Shown here: positions 1-64,000 of the stretch, piece by piece | Numbering within the stretch: the stretch's first letter is position 1 | Layout: each line of letters begins with the position of its first letter | NCBI GenBank assembly: GCA_025458905.1 | Contig: JALORN010000015.1 | Coordinates: 1 to 64,000, forward strand | Length of the DNA stretch: 64,000 bases | Direction: 5' to 3' | From: Steroidobacteraceae bacterium | Lineage (GTDB): Bacteria; Pseudomonadota; Gammaproteobacteria; Steroidobacterales; Steroidobacteraceae | Notes under the pieces: generated by a model | The model's database searches: none | What the model saw: only the letters and a program-made list of their open reading frames with translations | What the model was told of the DNA's origin: nothing | Made by a program: the position numbers and the translations under genes

Positions 1-157
1 AAGGCGGAAAAAGGGGACGGATTTATTTTCCGAGTTTTCCGCGAAGCTGGAAAACTCGGAAAATAAATCCGTCCCCTTTTTCCGCCTTTTTCCGGAAAAT
101 AAATCCGTCCCCTTTTTCCGCTTTTTTCCGGAAAATAAATCTGTCCCCTTTTTCTCC
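1..157. repeat. AT-rich repeat array: long hairpin plus 36-bp tandem units
   Basis: Bases 1-40 and 49-88 are perfect inverted 40-base arms around an 8-base loop (41-48); the element probably continues past the left edge. The core GGAAAATAAATCCGTCCCC starts at 58, 94 and 130, exactly 36 bases apart, and the third copy has CTG for CCG. A diverged copy occurs at 52118-52158, so this is a dispersed family. Base composition contrasts sharply with the GC-rich surroundings, and I see no coding frame. Such sequences are common intergenic elements in high-GC gammaproteobacteria and may be moved by REP-type tyrosine transposases, but no transposase is visible here. Confidence 0.85.
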
Positions 158-1195
158 TCACTTGCCGCGGGCGTAGGTCTCGAACTCGACGATCGCCGCG
201 TCGAACTCCTGCGGCGCGTCGATGAAGGTGGCGTGGCCGGCGCCGGGTATCACCTTGATGCGGCCGTCCGGCAGGCGACTCGCCAGGCCGGTCAGCGTCT
301 CGACCGACTGCGAGCCGTCCTTGTCGCCGACCAGCAGCAGCGTCGGTGCCCGCAGCAGCGGCACCACCTCGTCGAGCTGGAGCGGCAGGTTCGACATCGC
401 GCGGCGCGCGTACGGCGGCAGCATCTGGTTGGTGGCGAACATGATCTCCGCCATGTCCTCGGGTGCGGGTCGCGCCGTCATCAGCCTGACGAAGCCGCGG
501 CCCTCGGCGATGCCGGCCTCGACGTCCGGGACGCGCTTCGCATTGGCCTCGCGCACCGCGCCGGCGCGCGCGATCGCTGCCGGGTCCGTCGGTGGTGGCA
601 GCAGCCCCGCGTTCGAGCCGACCAGCACCGCCCCGGCGATGCGCGAGGTGCCGTGATGCTTGGCGTAGTGCGCGGTGACGTAGCCGCCGAAGGACCACGC
701 GACGATCAGTGGGCGCTGCAGCTTCTTGGCGCGGATCACCGCGTCCACGTCGTCGGCCCAGGTCCGGGTCGAGGTGTAGGCGGCCTCCGCCCAGGGCTTG
801 CCGGAGCAGCCGTGGCCGCGCAGGTCGAAGGCCACGATCCGGTGGTCCCGCGCCAGAGGCCCCTCGTACTGCCGCTTGAACACCGCGTAGCTCTGCGAGA
901 AGCCGTGGATCAGCAGCAGTTCCCTGCCTTGGGGGTTGCCGGTCTCGAAGACACAGAGCGGTACGCCGTCGGGCGCAGGGAGATACTCGAACCGGCCCTG
1001 ACCGGCCGCTGCCGTCGCCGGCGGTGCGGGCACGGCGGTGACCGAGAGCACGAGCAGCGCCGCGAGGCGCGCCAGGAAAGCTGCGCGCGACCGAAGCCCG
1101 GCGAGGGCACCTGCAGCAGTGCCGAAAGGGTGAAGGTCAGTTGCGCGCGGCGGCCGCGTTCGCGTCGTTCTCGGGAGGCGGAGGCTGTTGACCAT
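158..1195 (-). CDS. exported alpha/beta-fold hydrolase
   Basis: The mature part is a typical alpha/beta hydrolase. It has the oxyanion motif LLIHGFSQS, a nucleophile elbow AWSFGG (first Gly of GxSxG replaced by Ala), an acid motif LLLVGDKDGS and a catalytic His in GAGHATFIDAP. A hydrophobic stretch LARLAALLVLSVTAVPAPPA before the domain looks like a Sec signal. The start is uncertain. The ATG at 1195 overlaps the 3' end of the upstream araC-type gene by 59 bases and has no clear ribosome binding site; an open frame also extends to 1282, and no ATG lies downstream before the signal peptide. Coupling to the AraC gene suggests one transcript. Substrate unknown; esterase, lactonase and haloperoxidase-like activities are all possible. 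Confidence 0.75.
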   Translation of the reverse strand: MVNSLRLPRTTRTRPPRATDLHPFGTAAGALAGLRSRAAFLARLAALLVLSVTAVPAPPATAAAGQGRFEYLPAPDGVPLCVFETGNPQGRELLLIHGFSQSYAVFKRQYEGPLARDHRIVAFDLRGHGCSGKPWAEAAYTSTRTWADDVDAVIRAKKLQRPLIVAWSFGGYVTAHYAKHHGTSRIAGAVLVGSNAGLLPPPTDPAAIARAGAVREANAKRVPDVEAGIAEGRGFVRLMTARPAPEDMAEIMFATNQMLPPYARRAMSNLPLQLDEVVPLLRAPTLLLVGDKDGSQSVETLTGLASRLPDGRIKVIPGAGHATFIDAPQEFDAAIVEFETYARGK

Positions 1196-1631
1196 GCGCA
1201 CGAGCATACTGCGACGGCAGCATGCCGGTGTAGCGACGGAACATCCGCGCGAAGTAGGAACCGTCGTGGAACCCGACGGCATACGCGATCTCGGTCACGG
1301 GGGCGGTGCCCTTGGCGAGGCGGATGCAGGCCTCGCGGATCCGGTAGCGCAGCAGGTACTCGCGGAACGTGATCCCGAAGACGTGATGGAAGCTGCGGCT
1401 GAACTGGAAACGGCTGAGGCCGCAGAACTTGGCGATCGCGCTCGCCGGGAACTTCTCGTGGAAATGCTGCTGGACGAACTGCGGCGCTCGCAGCACTGCC
1501 AGCCGCGAGCCCGCCAGCTGGGCCGGATTGTCGCCGACCTCGGTGCGCGCTTCCGGCAGCACGATGTCTTCCGGCTCGGTACGGACCGGGGCCGCGGAAC
1601 GACGCTGCGTCGAAGTGTCTTCTTCCAACAT
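1137..1631 (-). CDS. AraC-family transcriptional regulator (DNA-binding domain only)
   Basis: A 164-residue protein containing the double helix-turn-helix of AraC/XylS regulators: first helix region AKFCGLSRFQFSRSFHHVFG and second VTEIAYAVGFHDGSYFARMF. A full-length AraC protein carries an N-terminal effector domain of about 150 residues. Here only about 60 residues precede the HTH, so it is a short, effector-domain-less type. I chose the ATG at 1631 because residues upstream of it (an open frame to 1733) do not look protein-like. The gene overlaps the downstream hydrolase, which it may regulate; that link is inference from position. Confidence 0.8.
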   Translation of the reverse strand: MLEEDTSTQRRSAAPVRTEPEDIVLPEARTEVGDNPAQLAGSRLAVLRAPQFVQQHFHEKFPASAIAKFCGLSRFQFSRSFHHVFGITFREYLLRYRIREACIRLAKGTAPVTEIAYAVGFHDGSYFARMFRRYTGMLPSQYARAHGQQPPPPENDANAAAARN

Positions 1632-1840
1632 CTTGCGCCCAGAATAGGTCAAGGAAGGCTGCGAACTGATTAAGAATCCGTAACTCGGGTGCGCACCGCC
1701 CGGAGGGGTGGCGGGCCCTGCCGACAGGCTCACACGGATTGGAAACCGCCCCGTTCCGTCATGTCGGTGCGCTCGCGCACCGGCCCGCGGCGACGGGGGG
1801 TTCGGCTAGAATGTCTACCCGACCAGCACGGGTTCCCTGC

Positions 1841-2140
1841 ATGCACGACGCGCCGGACAGCTTCGACTCTGCCTTCTCCAAGGCCGTCGACTTGGGCAAC
1901 AAGCTCGCCGACAAGGACAAGGACGCCGACCTCTGGGACATCGCGGACGGCCTGCTCGCCGGCGCCATCCAGTACTGGCTCTACTCGCGCCAGCCTTGCG
2001 GCGATTCGCGCTGCCAGGACTGCATGCCGATCAGCACGGCCGAGGGCCGCATGGCCGAGTTGAAGCGCCTGATGGACGAGCTCGCTTCCGAGAGCGAGTA
2101 TTTCCACACACCTACCGATTCCAACGCCGGGCGCGCCTGA
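1841..2140 (+). CDS. small conserved-looking protein with Cys cluster, function unknown
   Basis: A 99-residue acidic soluble protein starting MHDAPDSFDSAF. The middle part (DLWDIADGLLAGAIQYWLYS) looks helical and is followed by CGDSRCQDC, three closely spaced cysteines that could bind a metal or form disulfides. The C-terminal part (AEGRMAELKRLMDELASES) is probably helical. A TAGAAT hexamer at 1806-1811, about 30 bases before the ATG, is a plausible -10 element. In-frame ATGs at 1739 and 1811 are less likely starts. I do not recognise the family; its neighbours give no functional clue. Confidence 0.6.
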   Translation: MHDAPDSFDSAFSKAVDLGNKLADKDKDADLWDIADGLLAGAIQYWLYSRQPCGDSRCQDCMPISTAEGRMAELKRLMDELASESEYFHTPTDSNAGRA

Positions 2141-2435
2141 GCCCGATCACCGGCGCGGCGCCCCCCCCCGCCGCTCGCGCACCCCTCGCCGCGCAGTCAT
2201 CGCAGCGAAGCTCGATCCAGCTTTAGTGGCTTTCCCTAAGCGTTTGTTTCTTGGCGTTTTTCAAGACGTAGTCGCCGCAAGAACGTCATGCCCTCCGCGA
2301 CTCGTCAATGGGGTGTGCGCGACTTTTCCCACGACTTGCGAGACTTGCTGCGCAACCCGTTGAAAACGCTGGCGGTTCCGCCGCCGGTGGCGACGGTGCA
2401 GGCCCGCGGCGCTGCCACGGACCGGGACCCGCGCG
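2141..2435. other. intergenic stretch without a recognisable gene
   Basis: About 295 bases between the small Cys protein and the [2Fe-2S] gene. It starts with a run of C's (around 2161-2170) and contains a locally AT-richer patch at about 2220-2290. Open frames here have no protein-like composition. No hairpin with a T-run, tRNA or repeat was recognised. Confidence 0.5.
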
Positions 2436-2906
2436 TCAGGCCTTGGCGGGGCCCGAGGCCGTCTCGGCCGCGCGATGGATCGCCGCGCGGATCCGCTGGT
2501 AAGTGCCGCAGCGGCAGAGGTTGCCCGCCATCGCCTCGTCGATCTGCTGGTCGGTCGGCTTCGGCGTCTTGGCGAGCAGTGCGGCGGCCGACATGATCTG
2601 GCCCGACTGGCAGTAGCCGCACTGCGGGACGTCGATCTCGATCCAGGCCTTCTGCACCGGGTGGCTGCGATCCTTCGAGAGGCCCTCGATCGTGGTGACC
2701 TTGGCTTCGCCGATCGCGGAGACGGGCGTCACGCAGGAGCGGATCGGCTCGCCGTCGAGGTGCACCGTGCAGGCGCCGCACAGTGCCATGCCGCAGCCGT
2801 ACTTGGTGCCGGTGAGGCCGATGGTGTCGCGCAGCACCCAGAGCAACGGCGTCTCGGGATCGACGTCGACCTCGATGGACTGACCGTTGACGTTGAGCTT
2901 GATCAC
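2436..2906 (-). CDS. [2Fe-2S] subunit of a xanthine-oxidase-family molybdoenzyme (IorA/CoxS type), orphan
   Basis: This 156-residue protein has the two-domain layout of the small subunit of isoquinoline 1-oxidoreductase or aldehyde/CO dehydrogenase-type hydroxylases. The N-terminal plant-ferredoxin cluster is [18 protein letters not shown], and the C-terminal four-helix cluster is [17 protein letters not shown] followed by GNLCRCGTY. These proteins relay electrons from the Mo centre of a large subunit. I chose GTG at 2906 because AGGAGAG lies about 8 bases upstream and the conserved fold begins at IKLNVNGQ. The molybdopterin large subunit normally sits beside it, but none is found on either side. 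The Moco biosynthesis operon lies about 20 kb away. Confidence 0.88.
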
Positions 2907-3078
2907 GGCGAACTCTCCTGGGGACCGGCGTGGCGAGACGTTCGCATGCGGGCCCGCGGGGCGCAACTATCGCACCCCACCGGCTCCACCGGGCGGGACG
3001 CGGCCGCGGAATCGGCGGGGGTTCCCCCTCTGCTAGAATCCGCGCCATTCCGCGCAGTTCCGACCGAGGACCTTACCC

Positions 3079-4143
3079 TTGAGCGATGCCTCCGCGCCGG
3101 GCCCGGGCCCGGAGCCGATCCGTACCGAAGTCGTGATCGTCGGCGCCGGCCCCTGTGGCCTCTTCCAGGTGTTCGAGCTGGGTCTGCTCGGCATCAAGGC
3201 GCACGTGCTCGACTCCCTGAAAGCCCCGGGCGGGCAGTGCACCGAGCTCTATCCCGACAAGCCGATCTACGACATCCCGGCGCTGCCGGTCTGCGGCGCC
3301 CAGGAACTGGTCGACCGCCTGCTGCAGCAGATCAAGCCCTTCGACCCGCAGTTCCACTTCGGCGAGGAGGTCCTCGAGGTTGCCCCGCAGGCCGGGGGGC
3401 GCTTCCGCGTCGTCTCCTCCGCCGGCACGGTGTTCGACACGGGGGCCATCGTCATCGCCGCGGGCGTCGGCTCGTTCCAGCCACGGCGGCTCGGTGTCGA
3501 GGGCTGCGAGGCCTTCGAGGGGCGCCAGGTCCACTACAAGGTCCAGAATGCCGCCCAGTACCGCGACCGGTCGCTGGTGATCTTCGGCGGCGGCGACTCG
3601 GCGCTCGACTGGGCGCTCGACTTCGCGCCGACCGCGAGCAGCCTGGTGCTGGTGCACCGGCGCAGCGAGTTCCGCGCCGCGCCCGCCTCGGTCGCGAAGA
3701 TGCACGAGCTGGTCGCGGCCGGCCGGATGCGCTTCATCGAGGGCCTCGCCGAGTCGCTGCAGGTGGCGGGCGAGCGCCTCACCGGCATCGTCGTCAAGGG
3801 CGCCGATGGCGCCCGCCACGAGCTGCCGGCGGACCACGTGTTCGCGTTCTTCGGGCTGCACCCGAAGCTCGGGCCGGTGGCCGAGTGGGGCATGGCGCTC
3901 GAGAAGAAGGCGCTGAAGGTCGACACCGAGAAGTTCCAGACCAGCGTGCCCGGCATCTTCGCGGTCGGCGACATCAACACCTATCCCGGCAAGAAGAAGC
4001 TGATCCTCTCCGGCTTCCACGAGGCCGCGCTCGCCGCCTTCGGCATCCAGGCGCACCTCTACCCCGAGAAGAAGCAGTTCCTGCAGTACACCACCACCAG
4101 CCCGGTGATGCAGAAGCGCCTGGGCGTCACCTCGCCGGTCTGA
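3079..4143 (+). CDS. ferredoxin--NADP+ reductase, thioredoxin-reductase-like type
   Basis: A 354-residue flavoprotein with an FAD-binding GAGPCGL motif near residue 22, a second Rossmann motif FGGGDSALDWALDF for NADPH around residue 165, and the C-terminal FAD contact FAVGDINTYPGKKKL. The PGGQCTELYPDKPIYDIPA segment is characteristic of this FNR group. The redox CxxC of thioredoxin reductases is absent, so ferredoxin or flavodoxin rather than thioredoxin is the likely partner. Start is TTG at 3079 with GAGGACC upstream, and a TAGAAT hexamer near 3034 may be the -10. tesB follows 16 bases downstream. Confidence 0.88.
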   Translation: MSDASAPGPGPEPIRTEVVIVGAGPCGLFQVFELGLLGIKAHVLDSLKAPGGQCTELYPDKPIYDIPALPVCGAQELVDRLLQQIKPFDPQFHFGEEVLEVAPQAGGRFRVVSSAGTVFDTGAIVIAAGVGSFQPRRLGVEGCEAFEGRQVHYKVQNAAQYRDRSLVIFGGGDSALDWALDFAPTASSLVLVHRRSEFRAAPASVAKMHELVAAGRMRFIEGLAESLQVAGERLTGIVVKGADGARHELPADHVFAFFGLHPKLGPVAEWGMALEKKALKVDTEKFQTSVPGIFAVGDINTYPGKKKLILSGFHEAALAAFGIQAHLYPEKKQFLQYTTTSPVMQKRLGVTSPV

Positions 4144-4159
4144 GGCGAGGCGCCGCGCG

Positions 4160-5032
4160 ATGGACCAGCGCCTCGCCGACCTGCTGCAGCAGTTCTCGCT
4201 CGAGCGGCTCGAGGTCAACCTGTTCCGCGGCGAGAGCCGCGACATCGGCAGCCCGCAGGTGTTCGGCGGGCAGGTGCTCGGCCAGGCGCTGATGGCCGCC
4301 TACTCGACCGTCGCCGACGAGCGGGTCGTGCATTCGCTGCACGCCTACTTCCTGCGCCGCGGCGACTTCAACCGGCCGATCGTGTACCAGGTCGATCGGA
4401 GTCGCGACGGCGGCTCGTTCTCGTCGCGGCGCGTGATCGCGATCCAGCACGGCGAGCAGATCTTCACCTTCTCGGCCTCGTTCCAGGAGCCCGAGGAGGG
4501 CTTCGAGCACCAGGTCGACATGCCGGACGTGCCGCCACCCGAGTCGCTCGCGGACTCGACGCGCCCGCCGGCCGACGTGCTCGAGGCCCTGCCCGAGAAG
4601 GTGCGCCGCTTCATGCTGCTCGAGCGGCCGTTCGAGCTGCGCCGCGTCGAGCCGATCGACGTGCTGCAGCCACGCCAGTCGGCGCCGCTGCAGAACGTCT
4701 GGCTGCGCGCGGTCGATCGCCTGCCCGACGACGACCGCCTGCATCGCAGCCTGCTCGCCTACGTCTCGGACTACAACCTGCTCGCGACCGCGACGCTGCC
4801 GCACGCGGTCGGCGCGATGGACGTCAACCTCGTGACCGCGAGTCTCGACCACGCGATGTGGTTCCACCGTCCGTTCCGCGTCGACGACTGGCTGCTCTAC
4901 TCGATGGACAGCCCGAGCGCCGGCGGCGCGCGTGGCTTCACCCGCGGCAGCGTGTTCTCGCGCGACGGGCGGCTCGTGGCGAGCACGGCGCAGGAAGGGC
5001 TGATCCGCCTCGTGGCGAAGCGGCCGGCCTGA
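4160..5032 (+). CDS. tesB: acyl-CoA thioesterase II
   Basis: A 290-residue double hot-dog protein, the usual TesB length. The N-terminal hot-dog carries VFGGQVLGQALMAA and HSLHAYFLRRGD. The C-terminal one carries SLDHAMWFH, DSPSAGGARGF and STAQEGLIR, which supply the Asp, Ser/Thr and Gln of the known TesB catalytic triad. It hydrolyses medium- and long-chain acyl-CoAs to free fatty acid and CoA in the cytoplasm. It follows the ferredoxin reductase by 16 bases and is probably co-transcribed. Confidence 0.92.
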   Translation: MDQRLADLLQQFSLERLEVNLFRGESRDIGSPQVFGGQVLGQALMAAYSTVADERVVHSLHAYFLRRGDFNRPIVYQVDRSRDGGSFSSRRVIAIQHGEQIFTFSASFQEPEEGFEHQVDMPDVPPPESLADSTRPPADVLEALPEKVRRFMLLERPFELRRVEPIDVLQPRQSAPLQNVWLRAVDRLPDDDRLHRSLLAYVSDYNLLATATLPHAVGAMDVNLVTASLDHAMWFHRPFRVDDWLLYSMDSPSAGGARGFTRGSVFSRDGRLVASTAQEGLIRLVAKRPA

Positions 5033-5182
5033 GCGCGGTGCGTGGGCCTGCGCACGGCAACGCCGCTGGCGTATCCGCATGCCGGGCATCCGCCGGCCGC
5101 GTTAAGGTCCGGTTCAGGCCGGAGGCTTAGATTCCCGGGGCACGGCAGGGGCCGTGTCGGCGACGATCCAGGAGACGACAGA

Positions 5183-5596
5183 ATGTTCCAGCGTAGCGTG
5201 GCGAAGTGGGCGGGGCTCGCGATGGTGGCGGCCACGATGGCCGGCGCGGTCCAGGCGCAGGCGCCGGCGGCCGGTGCCGACCCGGCGGCCGAGCTCAAGC
5301 GCGGCCGGCTGCTCTACATCCAGTGCCGCGCCTGCCACGAGCTCAAGGCCGACCAGCCGCACAAGGTCGGCCCGAACCTGCACGGCATGCTCGGCCGCAA
5401 GGCCGCGGCGGCCGAGGGCTTCGCCTATTCCGCAGCCCTCAAGGGCGCGAACCTCACCTGGGACAAGGCCACGCTCGACAAGTGGATCGAGAAGCCGAGC
5501 GCCGTGGTGCCCGGGAATGCCATGGCCTTCGCCGGCGTGGCGAACCCCAAGGACCGCGCCGCGCTGATCGCCTACATCGAGGCCGAGTCGAAGTAG
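5183..5596 (+). CDS. periplasmic class I monoheme cytochrome c
   Basis: The 137-residue precursor has a Sec signal peptide ending near AVQAQA. One heme motif CRACH lies around residue 49, KVGPNLHGMLGRKAA follows, and a Met ligand region PGNAMAFAGV lies in the C-terminal half. This is the layout of small soluble c550/c2-like cytochromes. AGGAG at 5170-5174 precedes the ATG at 5183 and fixes the start. It probably shuttles electrons to terminal oxidases; the partner cannot be told from this sequence. Its 3' end overlaps the convergent DUF4112 gene by 25 bases. Confidence 0.9.
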   Translation: MFQRSVAKWAGLAMVAATMAGAVQAQAPAAGADPAAELKRGRLLYIQCRACHELKADQPHKVGPNLHGMLGRKAAAAEGFAYSAALKGANLTWDKATLDKWIEKPSAVVPGNAMAFAGVANPKDRAALIAYIEAESK

Positions 5597-6081
5597 GACA
5601 GCGCCCAGGCGAGCGCCGCGAAGGCCAGGCCGGCGACGGCCGCGATCGCGAGCAGTGCCGCGACCGGCACCGCCCAGAGCGCGAGCCGGCTCGTCGTCTC
5701 GGTCCGCCGCGGGCGCTCGAGCCAGCGCTCGAGCAGCGCATGGTTGCGGCGGTGCGCCTTGAACGCGGCGTCGAACACGTCGCCCGCGACGGGCACCGCG
5801 CCGAGCGTCGAGTCGATCGCGACGTTGGCGATCATCCGCAGCTGCACCGACGGTGGTACGCCCATCCTGCGCGCCAGCAGGATGCCGTAGCCGGCGAACG
5901 CCGCGCCGACCAGGTCGCCGATGCCCGGGAAGAGCCCGAGCAGCGCGTCGAGGCCGAAGCGCCAGCGCGTGCCGGGTACGCGGAACGCCTGGTCGAAGAC
6001 CCGCGACAGCGCACGGTGCCGGCGGAACGTCTCGACGTGCTCGCGGGGCAGGTACTGCGGGGTCGGGTCGTCCATGACCAT
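5572..6081 (-). CDS. DUF4112 membrane protein
   Basis: A 169-residue protein with the DUF4112 signature: RWRFGLDALLGLFPGIGD, then an Ala/Gly-rich helix with ILLARRMGVPPSVQLRMIAN, then GAVPVAGDVFDAAFKAHRRN. A C-terminal transmembrane helix of Ala, Val and Leu (AVPVAALLAIAAVAGLAF) follows. The family is widespread in bacteria but has no established function. ATG at 6081 is preceded by AGGAACCG; a second ATG at 6075 is possible. The gene is convergent with, and overlaps, the cytochrome c gene. Confidence 0.82.
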   Translation of the reverse strand: MVMDDPTPQYLPREHVETFRRHRALSRVFDQAFRVPGTRWRFGLDALLGLFPGIGDLVGAAFAGYGILLARRMGVPPSVQLRMIANVAIDSTLGAVPVAGDVFDAAFKAHRRNHALLERWLERPRRTETTSRLALWAVPVAALLAIAAVAGLAFAALAWALSYFDSASM

Positions 6082-6152
6082 CGGTTCCTGGTGCGTGGCG
6101 CGACCCGCCGCGCGGTCCGCGCGTGGCCGCGGCGGCGCGGGCTGCGGGGCCC

Positions 6153-7193
6153 TCAGCTCGCCTGAGCCGGTGTCCCCGTGCCGTTCGCCAGCGCACGGAT
6201 CTGCGCATCGAGGATCGGGTTGACGCGCGCCGGGTCCTCCATCATCAGGAAGTGGCCGAGGCCGCCGACGGTGACCACGCGGAAGTTCGGCACGAGCTTG
6301 CGGATCCGCGCCTCGTCGGTGGCCCCGCCGAGGTCGGCGTTGATCGCGACGATGGGCACCGACAGCGCGTTCATCGCGGGCACGGCCTCCCAGGCATTCA
6401 GCTCGCGGATCGCCGGCAGCGCGACCTCCGGTGGCGCCTGCGACATGTCGTCGACGATGCGGCGCACCAGCACCGGGTCGCTGTTCGGGGTGAACATCGA
6501 GCCCTGCACCATCGCCCGGGTGGAGCCGATGAAGTCCTTCTCGAAGGCCGCGAGCCGCTTCTCGGTCTCGGCCGCGGGCGGCGAGGGCAGGCCGACGTTC
6601 TTCAGGGTGTCGACGCCGATGACGCCGACCACGCGCGCGCCGAGGCGCCTCGCGGCCTCGACCATCACCGGCCCGCCCATCGAGTGGCCGACCAGCACCA
6701 CCTTCGGATGGTCCTTCAGCGCCTCGACCACGGCCGCGACGTCCGCGCCGAACGCCGCCATCGACCAGTCGCTGCGGTTCGCGCCCGAGCCGCCATGGCC
6801 CGCGAGGTCGACGGTCGCGACGGTGTAGCGGGTCTTCAGGTCCGCGACCTGGGCCTGCCAGTAGTTCGAGTCGCAGGACCAGCCGTGGATCAGCACCACC
6901 AGCGGGTCGCCGGCGCCGTAGACGCGGTACTGGATGTGCACCCCGCCGGCAGCGGAGTCTGCGATGCGCGGGTTGCCGTCGTTGATCACGGGCTTCGGGT
7001 CCGGGGTCGGGGTGGAGGGGCCGGCTGCGGTGGCAGCCGGCGCGGGCGCCGGGTCGCGGGCGCAGCCTGCGAGCAGTGCACCGGCGGCGCACAGCGCTCC
7101 GGCGGTGAGCAGGGCCTTGCGGGTGTGCCGCGCGCGGCGCACGGGTGCGTCATGGCTGCGACTCGGGGAAGGGGACAGGCGGACGTCGGTCAT
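6153..7193 (-). CDS. alpha/beta-hydrolase lipoprotein
   Basis: 346 residues. The signal peptide ends in a lipobox LLAGC around residue 44, so the protein is probably lipid-anchored in the periplasm, followed by a Pro/Ala-rich tether. The hydrolase domain has LIHGWSCDSNYW (oxyanion region), VGHSMGG (canonical nucleophile Ser), an acid near VAINADLGGA and a His in GGLGHFLMMEDPARV. The stop of the upstream VOC gene lies two bases before this start, so the two are translationally close. Substrate not predictable. Confidence 0.85.
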   Translation of the reverse strand: MTDVRLSPSPSRSHDAPVRRARHTRKALLTAGALCAAGALLAGCARDPAPAPAATAAGPSTPTPDPKPVINDGNPRIADSAAGGVHIQYRVYGAGDPLVVLIHGWSCDSNYWQAQVADLKTRYTVATVDLAGHGGSGANRSDWSMAAFGADVAAVVEALKDHPKVVLVGHSMGGPVMVEAARRLGARVVGVIGVDTLKNVGLPSPPAAETEKRLAAFEKDFIGSTRAMVQGSMFTPNSDPVLVRRIVDDMSQAPPEVALPAIRELNAWEAVPAMNALSVPIVAINADLGGATDEARIRKLVPNFRVVTVGGLGHFLMMEDPARVNPILDAQIRALANGTGTPAQAS

Positions 7194-7195
7194 GT

Positions 7196-8227
7196 TCAGG
7201 CTCCGATCAGGACCCACTGGTAGCCGTCCGGCGCGTCGAAGGTGAACGCGGGACGGCCGAATTCGTCGGCCAGCACGTCGCCGACGCGCCGCGCGCCCGA
7301 GGCGGCCACGCGGCGGTGCATCGCCTCGAGGTCGTGCGCGCGCCAGGCGTAGAGGCTGTAGCCGAGGCAGCCGGCGCGCGAACGGTCGCGCAGGTCGTCG
7401 ATCCTGGCGCCCGCGGCGAAGCGCACGCACTTGAGCTTGCCGGAGCGCCGCTCGGCCAGCGCGCGGCCCGAGCGCGGGTCGTCGAAGTCGACCATGTGGA
7501 AGCCTTCGCCCGGCTCCAGGCCGAAGATCGTGCGCGAGCCGGTGGCGTTGTCGTAGGGGGTGTGCTCGTCCATCCAGCGCTGCAGGCCGAGCACCTGGTC
7601 GTAGAAGTCGAGCAACTGCGGGTCGTCGTCGGCGATCATCAGGCCGCAGTGCGTGTGCTGGCTGGTGCGCAGCAGGGCGTGCGGGTTCACCTGGCCGTAG
7701 CCCGGGCTCTCGTAGCCGAAGCGCTCGAAGAACACCTGGCGGTAGAGGGGTTGCAGCAGCACCATCTCGCGCACGCCGACGATCGCGTCGCGGAAGGGCC
7801 GCGCCGCGCGCGTCCCGCTGACCTCGCCGATCACCGCGAGCACCGGCTCGACCAGCGTCAGCGGCGCGCCGGCCTCGCGCGCGCGCTGCGCGTGGTTGAC
7901 GATGTTGGAGACGCTGTGGGTGACGCGCACGCCCCAGCGCGAGCCGATGCAGCGCAGGTTCGGCGCGATGCCGAGGCCCTCGTTGCGCGGGCGCTCCCAC
8001 TGCATCAGCCGCACCAGGCCATGGTCGGCATCCTGGTGCAGCAGGCGGACCGACCGCAGGGCCGAGTCCACGCCGTAGAGCGCGCGGGCGGCCGCCGCGT
8101 CGAGCTCGCCGATCGCGCCGACCCGGCAGCCGAAGGCCTCGTAGTAGGCGATCGACTCCACCAGGTCGGGGACGCCGACGCAGACCTCGTGCAGGCCGCC
8201 GACGCAGCCCGGTTCCGGACGCTTCAT
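7196..8227 (-). CDS. two-domain VOC-family (glyoxalase/dioxygenase-fold) protein
   Basis: 343 residues with two vicinal-oxygen-chelate repeats. The first half begins LHEVCVGVPDLVESIAYYEAFG and the second has HCGLMIADDDPQLLDFYDQV and ends FTFDAPDGYQWVLIG. Two tandem beta-alpha-beta-beta-beta modules are the size of extradiol dioxygenase-like or methylmalonyl-epimerase-like members, but the metal-ligand set cannot be assigned with confidence. It sits two bases upstream of the lipoprotein hydrolase and 43 bases after the interrupted outer-membrane gene. Confidence 0.75.
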   Translation of the reverse strand: MKRPEPGCVGGLHEVCVGVPDLVESIAYYEAFGCRVGAIGELDAAAARALYGVDSALRSVRLLHQDADHGLVRLMQWERPRNEGLGIAPNLRCIGSRWGVRVTHSVSNIVNHAQRAREAGAPLTLVEPVLAVIGEVSGTRAARPFRDAIVGVREMVLLQPLYRQVFFERFGYESPGYGQVNPHALLRTSQHTHCGLMIADDDPQLLDFYDQVLGLQRWMDEHTPYDNATGSRTIFGLEPGEGFHMVDFDDPRSGRALAERRSGKLKCVRFAAGARIDDLRDRSRAGCLGYSLYAWRAHDLEAMHRRVAASGARRVGDVLADEFGRPAFTFDAPDGYQWVLIGA

Positions 8228-8270
8228 GGGCCGAAGTCTGACACAAGCGGCCTGCCGCTGGCGCTCACGG

Positions 8271-10010
8271 TCAGAAGCTGCGCTTGGTCTCGACCAGCAC
8301 CTGCAGGCTGTCGATCGACGGGTCGCCGTTCAGCGGGAAGGCGAAGTCGACGTGCAGCACGTTGCCGAGTCCCGAGCGGCTGTTGCCGAGCCGCAGCCCG
8401 ATGCCGACGTCGGTGAGCACGCCGCGCGAGCGCGTGCCGAAGGGGTTGTCGCCCCAGGTGCCGCCGACGTCGACGAAGGCCGCGGCGCCGACGTTGACCA
8501 GGCGGAAGGGGTACCAGTTGGAGAAGGCGCGCTGCTCGAGCGTCGCCAGCCAGCGGCCTTCGCCGCCCTGGTAGCGCAGCGGGTAGCCGCGCAGGCCCGA
8601 GTCGCCGCCGAGCAGGATCTGCCGGTCGGCGTCGAGGTTGCGGCCGGCCTCGAAGCCGAGCGAGGCGTACAGCAGCCGACGGTCGGACTGGCGCAGGTAC
8701 CAGCGTGTCTGGCCGGCGAGCACGGTGTCGGCGAGCGAGCCGTCCTCGTATCGTCCGGCGAGGCTGCCGGAGAACAGCCAGAGCTGCTTCGGCGAGGCCT
8801 CGATGCCGCGGCTGGCGCGCGCATCGAAGATCACGGCGCTGCGGTCGGCGCCGAAGGCGCCGTCGGCGAGGCCGAGCTGGGCACGCGCGCGCCAGCCGTA
8901 GGGGAAGTCCTCGGTGCGCTCGATCTGGTCGCGATTGCGCTCGCGCCGGAAGTCGTCCTGCAGCCACTCGGCCGCGATCCAGGGATAGGCGAGCTTGCGA
9001 TCCGCTGGTGTGGGCGTCGGCAGCAGCGTTCCGGGCACGGGCGAGAAGCGACGATCGTCGAGCGTGAAGCCCGCCCTCCAGCGCAGCACCTGCCCGTTCG
9101 CGAGGCCGCGCGACCAGCCCCCGTAGGCAGTGGTGCCGCGGCGCTGCAGCCGGAACTCGCCGACCTTCTCGCCGAGGTCGTAGCGCGGCTCGACGCGGGC
9201 GTCGTCGCGCCAGGACGCGCCGCCGGCCCAGCGGGAATCGAGCGCCTAGAAGTCGTGGTCGAGCACGACGCCCTGTTCGCGGCCGTCGCTGTTGTCGGAA
9301 TAGTCGAGCGCGATCTGCCACCAGGTCGCGCCGAGCTGCCGGTCGCGATACTGGAAACGCGTCGAGTCGCGGTCGACGCCGCTCAGCTGCTCGAAGCTGA
9401 GCTGCGTGCCGAGGCCGAGCAGGTTCAATTCCTCGAGCGAGATGCCGGAGGTGTTGGCGCCGCCATGGCGGCCGAAGGCGACGCCGGGGTTGAGGGTCCA
9501 GACGTCGTAGGTCGTGACGTCGACGTCGACGACGCCGTCGTGGAAGGCGACCGGCACGATGCGAGCGTCGAACAGGAAGCGGGTGTCGCGCAGCACGCGC
9601 TCGCTCTCGGCCAGCAGGCGCGGGTCGTAGGTCTCGCCGGTGCGGAACAGCAGCAAGGTCTCGATCGTCGAGTCGCGGGTGTGGACGTGCAACCGGTTGG
9701 CGAGGCGGAACAGCGCGGTGTCCTCGTCGGGACGCGCGGTGTCGAAGACCTCCTTCGAGTCGATCCGTACGCGGCCGACCCGAGCCCCACCGGCCACGAG
9801 CACGCCATCGGCCGGCAGCGCGGCAGGCCGCGTCGGCAGCACCGGCGTGGCACGCGCGCCGAAACCCGGGCGCGCACCTTCGTCGCCTGCCCGGGAGGGG
9901 GACGCAGCGAGCAGCAAGGTCGCGAGCAGCCCGCACTGCAGCGTCCTGCGCAGGGAAGTGCGCGTACGGGTTCCGTCCACGTCGCCCGAGGCGATGCCTG
10001 CACGTTGCAT
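8271..10010 (-). pseudogene. BamA/TamA-like outer-membrane protein interrupted by an in-frame TAG
   Basis: One continuous frame of 579 codons encodes a signal peptide (LLATLLLAASPSRA), a POTRA-like region (VGRVRIDSKEVFDTA, SERVLRDTRFLFDARIV) and a D15-type barrel. The barrel has the GGDSGLRGYPLRY loop motif and a terminal Phe (ETKRSF), both typical of Omp85-superfamily barrels. The frame is broken by a single TAG at 9246-9248, after GVVLDHDF. Codons beyond it continue in the same frame as convincing barrel sequence (ALDSRWAGGASWRDDA), so the break is a point change, probably from a Tyr codon, rather than a gene end. An internal GTG at 9089 could restart translation but would lack POTRA and signal. 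ATG at 10010 or 10043 is possible. Confidence 0.85.
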
Positions 10011-10207
10011 GAGCGTGAGACGCTCGCTGCGGCGCCGATCCATCGCAGCCGCATCGGGCGACCGCTGACCGGTGCAGGGCGGCGGTTGCGGGTCGGCATG
10101 CGGCAACCTGCGACGGCAATCGCAGCAGGGGTGCCGACCGGTGGCGTGCCCGGGATGCAGCGCAGCGCGGTGGCGGCCACCCATGGGGCGCGCGATGCCG
10201 CCGGGCG

Positions 10208-11572
10208 TCAGCCGGCCACGGTCGCCGCCGCGAGCGCGGCGCGGAAGCGCGGCAGCCCCCAGACGAACAGCACGGAGGCGATCAGCGTGGCACCGCCGGC
10301 GACGATGGCGCAGCTCTTGCCCACCGCGAGGTCGTCGGCGAACCCGTACTGGGTGATCGCGGCCGTCAGGAACGGCGCGAGGCCGATGCCGATCAGGTTC
10401 ACGAACAGCAGGTAGATCGCCGAGGCCTGGGCGCGCATCGGGGGCGGGGTCAGCACCACGACGCCGGTGGCGCCCGCGCCGAACGCGAAGGCCGTGAAGA
10501 AGCCGATCGGCAGCAGGAACGCCGTCGAGAGCGCGAGGTCGTCGAGCAGCGTGCAGGCCGCGGCGAACGGGATCAGGGCCACCGAGGCCGTGAGGCCGAC
10601 GCGCATCGCCGCGTCGAGCCTGCCCGCTGCTCGCCAGCGGTCGGTGAGCCAGCCACCGACCAGGATGCCGGCGGTGCCGCACACGGCGATCGCCCCGCCG
10701 ACGCGCAGGCCGGCCTCGGACAGCGGCACCTGCAGCACGCGCACGAAATACTGCACGCCGTAGATCTGGAACACGTTCATCACCATGCCGAGCACGGAGA
10801 AGCCCAGCACCAGCGAGGCGTAGGCCTGCCAACGCGCGCGCATGAAGCGCAGGGTGTCGCCGACCGAGGCCTTCTGCACGGCGTCTGTGTGCTGCCGGCG
10901 CGCCGGCTCGGCGAGCGTCATGATCCACAGCGCGAGCAGCAGTCCGGGCACGCCGACCAGCAGGAAGGTCAGCTGCCAGGCGCGGATCGTGCCGATGAGC
11001 GGCAGCGTGTACGCGGGCGAGGCGGAGACGGCCTTGATCACGTAGCCGCCGATCACCAGCGCCAGGCCCACGCCGAGCGGCAGCCCGATCACGAACACCG
11101 ACAGCGCGCGCCCGAGCTTCTTCTCCGGGAAGCTGTCGCCGGCCATCGAGTAGGTGGCGGGCGAGAGCACGGCCTCGCCGACCGCGACGCCGATGCGCGC
11201 CAGCGCGAGCTCGACGAAGCCGCGCGCGACGCCGCAGAGCGCCGTCATGCCGCTCCACAGCGCGACGCCGACGACGATGATGTTGCGCCGGTTGTAGCGA
11301 TCGATCGCCCAGGCGATCGGCACCCCGAGCCCGGTGTAGAACACCGCGAACACGAAGCCGTAGAGCAGGCTCATCTGCGTCTCGCTGATGCCGAGGTCGG
11401 CGCGGATCGGCCCGACCAGCAGGCCGAGGATCACCCGGTCGATGAACGACAGGATGTAGGCGAGCATCAGCACGATCACCATGTACCAGGCGACGCGCGG
11501 GCGGGGCCAGTCGGCCTCGGGGATCGTGGCCGCGGCGGTGGCGGCGGCGACGGGCGCGGGAACGGCGCTCAT
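10208..11572 (-). CDS. MFS transporter, Spinster-like
   Basis: 454 residues with about 12 hydrophobic segments. The N-terminal TM1-TM2 region AYILSFIDRVILGLLVGPIR and the loop IDRYNRRNIIVVGVALWSG match the Spinster-type branch of MFS proteins common in sphingomonads and gammaproteobacteria, where members export or import lipid-like or aromatic compounds. It lies 32 bases after the SUMF1-like gene in the long minus-strand run and probably belongs to that transcript. The stretch 10044-10207 downstream, before the interrupted Omp85 gene, shows no recognisable signal. Confidence 0.85.
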   Translation of the reverse strand: MSAVPAPVAAATAAATIPEADWPRPRVAWYMVIVLMLAYILSFIDRVILGLLVGPIRADLGISETQMSLLYGFVFAVFYTGLGVPIAWAIDRYNRRNIIVVGVALWSGMTALCGVARGFVELALARIGVAVGEAVLSPATYSMAGDSFPEKKLGRALSVFVIGLPLGVGLALVIGGYVIKAVSASPAYTLPLIGTIRAWQLTFLLVGVPGLLLALWIMTLAEPARRQHTDAVQKASVGDTLRFMRARWQAYASLVLGFSVLGMVMNVFQIYGVQYFVRVLQVPLSEAGLRVGGAIAVCGTAGILVGGWLTDRWRAAGRLDAAMRVGLTASVALIPFAAACTLLDDLALSTAFLLPIGFFTAFAFGAGATGVVVLTPPPMRAQASAIYLLFVNLIGIGLAPFLTAAITQYGFADDLAVGKSCAIVAGGATLIASVLFVWGLPRFRAALAAATVAG

Positions 11573-11603
11573 GGTGCGGTGGGCTCCTGTGCGTGGGCGT
11601 GGC

Positions 11604-12602
11604 TCAGCGCGGCAGGTCCGCGACCAGGCGGAACCCTAGCAGGAAGCTGCGGTAGTCGACCGGGTCCCTCGACTGCGCGGCGGCCCGCGTCCAGTTCGGG
11701 CCGCTGACCCAGGAGCCGCCGCGCGGCGTGCGCTGCGCGCAGTCGCCGCCATCGGCCTCGAGCCAGGGCGTGCCGTCGGCGGGCGCGCGGTCGAAGCCCG
11801 GATGCCAGCAGTCGAGCGTCCACTCGAACACGTTGCCCACCGTGTCGTGCAGGCCGAAGGCGTTCGGCCGGAACCGGCCCACCGGGGCGGTGTGCAGGTA
11901 GTCGTCGCGACAGTTGTGGACCTGCTGCTTCGGGTAGTGCGGCTTCAGGCCGTCGTCGCCCACGTTGCCGTGCTCGCAGGCGCGGGTGCTGTCGTTGCCC
12001 CAGAACCAGGCCGTGTCGGCGCCGGCGCGGTTGAAGTACTCGAACTCCACCGACGACGGCAGGCGGTAGCGCCGGCCGGTGCGAGTGCCGAGCCAGGCGG
12101 CGTAGGCCTCGGCGTCGAGCAGGCTGACGCAGACGACCGGGTGGTCGGGGCGCTGCGCGAAGCCCGGTGTGCGCCAGTCGTGCTCCAGCACGTAGCCGTA
12201 GTGACCGTCGTAGTACTGGCAGCCCGCAGCCGTCGGCCGCGCGGTGGCGGTGACGAATTCCTGCCACTGCGCGCGCGTGACCTCGAAGCGCGCGACCGCG
12301 ATCGGGCGCGCGAGGCGCACGCGCCGGCGCGGGCCCTCGCCGGCGCCGCGGTCGACGGTGTCGGCCGAGGAGCCGATCGTCACCTCGCCGGCCGGCACCT
12401 CGACCATCTCGGGGCAGGTGGGGCAGTCGCGGAAGCTGCGCGGCGCTGCGACGGCTGCGGGTGCGAGCGCGAGCGCGGGCGCGGGCGCCGGGGGGGTACC
12501 GGGCGTCGCTGCAGCCGCCGCGGCCACGGCGCTGAGCAATGCGCAGACCGCGACCAGCCCGGCGAGCGCCGCCTCAGTCCGCGGCCAGCAGTTCGACTTC
12601 AT
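11604..12602 (-). CDS. exported SUMF1/formylglycine-enzyme-like domain protein
   Basis: 332 residues with an N-terminal hydrophobic signal (ALAGLVAVCALLSAVAA) and an Ala/Pro-rich linker, then a SUMF1 fold: MVEVPAGEVTIGSS, FEVTRAQWQEFV, YRLPSSVEFEYFNRAG, FGLHDTVGNVFEWTLDCW, RGGSWVSGPNWTRAA and the ending GFRLVADLP. Most bacterial exported members are not true formylglycine-generating enzymes, and no sulfatase is nearby, so a binding or structural role is as likely as catalysis. The start overlaps the end of the VOC gene by 29 bases, indicating translational coupling. Confidence 0.85.
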   Translation of the reverse strand: MKSNCWPRTEAALAGLVAVCALLSAVAAAAAATPGTPPAPAPALALAPAAVAAPRSFRDCPTCPEMVEVPAGEVTIGSSADTVDRGAGEGPRRRVRLARPIAVARFEVTRAQWQEFVTATARPTAAGCQYYDGHYGYVLEHDWRTPGFAQRPDHPVVCVSLLDAEAYAAWLGTRTGRRYRLPSSVEFEYFNRAGADTAWFWGNDSTRACEHGNVGDDGLKPHYPKQQVHNCRDDYLHTAPVGRFRPNAFGLHDTVGNVFEWTLDCWHPGFDRAPADGTPWLEADGGDCAQRTPRGGSWVSGPNWTRAAAQSRDPVDYRSFLLGFRLVADLPR

Positions 12603-12981
12603 GGCCCTCGGGATCCTCGATCATCGCGATCACGCGGCCGCCGGCGCGGATCGGGGCGGGCTCGCGCGTGACCTTGACGCCGCGCGCCGCGAGCGCGCGC
12701 ACGCAGCCGTGGATGTCGCGCACGCCGACGCCGAGGTGCGACTCGTGGGCGGCCTGCGCCGGTGGCGGCGAGGCGTCGTCCCAGTCGTGCCAGAACTCGA
12801 CCTGCGCGGCCGCCGGGTCGCCGCCGTAGCCGGCGAACACCAGCGTGCGGCGTAGCTCGGGCATCTCGATGCGGCGCAGCTCGCGCATGCCGAGCACCTC
12901 GCAATAGAAGCCGAGCATCCGCGGCAGGTCGCGGACGCGGATCATGGCGTGCAGCAGGCGTGGGGCGTGGCTCTCGATCAT
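12574..12981 (-). CDS. VOC protein, lactoylglutathione-lyase-like (GloA type)
   Basis: A 135-residue single-module glyoxalase. LLHAMIRVRDLPRMLGFYCEVLGM carries the first His and the conserved FY..LGM signature in the window of residues 9-32; HLGVGVRDI carries a second His and the C-terminal GHEVELL carries a Glu. These match the metal ligands of GloA-like enzymes, which isomerise the glutathione hemithioacetal of methylglyoxal. Its start overlaps the upstream dehydrogenase stop as ATGA. Association with a D-lactate-type dehydrogenase gene is consistent with methylglyoxal detoxification, although the substrate is not proven. Confidence 0.8.
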   Translation of the reverse strand: MIESHAPRLLHAMIRVRDLPRMLGFYCEVLGMRELRRIEMPELRRTLVFAGYGGDPAAAQVEFWHDWDDASPPPAQAAHESHLGVGVRDIHGCVRALAARGVKVTREPAPIRAGGRVIAMIEDPEGHEVELLAAD

Positions 12982-14402
12982 GTCTTCAGCACCTTGCCGG
13001 GGTTCATGATGCCGTGCGGGTCGAAGGCGCGCTTGACGGCGCGCATCAGCTCGAGCTCCAGCGGCGGGGCGTAGCGGGCGAGTTCATCGACCTTGAGCCG
13101 CCCGATCCCGTGCTCGGCGCTGAAGCTGCCGCCGAACTCGTGCACGAGGTCGTGGATCGCGCGGCGGATCGCCGGCTCCTGGGACTTCAGCAGCGCCGCG
13201 TCCGCGCCGCGCGCCTGCCCGAGGTTGAAGTGCAGGTTGCCGTCGCCGACGTGCCCGTAGGCCACCAGCACCGCGCCCTCGACGTGGCCCTGCACCCAGG
13301 CGCTCGCTCGCCGGAGGAAATCGGGCAGCCGCGACACCGGCACCGACACGTCGTGCTTGAGGCTCGCGCCCTCGCGGGTCTGCGCCTCGGGGATCGACTC
13401 GCGCAGCCGCCAGAACGCCTGGCGCTCGCGCTCGTTCTGCGCGACCGCGGCGTCGGTCGCGAGGCCGGCCTCGAGCGCCGCCGCGAGCTCGCGTTCGAGC
13501 AGCGCGCCGAGCCCTTCGTCGGCGCGGGGCGAGGTCAGCTCGCAGAGCACGTACCACGGCGAGCCGATGCCGAGCGGCGCCGCCACGCCCGGCACGTGCC
13601 GGGCCACGAGTTCGACGGCGACCCGCGGCACGAGCTCGAACGAGCCCACCCGGTCGCCACTCGACTCGCGCAGCCGCGCCAGCAGCTCGACCGCGGTGCG
13701 CGGCTCCGGCACCGCCACGAAGGCGGTGGCCACGTCGCGCGGCCGGGGGAACAGCCGCAGGCTCGCCGCGGTGATCACCCCGAGCGTGCCCTCGGCGCCG
13801 ACGAACAGCGACTTGAGGTCGTAGCCGGTGTTGTCCTTGCGCAGCGTCGAGAGCGTCGAGAGCACGCGGCCGTCGGCCAGCACGACCTCCAGGCCCAGCA
13901 CGAGGTCGCGCGCCATGCCGTAGCGCACCACGTTCAGGCCCCCCGCGTTGGTCGAGAGGTTGCCGCCGAGCTGGCAGCTGCCCTCGGCGCCGAGCGACAG
14001 CGGGAAGAAGCGACCCGCCGCCTCGGCCGCCTGCTGCAGGTTGGCGAGGATGCAGCCGGCCTCGGCGACCATCGAGTAGTCCCCGGGGTCCACGCTGCGC
14101 ACCTTGTCCATGCGCCGCAGGGACAGCACCAGCTGCGTGCCGCTCTCGTCGGGCGTGGCCCCGCCGCAGTAGCTGGTGTTGCCCGCGTGGGGCACGACCG
14201 CGATGCGCCGTGCATGGCAGAAGGCGAGGATCCGCGACACCTCGTCGACCGTGCGCGGCAGCGCGAGCGCGAGCGCCTTGCCGCGATACAGCCGGCGATG
14301 ATCCTGCTGCACGGCCTCGAGGTCCGCGGCGCCGGTGCGGATCACGTCCGCGCCGGCCAGGGCCCCGAGCAGCGCCAGCGGGCTGCCCGGGCCGGGCATC
14401 AT
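12978..14402 (-). CDS. FAD-linked D-2-hydroxyacid dehydrogenase (D-lactate/2-hydroxyglutarate type)
   Basis: 474 residues. The PCMH/VAO FAD-binding domain shows VVPHAGNTSYCGGATPDESG, GAEGSCQLGGNLSTNAGG and YGMARDLVLGLEVVLADGR. The C-terminal cap carries AYGHVGDGNLHFN (metal-binding His residues), AEHGIGRLK and the usual ending NPGKVLKT. Family members oxidise D-lactate, D-2-hydroxyglutarate or glycolate and pass electrons to quinone, ETF or cytochrome. The ATG overlaps the stop of the methyltransferase gene (ATGA). It could feed electrons from methylglyoxal-derived D-lactate, or could have been recruited to the lipid operon; the sequence does not decide. Confidence 0.85.
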   Translation of the reverse strand: MMPGPGSPLALLGALAGADVIRTGAADLEAVQQDHRRLYRGKALALALPRTVDEVSRILAFCHARRIAVVPHAGNTSYCGGATPDESGTQLVLSLRRMDKVRSVDPGDYSMVAEAGCILANLQQAAEAAGRFFPLSLGAEGSCQLGGNLSTNAGGLNVVRYGMARDLVLGLEVVLADGRVLSTLSTLRKDNTGYDLKSLFVGAEGTLGVITAASLRLFPRPRDVATAFVAVPEPRTAVELLARLRESSGDRVGSFELVPRVAVELVARHVPGVAAPLGIGSPWYVLCELTSPRADEGLGALLERELAAALEAGLATDAAVAQNERERQAFWRLRESIPEAQTREGASLKHDVSVPVSRLPDFLRRASAWVQGHVEGAVLVAYGHVGDGNLHFNLGQARGADAALLKSQEPAIRRAIHDLVHEFGGSFSAEHGIGRLKVDELARYAPPLELELMRAVKRAFDPHGIMNPGKVLKT

Positions 14403-15697
14403 ACGGTGGCGAGTGCCGCGCGGCGGCAGCCGGGCTTGGTCAGCAGGAACTGCACGTCACCGAGCTGGCGCTCGGCGAAGCCGCCCTCGCAGTAGCAGAG
14501 GTAGTACTCCCAGAGGCGCACGAAGCGCTCGGGATAGCCGATCTTGCGCACCTGCGCGACGTTCGCGAAGAAGCGCTCGCGCCACAGGCGCAGGGTGGTC
14601 GCGTAGTGCGGGCCGATGTCCTCGAGGTGGAAGATCTTCAGGTCGGTGACGCGGCCGAGCGACTCGCCGATGACGCCGATGCTCGGGATGAAGCTGCCGG
14701 GGAAGATGAAGCGCTGTATGAAGTCGACCGATTTTCGCGCCTGCGCATAGAACTGGTCCTGGATCGTGATGGCCTGCAGCAGCATCGCGCCGTGGTCCTC
14801 GAGCAGGCTCGAGCACTTGGCGAGGTAGGTGTCGAGGTAGTTGGCGCCGACCGCCTCGATCATCTCGATCGACATCGCCTTGTCGTAGCGGCCGCGCAGG
14901 TCGCGGTAGTCCTCCAGGAGCAGCGTGATGCGGTCGGAGAGCCCGAGACGCGCGATCTTCTCGCGCGCGAACTCGTGCTGCTCCCTCGAGATGGTGGTGG
15001 TCGTCACGTGCACGCCGTAGCGCTGCGCGGCGTGGATCGCGAGCCCGCCCCAGCCGGTGCCGATCTCGACGACGCGCTCGCCGGGCCTCAGGTCGAGCTT
15101 GCGGCAGACGGCGTCGAACTTGGCGAGCGAGGCCTGCTCGAGCGTCGCCTCCGGCGTCTCGAAGATGCCGCAGGAGTAGGCCATGGTCGGGTCGAGCATC
15201 AGCTCGTAGAGCTCGTTGCCGAGGTCGTAGTGGGCGGCGATGTTGCGCGCGCTGCCGCTGCGGCTGTTGCGGTTCAGGACGTGGAAGATCTTCAGCAGCG
15301 GCCGGCTGACCAGCGACCAGCGGCTGTCCATGCCGTTCATCAGGTCGCGGTTGACGACGAACAGCCGCACCAGCGCGGTCAGGTCGTCGCAGCGCCACAG
15401 GCCGCGGATGTAGGCCTCGCCGGCGCCGACCGTGCCACCGAAGGCCGCGTCGGCGTAGAGCTGGGGGTGGTCGACGAACACCGTGACGGAGAGGTCGCAG
15501 CGCGGCGTGCGCTGGCCGAAGCGGAACTCGGCGCCCGGCTCGACCAGCCGCAACTCGCCGTGCTCGAGGCGCGCGAACTGTGCCAGCAGCAGCTTGCGGC
15601 CGAGGCGGGCGAGCGCCGAGGGGCCGGCCGGCAGGCTGTCGCCGTCCTCGAGCGGGATGATCGAAGCCTTCGCCTGTGTCGCTGTTTTCGTTGTCAT
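14399..15697 (-). CDS. cfa: cyclopropane-fatty-acyl-phospholipid synthase family methyltransferase
   Basis: 432 residues, about the normal length. The N-terminal lipid-binding part precedes AHYDLGNELYELMLDPTMAY, the family signature. The SAM site VVEIGTGWGGLAIHAA follows, then SREQHEFAREKI, and the C-terminal LWEYYLCYCEGGFAERQLGD. The enzyme transfers a methylene or methyl from SAM to the double bond of membrane phospholipid acyl chains. In clusters with DUF1365 and a flavin amine oxidase, homologues often make methylated or otherwise modified fatty acids rather than plain cyclopropanes. ATGA overlaps couple it to DUF1365 upstream and the FAD dehydrogenase downstream. Confidence 0.92.
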   Translation of the reverse strand: MTTKTATQAKASIIPLEDGDSLPAGPSALARLGRKLLLAQFARLEHGELRLVEPGAEFRFGQRTPRCDLSVTVFVDHPQLYADAAFGGTVGAGEAYIRGLWRCDDLTALVRLFVVNRDLMNGMDSRWSLVSRPLLKIFHVLNRNSRSGSARNIAAHYDLGNELYELMLDPTMAYSCGIFETPEATLEQASLAKFDAVCRKLDLRPGERVVEIGTGWGGLAIHAAQRYGVHVTTTTISREQHEFAREKIARLGLSDRITLLLEDYRDLRGRYDKAMSIEMIEAVGANYLDTYLAKCSSLLEDHGAMLLQAITIQDQFYAQARKSVDFIQRFIFPGSFIPSIGVIGESLGRVTDLKIFHLEDIGPHYATTLRLWRERFFANVAQVRKIGYPERFVRLWEYYLCYCEGGFAERQLGDVQFLLTKPGCRRAALATV

Positions 15698-16455
15698 GTG
15701 GCGACCTTGTCCGGATGGGTGAAGAACGGCGTGCGCTTGAGCCACAGGCGCAGGGCCTGCCAGTAGATCATGCTGCTCACCTTGAGCGTGACCAGCGGGA
15801 AGCCGGCGAGCGCCTTTGCCAGCGACCCGTGCGTGATCGGCTCGCGCCGCAGCACGAGCGTCGCGTCGAACTCGGCCGCGCCGTCGCGCGAGTTCTCCAT
15901 GTGCACGTTCAGGGTCTCGCCGGGCTCGGTGAAGCGCCAGTCGTAGCGCATGTCCATCGGCAGGAACGGCGACACGTGGAAAACCTTGTCGAACTGCCAG
16001 CGCAGCCCCTGCGCCCCGACGTGCTCCGCCTCCGCGACCCGCAGCACGTAGGCGTGGCGCTCGTCCCAGGGAGTATTCGTGATCTCGGCGACGATGGATT
16101 CGACGCGCGTGTCCGCCGCGTCGTAGACGTAGTAGAAACTGACCGGGTTCATCACCCAGCCGAAATAGCGCAGGTGCGTCAGCAGGCGGATCGGGCCGCG
16201 CGGGCGGGCCCCCGTCTCGCGCTCGACGAGGTCGCGGACGGCAGTGTCGAGCGGCACCGCCGGTTCGCCGTGGTAGTCGGCGCGGCGGAACCACGCCGGC
16301 GCCGGGCGACGCGCGGACCACAGCCAGAAGCGGTCGAAGAGCTGCGGCAACTCGCCGAGGTCGAGCAGCGTCAGGAAGATGCGGTAGCGGAAGTCGTTGC
16401 GCTTCGGCGAGAAGCGGCGGTGGCGGATGGTGCCCGTGTAGAGGCAGCTCTTCAC
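15694..16455 (-). CDS. DUF1365 protein of the fatty-acid modification cluster
   Basis: 253 residues with strong DUF1365 features: SCLYTGTIRHRRFSPKRNDF at the N-terminus, then RYFGWVMNPVSFYYVYD, ITNTPWDERHAYVL and FHVSPFLPMDMRYDWRF. The family is almost always next to a flavin amine oxidase and a cyclopropane synthase homologue and is assumed to act in acyl-chain modification, but no reaction has been firmly assigned to my knowledge. It lies 12 bases after the amine-oxidase gene and overlaps cfa by four bases. Confidence 0.9.
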   Translation of the reverse strand: MKSCLYTGTIRHRRFSPKRNDFRYRIFLTLLDLGELPQLFDRFWLWSARRPAPAWFRRADYHGEPAVPLDTAVRDLVERETGARPRGPIRLLTHLRYFGWVMNPVSFYYVYDAADTRVESIVAEITNTPWDERHAYVLRVAEAEHVGAQGLRWQFDKVFHVSPFLPMDMRYDWRFTEPGETLNVHMENSRDGAAEFDATLVLRREPITHGSLAKALAGFPLVTLKVSSMIYWQALRLWLKRTPFFTHPDKVAT

Positions 16456-16467
16456 GGCGCGCCCGGC

Positions 16468-17778
16468 TCAGCTCGCCTTGCGGACCGGGGTCGGCAGCAC
16501 GCGCGGGGCGAGCTGCGGCGCCGCCGCCTCGCCGCCGGCGCGCCCGAAGTCCTCGAGCGCCCAGAGCGCGCTGACGACGCCGTCCTCGTGGAAGCCGTAG
16601 CGCCAGTAGGCACCGCAATAGTACGTGCGGTTGACGCCGCTGACCTCGGCGCGGCGGCGCTGCGCCGCCACGGCGCCCGGGGTGTAGACCGGGTGGTGGT
16701 AGGTATAGGAGCCGAGCACCTTCGAGGGATCGATGTCGCCGCCGCGGTTCAGCGTGACCAGGAAGGTCTCCGGTGCGGCCAGTGCCTGCAGGACGTTCAT
16801 GTCATAGGTCAGCGCCACCGGCCCGCTCGGGTCGGGCAACAGGTGGTAGTTCCACGCGGCCCGCGCCAGTGGCAGCCGCGGCAGCATCCGCGTGTCGGTG
16901 TGCAGGATCGCCTCGTTCGCCTGGTAGGGGAAGGCGCCCAGCACCTCGCGCTCGGCCGCGCTCGGGTCCTCGAGGATGCGCAGCGCCTGGTCGCTGTGGC
17001 AGGCGAAGAACACGTGGTCGAAGCGCTCGACCTCGCCACGGGCGGTGCGCAACAGCACGCCCTGCGGGTCGCGGCGGACGCCCGCGACCGGGGCCGAGAG
17101 GCGGATGCGGCTGCGGAAGGGCGCGACCAGCCGGCGCGCATACTCGCGCGAGCCGCCCCGGATCGCGCGCCACACCGGCCGGTCGTCGACGTTCAGGAAG
17201 CCGTGGCGGTCGAAGAATTCGACGAAGAAGCGCGCCGGGAACGACAGCATCGCCGCCTCGGTCGCCGACCAGATCGCGCGACCCATCGGCACGATGTAGC
17301 GGCGCACGAAGGCCTCGGAGTAGCCGCCGGCGCGCAGGTACTCGATCAGCGTCAGGGCGTCGTCGTCGCCGGCGAGCAGCGCGCGCGCCTCGCGGTTGAA
17401 GCGCAGGATGTCGTAGATCATCCGCAGGAACGACGGGTTGGCGAGGTTCCTGCGCTGGGCGAACAGCGCGTTGACCGAGGTGCCGTTGTACTCGAGCCCG
17501 GTGCGCTCGCAGCGCAGCGAGAAGCTCATGTTCGACCACTGCCAGGCCGCGCCGATCTCCTCGAGCAGCGCGATGAAGTTCGGGTAGGTCCAGTCGTTGA
17601 AGACGATGAAGCCGGTGTCGATCGCGTAGTGCCGGCCGCCGCGCTCGACGTCGATCGTGGCGGTGTGGCCGCCGAAGTAGTCGTTGGCCTCGTACAGCGT
17701 GATGTCGTGGTGCGGGTGCAGCCGGTGCGCTGCCGTCATCCCGGCGATGCCGGAACCGATGATCGCGATGCGGGCCAT
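16468..17778 (-). CDS. FAD-dependent amine-oxidase-like oxidoreductase (NAD(P)-binding)
   Basis: 436 residues beginning with a Rossmann dinucleotide motif IAIIGSGIAGMTAAHRL and an acidic FAD-ribose contact at the end of the second strand (ITLYEANDYFGGHT). GFIVFNDWTYPNFIALL and SYTYHHPVYTPGA are typical of the flavoprotein found beside DUF1365 and cfa-like genes. The likely role is desaturation, dehydrogenation or isomerisation of membrane acyl chains, acting with the methyltransferase. The C-terminus (YYCGAYWRYGFHEDGVVSAL) completes the FAD site. It starts at ATG 17778, 33 bases after the desaturase. Confidence 0.88.
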   Translation of the reverse strand: MARIAIIGSGIAGMTAAHRLHPHHDITLYEANDYFGGHTATIDVERGGRHYAIDTGFIVFNDWTYPNFIALLEEIGAAWQWSNMSFSLRCERTGLEYNGTSVNALFAQRRNLANPSFLRMIYDILRFNREARALLAGDDDALTLIEYLRAGGYSEAFVRRYIVPMGRAIWSATEAAMLSFPARFFVEFFDRHGFLNVDDRPVWRAIRGGSREYARRLVAPFRSRIRLSAPVAGVRRDPQGVLLRTARGEVERFDHVFFACHSDQALRILEDPSAAEREVLGAFPYQANEAILHTDTRMLPRLPLARAAWNYHLLPDPSGPVALTYDMNVLQALAAPETFLVTLNRGGDIDPSKVLGSYTYHHPVYTPGAVAAQRRRAEVSGVNRTYYCGAYWRYGFHEDGVVSALWALEDFGRAGGEAAAPQLAPRVLPTPVRKAS

Positions 17779-17810
17779 GTCCTGCGGCGTCCTTGCCCGG
17801 GGGTGGCGGC

Positions 17811-18815
<1,005 letters not shown>

Positions 18816-18990
18816 CGAGACTTCGCCAGCCCGTCGGAGCAAGCAGGGGCCCCTTGTAAATCAGTGAGTTATCCGGCCCTTGGCGGCTGGCACGTTTACC
18901 ATGCCAAAGCACTGGCCGAATGTAAATCGCACCTTTCCCGGGCGACGGCGCACCGGCCGTGCCCCCGCACCCGTCCCCCCTGGATCCACC
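18816..18990 (-). promoter_or_regulatory. probable promoter region of the lipid-modification operon
   Basis: This segment between the terminator of htpX and the desaturase start is clearly AT-richer than its surroundings and must hold the operon promoter if the ten minus-strand genes form one unit. On the minus strand it includes TTTACATTCGG, and an imperfect dyad in TGGCATGGTAAACGTGCCA at about 18895-18913 that could be an operator. No textbook -35/-10 pair is obvious, so the exact promoter is unassigned. Confidence 0.35.
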
Positions 18991-19027
18991 CCAAAGAAAA
19001 AGGGCCCTTCCTGCCCGGAAGGGCCCC
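18991..19027 (-). terminator. rho-independent terminator of htpX
   Basis: A perfect 10-base stem (GGGCCCTTCC at 19002-19011 with GGAAGGGCCC at 19017-19026) and a 5-base loop. On the minus strand it is followed by TTTTTCTTTGG. It lies 54 bases after the htpX stop and separates htpX from the desaturase operon. Confidence 0.9.
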
Positions 19028-19080
19028 TGTTGGGCGGTCGCGCCCGGCGCAGCGCCGGGTGGGTCGCGGCCCGGCTGGCC

Positions 19081-19971
19081 TCAGGCCGCCTGGCCGGCCG
19101 AGCGCCGCAGCGCCTCGATGCGCTCCTCGAGCGGCGGGTGGCTCATGAAGAGGCGCTTGAGGCCCGACGGCGTACCGCCGTTGATGCCGAAGGCGGCCAT
19201 CTTCTCGGGCAGCGGCTGCGGCTCGTGGGCCCGCTTCAGCGCCTCGAGCGCGCCGATCATGCTGCCGGTGCCGGCGAGCCGCGCGCCCGCGGCGTCGGCG
19301 CGGAACTCACGCTGCCGCGAGAACCACATCACGATCATGCTCGCGAGGATGCCGAACACGATCTCGAGCACCATCACGGTGATGAAGTAGCCCATGCCAC
19401 GGCCTTCCTCGTTCTTGAGGACGGCCTTGTCGACGAAGCCACCGACCACGCGCGCCATGAAGATCACGAAGGTGTTCACGACGCCCTGGATCAGGGTCAG
19501 CGTGACCATGTCGCCGTTGGCGACGTGACCGACCTCGTGGCCGAGCACCGCCTCGACTTCCTGGCGCTTCATCCGCTGCAGCAGCCCGGTGCTGACGGCG
19601 ACCAGCGCGCTGTTCTTGTTCGCGCCGGTGGCGAAGGCGTTGGGGTCGGGCGATTCGAAAATGCCCACCTCGGGCATGCCGATGCCGGCGGCCTGCGCCT
19701 GGGCTCGCACGGTCTCGACCAGCCACTGCTCGGTGGCGTTCTGCGGCTGGTCGATGACGCGCACGCCCATCATGCGCTTGGCCGACCACTTCGACATCAG
19801 CAGCGAGATGATCGCGCCGCCGAAGCCGAACAGCACCGCGAACGCGAGCAGGCCGGTGTAGCTGCCGCCCTGCGCAGCGATGTACTGGTCGATCCCGAGC
19901 AGCCGGGCGACGACCGACAGCACGACGATGACCGCGAGGTTGGTCGCGATGAACAGCAATACACGTTTCAT
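19081..19971 (-). CDS. htpX: membrane zinc protease HtpX
   Basis: 296 residues, the usual length. Two N-terminal TM segments ([19 protein letters not shown] and [19 protein letters not shown]) are followed by the zinc motif [12 protein letters not shown]. Two further TM segments come next, then [15 protein letters not shown], which supplies the third zinc ligand. HtpX is an M48 protease of the inner membrane that degrades misfolded membrane proteins alongside FtsH. The gene stands alone with its own terminator. The 264 bases upstream, to the mobB stop, show no additional gene. Confidence 0.95.
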
Positions 19972-20235
19972 GGCAGCTCACTGGCTCCTGGGGTGAAGAA
20001 CGCCTCTTCCGTAAGGCCCTGCCTGCCGAGGCTCCTGGACCGGGCAGACCGCGAGCCGCGGGCAATGTAACTGCCCCCGGGCCGCTCTGCCATAGATGCC
20101 ACCGGTCGACCGGAATTCAAGGCTCGCTCCGGGGCCAGGATCCGCGCCAGGCGAGGACTTGGACCGTGATTCCGGGGAGGCGTTCGCCGTCCGCTGGGCG
20201 GGCGACCGAGGCCGTCGGCGAGCCGCGCCAGCGCG

Positions 20236-20784
20236 CTAGGCGCGGTACGACAGAATGTAGTCTGCGATCGCCCCGGTATCGTCCAGGTCGAGGCGTGCCG
20301 CGGTGGGCGGCCAGGATGCCGGTGCCTGGCCGGCCGGGCAGGCGAGCGCCACGATCCCGGCGTCGTGCACGGCCAGCGGTTCCGGGGCGGCAGCCGGTAC
20401 GGCAACGCCGTCGGCCACCCCGGCTGCGGCGGCACGGTGCACCTCGATCCGGGGATGGCGCGTGAAGCCCTTGTAGCCTTCGACCAGCACCAGGTCGCAG
20501 GGGGAGAGGCGCGCGAGCAGGGCGTCGAGCGCAACGGGCGGGGCGTCGGCCGCGCCGGCGTGCACCAGGCTCCAGCGCCGGTCGCTGGCGACGATGACCT
20601 CGTGCGCACCGGCCTCGCGGTGCCGCCAGCTGTCCTTGCCGGGTACGTCCAGCTCGATGTCGTGGTGGTGGGTGTGCTTGACCGTGGAGACGGTCAGCCC
20701 GCGACGCCGCAGCTCACCGACCAGGCGGACGACGAGGTGGGTCTTGCCGCTGTTCTTGCGGCCCACGATGCCGAAGGTCTTCAC
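20236..20784 (-). CDS. mobB: molybdopterin-guanine dinucleotide biosynthesis protein B
   Basis: 182 residues with a P-loop at the N-terminus ([17 protein letters not shown]), the Walker-B-like region [12 protein letters not shown], and [20 protein letters not shown] typical of MobB. MobB binds GTP and assists MobA in attaching GMP to molybdopterin. The start is GTG at 20784, because the P-loop follows directly and no ATG is nearby. It is separated by 3 kb or more from the rest of the Moco operon (23.9-31.4 kb) and sits downstream of an acidic protein gene. Confidence 0.9.
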
Positions 20785-20870
20785 GCGGCGGTGGCATCCT
20801 GCGCCAGGCGCGGGGGAGTGGAGCGTCGCGCAGGCCGGGCGCGGCGCCTCCGGGGGAGGGTCGGGACTCG

Positions 20871-21257
20871 CTAGCGGTCCTCGTCCTCGTCGTCCCAGTC
20901 GTCGTCCTCGTCCTCGTCGTCGTCCCAGTCCTCGTCGTCCTCGTCTTCGTCTTCTTCCTCCTCTTCTTCGTCCTCGTCGTCCTCGTCGTCGGACCAGCCC
21001 TCCGGCTCGTCCGTGAGCTCGAGGTCCATCTCGTGCCACGCCTCGACGTCGAGTTCCTCGATGTCGCCGTCGAGGTACTCGATCTCGATCAGCTCGGAAT
21101 CCTCGTCGACGGAGAGCACGCGGAAGGTCTCCTCCTCCTCGACGTTCTCGTACCACTGACCGGGAACCGGCTCGTTGTCTCTGCTCACGGATGGATCCTC
21201 GCGCGGGCCTTCGGCACGTGGCCCGGCCCATTTGTGTTGGCGATCAATCTTACTCAT
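20871..21257 (-). CDS. small protein with conserved core and extreme Asp/Glu tail (DUF6763-like)
   Basis: 128 residues. Residues about 30-85 form a folded-looking core ([40 protein letters not shown]) resembling a small gammaproteobacterial family of unknown function that I recall as DUF6763. From about residue 90 the chain is almost entirely Asp and Glu with three Trp residues, ending DWDDEDEDR. The corresponding DNA is a GTC/CTC-rich tract at about 20876-20990. ATG at 21257 lies 81 bases from the divergent proB start. Function unknown; a nucleic-acid mimic or metal/protein-binding tail is conceivable. Confidence 0.75.
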
Positions 21258-21302
21258 CGCGCTCTGCGGCAGGCAATCGACGCTCGCCGTGGCCGAGGAC
21301 CG

Positions 21303-21313
21303 TACACTATAGT
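21303..21313. promoter_or_regulatory. palindromic -10-like element between acidic-protein gene and proB
   Basis: The sequence TACACTATAGT contains the palindrome ACTATAGT (21306-21313), which reads as a TATAGT -10 hexamer on both strands. It lies 26 bases before the proB ATG and about 46 bases before the divergent start. No convincing -35 is present for either direction. Function is inferred from position only. Confidence 0.4.
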
Positions 21314-21338
21314 CACCGGCCCGCAGCCACCCGCCGCC

Positions 21339-22481
21339 ATGTCCGACCCCGCCGCCAACGCTCCCGCCCGCACCCCCCTCGGCTCCGCCCGGCGCGTCGT
21401 CGTCAAGGTGGGCTCGGCACTGCTGGTCGATGCCACCACCGGGCGACTGAACCGCACCTGGCTCGAGACGCTGGTCGAGGACGTGGTGCGGCTGCGGCGC
21501 GCCGGCCGCGAGGTGATCCTCGTCTCCTCTGGCGCGATCGCGCTCGGCCGCCGCCACCTCGGCCTGCCGAAGGGCGCGCTGCGGCTCGACGAGAGCCAGG
21601 CCGCGGCGGCCGTCGGCCAGATCCGGCTCGCGCATGCCTACAAGGAAATGCTCGAGGAGCGCGAGATCCCGGTCGCGCAGGTGCTGCTGACGCTCGAGGA
21701 CAGCGAGCAGCGCCGCCGCTACCTCAACGCGCGCGCCACGCTGTCGGAACTGCTGGCACGCGGCGCGGTGCCGGTCATCAACGAGAACGACACGGTGGCG
21801 ACCGCCGAGATCCGCTACGGCGACAACGACCGTCTCGCCGCGCGGGTCGCGCAGATGGTCAGCGCCGATTGCCTCGTGCTGCTCTCCGACATCGACGGGC
21901 TCTACACGGCGGACCCGAACCGCAACCCGGCGGCGGAGTTCATCCCCGTGGTGCACGCGATCACGGCCGAGATCGAGGCGATGGGCAGCGGCTCGGCCTC
22001 GGACGTCGGCCGCGGTGGCATGGTCACCAAGATCGCGGCCGCGAAGATCGCGGTCGCGGCGGGCTGCCACATGTGCATCTCCGCCGGCGCGCACCTGCAC
22101 CCGGTGCGGCGCATCGAGCAGGGCGCGCGCTGCACCTGGTTCGTGCCCACCGACACGCCGGTCGCGGCGCGCAAGCAGTGGATATCGGGGACGCTGAAGC
22201 CTGCGGGCGCGCTGGTGATCGACGACGGCGCGCTGCGCGCGCTCGAGTCGGGCAAGAGCCTGCTGCCGGCCGGCGTCACGCGGCTCGCGGGACGCTTCGA
22301 CCGCGGCGACACGGTCAGCGTGGTCACCCAGGCCGGCCGCGAGGTCGCGCGCGGCATCAGCGCCTATTCCGATGCGGATGCCGCGCGGATCATCGGCCGG
22401 CGCACGGCCGAGATCGAGGGCATCCTCGGCTTCCGCGGTCGCGACGAGCTGATCCACCGCGACGACCTGGTGCTGCAGTGA
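21339..22481 (+). CDS. proB: glutamate 5-kinase
   Basis: 380 residues: an amino-acid kinase domain ([69 protein letters not shown]) followed by a C-terminal PUA domain (about 280-365). It phosphorylates glutamate as the first step of proline synthesis and is normally feedback-inhibited by proline. proA follows 88 bases downstream on the same strand, so this is the usual proBA pair. Confidence 0.96.
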
Positions 22482-22569
22482 CCCGCGGATCCGACTGCGG
22501 CTACGGCGCCCGCCCCCCTGTTGCACCGGCGCCGCGCGGCGTCGCCGGCACGAATCCGAGGACCCGTCG

Positions 22570-23853
22570 ATGAGCGCTGCGAACCCCCTCCCGGAGACCA
22601 CCGCCGAGCTGATGGACCGCCTGGGCCGCGCCGCCGTCGCGGCGCGCCCGGCGCTCGCCGCGGCCGACACCGCGCAGAAGGACCGCGCGCTGCGCGCCGC
22701 CGCAGCGGCATTGCGGCGGCGCGAGGCCGCGATCCTCGAGGCGAACGCCCGCGACCTCGCCGCGGCGCGCCAGAAGGGGCTCTCGGGCGCGATGCTCGAC
22801 CGGCTGCAGCTCGACCCGAAGCGCATCGAGGCGATGGCGCGCGGGCTCGAGGAGATCGCGGCGCTGCCGGATCCGGTCGGCAGCGTCGCGGCGCAGTGGC
22901 AGCGGCCGAACGGGCTGCGGATCGCGCGCGTGCGCGTGCCGCTCGGCGTGGTCGGCATCGTCTACGAGAGCCGGCCCAACGTGACCGCGGACGCGGGCGC
23001 GCTGTGCCTCAAGTCCGGCAACCCGGTGATCCTGCGCGGGGGCTCGGAGAGCCGCGAGTCGAGCGCCGCCATCCACGCCTGCCTGCTCGACGGGCTGCGC
23101 GAGGCGGGCCTGCCGGCCGAGTCGATCCAGCTGGTGCCGACCACCGACCGCGATGCCGTCGGCCATCTGCTCGCGAAGATGGGCGGCCTGGTCGACGTCG
23201 TCGTCCCGCGCGGCGGCAAGAGCCTCGTGCAGCGGGTCAAGGACGAGGCGCGCGTGCCGGTGATCGGCCACCTCGAGGGCAACTGCCACGTCTACGTCGA
23301 TCGCGCCGCGGACCTCGCGATGGCGCGCGCGATCGTGCTGAACGCCAAGCTGCGCCGCACCGGCATCTGCGGTGCCGCGGAGACGCTGCTGGTGGACCGC
23401 GGCGGTGCCGCGCGGCTGCTCGCGCCGCTGGTGCAGGCGCTGCTGGAAGCGGGCTGCGAGGTGCGCGGCGATCCGGAGACGCAGCGCCTCGATGCGCGCG
23501 TGAAGCCTGCGACCGAGCAGGACTGGTACACCGAGTACCTCGACGCGATCATCGCGGTGCGCGTGGTCGACGGCGTCGATGCGGCGATCGCGCACATCGC
23601 GAAGTACGGCTCGGCGCACACCGAGTCGATCGTCACCGACGACGCGGACGCGGCGGCACGATTCCTGGCGCGTGTCGACAGCGCGATCGTGCTGCACAAC
23701 GCCTCGACCCAGTTCGCCGACGGTGGCGAGTTCGGCATGGGCGCCGAGATCGGCATCTCCACCGACCGCTTCCATGCACGCGGTCCGGTCGGCGTCGAGC
23801 AGTTGACGAGCTACAAGTACGTGGTGCACGGGGCCGGTCAGGTCCGGCCCTGA
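22570..23853 (+). CDS. proA: gamma-glutamyl phosphate reductase
   Basis: 427 residues of the aldehyde-dehydrogenase superfamily. Visible ProA features are [46 protein letters not shown] and the catalytic Cys in [27 protein letters not shown] closes the protein. It reduces glutamyl-5-phosphate to glutamate semialdehyde with NADPH in proline synthesis, immediately after proB. Confidence 0.96.
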
Positions 23854-23876
23854 CGTCCGGCCGCGCGTGCCCTGCC

Positions 23877-24818
23877 TCAGGCGTCCAGGAAGGCGCGCAG
23901 CGCTGTGGCGAGCCGGCCGGGTGCGGCATCGAGCGCGCGGCCGTCGAGTTCCGTGAGCTCGACGATGCGCGCGGCGGGCAGCAGCGCGGCGGCCGCGCGC
24001 GAGTTCGGGGCGATGGTCTCGTCCACCACCAGCACGAGCGTCGGCTGGCGCACGCGCGGCAGGCGCGCCTCGAACGGGTAGCGGAACACCGCGTCGAAGG
24101 CCCAGGCCGCGCGCGGTGCGGCGTGCAGCGCGTCGGCGAAGCGCGCCAGCAGTTCCTCGTCCGGCAGGCCGAGCCCCCGTGCCGCCTCGACGCTGCGTTG
24201 CCACTGCGCCCCGAGGTAGGCCGGGTCCTCGACCCAGGGTCGCGATTGCGCGAAGCGAAGTCGCCAGGCCTCGCGCTCGGGCGGCGCGACGAACGGGATG
24301 CCGAGCAGCGCCAGGCGCCGCACCCGCCCGGGCCGGCTGGCGGCGAGTTCGAGCCCCAGCGTGGCACCGGTGTGCTGGCCGAAGACGTCGAGCGCGGCGT
24401 CGCGCCCGGCCGCGCCGCCTGCCGTGATCGCTTCGTCGAGCGCCTGCGCGAGCTCGGCGATCGACGCGGGGGACGGCGGCGGGTCCGAGTCGCCGCAGCC
24501 GGGCGTGTCCAGCGCGTAGACCCGCCGGTCGGTCGCGAGCCACGGTGCGAGGCGCGCGAAGTCGCGGCTGGAGCGCGGGTTCTGGTGCAGACAGAGCAGC
24601 GGCGGCCGCGTCGCGGCAGCGACCGCCGGCCCCCAGGTGCGCACGTTGACCTGCCCGTACCGGCAGGGCCAGTACTCGCGGAGCCGGGCGACCCCGGCTG
24701 CGGGGGGCGCCGCCACCGGGCCGGCGCTGGTCAGTGCCGCTGGCAGTGCTGCGGCGCTGCCCGCGGCGGCGAGCAGGCCGCGACGCGTGAGATGGAAGCC
24801 TCGGCGGAGTCGTGTCAT
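23877..24818 (-). CDS. Tat-type exported alpha/beta-hydrolase-fold protein lacking canonical nucleophile
   Basis: 313 residues. The N-terminus HLTRRGLLAAAGSAAALPAA resembles a twin-arginine signal. The alpha/beta fold is visible in LLCLHQNPRSSRDFARLAPW, VYALDTPGCGDSDPPP and PTLVLVVDETIAPNS. The nucleophile elbow reads FGQHTGATLG, placing His where GxSxG has Ser, and the C-terminal region (ELTELDGRALDAAPGRLA) lacks the usual GxGH. Either this is a non-hydrolytic member or it uses other residues. The ATGA overlap with the TPR gene makes it the last gene of the Moco transcript, which is an unexpected partner. Confidence 0.75.
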   Translation of the reverse strand: MTRLRRGFHLTRRGLLAAAGSAAALPAALTSAGPVAAPPAAGVARLREYWPCRYGQVNVRTWGPAVAAATRPPLLCLHQNPRSSRDFARLAPWLATDRRVYALDTPGCGDSDPPPSPASIAELAQALDEAITAGGAAGRDAALDVFGQHTGATLGLELAASRPGRVRRLALLGIPFVAPPEREAWRLRFAQSRPWVEDPAYLGAQWQRSVEAARGLGLPDEELLARFADALHAAPRAAWAFDAVFRYPFEARLPRVRQPTLVLVVDETIAPNSRAAAALLPAARIVELTELDGRALDAAPGRLATALRAFLDA

Positions 24819-25852
24819 GGCGTGCGCAACCTCGCGAGTTCGGCGAGCGCCAGATCGTGCTCGACGTAGTAGACCACCTTCAGGTTGACGACCCGCGCCA
24901 GCCGCTGGCGTGCCGCGGCGGCGCGCCCGTCGGCGAAGGCCTGCTGGGCGGTGTAGTAGAGTGCCTCGCAGGCCATCTCGCGACGGCGCCGCGGATCCTC
25001 GTCCGCGGCGATCGCCGCGACCAGCCCACGCTCGTCGAGCCGGCCGTCGAGATGCCGCCACAGGGGCGCCGGCCAGGGCGTGCCGGGAGCGCCGGGATCG
25101 GACCCCGGCGGCGGCGGTGCCGGGAGGCCCGCACGACGGCGGGCGAGGCGTTCCAGCAGACGCCAGAAACGCGCCGCGAGGCGCGCGGTGGGCAACTCGC
25201 CGTCGCCCTCCACGGCGGTGTCCTCCGGCGCCGACGCCGCCGGCGTACCGGCCGGCCGGGGCCCGCTGGACGGGGGCGCGACCGCATCGGCGCGCTCGAA
25301 CCTCGCAGCGACGGCGGCCGCCCCGCGCGCCGCATCGATCCAGTGCGCGGTCGCGTAGTCGAGGCGCGCGCGCAGTTCCTCGATCTCCTCCTCGGCGCCG
25401 CGTGCGAACGCCGAGGCGCGGGCGAGCTCGGCGCGTGCCTCGTCGAAACGGCCGAGGGTCATCAGCAGCGTCGCCGCCTCGATGCGCGGCTGTGGGTCGC
25501 GAGGAGCACAGGCGCCGGCGGCGCGCCAGGCCGGGAGCGCCGCCTCGCGCTCTCCGAGCGCGACCCGCGCGCGCGCCACTCCCGCGTGCAGCTCGGCGAA
25601 GCGCGCCGCGCCGAGCGTCGCGCCGCAATCGGCAGGCGGCGGATCGGCACGCCGCAACGCCGCCTCGGCGGCGCGCAGGCCGCCGCGCCGTGCGTCGCCG
25701 TCGTCGAGCGCAGTGCCGTCGAGCGATTCGGCGAAAGCGTCGAGGGGGGCCGCGCGGCCGGCGGCCGGCGCGTCCCCCGGCGCGAAGGCGCCGGCGAGCA
25801 GCAGCAGCGTCGCGGGCCACGCACCGCGGCCGGCCCGCGGCCGGGGAAGCAC
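24815..25852 (-). CDS. exported TPR-like repeat protein, function unknown
   Basis: About 345 residues with a Sec-type N-terminus (WPATLLLLAGAFAPGDAPA) and mostly Ala/Arg/Glu helices. Helix pairs such as ARVALGEREAALPAWRAAGA, TLLMTLGRFDEARAELARAS and QAFADGRAAAARQRLARVVN are TPR-like. A Pro/Ser-rich disordered segment lies between about residues 190 and 215. I chose GTG at 25852, one base after the moaE/moeB stop; a TTG at 25876 would overlap that gene. The downstream hydrolase overlaps as ATGA. It is probably periplasmic; no link to molybdenum chemistry is visible. Confidence 0.65.
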   Translation of the reverse strand: MLPRPRAGRGAWPATLLLLAGAFAPGDAPAAGRAAPLDAFAESLDGTALDDGDARRGGLRAAEAALRRADPPPADCGATLGAARFAELHAGVARARVALGEREAALPAWRAAGACAPRDPQPRIEAATLLMTLGRFDEARAELARASAFARGAEEEIEELRARLDYATAHWIDAARGAAAVAARFERADAVAPPSSGPRPAGTPAASAPEDTAVEGDGELPTARLAARFWRLLERLARRRAGLPAPPPPGSDPGAPGTPWPAPLWRHLDGRLDERGLVAAIAADEDPRRRREMACEALYYTAQQAFADGRAAAARQRLARVVNLKVVYYVEHDLALAELARLRTP

Positions 25853-25853
25853 G

Positions 25854-27563
25854 TCAGCGCGCGACCGGCAACCCAAGCACGCCGCCGCGCAGGGAATAGA
25901 CCTCGGGCAAGCCGCGCTCGCGCAGGGCCTGCGCCGCGGCGAGGCTGCGGCTGCCGCGGGCGCAGGCCAGCAGGTAGCGACCGCCGGCCGGCAGGTTGGT
26001 GCCGGCGAGCAGTTCCGCCATCGGCACGTGGCGCGCCTGCGCCGAGGGCGTCGGATGCGCGGCGAGTTCGTGTGCGTCGCGCACGTCGATCACCGCGTAG
26101 CCGGCCGCGGCGGCGGCATCGAGGTCGTCGAACTGGAGTTCCAGCGCGACCGCCCCGGCGCCAGGCTGTGCGGCGCGGCGCGCCGCCTCCAGCCCGTCGG
26201 CGGCACGCACGCAGGGGCCGTCGGTGCAGGCCGGCGCGCGGCGCGCGCGCAGCCGCGTGCCCGAGAGCGTGCCGAGGTCGAACAGCAGCACTTCGTCCTC
26301 GAGGCGGCCCGGGAGGTCGAGCAGCAGCTTCAGTGCCTCGAGGGCCTGCAGGCTGCCGAACACGCCCGGCACCGGCCCGAGCACGCCCGCCTCGGCGCAG
26401 TTGCCGACCAGCCCGTCGCGCGTGGCCTCGGGCCACACGCAGCGCAGGCAGGCCCCCGCGCGACCGGGCCGGACCACCTGCAGCTGCCCCTCGAACTGGT
26501 AGACGCTCGCGAACAGCACCGGCTTGCCGAGCACGTGGGCGAGGTCGTTCAGCAGGAACTTGGTGGAGAAGTTGTCGGTGCAGTCGATCACCAGGTCGGC
26601 GCCGGCGAGCAAGGCCGGAGCGTTGCCCGCGTCGAGCCGCGCGACGTGCGCGACCGCCTCGACGTCCGGGTTCAGTGCGCGCACGCGCGCCGCCGCGAGC
26701 GCGGCCTTCGGCTGGCCGCAGTCGACCAGCGCATACAGCGTCTGGCGGTGCAGGTTCGAAGGCTCGAGACGATCGCCGTCGATGATCAGCAGCCGGCCGA
26801 GGCCCGCGCCCGCGAGGTACTGCAGCACCGGCACGCCGAGGCCGCCGGCACCGACCACCGCCACCGTGCTGGCGCGCAGCTTCGCCTGCCCGGCGGGGCC
26901 CACCTCGCGAAGGGCCATCTGGCGCGAGTAGTCGGGAACCGGGGCCGCGGTGCTCGCGGCGCGCGGCCCGGGCGAGGCGTCGGCTCCAGAGTCGTGATCG
27001 TGCCCGTGATCGTGCCCGTGGTGGTGACCGTGCCCAGGGTGGTGGTCGTGCCCGTGGTGGTGGCCGCGTCCATGACCATCACCGTGGTCGTGCGACGCCA
27101 GCGCAGGCTGGCCGGGTAGCGCCTGGGAACTCGGCGCCGTGGCGCAGCGTTCGCAGTTGACCCAGCCGGAGTCGCCGTTGACGTAGTGCTCCTTCTTCCA
27201 GATCGGGACGCGGTGCTTGACCTCGTCGATGATGTAGCGGCAGGCGCGGAACGCTTCGTCGCGGTGGCGCGCACTGACGCCGACCCACACGGCCATGTCG
27301 CCGATCGCGAGGCTGCCGACGCGGTGCACGCAGGCGGCGTGCTCGACGCCGAACTTCGTGCAGGCCTCGGCGATGATGCGCTCGCCCTCGCGCACCGCGA
27401 GCTCGGCGAAGGCCTCGTACTCGAGGCGCGTGACCGGCAGGCCTTCGTTGTGGTTGCGCACCCAGCCCTCGAACGACGCGTAGCCGCCGGAGGCGGGATC
27501 GGCGAGCGCGCGGCGCTCGGTGGCGACGTCGAGGTCGGTGCTGCTGAAGCGGAAGCGGCTCAT
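25854..27563 (-). CDS. moaE/moeB: trifunctional fusion: MoaE - His-rich linker - MoeB - rhodanese
   Basis: 569 residues. Residues 1-140 are MoaE, the large subunit of molybdopterin synthase (RLEYEAFAELAVREGERII, HRVGSLAIGDMAVWVG, PIWKKEHYVNGDSGWV). Residues 158-190 hold 17 His in 33 positions. Residues 212-450 are MoeB/ThiF-like, with the nucleotide motif GAGGLGVPVLQYL, the DCTDNF motif and a CLRC half of the zinc site; a second Cys pair lies in ACTDGPC. From about 475 a rhodanese domain has an active-site loop ACARGSRS. MoeB adenylates the MoaD C-terminus, rhodanese supplies sulfur and MoaE converts precursor Z. MoeB-rhodanese resembles eukaryotic MOCS3, but adding MoaE is unusual. Confidence 0.93.
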   Translation of the reverse strand: MSRFRFSSTDLDVATERRALADPASGGYASFEGWVRNHNEGLPVTRLEYEAFAELAVREGERIIAEACTKFGVEHAACVHRVGSLAIGDMAVWVGVSARHRDEAFRACRYIIDEVKHRVPIWKKEHYVNGDSGWVNCERCATAPSSQALPGQPALASHDHGDGHGRGHHHGHDHHPGHGHHHGHDHGHDHDSGADASPGPRAASTAAPVPDYSRQMALREVGPAGQAKLRASTVAVVGAGGLGVPVLQYLAGAGLGRLLIIDGDRLEPSNLHRQTLYALVDCGQPKAALAAARVRALNPDVEAVAHVARLDAGNAPALLAGADLVIDCTDNFSTKFLLNDLAHVLGKPVLFASVYQFEGQLQVVRPGRAGACLRCVWPEATRDGLVGNCAEAGVLGPVPGVFGSLQALEALKLLLDLPGRLEDEVLLFDLGTLSGTRLRARRAPACTDGPCVRAADGLEAARRAAQPGAGAVALELQFDDLDAAAAAGYAVIDVRDAHELAAHPTPSAQARHVPMAELLAGTNLPAGGRYLLACARGSRSLAAAQALRERGLPEVYSLRGGVLGLPVAR

Positions 27564-27620
27564 CGTGTGCCTCGCGTTCGCATCCTGCGGCGGCGGTGCG
27601 GTGGGGGAAGGGCGCAGGCC

Positions 27621-28496
27621 TCAGCCGCCCGCGACCGGCGGGATGAACACCACCGAGTCGCCGGCGGCGAGCGGCTGCGACCAGTCCCCGAACTCGGCAT
27701 TGACCGCGACCCGCAGCACCTCGGCCCCGAGCGTGAACGGATGGCGCGTCCGCAGCTCTTCGTAGAGCTCGCGCGGCGTGCGGGCCGTGGTCTCCAGCGT
27801 CTCCTCGCTGCGTCCGGCCTGCTCGCGCAGCAGCGCGTAGTACTGGACGCGGATGCGGCGCGCCGCGGCGGCCTGGGTGGGGTCTAGCGTCTGCATGGTC
27901 TGCCAGTATTCGTCGGCCGAGTTCACGTTGTCGAGGGCGCGCGGGTCGGGCGGCTCCAGCAGCCGCGCCCCGGACTGGATCAGGAACTTGCGCGGGCAAC
28001 TGCGCCCGGCGTCCGCCCAGGCACGCAACGCCGGTGCGCTGCCCGGCTCGTAGAGCGCGCACAGCGGCTCGGGGAGGCCGTCGTGCGCGGAGCGGTAGGC
28101 GGTGGCGAGGCCGCCGGGGTCGCGACCGGCGAGCAGGCGCGCGAGCGTGGGCCCGTCGAGGAACGGCAGGTCGCAGGCGAGCACCAGCCACGCGGCCTGG
28201 GGATGCTCGGCCTGTGCGGCGAGGATGCCGGCGAGCGGCCCGAGCCCCGGCTGGCGATCGACGATCTGCGGGTAGGCACGGCGTACCGGGTCGTCGACCT
28301 GGTCTGGCCGCACCGAGACGAAAGCCCGCTCGACGCTCGCCGCCAGCCGCTCGTAGGCATGCGCGAGCTGGCTGCGGCCGTGGTACTCGAGCGCCGCCTT
28401 GTCGCGGTGCATCCGCGTGCTGCGGCCGCCGGCGAGCAGCAGGCCGTAGACGGGCGCGGCCCCGCCCGCGGCGGCCGCTGCCACCGGCGCGCTCAC
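27621..28496 (-). CDS. mobA/moaD: MobA-MoaD fusion
   Basis: 291 residues. The N-terminal about 200 are MobA, the GTP:molybdopterin guanylyltransferase: [19 protein letters not shown] is the family motif, followed by [15 protein letters not shown] and LACDLPFL. From about residue 212 a MoaD ubiquitin-like domain begins ([15 protein letters not shown]) and ends FIPPVAGG. The free terminal Gly-Gly needed for thiocarboxylation is therefore preserved. The start is GTG at 28496, overlapping the moaC stop (GTGA). The two domains act at opposite ends of the pathway, so the fusion links sulfur-carrier supply to nucleotide attachment. The moaE/moeB fusion follows 57 bases on. Confidence 0.93.
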
Positions 28497-29098
28497 CGCC
28501 CGCCCCCGGCGCGCGTCGACGGCAGGCGTCGCCGGGCGCGGCGCGGCGCGGCCGGATGCGACGCCGGCGACCGCGATGGCGCAGGGGCGCGGGCCACGCC
28601 CGCCGGGCGCGCGAAGTCGCGCCGCCCGCCGCGCTTGGCCAGCAGCCGCACGCCCTCGATCGCGATGTCGTGCGACAGCGCCTTGCACATGTCGTAGATC
28701 GTCAGCGCCGCGGCGACCGCGCCGGTCAGCGCTTCCATCTCGACCCCGGTCTTGTGGAACACGCCGACGGTGCAGCGCACCACCACCAGGCCGCCCCGCC
28801 GTGCATCCACGTCGATCTCGCAGCGCTCGATCGGCAGCGGGTGGCAGAAGGGGATCAGTTCGTGGGTGCGCTTCACCGCCTGCACCCCGGCGATGATCGC
28901 GGTGTCGAAGACCGGCCCCTTCCTGGTGCGATGGCCGGTGGCGGCGAGGGCGCGCGCGACCGCGGCCGGTAGCCGCACCCGCGCCTCGGCCGTCGCCTCG
29001 CGCGCGCTCGCCACCTTGGCGCCGACGTCGACCATCGCCGGCCGGTTGGCCGCGTCGAGGTGCGTCAGTCGGGGAGCCGGGATGCGGGCGCGGGCCAT
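28493..29098 (-). CDS. moaC: cyclic pyranopterin monophosphate synthase MoaC
   Basis: 201 residues. The catalytic domain (about 1-160) shows [20 protein letters not shown], the hexamer-interface region [19 protein letters not shown], and [20 protein letters not shown] with the downstream [17 protein letters not shown]-terminal extension of about 40 residues rich in Arg, Pro and Ala (from about 163) exceeds the usual length of about 160. MoaC converts the MoaA product to cyclic pyranopterin monophosphate. It starts three bases after moaA and ends overlapping the mobA/moaD GTG. Confidence 0.93.
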
Positions 29099-29101
29099 CG
29101 T

Positions 29102-30157
29102 TCAGCCGCCGATGAAGTACATCTCGACCTTCGACCCGCCGCGGCGGCGCAGTTCCGCGCGCAGTTCGCTGTAGCGGTCGGTGCGCCGGTTCCAGATCGC
29201 GTGGATCAGCTCGGTGAGCTCGGCGTCGCTCGCGCCGGCGCGCAGCGGCCCGCGCAGGTCCGAGCCCTGGTTGGCGAACAGGCAGGTGAACAGCGACCCG
29301 TCGGAAGAGAGCCGCGCGCGCGAGCAGTCGCCGCAGAACGGCTGGCTCACCGAGGAGACGAAGCCGACCTCGCCCTGGCCGTCGTCGAAGGCGTGGCGCT
29401 CGGCGACCTCGCCACGGTAGCCGCGGGACACCGGGTGCAGCGGCCAGCGCGCGCCGATCCGCGCCGCGAGCTCCGCCGAGGGCACCACCAGGCCGGGCTG
29501 CCAGTCGTTGCGGTTGCCGACGTCCATGTACTCGATGAAGCGCACGATCACGCCGGTGCCGCGGAAGTGCCCGACGAGGTCGAGCGCGGTGTGGTCGTTG
29601 ACGCCACGCTGGATCACGGCGTTGACCTTGATCGGCGCGAGGCCGGCGCGGCGCGCGTGCTCGATGCCGTCGAGCACGTCCTCGACGCCGCCGAAGCCGC
29701 CGCTCATCTTCGCGAACACCGCAGGGTCGAGGCTGTCGAGGCTGACGGTGACGCGCGCGAGGCCGGCGGCCTTGAGCTCGGAGGCGTACTTCGCGAGCAG
29801 CACACCGTTGGTCGTCAGCGCCACGTCCTCGACGCCGGGGATCGAGGTGAGGTCGCCGACCAGGTCGATCAGGTTCGGGCGCAGCAGCGGCTCGCCGCCG
29901 GTGATGCGCAGCTTGCGCACCCCGAGCGGCACGGTGAGGCGCGCGAGCCGCACGATCTCGTCGAAGGAGAGGCGCTCGGCGGACTTCAGGAAGCGATAGC
30001 CGTCGTGGAAGGTCTCGCGCGGCATGCAGTACGGGCAGCGGAAGTTGCAGCGGTCCATCACCGAGATGCGCAGGTCGCGCATCGGGCGGCCGAGCGTGTC
30101 GCGCGGCTCGCGCGTACGGCGCACCAGGGGAACGAGCTTCTCGTCGGCGGCGGTCAT
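29102..30157 (-). CDS. moaA: GTP 3',8-cyclase MoaA
   Basis: 351 residues of the radical-SAM superfamily. The N-terminal 4Fe-4S motif CNFRCPYCMP, the SAM motif RKLRITGGEPLLRP and the C-terminal second cluster (CGDCSRARLSSDG then FTCLF) are all present. The chain ends YFIGG, the conserved Gly-Gly tail needed for activity in MoaA. It makes 3',8-cyclo-GTP from GTP, the first step of molybdopterin synthesis, with MoaC just downstream. Start is ATG at 30157, 18 bases from moeA. Confidence 0.96.
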   Translation of the reverse strand: MTAADEKLVPLVRRTREPRDTLGRPMRDLRISVMDRCNFRCPYCMPRETFHDGYRFLKSAERLSFDEIVRLARLTVPLGVRKLRITGGEPLLRPNLIDLVGDLTSIPGVEDVALTTNGVLLAKYASELKAAGLARVTVSLDSLDPAVFAKMSGGFGGVEDVLDGIEHARRAGLAPIKVNAVIQRGVNDHTALDLVGHFRGTGVIVRFIEYMDVGNRNDWQPGLVVPSAELAARIGARWPLHPVSRGYRGEVAERHAFDDGQGEVGFVSSVSQPFCGDCSRARLSSDGSLFTCLFANQGSDLRGPLRAGASDAELTELIHAIWNRRTDRYSELRAELRRRGGSKVEMYFIGG

Positions 30158-30174
30158 GGGTCGGTCCTCGACGT

Positions 30175-31374
30175 TCACCAGCGCCACAGGCGGGTGACGA
30201 ATCCCTTCGGGTAGGTGTTCGGGCCCGGCGGAAGTTCCACGAAGCCGTCGGTACCGGTCAGCGAGGTGAAGTCCCCGGAGCCGTTGGTCGGGCAGGGATG
30301 CGCCCAGGGCCTGCCCCAGTCGTCCATCGAGAGCTGCACCGGCATGAAGAAGGCCAGCGGCGCCTTGACGTCCACCGGCGCGCCGAGCGCGATCCTCTCG
30401 ACCGGCGGGCTGGTCTGGCCCATCGCGGCATACAGCGCGGGCACGACGTAGCGCGCCAGGCAGACCAGGGTCGACACCGGGTTGCCGGGCAGCGCGAACA
30501 CCGCCGCGCCCGAGGGCGCGATGCCGAACCACATCGGCTTGCCGGGACGCTGCGCGATCTTGTGGAAGACCTCCTTGACGCCGAGTTCCTCGAGGGCCTG
30601 CGGCACGAGGTCGAGCCGGCCCATCGAGACGCCGCCGGAGAGGATCATCACGTCGTGGGTGTCGAGGTGCACGCGCAGCCGCTGGCGCAGCAGCGCGAGC
30701 TCGTCGGCGAGGTGATCGTCGGCGATCCGGAGGAAGCCGCGCTGGCGCAGCGCGGTGACGATGCCGTAGGCGTTGGAGCGGCGCACCTGGTGCGCCTCGA
30801 TCGGCTCGCCGGGCTCGACCAGCTCGTTGCCCGTGGAGACGACGATGATCGTCGGCTGCGCGCTGACGCGGATCCGCGGCATGCCCGCGCCGGCCGCGAC
30901 CGCGATCTCGGGAGCGCTCAGCCGCAGCCCGGCGCGCAGCAGCAGCGCGCCCTGCGGGCTGTCGCTGCCGCGGCGGTGGACGTTGGCCCAGGCGTCGGGC
31001 TTCACGCCCTCGCCGAGCAGCGCGAAGCCGTCGGCGAGGCTGATCTGCTCGACCGGGACCACCGCGTCGCAGCCGGTCGGCAGCATCGCGCCGGTCATGA
31101 TCTCGATGCAGTGCTGGCCGTTGGCGAGCGTCAGCGGCGCATCTCCCGCGGCCTGCATCGCCTGCACGCGCAGCCGACGGGCGCCGGCGCGCACCGCGGC
31201 ACTGTCCACCGCGATGCCGTCCATCGCGACGCGGTCGAACGGCGGCTGGTCGCGCTCGCCGTAGACGTGCTCGCGCAGCACCGCGCCGGCGCACTGCACC
31301 AGGGGCAGCGACTCGATCGGCAGGCAGTTGACGTGCCGACCGATGAGACGGTCGGCGTCGGCGGTGGAGATCAT
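30175..31374 (-). CDS. moeA: molybdopterin molybdenumtransferase MoeA
   Basis: 399 residues, standard length. Diagnostic segments are PPFDRVAMDGIAVD, IMTGAMLPTGCDAVVPVEQ, VVSTGNELVEPGEPIEAHQV, DVMILSGGVSMGRLDLVPQ and FALPGNPVSTLV. It inserts molybdate into adenylylated molybdopterin. It is the first gene of the Moco operon, with moaA following. A possible -35/-10 pair ends just upstream, implying a very short leader. No mogA/moaB gene is in this window, although MoeA normally needs MPT-AMP from that protein. Confidence 0.95.
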   Translation of the reverse strand: MISTADADRLIGRHVNCLPIESLPLVQCAGAVLREHVYGERDQPPFDRVAMDGIAVDSAAVRAGARRLRVQAMQAAGDAPLTLANGQHCIEIMTGAMLPTGCDAVVPVEQISLADGFALLGEGVKPDAWANVHRRGSDSPQGALLLRAGLRLSAPEIAVAAGAGMPRIRVSAQPTIIVVSTGNELVEPGEPIEAHQVRRSNAYGIVTALRQRGFLRIADDHLADELALLRQRLRVHLDTHDVMILSGGVSMGRLDLVPQALEELGVKEVFHKIAQRPGKPMWFGIAPSGAAVFALPGNPVSTLVCLARYVVPALYAAMGQTSPPVERIALGAPVDVKAPLAFFMPVQLSMDDWGRPWAHPCPTNGSGDFTSLTGTDGFVELPPGPNTYPKGFVTRLWRW

Positions 31375-31381
31375 GCCGGGA

Positions 31382-31409
31382 AGTGTATCCCGGCACGCTT
31401 CGGCGAAAA
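31382..31409 (-). promoter_or_regulatory. candidate promoter of the Moco operon
   Basis: On the minus strand TTTTCG (31409-31404) and TACACT (31387-31382) are separated by 16 bases. The predicted start of transcription would fall about one base before the moeA ATG at 31374, so the mRNA would be nearly leaderless. No MoCo riboswitch-like structure fits in the short space. Assigned by eye. Confidence 0.35.
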
Positions 31410-31482
31410 TCCGCAGGGCGGCTGCCCCGGGCCGGGGCGGCCGCCACGTCGCCGCCGGCGTGCGGCGGAAGCCGCTGCGCGG

Positions 31483-31851
31483 CTACCCCTTCTTCTTGTT
31501 CTTCTCCAGGTAGATCTTGCGCTGGTCGTTGAAGCGCTGGACCACTGCAGCGGCGTCGTCGGCGGCAGCGTTCTGCTTCTGCTGCAGGATCTTCTGCCGC
31601 TCGGTCTTCTGCTGCTCGTTGAGATTCGGCTCCTTGGCGAGCGCCTCGTTGTGCTCGGTCTCGAGGCAGGTCTGGTAGGCGCCGATCTCGGTGTCGAACT
31701 GCTTCACGAGCTTCTGCGCTGCGAGCATGTCCTCGAGGGCCGCAGTCTGGCCGTCGGGCATCTTTTCCGGCGCCTTAGGGTAGGTGCAGGCCGCATGGAC
31801 GGGGCCGGCGACCAGGGTGGCGGCGAGCGCCAGCGGGAACAGCGATTTCAT
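31483..31851 (-). CDS. small exported coiled-coil protein, function unknown
   Basis: 122 residues with a clear Sec signal (KSLFPLALAATLVAGPVHAA). The mature part is charged and helical (ALEDMLAAQKLVKQF, LNEQQKTERQKILQQKQ) and ends in a Lys-rich tail. Two cysteines (ACTYP near the new N-terminus and YQTCLE) could form a disulfide. It is probably periplasmic. I do not recognise the family. An in-frame ATG at 31887 would put charged residues before the signal and is less likely. Confidence 0.7.
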   Translation of the reverse strand: MKSLFPLALAATLVAGPVHAACTYPKAPEKMPDGQTAALEDMLAAQKLVKQFDTEIGAYQTCLETEHNEALAKEPNLNEQQKTERQKILQQKQNAAADDAAAVVQRFNDQRKIYLEKNKKKG

Positions 31852-31982
31852 GTCGAGGAAACCCCCAGGGACATCTTGTTGCAGCATCGAGGTCGTGACG
31901 CAGAGCCTGCGGCTCCGGGCCTGAATGCTCCCTGAACGGGGCCCGGTAGGCCCGCCGCCGCCGGCGATCGTCCGAACCTATA

Positions 31983-32654
31983 TTACGGACGGGGAGCGGG
32001 CAGGGCTACCGCGCCGGGGGGCGTCGTCGGCGGGGCGCCCGCCATCTCGAACAGCTCGACGATCCGGCCGTGCGGGTCCATCACCATCATCGAGCGCGAC
32101 AGGCCCGTGGAGGAGGTGGCCGCCGGCACCAGCACCGGGAATCCGTGCTGCGCCAGCCGGCGCTCGATCTCCGCGAGGTTCGCGACGCGGTGCGGCAGCA
32201 CGAGGTCGCCGGGACGGCCCTTGACCGGTCGTGGCGGCGGACGCGCGGCCCGGGGCGAGGCATCCGGGTCCCGAATGCCGAGAAAGGCGATCCGCCCGCC
32301 CGTGACCGGCCCGCCAGCATACTCGCCGCTGCCGCGCAGCACCGCGAACCAGACCTCGGCCCGCGGGCCGAGCTCGAGCCAGCCACGCGAACGCGCGGTG
32401 TCGAGACGGCGCAGTTCGACCAGTTCCTGGCCGAGGATGTCGCGGTAGAAGAGCAGGCAGCGCTCGAGGTCGTCGGTGATCGTGACGGTGCGCAGCAGCA
32501 GGCTCTGGACCTCGGGCGGAGCCGGTGCAGGCGCCACCTGCGCGCCGGCGGGGCCGGGGCCGGTGGCCAGCGCCAGGGCCGCGATGGCCATGGCCCGGAA
32601 AGCGCGACGTGCGGACTGCGGGCAAAGAGCCCTGGCCCATGACCGGTAGCGCAT
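31983..32654 (-). CDS. exported single-module VOC-fold protein
   Basis: 223 residues. An N-terminal signal-like stretch (RAMAIAALALATGPGPAGAQ) is followed by a VOC fold: LLRTVTITDDLERCLLFYRD, then RVANLAEIERRLAQHG and MMVMDPHGRIVELFEMA, a Glu-containing C-terminal strand. Export of a glyoxalase-fold protein is unusual, since most act on cytosolic thiol adducts. ATG at 32654 was chosen as the first start; the signal region starts about 20 residues in, so a later start is possible. Substrate unknown. Confidence 0.7.
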   Translation of the reverse strand: MRYRSWARALCPQSARRAFRAMAIAALALATGPGPAGAQVAPAPAPPEVQSLLLRTVTITDDLERCLLFYRDILGQELVELRRLDTARSRGWLELGPRAEVWFAVLRGSGEYAGGPVTGGRIAFLGIRDPDASPRAARPPPRPVKGRPGDLVLPHRVANLAEIERRLAQHGFPVLVPAATSSTGLSRSMMVMDPHGRIVELFEMAGAPPTTPPGAVALPAPRP

Positions 32655-32742
32655 GCTCGCCCTCCACCTCGATGCGCGAGGGTAGCGCTGCCGCAGGGCC
32701 GGGCGCCACGCCGGGCGCGCGGCCCGGCGCCGGGGTGGACGC

Positions 32743-32940
32743 TCAGTGCGTCGAGGCCGCGCGGCTGCCGCGGGACTGGGGCGCCCCCGGTGCGGCGGTC
32801 GGCCCGTCCTCCTCGAGGATCGAGCGCGCCGGCTCGTCGAGGTCCTCGAACTGGCCCTGGTTGACCGCCCAGAAGAACGCCCAGACCGCGGCCACGACCA
32901 GCAGGATCGACAGCGGGATCAGCAGGTAGAGACTTTCCAT
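32743..32940 (-). CDS. ccoS: cbb3 oxidase maturation protein CcoS
   Basis: A 65-residue single-TM protein: MESLYLLIPLSILLVVAAV is the CcoS transmembrane start, followed by WAFFWAVNQGQFEDLDEPA, the family signature, then a disordered tail. CcoS is needed for heme and copper incorporation into CcoN. Its ATG overlaps the ccoI stop by one base (TGATG), and it closes the cco operon. Confidence 0.93.
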   Translation of the reverse strand: MESLYLLIPLSILLVVAAVWAFFWAVNQGQFEDLDEPARSILEEDGPTAAPGAPQSRGSRAASTH

Positions 32941-35150
32941 CAGCGCCCTCCCGCGTCGACGAGGCGGCGCGCGTTCATCACGACCAGCAGCGACGACAGC
33001 GACATGCCGATCGCCGCCACCCAGGGTGGCATCAGCCCGAGCGCCGCGAGCGGTATCGCGGCCAGGTTGTAGATCGCCGACCAGCGCAGGTTCTGGCGGA
33101 CGACCTGCAGTGTCCGGCGCGCGACCGTCACCGCGCCGGGCAGCGCCGACAGCGACTCGCGCAGTAGCACCAGGTCGCCGGCTGCGTGGGCGATCGAGGA
33201 GCCGCCGCCCATGGCCATCGAGACGTCGGCGGCGGCCAGCACCGGGCCGTCGTTGATGCCGTCGCCGATCATCAGCACCCGGCGGCCGTCGCGCTGCAGG
33301 CCGCGCAGCAGCTCGAGCTTGCCCTCGGGGCGCAGCTGCGCGGCGAAGCGCCCGATGCCGAGCGCCCGTGCCGCCTGCGCGACCGGCGCCTCGCGGTCGC
33401 CGCTCGCCAGCCGCAGCTCGAGGCCGAGTGCCCCGAGACGCCCGACGGTGTCGCGCGCGTCGGCGCGCAGCTCGTCCGCCAGCGCGAAGCTCGCCTGTAG
33501 TCCCCGTTCGTCGCCGAGCGCGACGCCGGCGTCGACCGCATCCGCCGCGGCGGGCCGCCCGGCCAGCGCGGCGACCCACTCGGGCCGGCCGATGCGCCAG
33601 CGGCGCCCGTCGACCGTGCCCTCGATGCCCGCGCCGGCGATCTCGTGCGCGTCGCCGCAGCGCACGCCCGGGCGGGCATGCGGCAGGAACGAGGCGGCGA
33701 GCGGATGCTTCGAGCCGTCCTCGAGGGCTGCGGCGATCGCGAGCGCGGTCGGCGCGTCGAGCGCGCCGAGGGTGCGCGCCTCGAGCATCCGCGCCGCGCC
33801 GGTGGTCAGCGTGCCGGTCTTGTCGAGCAGCACCGTGTCGACGTGCGCCAGGCCCTCGATGGCGTCCGAGCGCGTCACGAGCACGCCGAGGCGGGCGAGC
33901 CTGGAGGTCGCCGCGGCGATCGCCACCGGCGTGGCGAGCGACAGCGCGCAGGGGCAGGTCGCGACCAGCACCGCGAGCACCGCCGGGAAGGCGCGTGCCG
34001 GGTCGACCACCGTCCAGGCCACGCCGACCAGGGCCGTGAGCACCAGGATGCGGACGATGAACCACGAGGCCATGCGCTCGGCCGCGAGCCCGAGCCGCGG
34101 GCGCTGCGCCTGGGCGTGCTCGAGCAGGCGCACCAGGGCGTGCAGCGTGGACTCGTGCGGCGCCGCCCCGACCTCGAGCTCGAGCGCCGCGCCGGCGTTG
34201 ATCGAACCGCCGAGCAGCGGCTCGCCGGTGCCACGCCGCTGCGCGACCGACTCGCCGGTCACCAGCGACTCGTCGACCACCGCCGCGGCGGACAGCACGC
34301 GGCCATCCACCGGGATCACCTGGCCGCTGCCGACGCGCAGGCGGTCGCCCACGCGCACCTCGGCGAGCGGCACCTTCTGCACGGCGCCAGCGTCGTCGAG
34401 GCGCTGCGCGGTGGCCGGCAGGGCGCGCGCGAGCGCGTCGGTGACGCTCGCGGCCTGGTGCCGGCCCTTCATCTCGAACCAGCGGCCGAGCAGCAGGAAG
34501 AAGATGAACATCGTCACCGAGTCGAAGTAGACCTCGCCGGCGCCGCGCAGGGTGTTGAAGGTGCTCGCCGCATAGGCGAGCAGCAGCGCGATCGACACCG
34601 TGACGTCCATGCCGAGCGTGCCGCGACGCAGGTCGTGCAGCGCGCCGCGCAGGATGGGCGCGCCCGAGTAGAACAGCACGGGCGTCGCGATCAGCAGGCA
34701 GGCGAGCTTCAGGAACTCGGCGATGCGCGGATCGATGCCCTGGAACGCGCCGGTGTAGAGGCCGGCCGCGTACATCATCACCTGCATCGAGCCGATGCCC
34801 GCGAGGCCGATGCGCTTGAGCGCAGTGCGCCGCTCTTCGCGGCGGACGGTGGCCGCGGCATCGCCGGCCAGTGGCACCGGGCGGAAGCCGAGGCCCGCGA
34901 CCGTGCGCAGGATCGCGCCGAGGGAGGTGCGCCCGGCGTCCCAGGTGACGGAGACTCGGCCGTTGACGACGTTGACGTCGGCGAGCCGCACGCCCTCCAG
35001 CTGGCCGAGGCCGCTGCGGATCGAGCGGGCACAGTTGGCGCAGCGGATGCCCTCGGCGTCGAACACCGCATGGCCTTCACCGTCGGCCTCGCTGGCCCAG
35101 TGCCCTTCCAGGGAGAACTCGGCCGCGGCGCCCGTCGCCAGGGCGGTCAT
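32940..35150 (-). CDS. ccoI: copper-exporting P1B-type ATPase for cbb3 assembly (CcoI/FixI)
   Basis: 736 residues. An N-terminal heavy-metal domain carries GIRCANCARS (C37, C40). Eight TM helices follow, with the intramembrane motif TCPCAL, phosphorylation site DKTGTLT, TGES and the hinge MIGDGINDGPVLAAAD. A position beside ccoS, ccoH and ccoG identifies it as CcoI rather than a general copper-resistance pump. It delivers Cu for CcoN assembly. Both flanks are tightly spaced (8 bases after ccoH, 1-base overlap with ccoS). Confidence 0.95.
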   Translation of the reverse strand: MTALATGAAAEFSLEGHWASEADGEGHAVFDAEGIRCANCARSIRSGLGQLEGVRLADVNVVNGRVSVTWDAGRTSLGAILRTVAGLGFRPVPLAGDAAATVRREERRTALKRIGLAGIGSMQVMMYAAGLYTGAFQGIDPRIAEFLKLACLLIATPVLFYSGAPILRGALHDLRRGTLGMDVTVSIALLLAYAASTFNTLRGAGEVYFDSVTMFIFFLLLGRWFEMKGRHQAASVTDALARALPATAQRLDDAGAVQKVPLAEVRVGDRLRVGSGQVIPVDGRVLSAAAVVDESLVTGESVAQRRGTGEPLLGGSINAGAALELEVGAAPHESTLHALVRLLEHAQAQRPRLGLAAERMASWFIVRILVLTALVGVAWTVVDPARAFPAVLAVLVATCPCALSLATPVAIAAATSRLARLGVLVTRSDAIEGLAHVDTVLLDKTGTLTTGAARMLEARTLGALDAPTALAIAAALEDGSKHPLAASFLPHARPGVRCGDAHEIAGAGIEGTVDGRRWRIGRPEWVAALAGRPAAADAVDAGVALGDERGLQASFALADELRADARDTVGRLGALGLELRLASGDREAPVAQAARALGIGRFAAQLRPEGKLELLRGLQRDGRRVLMIGDGINDGPVLAAADVSMAMGGGSSIAHAAGDLVLLRESLSALPGAVTVARRTLQVVRQNLRWSAIYNLAAIPLAALGLMPPWVAAIGMSLSSLLVVMNARRLVDAGGR

Positions 35151-35158
35151 GGCGGGCC

Positions 35159-35698
35159 TCAGAGCCCGAGGCCGACGTGCGTGGCGGGTGCCAGGAAGCG
35201 CTCGCGCAGCCGCCAGCCGCCAACCTCGCCGTCCCCGACCTCGATGAGCCAGTGCCCACGCTGCAGCGGCGGCAGCGCCGCGACGTAGGCACCGGTCGCC
35301 GCATCCAGCGCCAGCTCGAAGCGCCGGTCCAGGGCCGGCAGCGTGGAGTGGGTCAGGTGGACCACGAGCCTCGCAGGCCGCGGCTGCGCGGCATCGCGGA
35401 ACGCCAGCCGCGCGCGCAGGCGCCCGTCGGCTGCGAACTCCAGCCCGAGCGTCGCGCCGAGCGCCGCCGCGCGGCCGGCGCGCGCCAGGTCCTGCTCGAG
35501 CGCGGCGCCCTCCCAGCTGTAGTTCGCCGGCAGCTCCGGCTCGGCCCGACGGACCGAGACGAACACCAGCAGGATGCTCGCCACCACCGCGAACAGCGGC
35601 ACGCCGATGGCCACCCAGACGACCGGGTTGGCGAACGTCCGGCCGCCTGCGGCCTCGGGGGGCGCAACGGCCGGGCTGAGGATTGCGTCTGCTTGCAT
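35159..35698 (-). CDS. ccoH: cbb3 assembly protein CcoH (FixH)
   Basis: 179 residues: one N-terminal TM helix (VVWVAIGVPLFAVVASILLV), then a periplasmic domain with PANYSWEGAALEQDLARAG, LVVHLTHSTLPALDRRFEL and GHWLIEVGDGEVGGWRLRER, as in FixH/CcoH. It acts with CcoI in copper delivery and stabilises CcoNOP intermediates. It lies between ccoG (18 bases) and ccoI (8 bases). Confidence 0.92.
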   Translation of the reverse strand: MQADAILSPAVAPPEAAGGRTFANPVVWVAIGVPLFAVVASILLVFVSVRRAEPELPANYSWEGAALEQDLARAGRAAALGATLGLEFAADGRLRARLAFRDAAQPRPARLVVHLTHSTLPALDRRFELALDAATGAYVAALPPLQRGHWLIEVGDGEVGGWRLRERFLAPATHVGLGL

Positions 35699-35716
35699 CG
35701 ATCCACCCCTGGAGGG

Positions 35717-37222
35717 TCAGTCTTCCGGGGAGAAGAATCGCGCGATCGCGGCGGCGGCGATATTGGGGTCATCCGCAGCCTCGACCCGGAACCTCACCGA
35801 GGCCGTCCCGTCGTCGCCCGGCGCTGCGCCGCTGTCGTCCCAGGCGTCGGCCCGCACCCGAACCGCCGCGTTGTAGACCTCGCCCGCCGGCACCTCGAAC
35901 ACCGGCCGGCCCGGGTCCAGCCGGTAGCGCCCGGCATCGACGGCGGCCACCTGCGCCTCCGCCCGGCCGGTGTCGCGCGGCTTGCCCGCGACGGCCTCGA
36001 CGGTGACGACGAAGCGGTGCGCCCGCTCGTCCTTGTTGACGATCTTCAGCGTGTAGACGTTCTCGATCTCGCCGCTCTCGAGGCTGCGGTAGAGCGTGTT
36101 GCGGTCGTGGAGGGCGTCGAGGGCCACCGGCTTGCGCATCGCGAGCGCCACGCCGAGGCCGATGGTCAGCAGCGCCAGCAGGGCGCCGTACACGAGGATC
36201 CGCGGCCGCAGCCAGCGCGTCTGCTGGTGCTCGAGCTGGTGCTGGGTCGCATAGCGCACCAGGCCGCGCGGATAGCCCATCTTGTCCATCACGGCGTCGC
36301 AGGCGTCGATGCAGGATGCGCAGGCGATGCACTCGTATTGCAGGCCGTTGCGGATGTCGATGCCGGTCGGGCAGACCTGCACGCACATCGTGCAGTCGGT
36401 GCAGTCGCCGAGGCCGGCGGTGCGCGGGTCCGTCCCCTTGCGGCGCCCGCCGCGCGGCTCGCCGCGCTCGGCGTCGTAGGTGACGATCAGCGTGTCGCGG
36501 TCGAACATCGCGCTCTGGAAGCGCGCGTAGGGACACATGTACTTGCAGACCTGCTCGCGCAGGAACCCGGCGTTGCCGTAGGTGGCGACGCCGTAGAACA
36601 GCACCCAGAAGCTCTCCCAGGGCCCGAGCCCGAGGCGCACGACCTCGCCGGCCAGTTCGCGGATCGGCGTGAAGAAGCCGACGAAGGTGAAGCCGGTCCA
36701 GGCCGCGAAGCTCACCCACAGGGCCTGCTTGGCGGACTTCCGGCCGAGCTTCGCCGCGCTCCACGGCGCCTTGTCGAGCTTCATCCGCTGCGCCCGGTCG
36801 CCCTCGGTGACCTTCTCCATCCAGAGGAAGGCCTCGGTCCAGACGGTCTGCGGGCAGGCGTAGCCGCACCACACCCGGCCACCGATCGCGGTGAAGAAGA
36901 ACAGGCTCAGCGCCGCGATCACCAGCAGCCAGGTCAGGAAGATGAAGTCCTGCGGCCAGAGCGTCAGCCCGAACAGGTAGAACTTGCGCGCCGGCAGGTC
37001 GAAGAGGATGGCCTGTCGGCCGTTCCAGCCGACCCAGGGGGCGAGGTAGAAGAAGCCGAGCAGCACCCAGACCGCGAGGTTGCGCCAGGAGGTGAAGCGG
37101 CCCTTGATCTCGCGCGGATAGACCTTCTTGTGCGCCTCGTAGTAGGACTCGGACTCGGGCGGCGAGCCCGCGGGCGGCAGGTCGATGCGCCGCGCGAGCG
37201 GCTGGGTGGTGGTGGTGGTCAA
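35717..37222 (-). CDS. ccoG: membrane ferredoxin-type Cu reductase CcoG (FixG/RdxA)
   Basis: 501 residues. TM helices precede GRVWCGYACPQTVWTEAFLW. Two 4Fe-4S sites follow (CTDCTMCVQVCPTGIDIR and CIACASCIDACDAVM), then a further TM helix and a periplasmic Ig-like C-terminal domain. CcoG is thought to reduce Cu(II) during cbb3 assembly. The start is TTG at 37222 with GGAG seven bases upstream; it overlaps the preceding gene stop as TTGA, and no ATG is available before the conserved part. Confidence 0.93.
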   Translation of the reverse strand: MTTTTTQPLARRIDLPPAGSPPESESYYEAHKKVYPREIKGRFTSWRNLAVWVLLGFFYLAPWVGWNGRQAILFDLPARKFYLFGLTLWPQDFIFLTWLLVIAALSLFFFTAIGGRVWCGYACPQTVWTEAFLWMEKVTEGDRAQRMKLDKAPWSAAKLGRKSAKQALWVSFAAWTGFTFVGFFTPIRELAGEVVRLGLGPWESFWVLFYGVATYGNAGFLREQVCKYMCPYARFQSAMFDRDTLIVTYDAERGEPRGGRRKGTDPRTAGLGDCTDCTMCVQVCPTGIDIRNGLQYECIACASCIDACDAVMDKMGYPRGLVRYATQHQLEHQQTRWLRPRILVYGALLALLTIGLGVALAMRKPVALDALHDRNTLYRSLESGEIENVYTLKIVNKDERAHRFVVTVEAVAGKPRDTGRAEAQVAAVDAGRYRLDPGRPVFEVPAGEVYNAAVRVRADAWDDSGAAPGDDGTASVRFRVEAADDPNIAAAAIARFFSPED

Positions 37223-37560
37223 TTCGGGCTCCGTCGCGCTGCCCCGGCGTCGCGCAGCGCCGCAGGTGGCGCGGGCACCGGGGTCGTCAGCATGAACGCG
37301 GTCAGCGCGGCCGAGCCGGCGCAGGCCGTCCAGAAGAAAAAGAACCCGACGCTGTAGAGCGTCATGCGGCTCGCGCCCGCGGCGGTCGCGGTGCCGTCGA
37401 GCGGCGCGGGATCGACGATCGCGAAGAACACCATGGTCGCGAGGCAGGCGGCCAGGAAGCTGCACCACGCGACCGTGAAGGCCAGGCGGCCACGCGCGCC
37501 GAGCTCGCGTGGCCGGTCGGGGTCGTCCGGGACGGGCTCAGGGCCCGGCCTGGGCGACAC
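37219..37560 (-). CDS. small two-TM membrane protein inside the cco operon
   Basis: 113 residues with two predicted TM helices: AFTVAWCSFLAACLATMVFF and TLYSVGFFFFWTACAGSAAL. It is located between ccoP and ccoG, overlapping ccoP by 23 bases and ccoG by four, so it is translationally embedded in the oxidase operon. I do not recognise a named family. An assembly or stability role for the cbb3 oxidase is inference from context alone. Confidence 0.7.
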   Translation of the reverse strand: MSPRPGPEPVPDDPDRPRELGARGRLAFTVAWCSFLAACLATMVFFAIVDPAPLDGTATAAGASRMTLYSVGFFFFWTACAGSAALTAFMLTTPVPAPPAALRDAGAARRSPN

Positions 37561-38449
37561 GCTGCTCTCCCATGCTCAGCACGTAGGCCGTCAGCAGCCT
37601 GACGCGCGCCTCGCCCATGCGCTCGCCGTGGCCGGGCATCACGCCGTTGCGGCCCTTGACCACGGTCTCGCGGATACTGTCCTGCGAGCCACCGTGCAAC
37701 CAGATGTTGTCGGTGAGGTTCGGCGCGCCGAGCGCGTGGTTGCCCTTGCCGTCGACGCCGTGGCAGGCCGAGCACAGGGTCTCGAACTGCGCCTTGCCCG
37801 CGGCCGCGTCGCCGCCCTGGGCGGTGCGGCCCGACAGCGACATCACGTGGGCGACGACGTCGTCGACGCCCTTCGGGCCGAGCACGTCGACCCATGGGGT
37901 CATGATGCCCTGGCGACCCTCGCGGATCGTCGCCTCGATCGCCTCGGGATCGCCGCCCCACTGCCAGTCGCCGTCGGTGACGTTCGGGAAGCCGGGTGCG
38001 CCGCGGCCGTCGGAGCCGTGGCATGCGGCACAGTTGTTCGCGAACAGGTTGCGGCCGACCGCGATGGCGCGCGGGTCCTGCGCGAGCTCCGTCGCGCTCT
38101 TGCCGGCGAACTGCGCGAGCATGGCCTGCGCCTTCTTCTCCTGCTCGGCCTGCATCGCCTCGAACTGCGCCTTCTGCGACCAGCCGAGCGTCCCCTTGGC
38201 GTTGCCCATGCCGGGGTACAGCACGACGTAGCCGATCGAGAACACGACCGTGATCACGAACAGCCACAGCCACCAGCGCGGCAGGGGGTTGTTGTACTCG
38301 CGCAGGTCGCCGTCCCAGACGTGGCCGGTGGTGTCGGTCGTGACCTGCGACTCGCCGCGCTTCTTGCGCATCCACACCAGCAGCCACACGGCTGCCGCGA
38401 CGTTGAGGATGGTGCCGACGATGACGAAGATGCTGAATCCGCTGCTCAT
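37538..38449 (-). CDS. ccoP: cbb3 cytochrome oxidase diheme subunit CcoP
   Basis: 303 residues. TM helices include VGTILNVAAAVWLLVWM and WWLWLFVITVVFSIGYVVLY. Then come two cytochrome c domains with heme motifs CAACHGSDG and CSACHGVDG. CcoP carries two c-type hemes and receives electrons from periplasmic cytochromes. YNNPLPRWW near residue 50 is the conserved CcoP signature. Part of ccoNOQP; 15 bases after ccoQ. Confidence 0.96.
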   Translation of the reverse strand: MSSGFSIFVIVGTILNVAAAVWLLVWMRKKRGESQVTTDTTGHVWDGDLREYNNPLPRWWLWLFVITVVFSIGYVVLYPGMGNAKGTLGWSQKAQFEAMQAEQEKKAQAMLAQFAGKSATELAQDPRAIAVGRNLFANNCAACHGSDGRGAPGFPNVTDGDWQWGGDPEAIEATIREGRQGIMTPWVDVLGPKGVDDVVAHVMSLSGRTAQGGDAAAGKAQFETLCSACHGVDGKGNHALGAPNLTDNIWLHGGSQDSIRETVVKGRNGVMPGHGERMGEARVRLLTAYVLSMGEQRVAQAGP

Positions 38450-38464
38450 GGTGCTTCTGCCTGT

Positions 38465-38653
38465 CTAGCGACGCGCCGGCGGCTGCCGGTCCGCGCCCAC
38501 GAATCCCGGGTCTTCCTCGAGCGGCAGCCGCGCCGCCGCGTCGAAGGTCTCGCGCCGGCGGCGGCTCCAGGCCCACAGCACGACCGCGACGAACGCGCCC
38601 ATCGCGAGGAGGGTGGCGATGCCGCGCAGCAGGTTCAGGGTGTCGAGGCTCAT
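38465..38653 (-). CDS. ccoQ: cbb3 oxidase subunit CcoQ
   Basis: 62 residues with one TM helix (IATLLAMGAFVAVVLWAW) followed by SRRRRETFDAAARLPLEED, which matches the CcoQ/FixQ pattern of a short basic turn and Phe-rich juxtamembrane tail. CcoQ stabilises the NOP complex. It sits between ccoO and ccoP, the canonical position. Confidence 0.93.
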   Translation of the reverse strand: MSLDTLNLLRGIATLLAMGAFVAVVLWAWSRRRRETFDAAARLPLEEDPGFVGADRQPPARR

Positions 38654-38657
38654 GGCG

Positions 38658-39266
38658 TCACTTCCATCCCTTCGAGGCGGTGCCGAGCACCTGCAGGTAG
38701 GCGATCAGGGCGTCCATCTCGCTGCGGTTGCGCACCTCGTCGGCGGCACCGGCCACCTGCTCGTCGGTGTAGGGCACGCCGACCATGCGCAGCGCCTTCA
38801 TCTTGGCCGCGGTGCCGTCCGCGTCGATCACCTGGTTCTCGAGCCAGGGGTAACCCGGCATGTTCGACTCGGGGACCAGGTCGCGCGGGTTCAGCAGGTG
38901 ACGGCGCTGCCATTCGTCGGAGTAGCGGCCGCCGACCCGCGCGAGGTCCGGTCCGGTGCGCTTGGAGCCGAACTGGAACGGGTGGTCGTAGACCGACTCG
39001 CCGGCCAGCGAGTAGTGGCCATAGCGCTCGGTCTCGCCGCGCAACGGGCGGATCATCTGCGAGTGGCAGTTGTAGCAGCCCTCGCGGATGTAGACGTCGC
39101 GCCCCTCCAGCTGCAGCGCCGTGTACGGCTGCACGCCCGGCGCGGGCTGGGTGGCCTCGCTCGACATCGCGAGCGGGACGATCTCCACCAGTCCACCGAT
39201 GCTGATGACCACGGCGATCAGCACGCCCATCAGGGCGGAATTCTTCTCGACGACTTCGTGCTTCAC
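38658..39266 (-). CDS. ccoO: cbb3 oxidase monoheme subunit CcoO
   Basis: 202 residues. An N-terminal TM anchor ([20 protein letters not shown]) precedes the heme motif in [15 protein letters not shown] and the Met-ligand region [12 protein letters not shown], with [11 protein letters not shown] near the end. The start is GTG at 39266 with AGGA about ten bases upstream; an ATG at 39332 would overlap ccoN and adds an unstructured leader. Confidence 0.95.
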
Positions 39267-39291
39267 GTTGCTTGTCCTCGGGATCGATGGA

Positions 39292-40824
39292 TCAGGCCGA
39301 GGCGACCGCGGGGCCGCCCTCGAGCGCGCCACGGCGCTGGCCGATGGTCTTCGCGACGTTGTAGGCCATGATGAACATGCCGGCGAGCACCAGCGTGCCG
39401 CCCACCAGCCGCACCGCGTAGTACGGGTAGGTGGCCTTCAGCGCCTCGACGAAGGTGTAGGTGAGCGTGCCGTCGGCGTTCGTGGCGCGCCACATCAGGC
39501 CCTGCATCACGCCGGCGATCCACATCGAGGCGACGTACAGCACGATGCCGATCGTCGTGGTCCAGAAGTGCCAGTCGATGAGCCGCGTGCTCCACATCTT
39601 CGTCTGGCCGTAGAGGCGCGGCACCAGCGCGTACATGGTGCCGACCGAGACCATCGCGACCCAGCCGAGGGCGCCGGAGTGCACGTGGCCGATCGTCCAG
39701 TCGGTGTAGTGCGAGAGCGCGTTGACCGTCTTGATCGACATCATCGGACCCTCGAAGGTCGACATGCCGTAGAACGACAGCGAGACGATCAGGAACTTCA
39801 GGATCGGGTCGGTGCGCAGTTTGTGCCACGCTCCGGAGAGCGTCATGATGCCGTTGATCATCCCGCCCCAGGACGGCGCGAGCAGCATCAGCGAGAACAC
39901 CATGCCGAGCGTCTGCACCCAGTCGGGCAGCGTCGTGTAGTGCAGGTGGTGCGGGCCTGCCCACATGTAGATGGAGATCAGCGACCAGAAGTGCACGATC
40001 GACAGCCGATAGCTGTAGATCGGGCGGCCGGCCTGCTTGGGGATGAAGTAGTACATCATCCCGAGGAAGGCGGCGGTCAGGAAGAAGCCGACGGCGTTGT
40101 GGCCGTACCACCACTGCACCATCGCGTCGGTCACGCCGGAGTAGGCCGAGTAGCTCTTGGTCAGGGTGACCGGCACCTCGGCGCTGTTGACGATGTGCAG
40201 CACCGCGATCGTGATGATGTAGGCGGCGAAGAACCAGTTCGCGACGTAGATATGCTTCACCTTGCGGATCGCGAGCGTGCCGAAGAACACCACCGCGTAG
40301 GCCACCCAGACCACCGCGATGGCGAGGTCGATGGGCCACTCGAGCTCGGCGTACTCCTTGCCCGAGGTGATGCCGAGCGGCAGCGTGACCGCCGCGAGCA
40401 GGATGATCAGCTGCCAGCCCCAGAACGTGAACTGCGCGAGGCCCGGCAGGAACAGCGGCGTGTGGCAGGTGCGCTGGACGATGTAGTAGGAGGTCGCGAA
40501 CAGCGCCGAGCCGCCGAAGGCGAAGATCACCGCGTTGGTGTGCAGCGGCCGCAGGCGGCTGTAGGTCAGGAAGGGGAGGTCGAAGTTCAGTGCCGGGAAC
40601 AGCAGCTGGGCTGCGATGATCACGCCGACCAGCATGCCGACGATGCCCCAGACGACCGTCATGATCGCGAACTGCCGGACGACGCCGTCGGTGTAGTCGG
40701 TGCGGACCGCCGCTCCCTCGTCGTGGGCGGCGGCGCCCTTGGCGCCGGCACCGGCGACGAGCGGCGGGCCGTCCAGGGTTCCTGCCGCGACGGAGGCGGC
40801 CTGGCCGAACTGGTATGCAGTCAT
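39292..40824 (-). CDS. ccoN: cbb3-type cytochrome oxidase catalytic subunit CcoN
   Basis: 510 residues, 12 TM segments. Heme and Cu ligands are visible in [34 protein letters not shown] (the Cu-His and Tyr region), [15 protein letters not shown] and [16 protein letters not shown]. The subunit reduces O2 to water with high affinity and pumps protons. ATG 40824 is chosen because the 23 preceding codons are low-complexity. A GTACGTAG-like element at 40901-40908 lies about 80 bases upstream; no FNR box (TTGAT-N4-ATCAA) was found. Confidence 0.96.
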
Positions 40825-40900
40825 GTCGTGATTCCCGAAAACGCTGCGCGGGCCGCGCAACTCCCGGCGGCGATGCTCGTGCCGCTGACGCACTGCAGGA

Positions 40901-40908
40901 ATACGTAG
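40901..40908. promoter_or_regulatory. candidate FixJ-type site upstream of ccoN
   Basis: ATACGTAG differs by one base from GTACGTAG, which is present upstream of fixL and fits the GTAMGTAG class of FixJ sites that I recall from rhizobia. It lies between divergent ccoN (start 40824) and the cytochrome c4 gene (start 41005), about 80 and 97 bases from the two starts. Assigned by eye. Confidence 0.4.
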
Positions 40909-41004
40909 ATTGCGAAGAAACGCCCGCCCGCTAGGTACAAGTCCCGATCGAGGTGCGCGCGCCGCCGCCTAATGTCGGCGCATCGGTCGCGAGGGAGCAC
41001 TGCC

Positions 41005-41736
41005 ATGCACGAGGTCGAAGGCTGCGCGGGTTCGCCGCGGTCGCCGGTTGCGCAACGTCCGGCGGCTGCGCGCCGCGGCACTCGTCGCTATGCGAGGACG
41101 CTGTGCGCGCTGCTGGCGCCGGCCTTCGCGGCCATGTTCGGCACGGCACTCGCCGACGTGGCCGCGCGCAACGATTCGGAGCTGAAGGCCGCGCTGGCCG
41201 CGGCGCCCGACGCGGCGCGCGGCGCGTCGCTCTACGGCACCTGCGCGGCCTGCCACGGCCCCGACGGCGGCGGCGTCGCCGACGGCTCGATCCCGGCGAT
41301 CGCCGGCCAGCCGCAGCGCGTGCTGGTGAAGCAGCTGGCGGACTTCCGCCGCAGCCAGCGGCTCGACGTGCGCATGGAGCACTTCGCCGACCGCCGGCAC
41401 CTCGGCGGCGCCCAGGACATCGCCGACGTCGCGGCGTACGCCGCCACGCTGTCGCGCACCACGGCCGCGGGCATCGGCGACGGCACGATGCTGGCCGCGG
41501 GCGGCCGCGCGTGGATCGGGCGCTGCGCCGGCTGCCACGGCGGCACCGGCCAGGCGAACGCGGCGCGTGCGCTGCCGCGCCTCGCGGGCCAGCACGCCGC
41601 CTACCTCGAGCGGCAGCTGCTCGACACGGTCGCGGGCCGGCGTCCGAACATGGCCGCCACGCATCGCGGGGTTCTGAACGGGCTCGACCCCGCGGAGATC
41701 ACCGGGATCGCCGACTACCTGTCGCGGATGAAGTAG
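41005..41736 (+). CDS. diheme cytochrome c4-like protein
   Basis: 243 residues. A signal sequence (LCALLAPAFAAMFGTALAD) precedes two homologous cytochrome domains with heme motifs TCAACHGPDG and RCAGCHGGTG. IPAIAGQPQRVLVKQLADFR in the first domain and LPRLAGQHAAYLERQLLD in the second are typical of c4. Cytochrome c4 donates electrons to cbb3 oxidase, which fits its divergent position beside ccoN. ATG 41005 has GAGGGAG upstream; the signal is preceded by about 40 atypical residues, so a later start is possible. Confidence 0.88.
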   Translation: MHEVEGCAGSPRSPVAQRPAAARRGTRRYARTLCALLAPAFAAMFGTALADVAARNDSELKAALAAAPDAARGASLYGTCAACHGPDGGGVADGSIPAIAGQPQRVLVKQLADFRRSQRLDVRMEHFADRRHLGGAQDIADVAAYAATLSRTTAAGIGDGTMLAAGGRAWIGRCAGCHGGTGQANAARALPRLAGQHAAYLERQLLDTVAGRRPNMAATHRGVLNGLDPAEITGIADYLSRMK

Positions 41737-41754
41737 CGCCCGCCGCGGCCCGCC

Positions 41755-42375
41755 TCAGGCGCCGCTCGGGCGGCCGAGGTCCATGGCCATGCGCACCAGC
41801 TGCGCGAGCGACTTGGCGCCCATCTTCTCCATCACGCGCGCGCGGTGGATCTCGACGGTGCGCTGGCTGACGCCGAGGTCCCCGGCCATGACCTTGTTCG
41901 CCTTGCCATCGGTCACCAGCTGGAACACCTCGCGCTCGCGCGGCGTCAGCGACTCGTAGCGCTCGCGTATCAGCGACGCCTCGCGCAGCTCGGCGCGGTT
42001 CTGGGCGTCGAGCTCGAGCGCCTTCTGCACGCGGGTGATCAGGTCCTGGTCGCGGAACGGCTTCTGCAGGAAGTCGAATGCGCCGTGCTGCATCGCCTCG
42101 ACGGCCATCGGGATGTCGCCATGCCCGGTGACGAAAATCACGGGGATCATCGCGCCGCGCCGGTTCAGCTCCTCCTGGAGCTCGGGGCCGCTCATGCCCG
42201 GCATGCGCACGTCGAGCACGAGGCAGCCCGGCTGCTCGGACTCGTAGCCGGCGAGGAAGTCGCGCGCGGACTCGTAGGTGACCGTCGGCAGCCCGACCGA
42301 CTTGAGCAGCAGCCGCAGCGAGCTGCGGACGGCGTCGTCGTCGTCGACCACGTGGACGGTGGGGATACGGTTCAT
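41755..42375 (-). CDS. fixJ: FixJ-type response regulator
   Basis: 206 residues. A receiver domain with acidic cluster VVDDDDAVRSS, phospho-acceptor Asp55 in LVLDVRMPGMSG, and the conserved FVTGHGDIPMAVEAM and FDFLQKPF. It is followed by a LuxR/FixJ-type HTH: SLTPREREVFQLVTDGKANK and SQRTVEIHRARVMEKM. The ATG overlaps the fixL stop (ATGA), so the pair is one translational unit. It probably activates microaerobic genes such as ccoNOQP. It lies 18 bases from the convergent cytochrome c4 stop. Confidence 0.93.
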   Translation of the reverse strand: MNRIPTVHVVDDDDAVRSSLRLLLKSVGLPTVTYESARDFLAGYESEQPGCLVLDVRMPGMSGPELQEELNRRGAMIPVIFVTGHGDIPMAVEAMQHGAFDFLQKPFRDQDLITRVQKALELDAQNRAELREASLIRERYESLTPREREVFQLVTDGKANKVMAGDLGVSQRTVEIHRARVMEKMGAKSLAQLVRMAMDLGRPSGA

Positions 42376-44288
42376 TCGGCACTCCCTGGGCTCTGGCACG
42401 GCAGACGCAGCACGAAGCACGCCCCGGGCCGGCCGGGCCGGGGCTCGTAGACCAGCTTGCCCTGGTGGGCCTCGGCAATGGTGCGGCTGATCGCGAGGCC
42501 CAGCCCGGTGCCGGTCTCCTTGGTCGTGCAGAACGGGTCGAAGATCCGCGCGACGACCGCATCCGGCACGCCCGGGCCGTTGTCCTGCACCGCTATGGTA
42601 ACGGCTCCCCCGGCCTCCCGCGCGGTGTGCACGACGATCTCGCGGTCGCTCGCCGGGCGCTCGGCGAGCGCCTCGATCGCGTTGCGCAGCAGGTTCAGGA
42701 TGATCTGCTGCACCTGGATGCGATCCAGCGACAGGGGTGGCAGGTCCGCGGCGAGCTCGGCGCGGATCCGCACGTCGTGCAGCCGCGCGTCGCTCAGCGA
42801 GAAGCTGACGACCTCGGCCACCAGGTCGTTGACGTCGGCCTGTTCGCGGCGCGTCTCGCGGTTCTGCACCAGGCCGCGCAGGCGGCGGATGATCTCGCCG
42901 GCGCGCAGCGCCTGGCCGGCGATCTGCTCCAGTGCCAGCCGCACGTCGTCCGGGTCCTGGCCCGCGGCGACCAGGCGGCGCGCGGCGCTCGCGTAGTTGG
43001 TGATCGCGGCCAGCGGCTGGTTCAGCTCGTGGGCGATGCCGGCCGCCATCTCTCCCATGGTCGCGAGGCGCGAGACGTGGGTCATGCGCTGCTGCGCGAC
43101 GCGCGCGTCCTCCTCGGCCTGCTTGGCGACCGTCACGTCGAGGATGGTGCCGGCGATGCGCATGCTGCCCTCGTTGCCGGGGCTGGTGTTGTAGATCGAG
43201 CGCACGTAGCGCACCGCGCCGGCGGGCGTGACGATGCGGAACTCGCTGGCGTGGCTGCCGGGCGCCTCGATGGCCTGGCGCCAGTCTGCGGCCTGGTGCG
43301 CGGAGTCTTCCGGGTGCACCGCGGCGCGCATCACCTCGAGGCTCAGGCGGTCGGCGACCGGGTCGAGGCCGAAGATGCGGTGCAGCTGCGGCGACCAGAA
43401 CTCGACGCCGGTGTGCGGCACGTGAACCTCGAAGTTGCCGATGTTGCCGATCTCCTGCGCCTCGTTGAGCAGCGAGCGGGTGCGCTCGACCGACTGCTCG
43501 ATCGCCCGCCGCACGGTGATGTCCTCGCCGGAGGAGAAATAGCCGACCACCTGTCCCTCGAGGTTGCGCAGCGCGATGCAGCGCCAGGCGACCAGCCGCC
43601 GGCCGCCGCCGGCGACCAGCACGTCGTGCTCGCAGTAGACCTCCGAGTCGCCGCCCTTGCGATCCAGGCGCGCGAACTGGCCGCGGACCATCTCGCGCTG
43701 CTGCGGCGGCACCGCCGCCTCCAGCCAGTCGCGGCCGAGGAGGTCGACCTCGCGCCAGCCGAGCGTGTCGCAGCCCTTGCGGTTGATCAGCTGGATGCGG
43801 CAGTCGGCAGACAGCGCGACCAGGATCACCTGCGCCATCTCGAGGTACATGTTGGCGCGGTCGCGCTCGCGGCGGATCGCGGCCATCGCCTCGCGGCGCA
43901 GCGTGATGTCGTGCAGCAGGCCGACGAAGCGCGGCGGGTGAGACTCGTGGATCCGGCCGACGGACAGGAACACCGGGAACACCGAGCCGTCCTTGCGCCG
44001 CGCGTCGACCTCGCGGCCGACGCCGATGATGTGCGGCACGCCGGTGCTCATGTAGCGGTGCATGTAGGCGTCGTGCGAGTCGCGGTCGCGCTCGGTCATC
44101 AGCACGCTGACGTTGCGGCCGATCAGTTCCTCGGCGCGGTAGCCGAACAGGCGCTCGCCGGAGCGGTTGAAGGTCTCGATCCGACCCCGGTGGTCGATCA
44201 GGATCACGGCGTCGACCGTGGCGTCGAGCAGCGCCTGCATGTCGCGCCGCGGCGCGTCCCTGGCCGTGATGTCGGAGCTTTCCTGCAC
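42372..44288 (-). CDS. fixL: FixL-like oxygen-sensing histidine kinase with heme PAS
   Basis: 638 residues: PAS1 (about 15-130), PAS2 (about 145-270), PAS3 (about 285-400), HisKA (GIAHELNQPLAAI) and HATPase (DNGPGVPDAVVARIFDPF, GTGLGLAISRTI). No TM helix is seen. PAS1 conserves the functional residues of rhizobial FixL at matching spacing: heme-ligand His72 in HDAYMHRY, Arg78, distal His86 in PHIIG and Arg92 in GVGREV. O2 binding would therefore inhibit kinase activity. GTG 44288 has AAAGGA about eight bases upstream. The three-PAS soluble architecture differs from TM-anchored rhizobial FixL. Confidence 0.92.
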   Translation of the reverse strand: MQESSDITARDAPRRDMQALLDATVDAVILIDHRGRIETFNRSGERLFGYRAEELIGRNVSVLMTERDRDSHDAYMHRYMSTGVPHIIGVGREVDARRKDGSVFPVFLSVGRIHESHPPRFVGLLHDITLRREAMAAIRRERDRANMYLEMAQVILVALSADCRIQLINRKGCDTLGWREVDLLGRDWLEAAVPPQQREMVRGQFARLDRKGGDSEVYCEHDVLVAGGGRRLVAWRCIALRNLEGQVVGYFSSGEDITVRRAIEQSVERTRSLLNEAQEIGNIGNFEVHVPHTGVEFWSPQLHRIFGLDPVADRLSLEVMRAAVHPEDSAHQAADWRQAIEAPGSHASEFRIVTPAGAVRYVRSIYNTSPGNEGSMRIAGTILDVTVAKQAEEDARVAQQRMTHVSRLATMGEMAAGIAHELNQPLAAITNYASAARRLVAAGQDPDDVRLALEQIAGQALRAGEIIRRLRGLVQNRETRREQADVNDLVAEVVSFSLSDARLHDVRIRAELAADLPPLSLDRIQVQQIILNLLRNAIEALAERPASDREIVVHTAREAGGAVTIAVQDNGPGVPDAVVARIFDPFCTTKETGTGLGLAISRTIAEAHQGKLVYEPRPGRPGACFVLRLPCQSPGSAE

Positions 44289-44353
44289 GATGGAATCCTT
44301 TCGCGGCGGGATGTTAGCACGCGTCCGGCCGGCTGCTTCCCCGATCCGGGCAA

Positions 44354-44368
44354 GGGTACGTAGTACCC
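44354..44368. promoter_or_regulatory. perfect dyad with FixJ-consensus core upstream of fixLJ
   Basis: GGGTACGTAGTACCC has 6-base arms around GTA and contains GTACGTAG, an exact fit to the GTAMGTAG class of FixJ sites (recalled from S. meliloti work). It lies 66-80 bases upstream of the fixL GTG, with a weak TAACAT (44316-44311, minus) as a possible -10, and 82-96 bases upstream of the zinc-finger gene on the other strand. Autoregulation is suggested. It has no T-run and is not a terminator. Confidence 0.55.
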
Positions 44369-44449
44369 GCGATGCGCGCGCCGGGGCGCGCGTGGCAGCG
44401 TGGGGCGCAGCGCGGGCAGGAGCGTCCGCGACCGACCTGGGAGAGGGGT

Positions 44450-44773
44450 GTGGAACTCGAGACCGTCCGCAAGCGCCTGCTGGCGCGCCGCGAGGAGCTG
44501 GCGCGCCGGGCATCCGACACCGGCGCCGACCTGCGCCGCGAGAACGAGCCGCTGTCGGCCGACTTCAGCGAGCAGGTGGTGCAGCGCGAGAACGACGACG
44601 TGCTGCGCGGCCTCGGCGACGCCGCGCGCGGCGAGCTCGTCAGCATCAATCGCGCGCTGGCGCGGATCGACGCCGGGGAGTACCTCCGCTGCGCCGCGTG
44701 CGGCGCGCCGATCGACCCGCGACGGCTGGACGCGGTGCCCTACACCGACCGCTGCGCCTCCTGCGCGCACTGA
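44450..44773 (+). CDS. DksA/TraR-type C4 zinc-finger protein
   Basis: 107 residues: an N-terminal coiled coil (LETVRKRLLARREELARRAS), a DksA-like middle (DFSEQVVQRENDDVLRGLG) and a C-terminal zinc finger with CxxC pairs in LRCAACGAPID and DRCASCAH. Such proteins bind the RNA polymerase secondary channel and modulate transcription with or without ppGpp. GTG 44450 has GGGAG about seven bases upstream. It is divergent from fixL and 38 bases before the stress-protein gene. Confidence 0.88.
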   Translation: MELETVRKRLLARREELARRASDTGADLRRENEPLSADFSEQVVQRENDDVLRGLGDAARGELVSINRALARIDAGEYLRCAACGAPIDPRRLDAVPYTDRCASCAH

Positions 44774-44810
44774 GCGGGCGCGACGCAGCCCAGGTGCCCG
44801 GAACCCTCCC

Positions 44811-45590
44811 GTGCCGCCGCTGAAGTCCATCCTGGTGATGGCGGACCGCTCCGCCGACGCCCAGGTCGCGCTGCAGAAGGCGTTCGTGATCGCGCGACAC
44901 TTCGATGCCGGCATCGAGCTCGTCGCCTGCGACGCCGACCAGGCGTGGACCGCGCGCACGGCCAGCCGGCCCGAGGAAGGCGCACGCGCCCGCGTGGCGC
45001 GCAGCGCCGAGTCGCGCCGCTTCCTCGAGGCGCTGCGCAGCACGATCGTGGTCGACGACCTGCAGATCCGCACCGGCGAGGACTGCGAGGAACCGCTGCA
45101 CGAGGGCCTGCCGCGCCGGGTGCGCGCCGGCGGCCACCACCTGGTCGTCAAGCGCCTGCCGCGGCGCGAAGTGCGCCGCCGGAGTGTGCTGACGCCCGGC
45201 GACTGGCAGGTGATCCGCGCCTGCCCGGTACCGATCATGCTGACCCGCGGCCGGCCCTGGCGCCCGTTGCCGCGGATCGTCGCCAGCCTCGACGGCGCGC
45301 GCACCGGCGAGGTCGTCGACGTCGCCCGCTACCTCGCCGACGGCTGCCGCGGCGCGCTCGAGGTGGTGCCGGCGGACGAACCCCGGGCGATCGCCGCGGA
45401 CGGTGGCGAGGCTGATCCGGCCGCGATGCTGCTGGCGCGGCCGGCGCACCAGGAGATCGACGTCGTGGTGCTGCGTGGCTGCGGCCATCGTCCCGAGCAG
45501 GACCGGGCCTGTGCCGCGCTGACCGAGAGGATCGTCGAGCAGCTCGACTGCGACGTGCTGCTGATGCCCGGGCCGGGCGTCGCCCACTGA
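44811..45590 (+). CDS. tandem universal stress protein (UspE-like)
   Basis: 259 residues with two UspA modules. Module 1 begins LKSILVMADRSADAQVALQK and module 2 begins PRIVASLDGARTGEVVDVAR. ERIVEQLDCDVLLMPGPG is the typical closing strand. Strands alternate with helices in the expected Rossmann-like order. GTG 44811 is chosen as the only in-frame start close to the domain. Usp proteins next to FixL/FixJ and oxidase genes often respond to low oxygen; this placement suggests the same. Confidence 0.75.
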   Translation: MPPLKSILVMADRSADAQVALQKAFVIARHFDAGIELVACDADQAWTARTASRPEEGARARVARSAESRRFLEALRSTIVVDDLQIRTGEDCEEPLHEGLPRRVRAGGHHLVVKRLPRREVRRRSVLTPGDWQVIRACPVPIMLTRGRPWRPLPRIVASLDGARTGEVVDVARYLADGCRGALEVVPADEPRAIAADGGEADPAAMLLARPAHQEIDVVVLRGCGHRPEQDRACAALTERIVEQLDCDVLLMPGPGVAH

Positions 45591-45634
45591 CCCCGGGGAA
45601 CTCTGCGCCCGGCGGCGGCGCCGCGCGGGACCCG

Positions 45635-46909
45635 TCAGTCGCCCGGAGGGCGCCCCGGCGAGGCGTCCGCGTCGCCGAGGCCGCGCACGTCCTGCGCCGC
45701 CATGTCGAGCTCGCGCAGCCGCGCGAGGATCCGCGGCCCGGTCGCGGCGTCCGCGACCTCGACCTCGACCAGCACCTGCACCGAGCGCGCGTCGCGCGGC
45801 ACGAAGGCGCGGTCGTGGGCGACGTCGTTGATGTTGCCGCCGAGCTCGCCGATCGCCGTGCACAGACGCGCCAGCGAGCCGGCCTGGTCGGGCAGCGGGA
45901 CCGCGAGCCGGAACAGGCGCCGCTCGCGCACCAGCTGGCGCTGCAGGATGGCCATCACCAGCCGGTTGTCGACGTTGCCGCCGGACAGCACCAGCGCGAC
46001 GCGCTTGCCGCGGAAGGCGCCCGGCAGCGCGAGCAGCGCGCCGAGCCCGGCGGCGCCCGCGCCCTCCACCAGCGTCTTCTCGACCTGCAGCAGCAGCGCC
46101 AGTGCTTCCTCGATCCGCGCCTCGGGCACCACCGCGACCTCGACGCCGAGCGCGGCGAGCAGTTCGCGCGTGATCGTGCCGGCGCGGGCGACGCCGATGC
46201 CCTCGGCGACGGTGCTGCCGCCCGGCACCCGAGCGGGCAGGCCGCCGCCGCGCGCACGGCCGAGCGCCAGCGCCATCGACGGGTAGCGCTCGCTCTGCAC
46301 GCCCAGCACCTGGGTGCGCGGCGCGAGGGCTTGCAGCGCGACCGCGCAGCCGGCGATGAGCCCGCCACCGCCGACCGGCACCAGCAGCACGTCGAGGTCG
46401 GCGCCCGTGGCCGCGATCTCGAGCGCGACGGTGCCCTGGCCGGCGATCACCCGCGGGTCGTCGTAGGGATGCACCAGGGTCAGGCCGCGCTCGGCGACCA
46501 GCGCCGGCACGGCCGCGGCCGCCGCCTGGAAGTCGTCGCCGGTGAGGATCACCTCGGCGCCGAACTCGCGCGTGCGCTGCGCCTTCACCCCGGGCGTGTT
46601 GCGCGGCATGACGATCGTGGCGGGGATGCCGAGTTGCGCCGCGTGGTAGGCGAGACCCTGCGCATGGTTGCCGGCCGAGGCGGCCACCACGCCGCGCGCG
46701 CGCTCCGCCGCGGTCAGCGTCAGCAGGCGGTTCAGCGCGCCGCGCTGCTTGAAGCTGCCGGTGAACTGCAGGTTCTCGAACTTCAGCCAGACCTCGGCGT
46801 CGACCAGCTGCGACAGCGTCTCGCTGCGCAGGAACGGCGTGTCGAGCACGCGGCCGCGGATGCGCGCGGCGGCCTGGCGGACGTCTTCGGCGGTGAGCGG
46901 CAGGGGCAT
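45635..46909 (-). CDS. ilvA: threonine ammonia-lyase (PLP, with C-terminal ACT domain)
   Basis: 424 residues. The PLP lysine lies in FTGSFKQRGALNR (K54), the phosphate-binding Gly loop is VPVGGGGLIAGCA, and SAGNHAQGLAYHAAQLGIPA precedes it. The C-terminal 75 residues form an ACT domain (FRLAVPLPDQAGSLARLCTA). At about 400 residues with one ACT domain it resembles the catabolic/TdcB-like or short biosynthetic class rather than 514-residue E. coli IlvA. It deaminates threonine to 2-oxobutyrate for isoleucine synthesis or catabolism. It is convergent with the stress-protein gene. Confidence 0.9.
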   Translation of the reverse strand: MPLPLTAEDVRQAAARIRGRVLDTPFLRSETLSQLVDAEVWLKFENLQFTGSFKQRGALNRLLTLTAAERARGVVAASAGNHAQGLAYHAAQLGIPATIVMPRNTPGVKAQRTREFGAEVILTGDDFQAAAAAVPALVAERGLTLVHPYDDPRVIAGQGTVALEIAATGADLDVLLVPVGGGGLIAGCAVALQALAPRTQVLGVQSERYPSMALALGRARGGGLPARVPGGSTVAEGIGVARAGTITRELLAALGVEVAVVPEARIEEALALLLQVEKTLVEGAGAAGLGALLALPGAFRGKRVALVLSGGNVDNRLVMAILQRQLVRERRLFRLAVPLPDQAGSLARLCTAIGELGGNINDVAHDRAFVPRDARSVQVLVEVEVADAATGPRILARLRELDMAAQDVRGLGDADASPGRPPGD

Positions 46910-47000
46910 CGCTGCGCAAGATACCCGAATGCGACCGGCTGCGACCGCTGCACGGCGCTGCGAGGGTCGAGAGGTTCGATGGTGGTAGCATCCGCTCCAC

Positions 47001-47077
47001 GCGCCCGTAGCTCAGTTGGATAGAGCATCAGGCTTCGAACCTGAGGGTCGGGAGTTCGAATCTCTCCGGGCGCGCCA
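47001..47077 (+). tRNA. tRNA-Arg, anticodon UCG (reads CGA)
   Basis: It folds as a complete cloverleaf. The acceptor arm is GCGCCCG/CGGGCGC, the D-arm is GCTC-GAGC, the anticodon stem is TCAGG/CCTGA around loop CTTCGAA (anticodon TCG), and the T-arm is GGGAG/CTCTC around TTCGAAT. A CCA end is encoded at 47075-47077. An open frame reading through it on the minus strand is an artefact of the tRNA. Confidence 0.95.
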
Positions 47078-47193
47078 GTACTTCCGCGGGTCGCTGCGGC
47101 ACGGATTCCCCGTGTGGGAATCTACGGTGAGTCTGCCGTCCGCCCTTCGTGCGCGAAGCGCCGACGCCACAGACCCTGCGGACACCAACCCCC

Positions 47194-47841
47194 TCACGCC
47201 TCTCCCGCCGCGCCGCGTCGACGCGTCGCCGGGCTCCAGCGGTCATGCCGCACTGGGGCGAGAGCGGCCAGTCCGGGCCGCCGGCTCGATGCACGATCAG
47301 CGGCTCGCCATGTATCGTCGGGACGAGGAACGGGATGCCCGTCGAGAAGTAGAGCAGGCGCGGCCCGCGCGCCCTCGATGAGGTACCTGCATGCGTGTCG
47401 TCGGTGATGGCGGTCAGCAGGCGCGCAACGGCGACGGCCCTCGGTTGCGGCATGGGGTTCTCCGCGGGCCAGACGGCCGGGAGCGTGGTCGGCTGTCGCC
47501 GGCGCGTCGCTGGCCTCTTCGCCGGCCCGCGGCTGTGCACCAACCGCCGGATGATCGGCCCCGGCCTCGGCGCTTTCCCACACGCTGACTTGCGTCGTGA
47601 TGCCGTCCGGCGCCGTCGCTGCGAAATAGGCGATGAGGCCCGGCAGCCTGCGGATGGCCGGTACGAGATAGTCGCCCGTGCGCCGGATCATCGCGTCGAC
47701 TTCGGTGAAGCGCGCAGGGTCGAAGCGACCGCGCGAGACGCGAAGAATCGCCCCTGCGGGGACGGCCGTCGCGCTCGTGGATGCCGAGCCGGGCGCAACG
47801 GTCATCGCTGCGGCCGCCAGGAAGAAGTCTTTGCGGGTCAT
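47194..47841 (-). pseudogene. remnant of an exported ABM/quinol-monooxygenase-like protein, probably frameshifted
   Basis: The first about 95 codons look genuine: a Sec/Tat-like leader (TRKDFFLAAAAMTVAPG), then AILRVSRGRFDPARFTEVDA, AIRRLPGLIAYFAATAPDG and TQVSVWESAEA, as in small antibiotic-biosynthesis-monooxygenase-fold proteins of about 130 residues. From about residue 97 the frame turns into Arg/Ala/Pro-rich sequence without family character and runs on to 215 codons, suggesting a frame disruption near 47545. It is divergent from a damaged lysR gene, so both partners of a regulator/target pair appear decayed. If it is intact, the long tail is novel. Confidence 0.5.
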
Positions 47842-48006
47842 ATGGTCGTCATTCCTCAGGTACGGTGTGTGAATTCGGTCGTCGGGACGCCGCCATTGCG
47901 CGACGCCAGGTCACGGCTGGGGCTGCGACGCGACGATCGAGCCGCTTCGTGTCCGGCCCAGGATGCGTCCCGGACGGCCATCTTTGAAATCTTGACTTCT
48001 CTGTGT

Positions 48007-48029
48007 TGGTATCCAAGTGATGGATACCA
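48007..48029. promoter_or_regulatory. inverted repeat spanning the lysR start codon
   Basis: TGGTATCC (48007-48014) and GGATACCA (48022-48029) are perfect 8-base arms around a 7-base spacer holding the start codon (ATG 48020). Size and T..A ends fit a LysR-type operator, or the RNA could form a hairpin over the ribosome entry site. It lies in the 178-base region between divergent remnants. Confidence 0.5.
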
Positions 48030-48800
48030 GGAAACTGGACCACAACCTGCTGGTCGCGTTCGGGATGCTGATGGCCGAGCGCAACGTCACCCGCGCGGCG
48101 GCCCGGCTCGGCCTGAGCCGGCCGGCGCTGTCGGCGCAGCTCGAGCGCCTGCGCGAAGTGCTCGCCGACCCGCTCCTTCTGCCCGCACAGCGCGGCATGT
48201 TGCCCACACGGCGCGCCCTCGACCTCGAGGGGCCGCTGCACGCTCAGGCCGAGCGCGGCGAAGTCGACCTCGCGTTGAAGACCCCGGAGACGGCACCGCC
48301 GTCGCTGCCCACGCGCAAGCGGTTCGACGAGCGCTATCTGGCGGTCGGGAGGAAGAACCACCCGCGCGTCAAGCGCAAGCTCGATCTCGACACCTTCTTG
48401 CGCGCTGGAGCACGTGCTCGTGTCGCCGCGCGGTGGTGGGTTCTCCGGGCCGGCGGACGCGGCGCTCGCCGCGCACGGACGGCAGCGTCGCATCGGGGTG
48501 TCGGTCTCCAGCTTCCTGGTCGTGCCGGAGATCGTTGCACGATCGGACCGGATTGCGCTCCTGCCGGAACGCCTGGTGCGCGATCGCGCCGACGGGCTGC
48601 AGCCGTTCGCGCCGCCGATCCCGATCGCAGGCTTCTCGATCGCTGCGCTGTGGCACGACCGTACGTCGTCACATCCGGGCCATCGCTGGATCCGGGACCG
48701 GCTTGCCGCAGATCTGATCGATCATGGATCGGTGACGTCGCCCGCACCGTCGGGCTCGGCGTCGTCGCCGGCGCGGCACCGGCGGCACGGCACCCCCTAG
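48020..48800 (+). pseudogene. LysR-family regulator with internal deletion and frameshift
   Basis: The N-terminal HTH is intact (DTRKLDHNLLVAFGMLMAER, ARLGLSRPALSAQLERLREV). After RALDLEGPL about 60 residues expected at the start of the effector domain are missing, and the chain rejoins at AQAERGEVDLALKTPETAPP. At about 48397 an extra T (CTTCTTGCGC for CTTCTGCGC) shifts the frame. The remainder of the effector domain (LVSPRGGGFSGPADAALA, FLVVPEIVARSDRIALLPER, WHDRTSSHPGHRWIRDRL) continues in the next frame to the stop at 48800. The product would keep DNA binding but lose inducer sensing. Confidence 0.85.
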
Positions 48801-48804
48801 GGTG

Positions 48805-49140
48805 TCAGCGCTCGCGGCGCAGGAGCAGCACGACGCCCGCGGGGTCCGAGGTCCAGTGCCCTTGGACGCCATCCAGCGGCTCGAGCTCGTCACGCTGCGG
48901 GCTTCCGAGCTGCTGCAGTTCGCGATCGGGATCGTCTGCGATCAACTCGAGCCAGACGTCCACCTGGCTCTGGCGTTCGACCCGGTCGACCCACAGGGTC
49001 ATCGCACCGAACTCGAACGCCACCGTGTCGGCGGAGGCCTGCTTCACGCGCAAGCGCACGCGGTCGCGGTAGAACGCCACGGTCGCCTCCCATTGGTGTC
49101 GTGGGACCTTGAGGGCGATGTTTCGGCCCGGTTCGATCAT
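48805..49140 (-). CDS. VOC/glyoxalase-like small protein
   Basis: 111 residues: the opening EPGRNIALKVPRHQWEATVA with the FYRD motif and the C-terminal strand SDPAGVVLLLRRER fit a single VOC module. Both ends are short, and metal-ligand His/Glu positions are not obvious, so it may be a non-enzymatic binding member. ATG 49140 is taken; the longer open frame upstream to 49260 is low-complexity. It lies next to the decayed lysR pair. Confidence 0.65.
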   Translation of the reverse strand: MIEPGRNIALKVPRHQWEATVAFYRDRVRLRVKQASADTVAFEFGAMTLWVDRVERQSQVDVWLELIADDPDRELQQLGSPQRDELEPLDGVQGHWTSDPAGVVLLLRRER

Positions 49141-49334
49141 GCTGCGTACCTCGTGATCCGGCTCGATGCCGGACTGGATCTCGCGACCGGCCCTTGCATG
49201 GGCAGCTGCCCGGCCCGCATGCCCTGTGGGCCGCACGGCCCGCGCCGGTGTTGCGATCATCCTGCCGGTTTGGTCATGCTCGCGCAGGCCGACGCCTGCG
49301 GGACGGCCGTTTGCGCATTCTGAGGATTTCGTCC

Positions 49335-50981
49335 ATGGAGGGTAATGCCGGGAATCGGGCCCGCGGGTGTCCGCCTCGCGGCTTGGGCGGGCCCTGGCTC
49401 GCGGCAGCCTCGCTGGCCGTGGCGCTCCTGGTGTCGTCGGGCGTCGCGCCGCTCGCGGCGGCCGAGCGCACCTTCCATCGCACCGGCACCGACGATCCCG
49501 CGACGGTCGATCCGCACCGCATCGCCTTTCCCGGCGAGCAGCTGGTCGTGCTCGACCTCTTCATGAGCCTGACGACCTACGACAACCGTGGCCGGCCGGT
49601 CGCCGGCTGCGCGGAGTCGTGGACCGTGAGCCCGGACGGTCGCACCTACACGTTCCGGCTGCGCCCGAACCTGCGCTGGTCGGACGGTGTCGCGATGGCG
49701 GCCGAGGACTTCGCCTGGTCGTTCCGCCGCGCGCTCGACCCGAAGACGGCATTCCCCTTCGCCTCGCGGCTCTACCCGATCAAGAATGCCCGCCGCGTCG
49801 CGACCGGCGAGCTGCCGCCCGCCGCGCTCGGCGTCGCGGCGCCGGACCGCCGGACGGTGCGCATCGAGCTCGAGGGCCCGACGCCGTACTTCACCGACGT
49901 GCTCGCCTCGATCGGCATGCCGGCGCCGCGCCACGTGATCGAGAAGCACGGCAGTGCCTGGATCCGCCCGCAGCACTTCGTCAGCAACGGGCCGTTCGTG
50001 CTCGAGCGCTGGGTGCCGAACGCCTACCTGCGACTGCGCCGGAACCCGTACTTCTGGGGCGCGGAGCGCGTGCGCCTCGACGCCGTGCAGCACTACCCGG
50101 TCGAGAACCCGGTGACGATGGTGCGGCGTTTCCAGTCGGGCGGCCTCGACCTCGTCTACGTGCTGCCGCCGGAGCGTGTCGAATGGGCGCGCCGCGAGTT
50201 CGGCGACTCGGTGCGCGTCGGGCGCGGCGTCTCGAACGAGGTGCTGGTGTTCAACACGCGCCGCGGGCCGACCGCCGACGTGCGCGTGCGGCGGGCGCTG
50301 TCGATGGCGATCGACCGCGAGGCGATCGCGAACAGCGTGATCTCCTTCCCGGGGGTGGACGCCTGGGGCTACGTGCCGCCGGGCGTGCTCAACTGGGGCG
50401 AGGGCGCGAAGCCCGACTTCGCCGCCTGGACGCAGGCACGGCGCGACGCGGAGGCGCGGCGCCTGCTCGCGGCCGCGGGCTACGGTGCGGCCCGGCCGCT
50501 GAAGATGCGCATCAGCTTCCCGAGCACGGAGCTCAACCGCAAGGTGGCGGTGACCATCGCGACGATGTGGCGGCGGATCGGGGTGGTGCCCGAGCTGCAG
50601 CAGAAGGAAACCAAGTCGCTGGTGTCGGAGGTGGCGCGTGGCGACTTCGACTCGGCGCGCTTCGTCTGGCTCGCGGGCTTCAGCGACCCTTATGCCTTCC
50701 TCGAACGGCTCTACTCGAGCGGTTCCGCGGTCGGGGTCAACGCCTCCGGCTATCGCAACCCGAAGTACGATGCGCTGCTCGAGCGTGCGCAGCAGGAGAT
50801 CGACCTCGACCGGCGTGCGGCCATCCTGCGCGAGGCCGAGGCGCTGGCGCTCGCCGACCAGCCGGTCGCACCGGTGTACTACCTGGTCGGGCGACGCCTG
50901 GTCTCGGCGCGCACCACCGGTTTCGCCGATAATCCGCGCGGCATGTACCCGAGCTGGTACATGTCGGTGACACCGCGATAG
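49335..50981 (+). CDS. peptide/oligopeptide ABC-type substrate-binding protein (SBP_bac_5), solitary
   Basis: 548 residues. A Sec signal (AAASLAVALLVSSGVAPLAAA) has no lipobox Cys, so it is probably soluble periplasmic. The SBP_bac_5 features are ERTFHRTGTDDPATVDPHRI, AESWTVSPDGRTYTFRLRPN, LRWSDGVAMAAEDFAWSFRR, SNGPFVLERW and VRRALSMAIDREAIAN. DppA/OppA-like proteins bind peptides, nickel or other ligands and feed ABC permeases, but no permease or ATPase gene is adjacent. GAGG at 49322-49325 precedes ATG 49335. The methyltransferase starts nine bases after the stop. Confidence 0.88.
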   Translation: MEGNAGNRARGCPPRGLGGPWLAAASLAVALLVSSGVAPLAAAERTFHRTGTDDPATVDPHRIAFPGEQLVVLDLFMSLTTYDNRGRPVAGCAESWTVSPDGRTYTFRLRPNLRWSDGVAMAAEDFAWSFRRALDPKTAFPFASRLYPIKNARRVATGELPPAALGVAAPDRRTVRIELEGPTPYFTDVLASIGMPAPRHVIEKHGSAWIRPQHFVSNGPFVLERWVPNAYLRLRRNPYFWGAERVRLDAVQHYPVENPVTMVRRFQSGGLDLVYVLPPERVEWARREFGDSVRVGRGVSNEVLVFNTRRGPTADVRVRRALSMAIDREAIANSVISFPGVDAWGYVPPGVLNWGEGAKPDFAAWTQARRDAEARRLLAAAGYGAARPLKMRISFPSTELNRKVAVTIATMWRRIGVVPELQQKETKSLVSEVARGDFDSARFVWLAGFSDPYAFLERLYSSGSAVGVNASGYRNPKYDALLERAQQEIDLDRRAAILREAEALALADQPVAPVYYLVGRRLVSARTTGFADNPRGMYPSWYMSVTPR

Positions 50982-50989
50982 AGGGAGCG

Positions 50990-52096
50990 ATGAACCAGAA
51001 CGTCTACGTGCCGACGCGCGAGGAGAAGTCGCGCCAGGATTTCGTGCTGGGCGTGAAGCTGCTGGCGAACGGCCCGGCGCAACAGCGCGTGCGTGACGAG
51101 TGCGGCGAGCGCCTGCTGCCCGAGGTGGCCGCCCGGCTCGGGCGCGAGCCGCGCGCGCGCCGCGAGGTCGAGCAGGTCGTCGCGCGCAGCGCCGCGTTCC
51201 GCCACTGGGCGGTGCTGACGCACCGCTCGCAGACGATGATGTGGGACGCGATCGAGGCGACCACGCGGCGCGTCGCGGCCGACGGTGCCGCGCGGCTCGC
51301 CCGGCTGCGCGCCGGCGGCGTGTGCCGCGGCTCGCTCGCGCTCGACTCGGGCCTGCACGTGCCGCCGCCGATCTCCAACTGCGAGATCCACCGCCAACCG
51401 GGGGGCTATTGCGGCCCGGACGACCCGCACGACGTCAGCGCGGGCCTGCGCTACATCGGGGCCTCGGCGATCTATGCGGTCGGCAAGGGCCAGGCGCAGG
51501 CGGCCGGCGACGGTCGCGCGGGCATCCTGCTGGCTCAGCTGCGCGAGCGCTTTCCGAGCCTCGGCGAGCCGGCGCGGATCCTCGACCTGGGCTGCGGCAT
51601 CGGCGTGCACGCCCAGGCGATCGCGCGCGAGTTCCCCGGTGCCGAGTACCACGGTGTCGACGTCGCCGCCGGCCTGCTGAAGTTCGGCCACCTCATCGCC
51701 GAGGAGCGCGGCGTGCCGATCCACTTCCACCAGAAGGATGCGGCGCACACCGGCTTCGAGGACGGCAGCTTCGACCTGGTGATCTCCAACATCCTGTTCC
51801 ACGAGACCAACTCGGCACGCCTGCCGCAGATCCTGCGCGAGTGCCGCCGCGTGCTGCGGCCGGGCGGTGCGATGCTGCACGTCGACGTCGCGACCCAGGT
51901 GACGCGCCTGCCGCTCGTGGACCAGGTGATGAACGACTGGCAGGTGCGCTGGAACGGGGAGCCCTTCTGGACCGGGTTCGCCGAGCGCGACATGAAGCGC
52001 GAGATCGTCGCCGCCGGCTTCGACGAGTCGCGCGCCTTCGCCGAGCACGTCGCGAAGCCCGGCGGCGCCTGGTACGTCTTCGGCGCCCGCGCCTGA
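50990..52096 (+). CDS. class I SAM-dependent methyltransferase with N-terminal extension
   Basis: 368 residues. The C-terminal half is a Rossmann methyltransferase (ILDLGCGIGVHAQAIA motif I, HGVDVAAGLLKFGHLIAEER, DLVISNILFHETNSARLP, RRVLRPGGAMLHVDVATQ). The N-terminal about 185 residues contain a helical region and CRGSLALDSGLHVPPPISNC-like Cys, then YIGASAIYAVGKGQAQAAGD; no known domain recognised. It probably forms an operon with the binding protein nine bases upstream. Substrate not predictable. Confidence 0.8.
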   Translation: MNQNVYVPTREEKSRQDFVLGVKLLANGPAQQRVRDECGERLLPEVAARLGREPRARREVEQVVARSAAFRHWAVLTHRSQTMMWDAIEATTRRVAADGAARLARLRAGGVCRGSLALDSGLHVPPPISNCEIHRQPGGYCGPDDPHDVSAGLRYIGASAIYAVGKGQAQAAGDGRAGILLAQLRERFPSLGEPARILDLGCGIGVHAQAIAREFPGAEYHGVDVAAGLLKFGHLIAEERGVPIHFHQKDAAHTGFEDGSFDLVISNILFHETNSARLPQILRECRRVLRPGGAMLHVDVATQVTRLPLVDQVMNDWQVRWNGEPFWTGFAERDMKREIVAAGFDESRAFAEHVAKPGGAWYVFGARA

Positions 52097-52117
52097 GCCC
52101 AACAAGAACGAAAAAAC

Positions 52118-52158
52118 GGGACAGATTTATTTTCCGGGGCCGAAAATATATCTGTCCC
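52118..52158. repeat. second copy of the dispersed AT-rich repeat (imperfect hairpin)
   Basis: GGGACAGATTTATTTTC (52118-52134) and GAAAATATATCTGTCCC (52142-52158) are inverted 17-base arms with one mismatch around CGGGGCC. CTCTTTTCCGCCCTTTTCC follows. It is related to the repeat at 1-157. It sits between the methyltransferase stop and the YciI-like gene and could also act as a transcription terminator for the former. Confidence 0.8.
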
Positions 52159-52186
52159 TCTTTTCCGCCCTTTTCCGGGGAGACGG

Positions 52187-52567
52187 ATGATGTACATGGT
52201 GAGCCGCTGGTTCGCGCCTGACGTGGAGGCGCGCGTCGCGCCGGTCAAGGAGGCGCACCAGCGCCACGTCTCGCGTTTCTCGAACACCATCGGTTCGGCG
52301 CGGCTGGTCGACGAGGCCACGGGCAAGGCCGTCGGAGTGCTGGCGTACAACGACTTCGAGACGCGTGCCGAGGTCGACCACTACGTCTACGACGACCCCT
52401 ACACGATCGCGGGCGCCTACAGCCGCATCGAGATCCAGAAGGTCGAGATCTACGTCTGGGACGGCTACTACGCCCGCACCTCGCCGTGGTTCCTGCAGAA
52501 GCACCCGGAACTCGCCGACCGCTTCACGCCGAAGCAGCCGTACACCCGGCGCAGCGGGGGCGATTGA
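52187..52567 (+). CDS. YciI-like protein
   Basis: 126 residues resembling the YCII dimeric alpha/beta-barrel fold: YMVSRWFAPDVEARVAPVKE, RHVSRFSNTIGSARLVDE, VLAYNDFETRAEVDHYVYDD and GAYSRIEIQKVEIYVWDGYY. YciI-like proteins are small, mostly of unknown function, sometimes acting as peroxidase- or hydrolase-like enzymes. GGGGAGACGG directly precedes ATG 52187 (a second ATG lies at 52190), so the ribosome binding site abuts the repeat hairpin. Confidence 0.65.
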   Translation: MMYMVSRWFAPDVEARVAPVKEAHQRHVSRFSNTIGSARLVDEATGKAVGVLAYNDFETRAEVDHYVYDDPYTIAGAYSRIEIQKVEIYVWDGYYARTSPWFLQKHPELADRFTPKQPYTRRSGGD

Positions 52568-52606
52568 CGCGCGCGGCCTGCGGTCGAGGCGGCCCGTCCT
52601 GCGCGC

Positions 52607-54145
52607 TCAGGCGGCCGGCGACCCACCCGGCGCTGTGGCCGGCGCGGTCGCAGCCGGGAGGGTCGCGGCGCCCGCCGCGGCCGGCGCGCCGGGGCCGACG
52701 CCCGCGCGCAGCGCCCGCAGCCGCTCGTTGATGCGCGCCTGCTTGTCGGCCGAGATGTCGTAGCGGCTGATCACCCAGACGAGCAGCAGCGCCGCCGACG
52801 AGACCACCACCACGGTGAAGACGGCGAGCTGCGCGACCTTGTCCTGCGGCACGTCGGCGACCTTCGCGCCCACCGGGAAGCGCACCAGGTCGAGCAGCAC
52901 GCCCACCGCCAGGTTGATCGCCGCGCTCGAGGCCTTGGTGCAGAAGAACGTGATGCCGGGGAGCGCGCCCTGCTGTGGCCGGCCGGTGTTCGCCTCGTGC
53001 TCGTCCGCGATGTCCGCGGCGGTGGCGCCGGTGGCGACCAGGAAGGAGCCGTAGGTCAGGCCCTCGAGGAACTGGAAGGCCATCAGCGCGCGCGCGAGTT
53101 CGGGCGTTCCCGGTGGGGGCAGGGCGCCGAGCATCGGCAGCAGCACCGGCAGCAGCACGCAGGCGCAGAAGCCGGCGACGCCCGCGATCATGGTGCGCTT
53201 CTTGTCGAGGCGCCGGATCACGCGCGTCGCGAGCAGTGCGGCGATGATCGTCCCCGGCACCTGCGCGAGCTGCACGTCGCGGATCTGCGGGCCCTCGAGC
53301 TGCCAGTAGTAGGTCGAGAGGTGCAGGGTCAGCACGTTGCTGGTCGAGAGCACCGCGAACACCGCGAGGGTCACCGCGATCACGATGTAGATGTTGGGCG
53401 TGAGGCGGATCGTCGGCAGGAACTGGCGGAACACCGTGCCGAGCGGCAGGCGCGGGTAGGCGGCCGGCGACTCGGCGTCGTGGATGCGCTGCAACGGCCG
53501 GCGCGTGGCCGCGATCGTCACGACCATCACCAGCGTCGCGGCGAGCGCGATCGCCAGCCCGAAGCCCGGGTAGGCCGCCGGGTTCAGCTGGCCGCGCGGG
53601 TATTGCGGGCTGGCGACGAAGAAGAACGTGAAGGCCGCCCAGGTCAGCGAGAAACGCGCGGCGTTGCTGCCGATGGTGCGGATCGCGATCAGCCGCGAGC
53701 GCTCCTCGGGCTCGCGGCTGAGCTCCACGCCGACCGCATAGAACGGGATCGTCCACAGCGTGATGCCGATGCGCGTGATCACCGCGAAGCACAGCAGCCA
53801 GAGGAACAGCTGGAAGCCGCCGAGCCCCGCGGGCGGCATGAACAGCGCGGCGAACGCGCCGGCGAACGGCAGGATCGAGGCCGCCATCAGGGTGTGGCGC
53901 CGGCCGAGCGGGGCGCGCCGCAGGTTGTCGGACCACATGCCGACCAGCGGGTCGGTGACGGCGTCGACGGCTAGCGCCGCGGCGATCGCGGCGCCAGTGA
54001 GCGTGCCCGGCAGGCCGAGCACCTGCGTGTAGTAGAAGAGGACGAACAGATCCCAGCCCGAGCTCTTCCAGGTCTCGGGCGCGATGCCGGCGCCGTAGGC
54101 GATGCGCGTCGGCCACGAGAGGCGGGATGTCAGAGGATCGGCCAC
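52607..54145 (-). CDS. GPH-family (MelB-like) MFS transporter 1
   Basis: 512 residues with 12 hydrophobic segments. The GPH signature is seen in AYGAGIAPETWKSSGWDLF, AVDAVTDPLVGMWSDNLRR and the loop LGRRHTLMAAS. GPH proteins are Na+/H+ symporters for glycosides, glucuronides and other organic substrates. The start is GTG 54145. It is divergent from the first double-nitrilase gene (140 bases apart), and an inverted repeat TGCCGG/CCGGCA at 54192-54221 lies between. A paralogous carrier is paired with the second nitrilase at 62758-64000, so transport and hydrolysis seem linked. Confidence 0.88.
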   Translation of the reverse strand: MADPLTSRLSWPTRIAYGAGIAPETWKSSGWDLFVLFYYTQVLGLPGTLTGAAIAAALAVDAVTDPLVGMWSDNLRRAPLGRRHTLMAASILPFAGAFAALFMPPAGLGGFQLFLWLLCFAVITRIGITLWTIPFYAVGVELSREPEERSRLIAIRTIGSNAARFSLTWAAFTFFFVASPQYPRGQLNPAAYPGFGLAIALAATLVMVVTIAATRRPLQRIHDAESPAAYPRLPLGTVFRQFLPTIRLTPNIYIVIAVTLAVFAVLSTSNVLTLHLSTYYWQLEGPQIRDVQLAQVPGTIIAALLATRVIRRLDKKRTMIAGVAGFCACVLLPVLLPMLGALPPPGTPELARALMAFQFLEGLTYGSFLVATGATAADIADEHEANTGRPQQGALPGITFFCTKASSAAINLAVGVLLDLVRFPVGAKVADVPQDKVAQLAVFTVVVVSSAALLLVWVISRYDISADKQARINERLRALRAGVGPGAPAAAGAATLPAATAPATAPGGSPAA

Positions 54146-54285
54146 CGGCCGACGCTAGCAGCGGAGGCCCGGGGCGCGCCGGTGCGGACCTTGCCGGATC
54201 ATGCCGTGAAACGTTCCGGCAGGTGCCCGCCGACTCGTCACGCGCGGTGGTAAACAAAGTCGACCAGGGGGAGTCGGTCGCGCCG

Positions 54286-56286
54286 ATGATCATCGTTCAG
54301 GAGCGCTGGAATGCCGCCGACGCCGCGTCGCTCGCGGCGCTGCTGCAGGCCGCGCTCGCCGGAGCGCCGCCGCAGGACGAGCCGCAGCTGGTGCTGCTGC
54401 CGCTGGCCGATGGCGGCGGCGAGGCCGGCGAAGCGGCCTGCCTCGCGCGCATCGGGGGCCTCGCGGCGCGCTGCGGGGCGTTCGTCGCCGGTGCGGTGAC
54501 TTATGCGACGGGCACGGTGGGGTTCCTCGTCGATCCACAGGGCCGGGCGGTGCTGCGCGCGCCGAAGACCCTGCCCGACCTCGCCGAGGGCTACGCGGAC
54601 GCCCCGAGTGCGCTGGCCGCCGCGGCGCCGTTCGAGGTCGCGCGCCTGCCCCTCGGCCAGGTCGCGCTGCTGGTCGGCGAGGATGCGACCGCCCCGCACC
54701 TGGTGCGCGCCGCGATGTGGCGCGGCGCCGAGATCCTGCTGAACCCGTCGCGCGAGTCGAACGACGGCCAGTTCGCGATCCGCCAGCAGGCGCGCATGGC
54801 GCGCGCCTACGAGAACCACCTGTGCCTCGCCACCGCCTCGCCGCTGTCGATGCTGCGCGACGGCGGCTTCGAGGAGCGACTGCCGCCCGCCTCGGCCCTC
54901 TACGACGAGTGGGCCCAGCCGGTGCGGGCCGCCGGCGGCGAGAGCTTCCTGCGCGTCGCGCTCGACGTCGAGGCGGTGCGCCGCCGGCGCGCGGAGTTCT
55001 TCGGCAACCTGTGCGTCAGCACGCGCCCGACGATCTACGCGCCCGGCTATCGCGCCGCGATCGCCGCGGAGGGCCCGTCGCCGGGCCGGCCGACGGCGGG
55101 CGGTGCCGGGCCGTCGCCGGCGCCCGCGACGCGCGCGGCCTGGCAGGCCGAGGGGCGGCGACGGGCGACCGGGTACGCGACCGCGCACCCGCGGCGCGCC
55201 GACGCGATCGACCGCTACGACGTGCTGCTCGGCCAGGTCACGGTGCGCCACGTCGTCGATGCGGCCTCGGCGGATGCCGTGATCCGCCGCAACCTCGACC
55301 ACGCGCTGGAGCTGACGGGGCGATTCGCGGCGGCGCCGGACACGCGCCTCGTGGTGTTCCCCGAGTTCTTCCTGCAGGGCTCGAAGATGGGGCGCATGCC
55401 GCAGCTCTTCCCGGTTGCCGGCATCGACCTGCGTTCCAGCCCGCACGTGGAGCGCCTGGCGCGCTTCGCCCAGGATCACAAGGTGCACCTCTGCGGGGCG
55501 GTGCTCGAGATCGACCCGGACTGGCCCGGTCACCTGTTCAACACCGCGTTCATCCTCGACGACCGCGGCGAGCTGGTGCATCGCTACCGCAAGATCCAGT
55601 GCGCCGACGTCTTCGGCTTCATGGACACCACGCCCGGCAGCGTGCTCGACCGCTACCTCGACCGCTACGGCTACGAGGGGCTGTTCCCGGTGGCCGATAC
55701 CCGGCTCGGCCGGCTCGCGACCGCGATCTGCTTCGACATGAACTTCCCCGAGCTGCACCGCGCGCTGGCGCTGCGCGGCGCGGAACTGCTGCTGCACCCG
55801 ACCGCCGAGCCGCACAACGTCCGGCGCCGTGCCTGGGAGAACGGGCGCCAGGTGCGCGCCTGGGAGAACACGATGTACGTGCTCTCGGCCGCGCTGGGCG
55901 GCGAATACTGGGAGCCCGACGGCGAGCTGTCGTTGTTCTCGCGCGGGCACTCCAAGGTGGTGAACTTCGACGGCACGGTGCAGAGCGTCGCCGACGGGCC
56001 GGGCGCGGTGCCGCTCGCCGGCCAGGTCGACCTGCGGGCGCTGCGCGAAGCGCGGGCCGAGGCGCGGCTCTGCCCGCTGCTGTGGGACGAGCCACGGGTC
56101 TACGAGGCCGTCTATTCCGGCACCGTGACGATCCCCGACAACCTGATGCAGGGGCCGGACGATCGTCCCTACGCCGGCGGCAGGGCGTTGAACGAGGCGA
56201 TCGCGCGCCTGACCGCCGCCGGCGTGTTCGTGGCGCCGCGACGCGCGGCGCGCACCGCCGACGCGCTCGCCAGCGGGGGATACTGA
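54286..56286 (+). CDS. double-domain carbon-nitrogen hydrolase 1 (dead N-domain, active-looking C-domain)
   Basis: 666 residues. The N-terminal CN-hydrolase fold (about 1-255) lost two catalytic residues. Its Glu position is Leu40 (LVLLPLADG) and its Cys position aligns with Gly131 (LLVGEDATAP); Lys94 remains. A Pro/Ala-rich linker (about 265-300) leads to a complete C-terminal domain with Glu360 (VVFPEFFLQG), Lys436 (YRKIQCADV) and Cys482 (ATAICFDMNFPEL), the nitrilase triad. It should hydrolyse an amide, nitrile or N-carbamoyl substrate. ATG 54286 is used. It is followed by the TonB receptor gene after 107 bases. Confidence 0.9.
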   Translation: MIIVQERWNAADAASLAALLQAALAGAPPQDEPQLVLLPLADGGGEAGEAACLARIGGLAARCGAFVAGAVTYATGTVGFLVDPQGRAVLRAPKTLPDLAEGYADAPSALAAAAPFEVARLPLGQVALLVGEDATAPHLVRAAMWRGAEILLNPSRESNDGQFAIRQQARMARAYENHLCLATASPLSMLRDGGFEERLPPASALYDEWAQPVRAAGGESFLRVALDVEAVRRRRAEFFGNLCVSTRPTIYAPGYRAAIAAEGPSPGRPTAGGAGPSPAPATRAAWQAEGRRRATGYATAHPRRADAIDRYDVLLGQVTVRHVVDAASADAVIRRNLDHALELTGRFAAAPDTRLVVFPEFFLQGSKMGRMPQLFPVAGIDLRSSPHVERLARFAQDHKVHLCGAVLEIDPDWPGHLFNTAFILDDRGELVHRYRKIQCADVFGFMDTTPGSVLDRYLDRYGYEGLFPVADTRLGRLATAICFDMNFPELHRALALRGAELLLHPTAEPHNVRRRAWENGRQVRAWENTMYVLSAALGGEYWEPDGELSLFSRGHSKVVNFDGTVQSVADGPGAVPLAGQVDLRALREARAEARLCPLLWDEPRVYEAVYSGTVTIPDNLMQGPDDRPYAGGRALNEAIARLTAAGVFVAPRRAARTADALASGGY

Positions 56287-56393
56287 GCAGGGCTGCCGGC
56301 CCCGGGAGGGGCAGGCCGGCCGGGCGGCGCGCCGCGTCGCCGGTTCGTGCAGGACAAGCGTGCCCCGCAGGGGCCAACAGGGGGAGGAGCGTG

Positions 56394-58931
56394 ATGCAAG
56401 GCAGACAGACGGCCGCGACGCGGGTCGCGGCGACGCTGCTCGCGGCGCTGGCGGTGACGCCGGCGGCGTGGGCGCAGGAGCAGGGCCGCGGCGAGGGCGC
56501 CGGGGGACTGGAGGAGATCGTGGTGTCGGCGCGCAAGCGCGAGGAGGCGCTGCTCGAGGTGCCGATCGCGATCACCGCGTTCTCGGCCGAGCAGCTCGAG
56601 GACGCGCAGATCTTCGACCTGCGGCAGATGACCTTCCTCGCGCCCGGCATGACGTTCCAGGCGGTCGGCGGCAATGGCCCGGGCGGGCGCTACAACTCGA
56701 ACCTGATCTTCCGCGGCATGACCAATTCCGCGCCGCTGCCGCGCCAGCAGACCGGCGCCGTGTTCGTCGATGGCGTCTACGTGCTCGGTGGCGTCGCCTC
56801 GGTCAACACCGTCGACGTCGAGCGCGTCGAGGTGCTGAAGGGTCCGCAGAGCGCCTACTTCGGCCGCAACACCTTCGGCGGCGCCGTCAACTTCATCACC
56901 CGCAATCCGGGCGAGGCCTTCAAGGGCTCGGTCACCACCGACCTCGACAGCTTCGGCACCACGAATGCCACGCTGAGCCTCGAAGGGCCGCTGCTCGGCG
57001 AGAAGCTCTCCGGGCGGCTGGCGGTGCTGCGCTACGACCGTGTCGGGCACTACACCGCCAACGACGGCGGCCGGCTCGGCGACGAGAACACGGTCTCGGT
57101 GACCGGCACGCTCTATTCCAAGCCCACCGACAACTTCTGGGCGCGCGTGCGCCTGCACTACCAGGAGGACGAGGACGGCGCGCCGGCGACCGTGCAGCTG
57201 AGCGGCGGCCTGCACGGCAACTCGTGCGCGGGCCGCACCTACCGCGGCCGCAACAACGACGGCACGCCGCGGACCTTCGCCGTCTCGCTGCCGTACTTCT
57301 GCTCCGGCGTCCCGACGATCGGCGAGCTCGGCGAGCGCAACATCGTCTCGACCAACACGACGCTCGCGAGCCCGCTGCTGACCGGCGCCGGGGCGCCGAA
57401 CGCGCTGTTCAACGCGTTCGTCGGCAATTCGCTGAACGACCCGCTGCTGGCGGATGCGCCCCGGCTCGACAACATCGGCATGCGGCGCGAGATCCTGCGC
57501 CTCTCCGCGCAGGCGGAGTACGAGTTCGGCAACGGCATCACCGCGGCGCTGAACCTCGGCTTCAACGAGAACGACACCAACGCGATCACCGACCCCGACC
57601 GCGCCGACATCGAGAACGTGTACACCGCGGCGCCGGCGCTGTTCGAGGATCGCACGGTCGAGCTGCGCTTCGCCTCCGGGCAGGAGCAGCGGCTGCGCTG
57701 GCTGCTCGGCGCGAACTACTACAAGGGCGACTTCGTCGCGCACACCAATGGCTCGGTGATCTGGCAGGTGCCGACGATCCGGCCGATGGCGCCGCCGTTC
57801 TTCCCCACCACCGCGGTGCGCAACACGCCGGCGAACCGCGACGGCGAGAACGCGGTCGTGCAGGGCGTGTTCGGCTCGCTCGACTTCGACCTCACCGACA
57901 CGCTCAGCCTCACCGCCGAGATCCGCTACCAGGAGGACGAGACCACCCTCGGTGCGCCGGTCGATCCGGGCGGCATCCAGCCGATGACGGCCACCTTCAC
58001 CGACACCATGCCGCGCGCGATCCTCAAGTGGCAGCCCTCGCCGTCGACCAACGTGTATGCGAGCTGGTCGAAGGGCGTCCTGCCGGGCCAGTTCAACACC
58101 CAGTACATCAACGCCCCGGCGTTCCAGCGCGCGCAGATCGAGGCTGCGTTCCCCGGCGTCAGCGAGCTCGCGCCCTCGCAGGAACTGGAGAGCCTCGAGA
58201 TCGGCGTCAAGCAGCGGCTGTTCGACGACCGGTTCGAGTACTCCGTCGCCGTCTACGACATGGACTGGACCAGCATGCTGTCGGGCTCGGCGCTGGTGGT
58301 GCAGACGTCCGCGACCAACCCGACGCCGCTGATCCTCACCGGCGTGCTGATCCCCGGTGACTCCCGGCTGCGCGGCATCGAGTTCGAGGGCACGGCGCTG
58401 ATCACCGACAACTGGGACGTGAACCTGCGCCTCGACCTGATGGACACCGAGTACGTCACGTTCTTCCAGCCGTTCGTCGCCCAGCTCACCAGCCAGACGA
58501 GCCGCTTCGACGGCAACACGCTGCCACGCGTGCCGCAGCGCAACGCGAGCCTGTCCTCCACGTATCGCGGGCGCGTGAACGCGGACTGGGGCTGGTTCCT
58601 GCGTGGCGACCTGCTCTACACGGGGAAGGCCTGGGACAGCGAAGCCAACATCGTGCAGGTCAACGACTTCGCGCGCGTCAACATGCGTCTCGGCTTCGAG
58701 CGCGACAACCTCTCGGTCGAGTTGTTCGCGACCAACCTGTTCGACAACGACGACTGGGACTACGGCTTCCGCAGCGTGTCGTTCCGCGAGCCGGGTGGGC
58801 AGCAGTTCGTGCCGCTGCCGGCCGCGGCGCTGCCGCCGGGCTCGCCGCCGACCTTCGGCTTCCAGCAGGGCATGATCGTGCAGCCGCCCGACAAGCGCGC
58901 GATCGGCCTGCGCTTCCGCTTCGACTTCTGA
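56394..58931 (+). CDS. TonB-dependent outer-membrane receptor
   Basis: 845 residues. A signal peptide (VAATLLAALAVTPAAWAQ) precedes a TonB-box-like EEIVVSARKREEALLEVP. The plug includes LRQMTFLAPGMTFQAVGG and VERVEVLKGPQSAYFGRNTF, and the 22-strand barrel ends in KRAIGLRFRFDF. This is a sphingomonad/gammaproteobacterial type used for aromatic, polymer-derived or siderophore-like ligands. GGGGGAGGAGC precedes GTG-ATG at 56391-56396. An inverted repeat GCCGGCC/GGCCGGC (56295-56320) between the nitrilase gene and this one could be an RNA hairpin. Confidence 0.93.
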   Translation: MQGRQTAATRVAATLLAALAVTPAAWAQEQGRGEGAGGLEEIVVSARKREEALLEVPIAITAFSAEQLEDAQIFDLRQMTFLAPGMTFQAVGGNGPGGRYNSNLIFRGMTNSAPLPRQQTGAVFVDGVYVLGGVASVNTVDVERVEVLKGPQSAYFGRNTFGGAVNFITRNPGEAFKGSVTTDLDSFGTTNATLSLEGPLLGEKLSGRLAVLRYDRVGHYTANDGGRLGDENTVSVTGTLYSKPTDNFWARVRLHYQEDEDGAPATVQLSGGLHGNSCAGRTYRGRNNDGTPRTFAVSLPYFCSGVPTIGELGERNIVSTNTTLASPLLTGAGAPNALFNAFVGNSLNDPLLADAPRLDNIGMRREILRLSAQAEYEFGNGITAALNLGFNENDTNAITDPDRADIENVYTAAPALFEDRTVELRFASGQEQRLRWLLGANYYKGDFVAHTNGSVIWQVPTIRPMAPPFFPTTAVRNTPANRDGENAVVQGVFGSLDFDLTDTLSLTAEIRYQEDETTLGAPVDPGGIQPMTATFTDTMPRAILKWQPSPSTNVYASWSKGVLPGQFNTQYINAPAFQRAQIEAAFPGVSELAPSQELESLEIGVKQRLFDDRFEYSVAVYDMDWTSMLSGSALVVQTSATNPTPLILTGVLIPGDSRLRGIEFEGTALITDNWDVNLRLDLMDTEYVTFFQPFVAQLTSQTSRFDGNTLPRVPQRNASLSSTYRGRVNADWGWFLRGDLLYTGKAWDSEANIVQVNDFARVNMRLGFERDNLSVELFATNLFDNDDWDYGFRSVSFREPGGQQFVPLPAAALPPGSPPTFGFQQGMIVQPPDKRAIGLRFRFDF

Positions 58932-58932
58932 T

Positions 58933-59577
58933 TCAGCCGCGGGACGCGGGCGCCGGCGGACGGGGTACCGCCGGCGCCCGCACCTGGAAGCGCGTGCGCC
59001 GCTCGGCACGCGCGGCCTCGATGCCCGCCGGCTCGATCCGCCGGTAGCGGAACACGCTGATCCCCTTCAGCTGGCCGAGTCGCGAGTTCGGCCGCGTCTC
59101 GCCGGTCGCCGGGTCGCGAAGTGGCCGGTTGTAGTAGTCCGCCTCGAGCGCCGTGTACCAGAAGCCGTAGTTCGCCGTCACGAGCACGGTGTCGCCCGAC
59201 AACGTGTGCCACATGCGATAGCGCGAAGCGCCGGTCTCCACGTCTCGCTGGTCGCGCATCACAGAGTGCGCGTCCACCGGCACGAAGCGCCCGTCGGCGC
59301 CGAAGTCGAGCGCGCCGGCCGCGTCGAGGCGGCCGCGCTGCACCGAGGCGACCTCGAAGCCCTCGTCCGGCGGCAGCGTGCCGCCCGCGGCGCGCCGTGC
59401 GAGCTCGCTCGGCGCGTACTGCTTCCACTCGTGGATCGCCACCTCCCCGCCGGGGAGGACCTCGATCCGCAGCACGTTGCCGTACTGGGGGATGATCGGC
59501 TGCATCGCGCCGTCGAAGTAGGAAGCCTCGCCGGCCCAAGCGCCCGCGGCGCGCGCCCAGAACGTCCCGTCAGCCAT
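58933..59577 (-). CDS. unrecognised protein of the nitrilase cluster
   Basis: 214 residues, no signal peptide or TM helix. Alternating aromatic/hydrophobic strands (FWARAAGAWAGEASYFDGAM, VLRIEVLPGGEVAIHEWKQY, TLSGDTVLVTANYGFWYTAL, LKGISVFRYRRIEP) suggest a beta-barrel such as a calycin fold, but I recognise no family. A strong GGAGGAGCGAG precedes ATG 59577. The stop is one base from the convergent receptor stop, and the divergent iclR starts 296 bases away. It probably serves the same substrate as its neighbours; this is inference. Confidence 0.75.
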   Translation of the reverse strand: MADGTFWARAAGAWAGEASYFDGAMQPIIPQYGNVLRIEVLPGGEVAIHEWKQYAPSELARRAAGGTLPPDEGFEVASVQRGRLDAAGALDFGADGRFVPVDAHSVMRDQRDVETGASRYRMWHTLSGDTVLVTANYGFWYTALEADYYNRPLRDPATGETRPNSRLGQLKGISVFRYRRIEPAGIEAARAERRTRFQVRAPAVPRPPAPASRG

Positions 59578-59872
59578 CTCGCTCCTCCGCGGTCGGTGCC
59601 GCCGCGCCCGGATCCTACAACGGCCGCCCGGCGGTGGCGGCGCGGCGTCGGGTAGGGCGGCGCTTCGCGCGAGGCCGGCGAGGCCGCGTCGACGAGCCGC
59701 CGGCGCTGCAATCGCTTCCCGCGGCGCCTCGGCAGCCCGCCTGCCGGTCGCGCAGTCCGCATTCGCCACGCGAGGAGGGCCCGCCCCGCGGTGGTCTGCT
59801 TCTTGAGACAACTGTTTCATCTGGTGAACGCCCGCGGATCGAGGCATCCTGCGCACCCCCGGGGAGGACTCG
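59578..59872. promoter_or_regulatory. intergenic region between unrecognised gene and iclR, with palindrome at 59804-59819
   Basis: This holds promoters for both divergent genes. TGAGACA (59804-59810) and TGTTTCA (59813-59819) form a 16-base palindrome with one mismatch, 54 bases before the iclR ATG and just inside a TTGAGA -35-like hexamer (59803-59808). Its size suits an IclR-family operator. The remainder is GC-rich without other signals. Confidence 0.45.
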
Positions 59873-60664
59873 ATGGCAGGTTCGGTCAGCACGATTCGCA
59901 CGGCAGTCCGCGTGCTGCAGGTGCTCGCGGCGCTCAACGCGGAGCATCCGGCGGGGGCGGCGCTGGTCGCACGCCGCCTGCAGATGTCGCGGGCGACGAC
60001 GTACCGTTTCCTCGAGACGCTGGTCGACGCGGGCTACGCCACCAAGGACCCGGTCTCGGGGCATTACTCGCCCTCGCAGCTGGTGCGCTCGCTGAGCTGT
60101 GGCTTCGAGGACGAGCAGTGGCTCGCGCAGGCGGCGAAGCCGGTGATCCAGGCGGTCGGGCGCGAGCTGATCTGGCCGCTCGCGATCGCGACCCTGTCCG
60201 GCCCGGGCATGCTGCTGCGCGAGAGCACCGACATGCAGAGCCCGCTCGTGGTCAACCGCTTCGCGCCCGGTCGGCGCATCAGCCTGCTGGGCACGGCTTC
60301 GGGGCGCGTCTACCTCGCGTACTGCGGCGACGAGCAGCGCGAGACGCTGCTCGACATCCTCAGCACCTCGACCGACCCGGAGGACGCGGCGATCGCCGAT
60401 CGCGCCGCGGTGCGCCGCGACCTCGCCGCGATCCGCGAGGCGGGCTATGCGACCAGCCGGCGCGCGCAGCGCGTGACCCACCAGTGCGCGATCGCCGTGC
60501 CGGTGCTCGGCAACGGGCGCGTGCTCGCGAGCCTCAGCATCCGCTATGCCGACACGGCGGTGCGCCGGTCGGTGGCGCTGCAGCGCTTCCTGCCGAAGCT
60601 GCAGAAGGCCGCCGGGGAGATCGGCCGAGCCTTCGAGGCCAGCGTGTCCGGCGACGCCCGGTGA
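59873..60664 (+). CDS. IclR-family transcriptional regulator
   Basis: 263 residues: an N-terminal winged HTH (IRTAVRVLQVLAALNAEHPA, RRLQMSRATTYRFLETLVDA, SGHYSPSQLVRSLS) and the C-terminal effector-binding domain (TASGRVYLAYCGDEQRETLL, QRVTHQCAIAVPVLGNGRVL). IclR proteins usually bind a small-molecule pathway intermediate and control catabolic genes. It is flanked by the unrecognised gene and the second nitrilase, so it is the obvious candidate regulator of the cluster. Confidence 0.93.
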   Translation: MAGSVSTIRTAVRVLQVLAALNAEHPAGAALVARRLQMSRATTYRFLETLVDAGYATKDPVSGHYSPSQLVRSLSCGFEDEQWLAQAAKPVIQAVGRELIWPLAIATLSGPGMLLRESTDMQSPLVVNRFAPGRRISLLGTASGRVYLAYCGDEQRETLLDILSTSTDPEDAAIADRAAVRRDLAAIREAGYATSRRAQRVTHQCAIAVPVLGNGRVLASLSIRYADTAVRRSVALQRFLPKLQKAAGEIGRAFEASVSGDAR

Positions 60665-60709
60665 GCCTTTGCGGCTGATGCCGCGCCGGCGCCGCGCTGG
60701 CGGCGCGGC

Positions 60710-62758
60710 TCAGACGCTGTCGGGCAGGCTGGCGCGCGCGGCGGCGACGCCCGGGGCGACGTAGACGCCGCGCTCGAGGTAGGTCTCGATCCGCCGCCGC
60801 AGCTGCCGCCCGCCCGCGTACGGGTTCACCTGCGGGTCGCCCGCCCACAGGTCGTTCGGCAGGCCGACGTCGCCGGCATATGCCTCGGCGTACACCGCGG
60901 GGTCGTCCCAGAGCGCGAGGTTCAGCAGCGGGTTGGCACGCGCACGACGCAGCGCGGCGAGATCGATCGCGACGCGGAACGCGACCGGGCCGGGACCGTC
61001 GACCGTGCCCTCGACGCTGCCATCGAAACGCACGATCCGCGAGTGGCCGCGCCGGAAGAAGGTCAGCGTGTCCGAGTCGTGCGTCAGGTGCTCGCCGCCG
61101 TCGATCGCCGACAGCAGGTAGCAGCCGTTCTCGTAGGCGCGGATGCGCCGCGCCGAGTCCCAGACCTCGCGCCCCGAGCCGCCGTGCGGCTCGGAGGAAG
61201 AATGCAGGATCACCTCGGCGCCGGCGCGCCGCAGGCCGTGCGCGACCTCGGGCACCATGTTGTCGAAGCAGATCATGTTGGCGAGGCGCCCGAGCGGCGT
61301 GTCCGCCACCGGGAACAGCGCGTCCGGGCCGAACGCGTCGAGGTACTGCGACAGCACGCTGCCGGGCGTGGTGTCGGGCAGCAGGCCCCAGACGTCGGCG
61401 CACTGGTTCTTGCGGTAGGTGTGCACCAGGTTGCCGGTGTCGTCCACCAGGAACGCCGAGTTGAACACCCGTCCCGGCATCCGCGGGTGGACCTCGAAGT
61501 TCTGGAAGGCCACCCAGACCTTGTGGCGCTGCGCGAACTCGCCGACGCGGTCGAACACCGGATGCGGGTGCGAGATCGCGAGCCGCGCCATGTCGTCGAC
61601 GGTGCGCTGCACGCCGCCTATGCCGCCGGGGCCGGTGAGCCAGAACTCCGGGAACACCACCAGGCGCACCGAGGGCAGGTTGGCGCGCGAGCCGGCGAGC
61701 TCCAGCGCCTCGTCCAGGTTGCGGCGGATCAGCGCCGCGGCATCGATTGAACGGTCGAGCGGGATCAGCCGCGCGCAGTGCTGCACCAGCAGCGCCTCGT
61801 ACTGCTCCTCGTGGCGCGCGTGCCGCGACGGCGCGCCGGCGCGCTGCTGCAGCCGGCGCCGTGCCTCGTCGCGCCACTGCGCGGCGGTGCGCGGCGCGGC
61901 GGGGGCCGGGCCCGCGGCCGCGGCATCGCGCAGGTAGCCGCGGGCATAGGTGTTGGCGCGCACCAGGGCCGGGAACGAACGGTGCGGGTTGACGCGGATC
62001 CGCCGCAGCAACTGCAGGTCGAGGTCCGGAAAGACGAAGGCCTCGCCGGCGCGGGCGCGCACCGCGGTGCCGGTGAGGCCGTAGAGCGCCGTCGCCGGGG
62101 GCAGCGCCAGCGTCGCACCGCCCTCGCTCACCGAGGCCGGGCTAGCGACCGCGACGAAGCAGGAGTTCTCGCCGGCGCGCGCGAAGCGCGCGACCTGCCG
62201 GATCTCGAAGTGGTCGTCGGAGCGCTCGCGGCAGGGGTTGAGGATCAGCTCCGCGCCGTGGAATGCCAGCGCGCGTGCATGGCTGCAGAAGAGGATGTCC
62301 TCGCCCGGCAGCAGCCCGACCTGGCCGAACGGCGTCGCCACCACCTCGAACGGCGCCTCGCGCCCGAGGGCGCAGGTCGAGTCGTCGAAGCCCTCGACCA
62401 GCTCGGGCGTGAGCTTCGCGGCGCGCAGCCGGGTGCGGCCGTCGTCGCCGACCAGGAACGCGACGACGTGCGGCGCATCCGGCGAGCCCGGCTCGGCGCC
62501 GGCGCGCACCTGCGCGGCGCCGCCGATCCACGCGCCGGCCTCGAGTGCCAAGGCGGCGAGGGAGGCGAGCAGCTCGGCCTCCGCCGGCCGCTCGGTCGCG
62601 CCCGCAGGCGGGGTGGCGAGCGGCAGCAGCACCAGCACCGGGCCGGGCTCGGCCTGGGCGCGGCGCGCCGCGCGCACCGCGGCCTCGAGCGGCGCGCGCA
62701 GGTCGGCGAGCGGCTCCCCGGCGCGCCACGGACACTGGGAAAGTACGAGCGAGCTCAT
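60710..62758 (-). CDS. double-domain carbon-nitrogen hydrolase 2 (paralogue of 54286-56286)
   Basis: 682 residues with the same layout as hydrolase 1. The N-domain again has Leu for the catalytic Glu (LVLLPLATPP) and Gly for the Cys (LLPGEDILFC), while a Lys is kept (RAAKLTPEL). The C-domain is complete: Glu371 (VVFPEFWLTG), Lys450 (YRKNQCADV) and Cys497 (ANMICFDNMVPEV). Both end with PYAGGR, then GV, VAP. ATG 62758 overlaps the carrier stop by one base (TGATG), so carrier and hydrolase are co-translated. Substrate unknown. Confidence 0.9.
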   Translation of the reverse strand: MSSLVLSQCPWRAGEPLADLRAPLEAAVRAARRAQAEPGPVLVLLPLATPPAGATERPAEAELLASLAALALEAGAWIGGAAQVRAGAEPGSPDAPHVVAFLVGDDGRTRLRAAKLTPELVEGFDDSTCALGREAPFEVVATPFGQVGLLPGEDILFCSHARALAFHGAELILNPCRERSDDHFEIRQVARFARAGENSCFVAVASPASVSEGGATLALPPATALYGLTGTAVRARAGEAFVFPDLDLQLLRRIRVNPHRSFPALVRANTYARGYLRDAAAAGPAPAAPRTAAQWRDEARRRLQQRAGAPSRHARHEEQYEALLVQHCARLIPLDRSIDAAALIRRNLDEALELAGSRANLPSVRLVVFPEFWLTGPGGIGGVQRTVDDMARLAISHPHPVFDRVGEFAQRHKVWVAFQNFEVHPRMPGRVFNSAFLVDDTGNLVHTYRKNQCADVWGLLPDTTPGSVLSQYLDAFGPDALFPVADTPLGRLANMICFDNMVPEVAHGLRRAGAEVILHSSSEPHGGSGREVWDSARRIRAYENGCYLLSAIDGGEHLTHDSDTLTFFRRGHSRIVRFDGSVEGTVDGPGPVAFRVAIDLAALRRARANPLLNLALWDDPAVYAEAYAGDVGLPNDLWAGDPQVNPYAGGRQLRRRIETYLERGVYVAPGVAAARASLPDSV

Positions 62759-64000
62759 CAGGCGTTCCTCGTGGGCGAGGCCGCGCGCAACGCCTCGAGA
62801 CCGCGGACGATCTCGGCGTGGCGCGCACGCGGCAGGTGGTAACCGGAATAGAACCCGAGCGCGACGCAGCCGGCGAGGGCGGTCAGGCTGACCGCCGCGA
62901 TGCCGAGCAGCTGCAGCGCGCCGGCGTCGGGCGCGACGTCCTGGCGGCCGACCGGCAGCGCGACCCATTGCACGACGATGCCGGCCGCGAGCTTGCCGAG
63001 GCTCGAGGCCATCTTGTTGCCGAGCGGCAGGAAGGCCAGCAGCATGCCGGTGCGCGACTCGCGCTTCTCGTAGGCGTACTCGTCGGCGGTCTCGGCGAAC
63101 ATCACCAGCGAGCAGGCCATGATGAGGCCGGTGCCGGCGCCGACCGCGACGTTGGAGAGGTACAGCAGCTGCACCAGCGCTGCGCTGCCGTTCGGCGGCA
63201 TCAGGTCGAGCAGTCGTGCGAGCGGCGGCAGCACGTAGGCGAGCATCATCGTGGCGACGCCGCTGACGTACAGCGTCTTCGGCTCGACGCGGCCGACCAC
63301 CAGCCGCGAGGCGATCGCCGCGACGAAGGTCGCGACCTGGATGCTCATCAGCCAGGTGCCGGTCTGCTGCGTGGAGAGGCCCCAGAAGTAGGTGCCGAGG
63401 TGCAGGTTCAGCGCGCGGAAGTACGAGCCCATGACGCCGGCGAACAGCAGCCCGAGGAACAGCATGCGGAAGTTCGGCAGGTCGGCGAGCGCCCGCCAGG
63501 TCGCGAGCAGCGAGGCCTTGACCGAGAACACCCGGGGCTTCACGGCGACCCGCGCGCGCTCGAACGCCTGGATCGGCCGCAGCGTGCCGGCGGCGCCGAG
63601 CAGCGCCCCGAGCATCAGCACCCCCACCACCAGCAGCGCGAAGCGCGGGTAGTTGTCCGGATTCTCCTGGCCGCGGGAATAGCTGCCGGTATCGGCGAAG
63701 GCGAGGTTGAACAGCAGCCAGGTCAGCCCGGAACCCACCGCGGCGGTGACCGCCTGGCGCCAGATGCCGAGCTCGGCACGCACCTTGGCGTCCTCGGTGA
63801 GCTCGGCCGCGACCGCGGCGGCGGGCACGGCGTAGAACGAACCGGTGATCCGCACCGCGAGGCACAGCGCCAGCAGCCAGGCGAACAGCCCCGCCTGCCC
63901 GAGCCCGGCGGGCACCGAGAACAGCAGCCAGACGAACAGGCCGGTCGGCGCGATCGCGAGGAACATCAACGTGTGGCGCCGCCCGAGCGGGCCGCGGAAG
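62758..64000 (-). CDS. GPH-family MFS transporter 2 (N-terminus cut by window edge)
   Basis: At least 413 residues are visible. The gene continues beyond 64000. LGRRHTLMFLAIAP near the edge matches LGRRHTLMAAS in transporter 1, so the two are paralogues. Segments FSRGQ-like YSRGQENPDNYPRF correspond to the loop with YPRGQLNPAAYPGF in transporter 1. It overlaps hydrolase 2 by one base. It presumably moves the substrate or product of that hydrolase across the inner membrane. Confidence 0.88.
   Translation of the reverse strand, partial: FRGPLGRRHTLMFLAIAPTGLFVWLLFSVPAGLGQAGLFAWLLALCLAVRITGSFYAVPAAAVAAELTEDAKVRAELGIWRQAVTAAVGSGLTWLLFNLAFADTGSYSRGQENPDNYPRFALLVVGVLMLGALLGAAGTLRPIQAFERARVAVKPRVFSVKASLLATWRALADLPNFRMLFLGLLFAGVMGSYFRALNLHLGTYFWGLSTQQTGTWLMSIQVATFVAAIASRLVVGRVEPKTLYVSGVATMMLAYVLPPLARLLDLMPPNGSAALVQLLYLSNVAVGAGTGLIMACSLVMFAETADEYAYEKRESRTGMLLAFLPLGNKMASSLGKLAAGIVVQWVALPVGRQDVAPDAGALQLLGIAAVSLTALAGCVALGFYSGYHLPRARHAEIVRGLEALRAASPTRNA

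Follow-up and report, generated by a model that had tools for sequence, protein, structure and literature searches.

The two nitrilase-superfamily proteins encoded in this locus, NIT1 and NIT2, each appear from their alignment to consist of one dead N-terminal domain fused to one live C-terminal domain, and double nitrilases of this kind are apparently an undescribed variant of the superfamily. Both lie in the window, the whole 64,000-nucleotide stretch of DNA analyzed here, among genes for transport and regulation; the bacterium has been met solely through environmental DNA. We favor, at just short of an even chance, a reading of these genes as an IclR-controlled, modular locus for scavenging small organic amides that was assembled from two older modules.

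Gene calls and Pfam matches bear out the seven genes that the initial annotation had placed here, a set for uptake and hydrolysis around one receptor and one regulator. From left to right these encode a GPH-type MFS carrier of 512 aa (GPH1; 52607-54145, minus strand; PF13347, E 2.3e-51), the 666-aa NIT1 (54286-56286, plus strand; PF00795), an 845-aa TonB-dependent receptor (56394-58931, plus strand; PF00593 and PF07715), a 214-aa protein with no Pfam or NCBIfam match (58933-59577, minus strand), a 263-aa IclR-family regulator (59873-60664, plus strand; PF01614 and PF09339), the 682-aa NIT2 (60710-62758, minus strand; PF00795 in two stretches), and a second GPH-type MFS carrier of 502 aa (GPH2, locus L021; 62758 to C39:64266, minus strand; PF13347, E 2.9e-29 for the in-window part), which extends beyond the window end at 64000. 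The start codon of NIT2 overlaps the stop codon of GPH2 (TGATG). The cluster is wider than seven genes: right of the window are an EntS-like MFS gene (C39:64382-65626, minus strand; Pfam MFS_3), methyltransferase 2 (C39:65823-67049, plus strand), and a gene for a 118-aa protein (C39:67046-67402, plus strand), placing the right end at about C39:67.4 kb. On the left side, methyltransferase 1 (50990-52096, plus strand; Pfam methyltransferase domains) probably belongs to the cluster as well, and its best relative, at 41.5%, is found in a locus with nitrilase, IclR, and receptor genes (L078). An orphan OppA-like binding protein (49419-50981, plus strand; PF00496) is a possible further member. We rejected a recent horizontal island, as the tRNA-Arg 3' end is not exactly repeated anywhere in the contig, whose base and tetranucleotide composition are not odd, and also a plasmid location, as none of the 606 plasmid records that partly match NIT2 covers 80% of it.

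The hydrolases had been described as double-domain enzymes. Each does contain two homologous nitrilase domains, but only the C-terminal one keeps the catalytic triad. We surveyed the triad in 65 aligned double nitrilases (72 rows minus seven shorter than 560 aa, with one copy of NIT2 included, so that 64 rows are distinct). In all 65 the C-terminal domain preserves the whole Glu-Lys-Cys triad, while the N-terminal domain has lost the Cys in every row (Gly in 62, Ser in 3) and the Glu in 63. The N-terminal domain nonetheless truly belongs to the nitrilase superfamily: hhalign matches it to the C-terminal domain with a probability of 99.7% (E 1.2e-25). PF00795 (CN_hydrolase) scores above its cut-off for both proteins. 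Against NCBIfam nitrilase models, the best scores are 86.9 bits for NIT1, where the formamidase cut-off is 406, and 79 bits for NIT2, where that of deaminated glutathione amidase is 500. The predicted structure of NIT1, folded from an alignment (A2) of 36 of the triad-survey rows, has two domains (pLDDT 90.7, pTM 0.92), and its top fold matches are formamidases and amidases, led in Foldseek by Bacillus cereus formamidase 5g3o (TM 0.80 on target length). The top profile matches among solved structures are likewise AmiE and formamidase (2uxy, 5g3o). An amide, nitrile, or carbamoyl substrate had been proposed, a range narrowed only by this amidase resemblance, which favors an amide over a nitrile. 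NIT1 and NIT2 are old paralogues, which the family tree places in different halves (support 99/99). Both have closer relatives than each other among other species, including orthologues of NIT2 at 67-69% in loci L075/L076; the tree tool warned of long branches, so that the C57-type group may be joined falsely to the NIT1 pair, and the L024 branch is very long.

GPH1 and GPH2 both pass the Pfam MFS_2 cut-off. With the GPH model TIGR00792 they score 96.7 and 101.5 bits against a cut-off of 231.35, and we say only that their sequences resemble GPH carriers, claiming no full family membership. Pairwise identities, taken without a tree, put the two at about 33%. Most of the nearest relatives of GPH1, at 41-44%, are carriers that adjoin double nitrilases in clusters of the amine-oxidase type, and those of GPH2 (69-75%) adjoin NIT2 orthologues: a 69% orthologue in genome G006 is next to a NIT2 orthologue, and a 75% orthologue in the sibling genome G017 is next to a NIT2-like fragment and methyltransferase 2. 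The proximity of carriers to double nitrilases is more than chance. With 16 MFS_2 matches in the 4.28 Mb of the genome under study, a hand estimate predicts about 0.045 at up to 5 kb from any one gene, and three of the genome's five full-length double nitrilases have such a carrier within that distance. Across genomes, a GPH-type carrier is found within 5 kb of 15 of 66 double-nitrilase genes.

The receptor scores best with the TonB-siderophore model, reaching 146 bits where the cut-off is 223.5. Its closest relative seen (57%, G011 C53) and those at 48-49% (C29 of G017 and C57 of the genome under study) have no nitrilase in the stretches fetched, and relatives at 43-44% occur in loci with NIT2 orthologues (L076/L126, L077). 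The 214-aa protein was found in 3 of 60 genomes, including this one, all three among the eight with two-domain nitrilases. Its relatives adjoin NIT1 in G017 and a single-domain nitrilase gene in G038 (C136), and a second G038 relative (C77) is on a contig without a nitrilase. With low confidence, its model (pLDDT 79.6) is predicted to be a calycin- or lipocalin-like barrel; Foldseek matches are weak, and a search of a viral fold library returned nothing useful.

We next turn to conservation. Co-occurrence of the seven genes, set beforehand as a test, was not seen elsewhere. The sibling G017 (99% complete) comes closest, with counterparts of five of the seven on two contigs, one holding NIT1, the IclR regulator (78% identical), and the 214-aa protein, and the other ending with GPH2 and a NIT2-like gene of which the first 118 residues are present (53% to NIT2, 39% to NIT1). 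In G017 the best matches to GPH1 (41-42%) and to the receptor (48%) are not clear orthologues, and the 70% orthologue of the binding protein adjoins mutS, not a nitrilase. None of the other stretches fetched, many of which end early, combines a nitrilase, a GPH carrier, a receptor, and an IclR regulator. Individual parts do recur among 51 double-nitrilase loci, a count that omits L021, L125, L126, L127, L137, L138, and L139 as copies of others: GPH-type carriers in 15, in line with the linkage first proposed, TonB-dependent receptors in 12, IclR regulators in 7, EntS-like MFS genes in 9, methyltransferases in 11, DUF1838 genes in 15, flavin amine oxidases in 12, and a gene of the SBP_bac_5 cluster in 17. 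Two or more double nitrilases occur together in nine of the 51. These counts are not of independent events, as six gammaproteobacterial MAG loci are near-identical, and loci often end at contig ends. The two large surveys scored the three best candidates per genome at E 1e-130 and give lower bounds. Genes outside the window were called with our own codon-usage script, which missed or cut some, such as the GPH carrier in L127, and family labels denote similarity clusters of which few members were checked against Pfam; the 'cupin' label is our own and has no Pfam match. The genome under study has another locus, C56, that is made up of largely the same parts as the window cluster and includes amine oxidases and a molybdenum dehydrogenase. 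Genes for oxidative catabolism are also found in related loci (amine oxidase, cytochrome c, molybdenum dehydrogenase, P450), and in six of these the double nitrilase is immediately followed by genes for an amine oxidase and a cytochrome c. The three-nitrilase loci of Rhodospirillaceae-labelled MAGs were set aside as a direct model, since their neighbors differ.

The regulator has both the IclR helix-turn-helix and the C-terminal effector domain. Its nearest NCBIfam models, both below cut-off, are PRK09834, which we take to be an MhpR-type model, and PcaR/PcaU/PobR, and a 63% relative in G038 adjoins methyltransferases. A candidate operator for it, TTCATCTGGTGAA, is present at 59816-59828 in the divergent promoter between the 214-aa protein and the regulator. 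A second exact site is at C39:65683-65695 and a weaker one at C39:65714-65726, both in the promoter between the EntS-like MFS and methyltransferase 2. At these two cluster promoters the palindrome fits the IclR group-1 core TYCRY-N3-RYGRA exactly, and it resembles the MhpR site, as both are given in PMC8222616. The 68.6-kb contig has five exact core matches, and the only two that are intergenic are these promoter sites. A weak candidate with three mismatches at 54198-54210, in the divergent GPH1/NIT1 promoter, is of a quality common in the contig (42 matches). Of 30 intergenic gaps longer than 60 bp, four hold a match with at most three mismatches, three of them in the cluster, for a motif that had itself been built from two of the sites it matches. 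No palindrome was found in the cluster gaps upstream of the binding protein, between NIT1 and the receptor, or between GPH2 and the MFS gene. Weaker copies are present in two of three G017 promoters examined, with no match at the IclR promoter and none to the exact core. In C56, the L025 part has no excess, and the L135 part has near matches in coding DNA (one with one mismatch, three with two). The two promoters from which the motif came are alike at 14 of 16 positions, a value also attained in one of 10 shuffles of a different pair of promoters; as this pairwise likeness is unconvincing alone, we put weight on the palindrome, on its copies in a second genome, and on the consensus in print.

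Under the amide-scavenging model, the receptor would carry the compound across the outer membrane, and the carriers would bring the intact compound or pieces of it through the inner membrane. The C-terminal domains would then cut a C-N bond with their Cys-Glu-Lys triad, releasing an acid and ammonia or an amine. As distant paralogues that have been kept together, NIT1 and NIT2 most likely differ in the amide that they hydrolyze or serve two successive steps. The dead N-terminal domain would most likely take the place of the partner subunit in an ordinary nitrilase dimer, so that each protein forms a half-dead dimer by itself; PMC4700190 describes an underlying dimer in the known functional members of the superfamily, with one unpublished crystal structure as an exception. 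The IclR protein may sense an acid-like substrate or product and switch the divergent promoters jointly, and the EntS-like MFS may expel an end product or a toxic intermediate.

The strongest competitor, unlikely as we judge it, is a loose neighborhood in which two independent scavenging modules came to stand side by side by chance, with no shared pathway. The modules are separable in other genomes, and G017 has its orthologue of the binding protein at a different place. Two points speak against a single locus, namely that G017 lacks clear orthologues of GPH1 and the receptor and that the receptor's closest relatives have no nitrilase in the stretches fetched; the latter, and the lack of the exact core at the G017 sites, weaken the one-locus reading and strengthen that of chance neighbors. 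Against the latter are the palindrome common to promoters of both halves, the repeated clustering of double nitrilases, and the C56 locus, which repeats much of the parts list.

The siderophore-type receptor score, the EntS-like exporter, and the methyltransferases also fit detoxification or biosynthesis. In the former, which we hold to be improbable, the amidases would inactivate an amide-bearing natural product that the IclR protein senses and the EntS-like MFS expels. The recurrence of that MFS in 9 of 51 loci is consistent with this, as are the scores of the window's copy with H+ antiporter, EntS, and efflux models (all below cut-offs) and with MFS_3, but importers recur no less often than the exporter (receptor in 12, GPH-type in 15), and related loci hold oxidative catabolic genes. 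There is slimmer probability still in a biosynthetic or siderophore-type cluster whose nitrilases tailor or condense an amide: the receptor's top model, the EntS-like MFS, and two methyltransferases would suit it, but the receptor falls below the siderophore cut-off, and no peptide, polyketide, or siderophore synthetase was detected by the Pfam or NCBIfam scan among the genes called from 49419 to C39:67402. A mirrored local duplication of one carrier-hydrolase pair around the receptor and regulator, as originally proposed, is very improbable, for although each carrier adjoins a double nitrilase on the cluster's outer side, the tree separates NIT1 from NIT2, each carrier is closer to those of other loci than to its partner, and in G017 one half is on a different contig from the other.

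Beyond the amide-scavenging locus itself, a broader reading is tentative and somewhat short of even in our estimation: double nitrilases may be a new branch of the superfamily in which a fused live/dead pair replaces the dimer, and may form the hub of a swappable catabolic kit with which uncultured bacteria use amide natural products unrecognized as nutrients. The dead half could then have been freed to shape substrate choice or regulation, and the kit would comprise GPH-type carriers, a TonB receptor, an IclR regulator, an EntS-like exporter, DUF1838, a flavin amine oxidase, and a methyltransferase with its small partner. A scan of named genomes gave 47 loci, 45 from MAGs and two from one uncultured isolate record. 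The host bacteria are apparently mostly aquatic and sponge-associated, with habitats guessed from isolate names. If the broader reading is true, a superfamily whose known functional members have an underlying dimer (PMC4700190, with the one exception given above) has a lineage that fused a dead to a live copy and then diversified, to five full-length copies in the genome under study. It would also point to a class of amide nutrients used by uncultivated bacteria and to a compact regulon with a predicted operator.

Our searches of the open-access literature found no description of live/dead double nitrilases or of this gene combination, in agreement with the view that no described system is known to have such a composition; the sole match on double or inactive nitrilases was a plant auxin paper, and DUF1838 likewise gave one paper. 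AmiE and AmiF are the C-terminal domain's best profile and fold matches and share its Glu-Lys-Cys triad, but identity is only 20-26% in the listed fold matches, scores are far below the NCBI curated cut-offs, and NIT1 and NIT2 carry the additional dead N-terminal nitrilase domain. NitFhit (1ems, met in the profile search) also fuses a nitrilase domain to another domain, and NAD synthetases are multi-domain members of the superfamily; unlike in either, the fusion partner in NIT1 and NIT2 is a second, catalytically dead nitrilase domain. Lysine monooxygenase (DavB) and aminovaleramidase (DavA), which act in one route, belong to the flavin amine-oxidase family and the nitrilase superfamily, respectively, and DavA has a single domain. 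Related loci similarly pair flavin amine-oxidase-family enzymes with nitrilase-superfamily proteins, whereas the window cluster has no amine oxidase and itself holds no downstream enzymes for a carbon skeleton. The amine oxidase and cytochrome c genes of six related loci recall the flavin amine dehydrogenases NicA2 and Pnao with their cytochrome c, as outlined in PMC12224317, an arrangement absent from the window. MhpR/PcaU-type regulators provide the best NCBIfam models for the IclR protein, and the candidate operator resembles the MhpR site of PMC8222616, but the protein scores below the cut-offs and its neighbors are transporters and amidases, not ring-cleavage enzymes. PheR of Sphingobium, a phenanthrene system, differs in its enzymes and substrate class, but in PMC13273656 it likewise links an IclR regulator to catabolic genes and TonB receptors.

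The window, positions 1-64000 of contig C39, comes from a 4.28-Mb MAG that is 86% complete. All seven genes reported in the initial annotation were found, in the order it gave: a GPH-type MFS carrier (GPH1, 52607-54145, -), a two-domain nitrilase (NIT1, 54286-56286, +), a TonB-dependent receptor (TBDR, 56394-58931, +), a 214-aa protein (58933-59577, -), an IclR regulator (59873-60664, +), a second two-domain nitrilase (NIT2, 60710-62758, -) and a second carrier (GPH2, from 62758, -), whose end falls outside the window at position 64266 of the contig (C39:64266). The cluster had been rightly singled out; its description as a mirrored, duplicated carrier-plus-hydrolase pair around one receptor and one regulator does not stand. 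Because NIT1 and NIT2 fall in opposite halves of the nitrilase tree, and the carriers and receptor are related to different locus types, we infer from the sequences that the locus is a composite. In the 66-row tree, the clade of 24 rows that contains NIT1 also contains its orthologue in the closest sibling genome, G017 (75-76% identity); NIT2 groups with L075/L076 in a clade of 18 rows in the opposite half, and support for the split is 99/99. Placement at a finer level is unsure, since the tree tool warned that the joining of the C57-type group, named for contig C57 of the same genome, with the NIT1 pair may be false. The two carriers share about 33% identity and each has closer relatives elsewhere, GPH1 among carriers from an amine-oxidase type of cluster and GPH2 among carriers adjoining NIT2 orthologues. 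TBDR follows NIT1 in the window, and relatives at 43-44% occur in loci with NIT2 orthologues (L076/L126, L077). A wider search gave closer receptors at 57% (G011, contig C53) and 48-49% (G017, contig C29, and the window genome's C57); the fetched stretches around these three contained no nitrilase, two of the three being contigs shorter than 8 kb. L077 is titled Marinimicrobia, yet its nitrilase groups with alphaproteobacterial rows, and the title may be mislabelled. To the left of the seven genes, a perfect 7-base inverted repeat (TATTTTC/GAAAATA, 52128-52148) lies in the 50%-GC gap between methyltransferase 1 (50990-52096, +) and a weakly YciI-like gene. To judge by eye, the region 47395-49260, which follows a tRNA-Arg (47001-47077), contains an apparently broken gene of the LysR type together with a small ORF on the opposite strand.

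The label "double nitrilase" holds for the architecture, with two nitrilase-superfamily domains in each protein, but only the C-domain keeps the full catalytic triad. Across 65 rows, left after 7 short ones were dropped from 72 and including one copy of NIT2, Glu, Lys and Cys were each present in 65/65 C-domains. The N-domains had Cys in 0/65 (Gly in 62, Ser in 3), Glu in 2/65 and Lys in 59/65, and their profile aligned to that of the C-domains at 99.7% probability, with Gly at the catalytic Cys position. By these counts, each protein joins a dead domain to a full-triad domain. The NIT1 model is confident over both domains (pLDDT 90.7, pTM 0.92). Its top Foldseek match is a Bacillus cereus formamidase, and a profile search of solved structures placed an aliphatic amidase and formamidase on top; neither NIT1 nor NIT2 reached the NCBI equivalog cut-offs. 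A dimer underlies the known functional members of the superfamily, apart from an exception noted for one unpublished crystal structure (PMC4700190), and the fusion is therefore naturally read as a putative built-in dimer. The window genome has 24 CN-hydrolase matches, 23 of them over cut-off; among the 24 are five full-length two-domain nitrilases (two on C39, one each on C56, C37 and C57). Those on C37 (L024:7315-9435), with what we read as a twin-arginine signal at its start, and C57 (L022:5741-7615), directly following a P450 gene, have creatinase-like M24 genes close by.

A scan of named genomes with two peptide patterns, not exhaustive, gave 47 loci, 45 with titles starting MAG and 2 from one uncultured isolate record, AG-426-B21. 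In evenly drawn samples, with three candidates scored per genome and a threshold of E 1e-130, matches occurred in 15/396 genomes at order level and 1/398 at phylum level, the latter being the window's own genome. Among plasmids, 606 records matched NIT2 partly and none covered 80% of it.

Among the stretches fetched, many of them cut short, nitrilase, GPH carrier, receptor and IclR were together in the window stretch only. The survey covered 66 full double nitrilases in 51 loci, and 15 of these 66 genes had a GPH carrier within 5 kb. Counted by locus, and not as independent events since many of the loci are truncated and several of the MAGs closely related, there were GPH carriers in 15, TBDR in 12, methyltransferases in 11, EntS-like MFS in 9, IclR in 7, SBP_bac_5 in 17, DUF1838 in 15, flavin amine oxidases in 12 and at least two double nitrilases in 9. 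A second locus of the window genome, C56, read as two pieces (L025, L135), carries a similar kit of two GPH-type carriers, IclR, EntS-like MFS, receptor, methyltransferase and one double nitrilase, and additionally amine oxidases and a molybdenum dehydrogenase. Four surveyed genomes, G019, G006, G015 and G017, belong to the window's genus and, by agreeing coordinates, appear to be the sources of L075, L076, L084 and L041, respectively. The 99% complete G017 encodes IclR (78%), EntS-like MFS (65%), NIT1 (75-76%) and the 214-aa protein (65%, ended by the contig) on one contig; another holds GPH2 (75%), methyltransferase 2 (84%) and the opening 118 residues of a gene resembling NIT2 (53% identity to it, 39% to NIT1). 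No clear orthologue of GPH1 or TBDR was found in G017. Seven alphaproteobacterial MAG loci (L050, L053, L055, L060, L062, L064, L087) have two or three double nitrilases each, alongside genes for a radical SAM protein resembling lysine aminomutase and for a sodium:alanine symporter. In L021 (5823-7402), L129, L078, L135, L123 and L140, methyltransferases of one family, marked by a long N-terminal extension, repeatedly adjoin a protein of ~70-118 aa; two of two such partners scanned had no Pfam match, and one relative (L123:718) has an apparent export signal.

The 214-aa protein occurs in 3/60 genomes, the window's included, all among the 8/60 with two-domain nitrilases (chance about 0.002 by hand estimate). 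It adjoins NIT1 in G017 and, on a G038 contig, a gene for a single-domain nitrilase; the contig of a second, distant G038 relative contains no nitrilase. In its best model (pLDDT 79.6, against 51-59 for the remaining four) the chain forms a beta barrel and a C-terminal helix; this fold weakly resembles those of NanoLuc, lipocalin and nitrobindin (best E 6.6e-4), and a ligand carrier would be our guess. We read a twin-arginine-like signal at the start of a G038 relative and saw none in the window copy. L058, titled Rhodospirillales, yet with the same matches as G038, which is of the window's order, may be mislabelled.

Candidate operators lie in the divergent promoter of the 214-aa protein and IclR (TTCATCTGGTGAA, 59816) and in that of the EntS-like MFS (C39:64382-65626, -) and methyltransferase 2 (C39:65823-67049, +), just past the window (TTCATCCGGTGAA, C39:65683). 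A weaker copy is 31 bp from the latter site, a site at 54198 between GPH1 and NIT1 carries 3 mismatches, and weaker copies also occur in 2 of 3 G017 promoters examined. The two exact sites match the core of the group-1 consensus published for IclR regulators and are similar to the MhpR operator (PMC8222616). Of five exact core matches in the contig, these two alone are intergenic, with intergenic DNA making up 11% of the contig by our gene calls. Several points weigh on the other side. The motif was derived from its own sites, and sites with 3 mismatches recur often in the contig (42 times). It was absent from three other cluster gaps and from the G017 IclR promoter, was not in excess in the L025 part of C56, and in the G017 promoters examined did not match the exact core. 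Co-regulation of the cluster is likely on this sequence evidence.

The double nitrilase is a genuine enzyme architecture that recurs and appears to be undescribed, in a modular uptake and hydrolysis locus. In the best-supported picture, the substrate would enter through TBDR and the GPH-type carriers, the C-domains of NIT1 and NIT2 would hydrolyse a C-N bond, and IclR would switch expression. As substrate class, an amide is favoured over a nitrile, given that amidases are the closest relatives with a characterised function. Amine oxidation comes in with related loci: in six gammaproteobacterial MAGs (L051, L056, L061, L069, L081, L085), sponge or coral associated going by isolate names, a GPH carrier, double nitrilase, flavin amine oxidase and adjoining cytochrome c gene are consecutive, in a conserved cluster that also has DUF1838 and metallo-beta-lactamase-fold genes. 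The pairing of amine oxidase with cytochrome c would fit flavin amine dehydrogenases such as NicA2/Pnao (PMC12224317).
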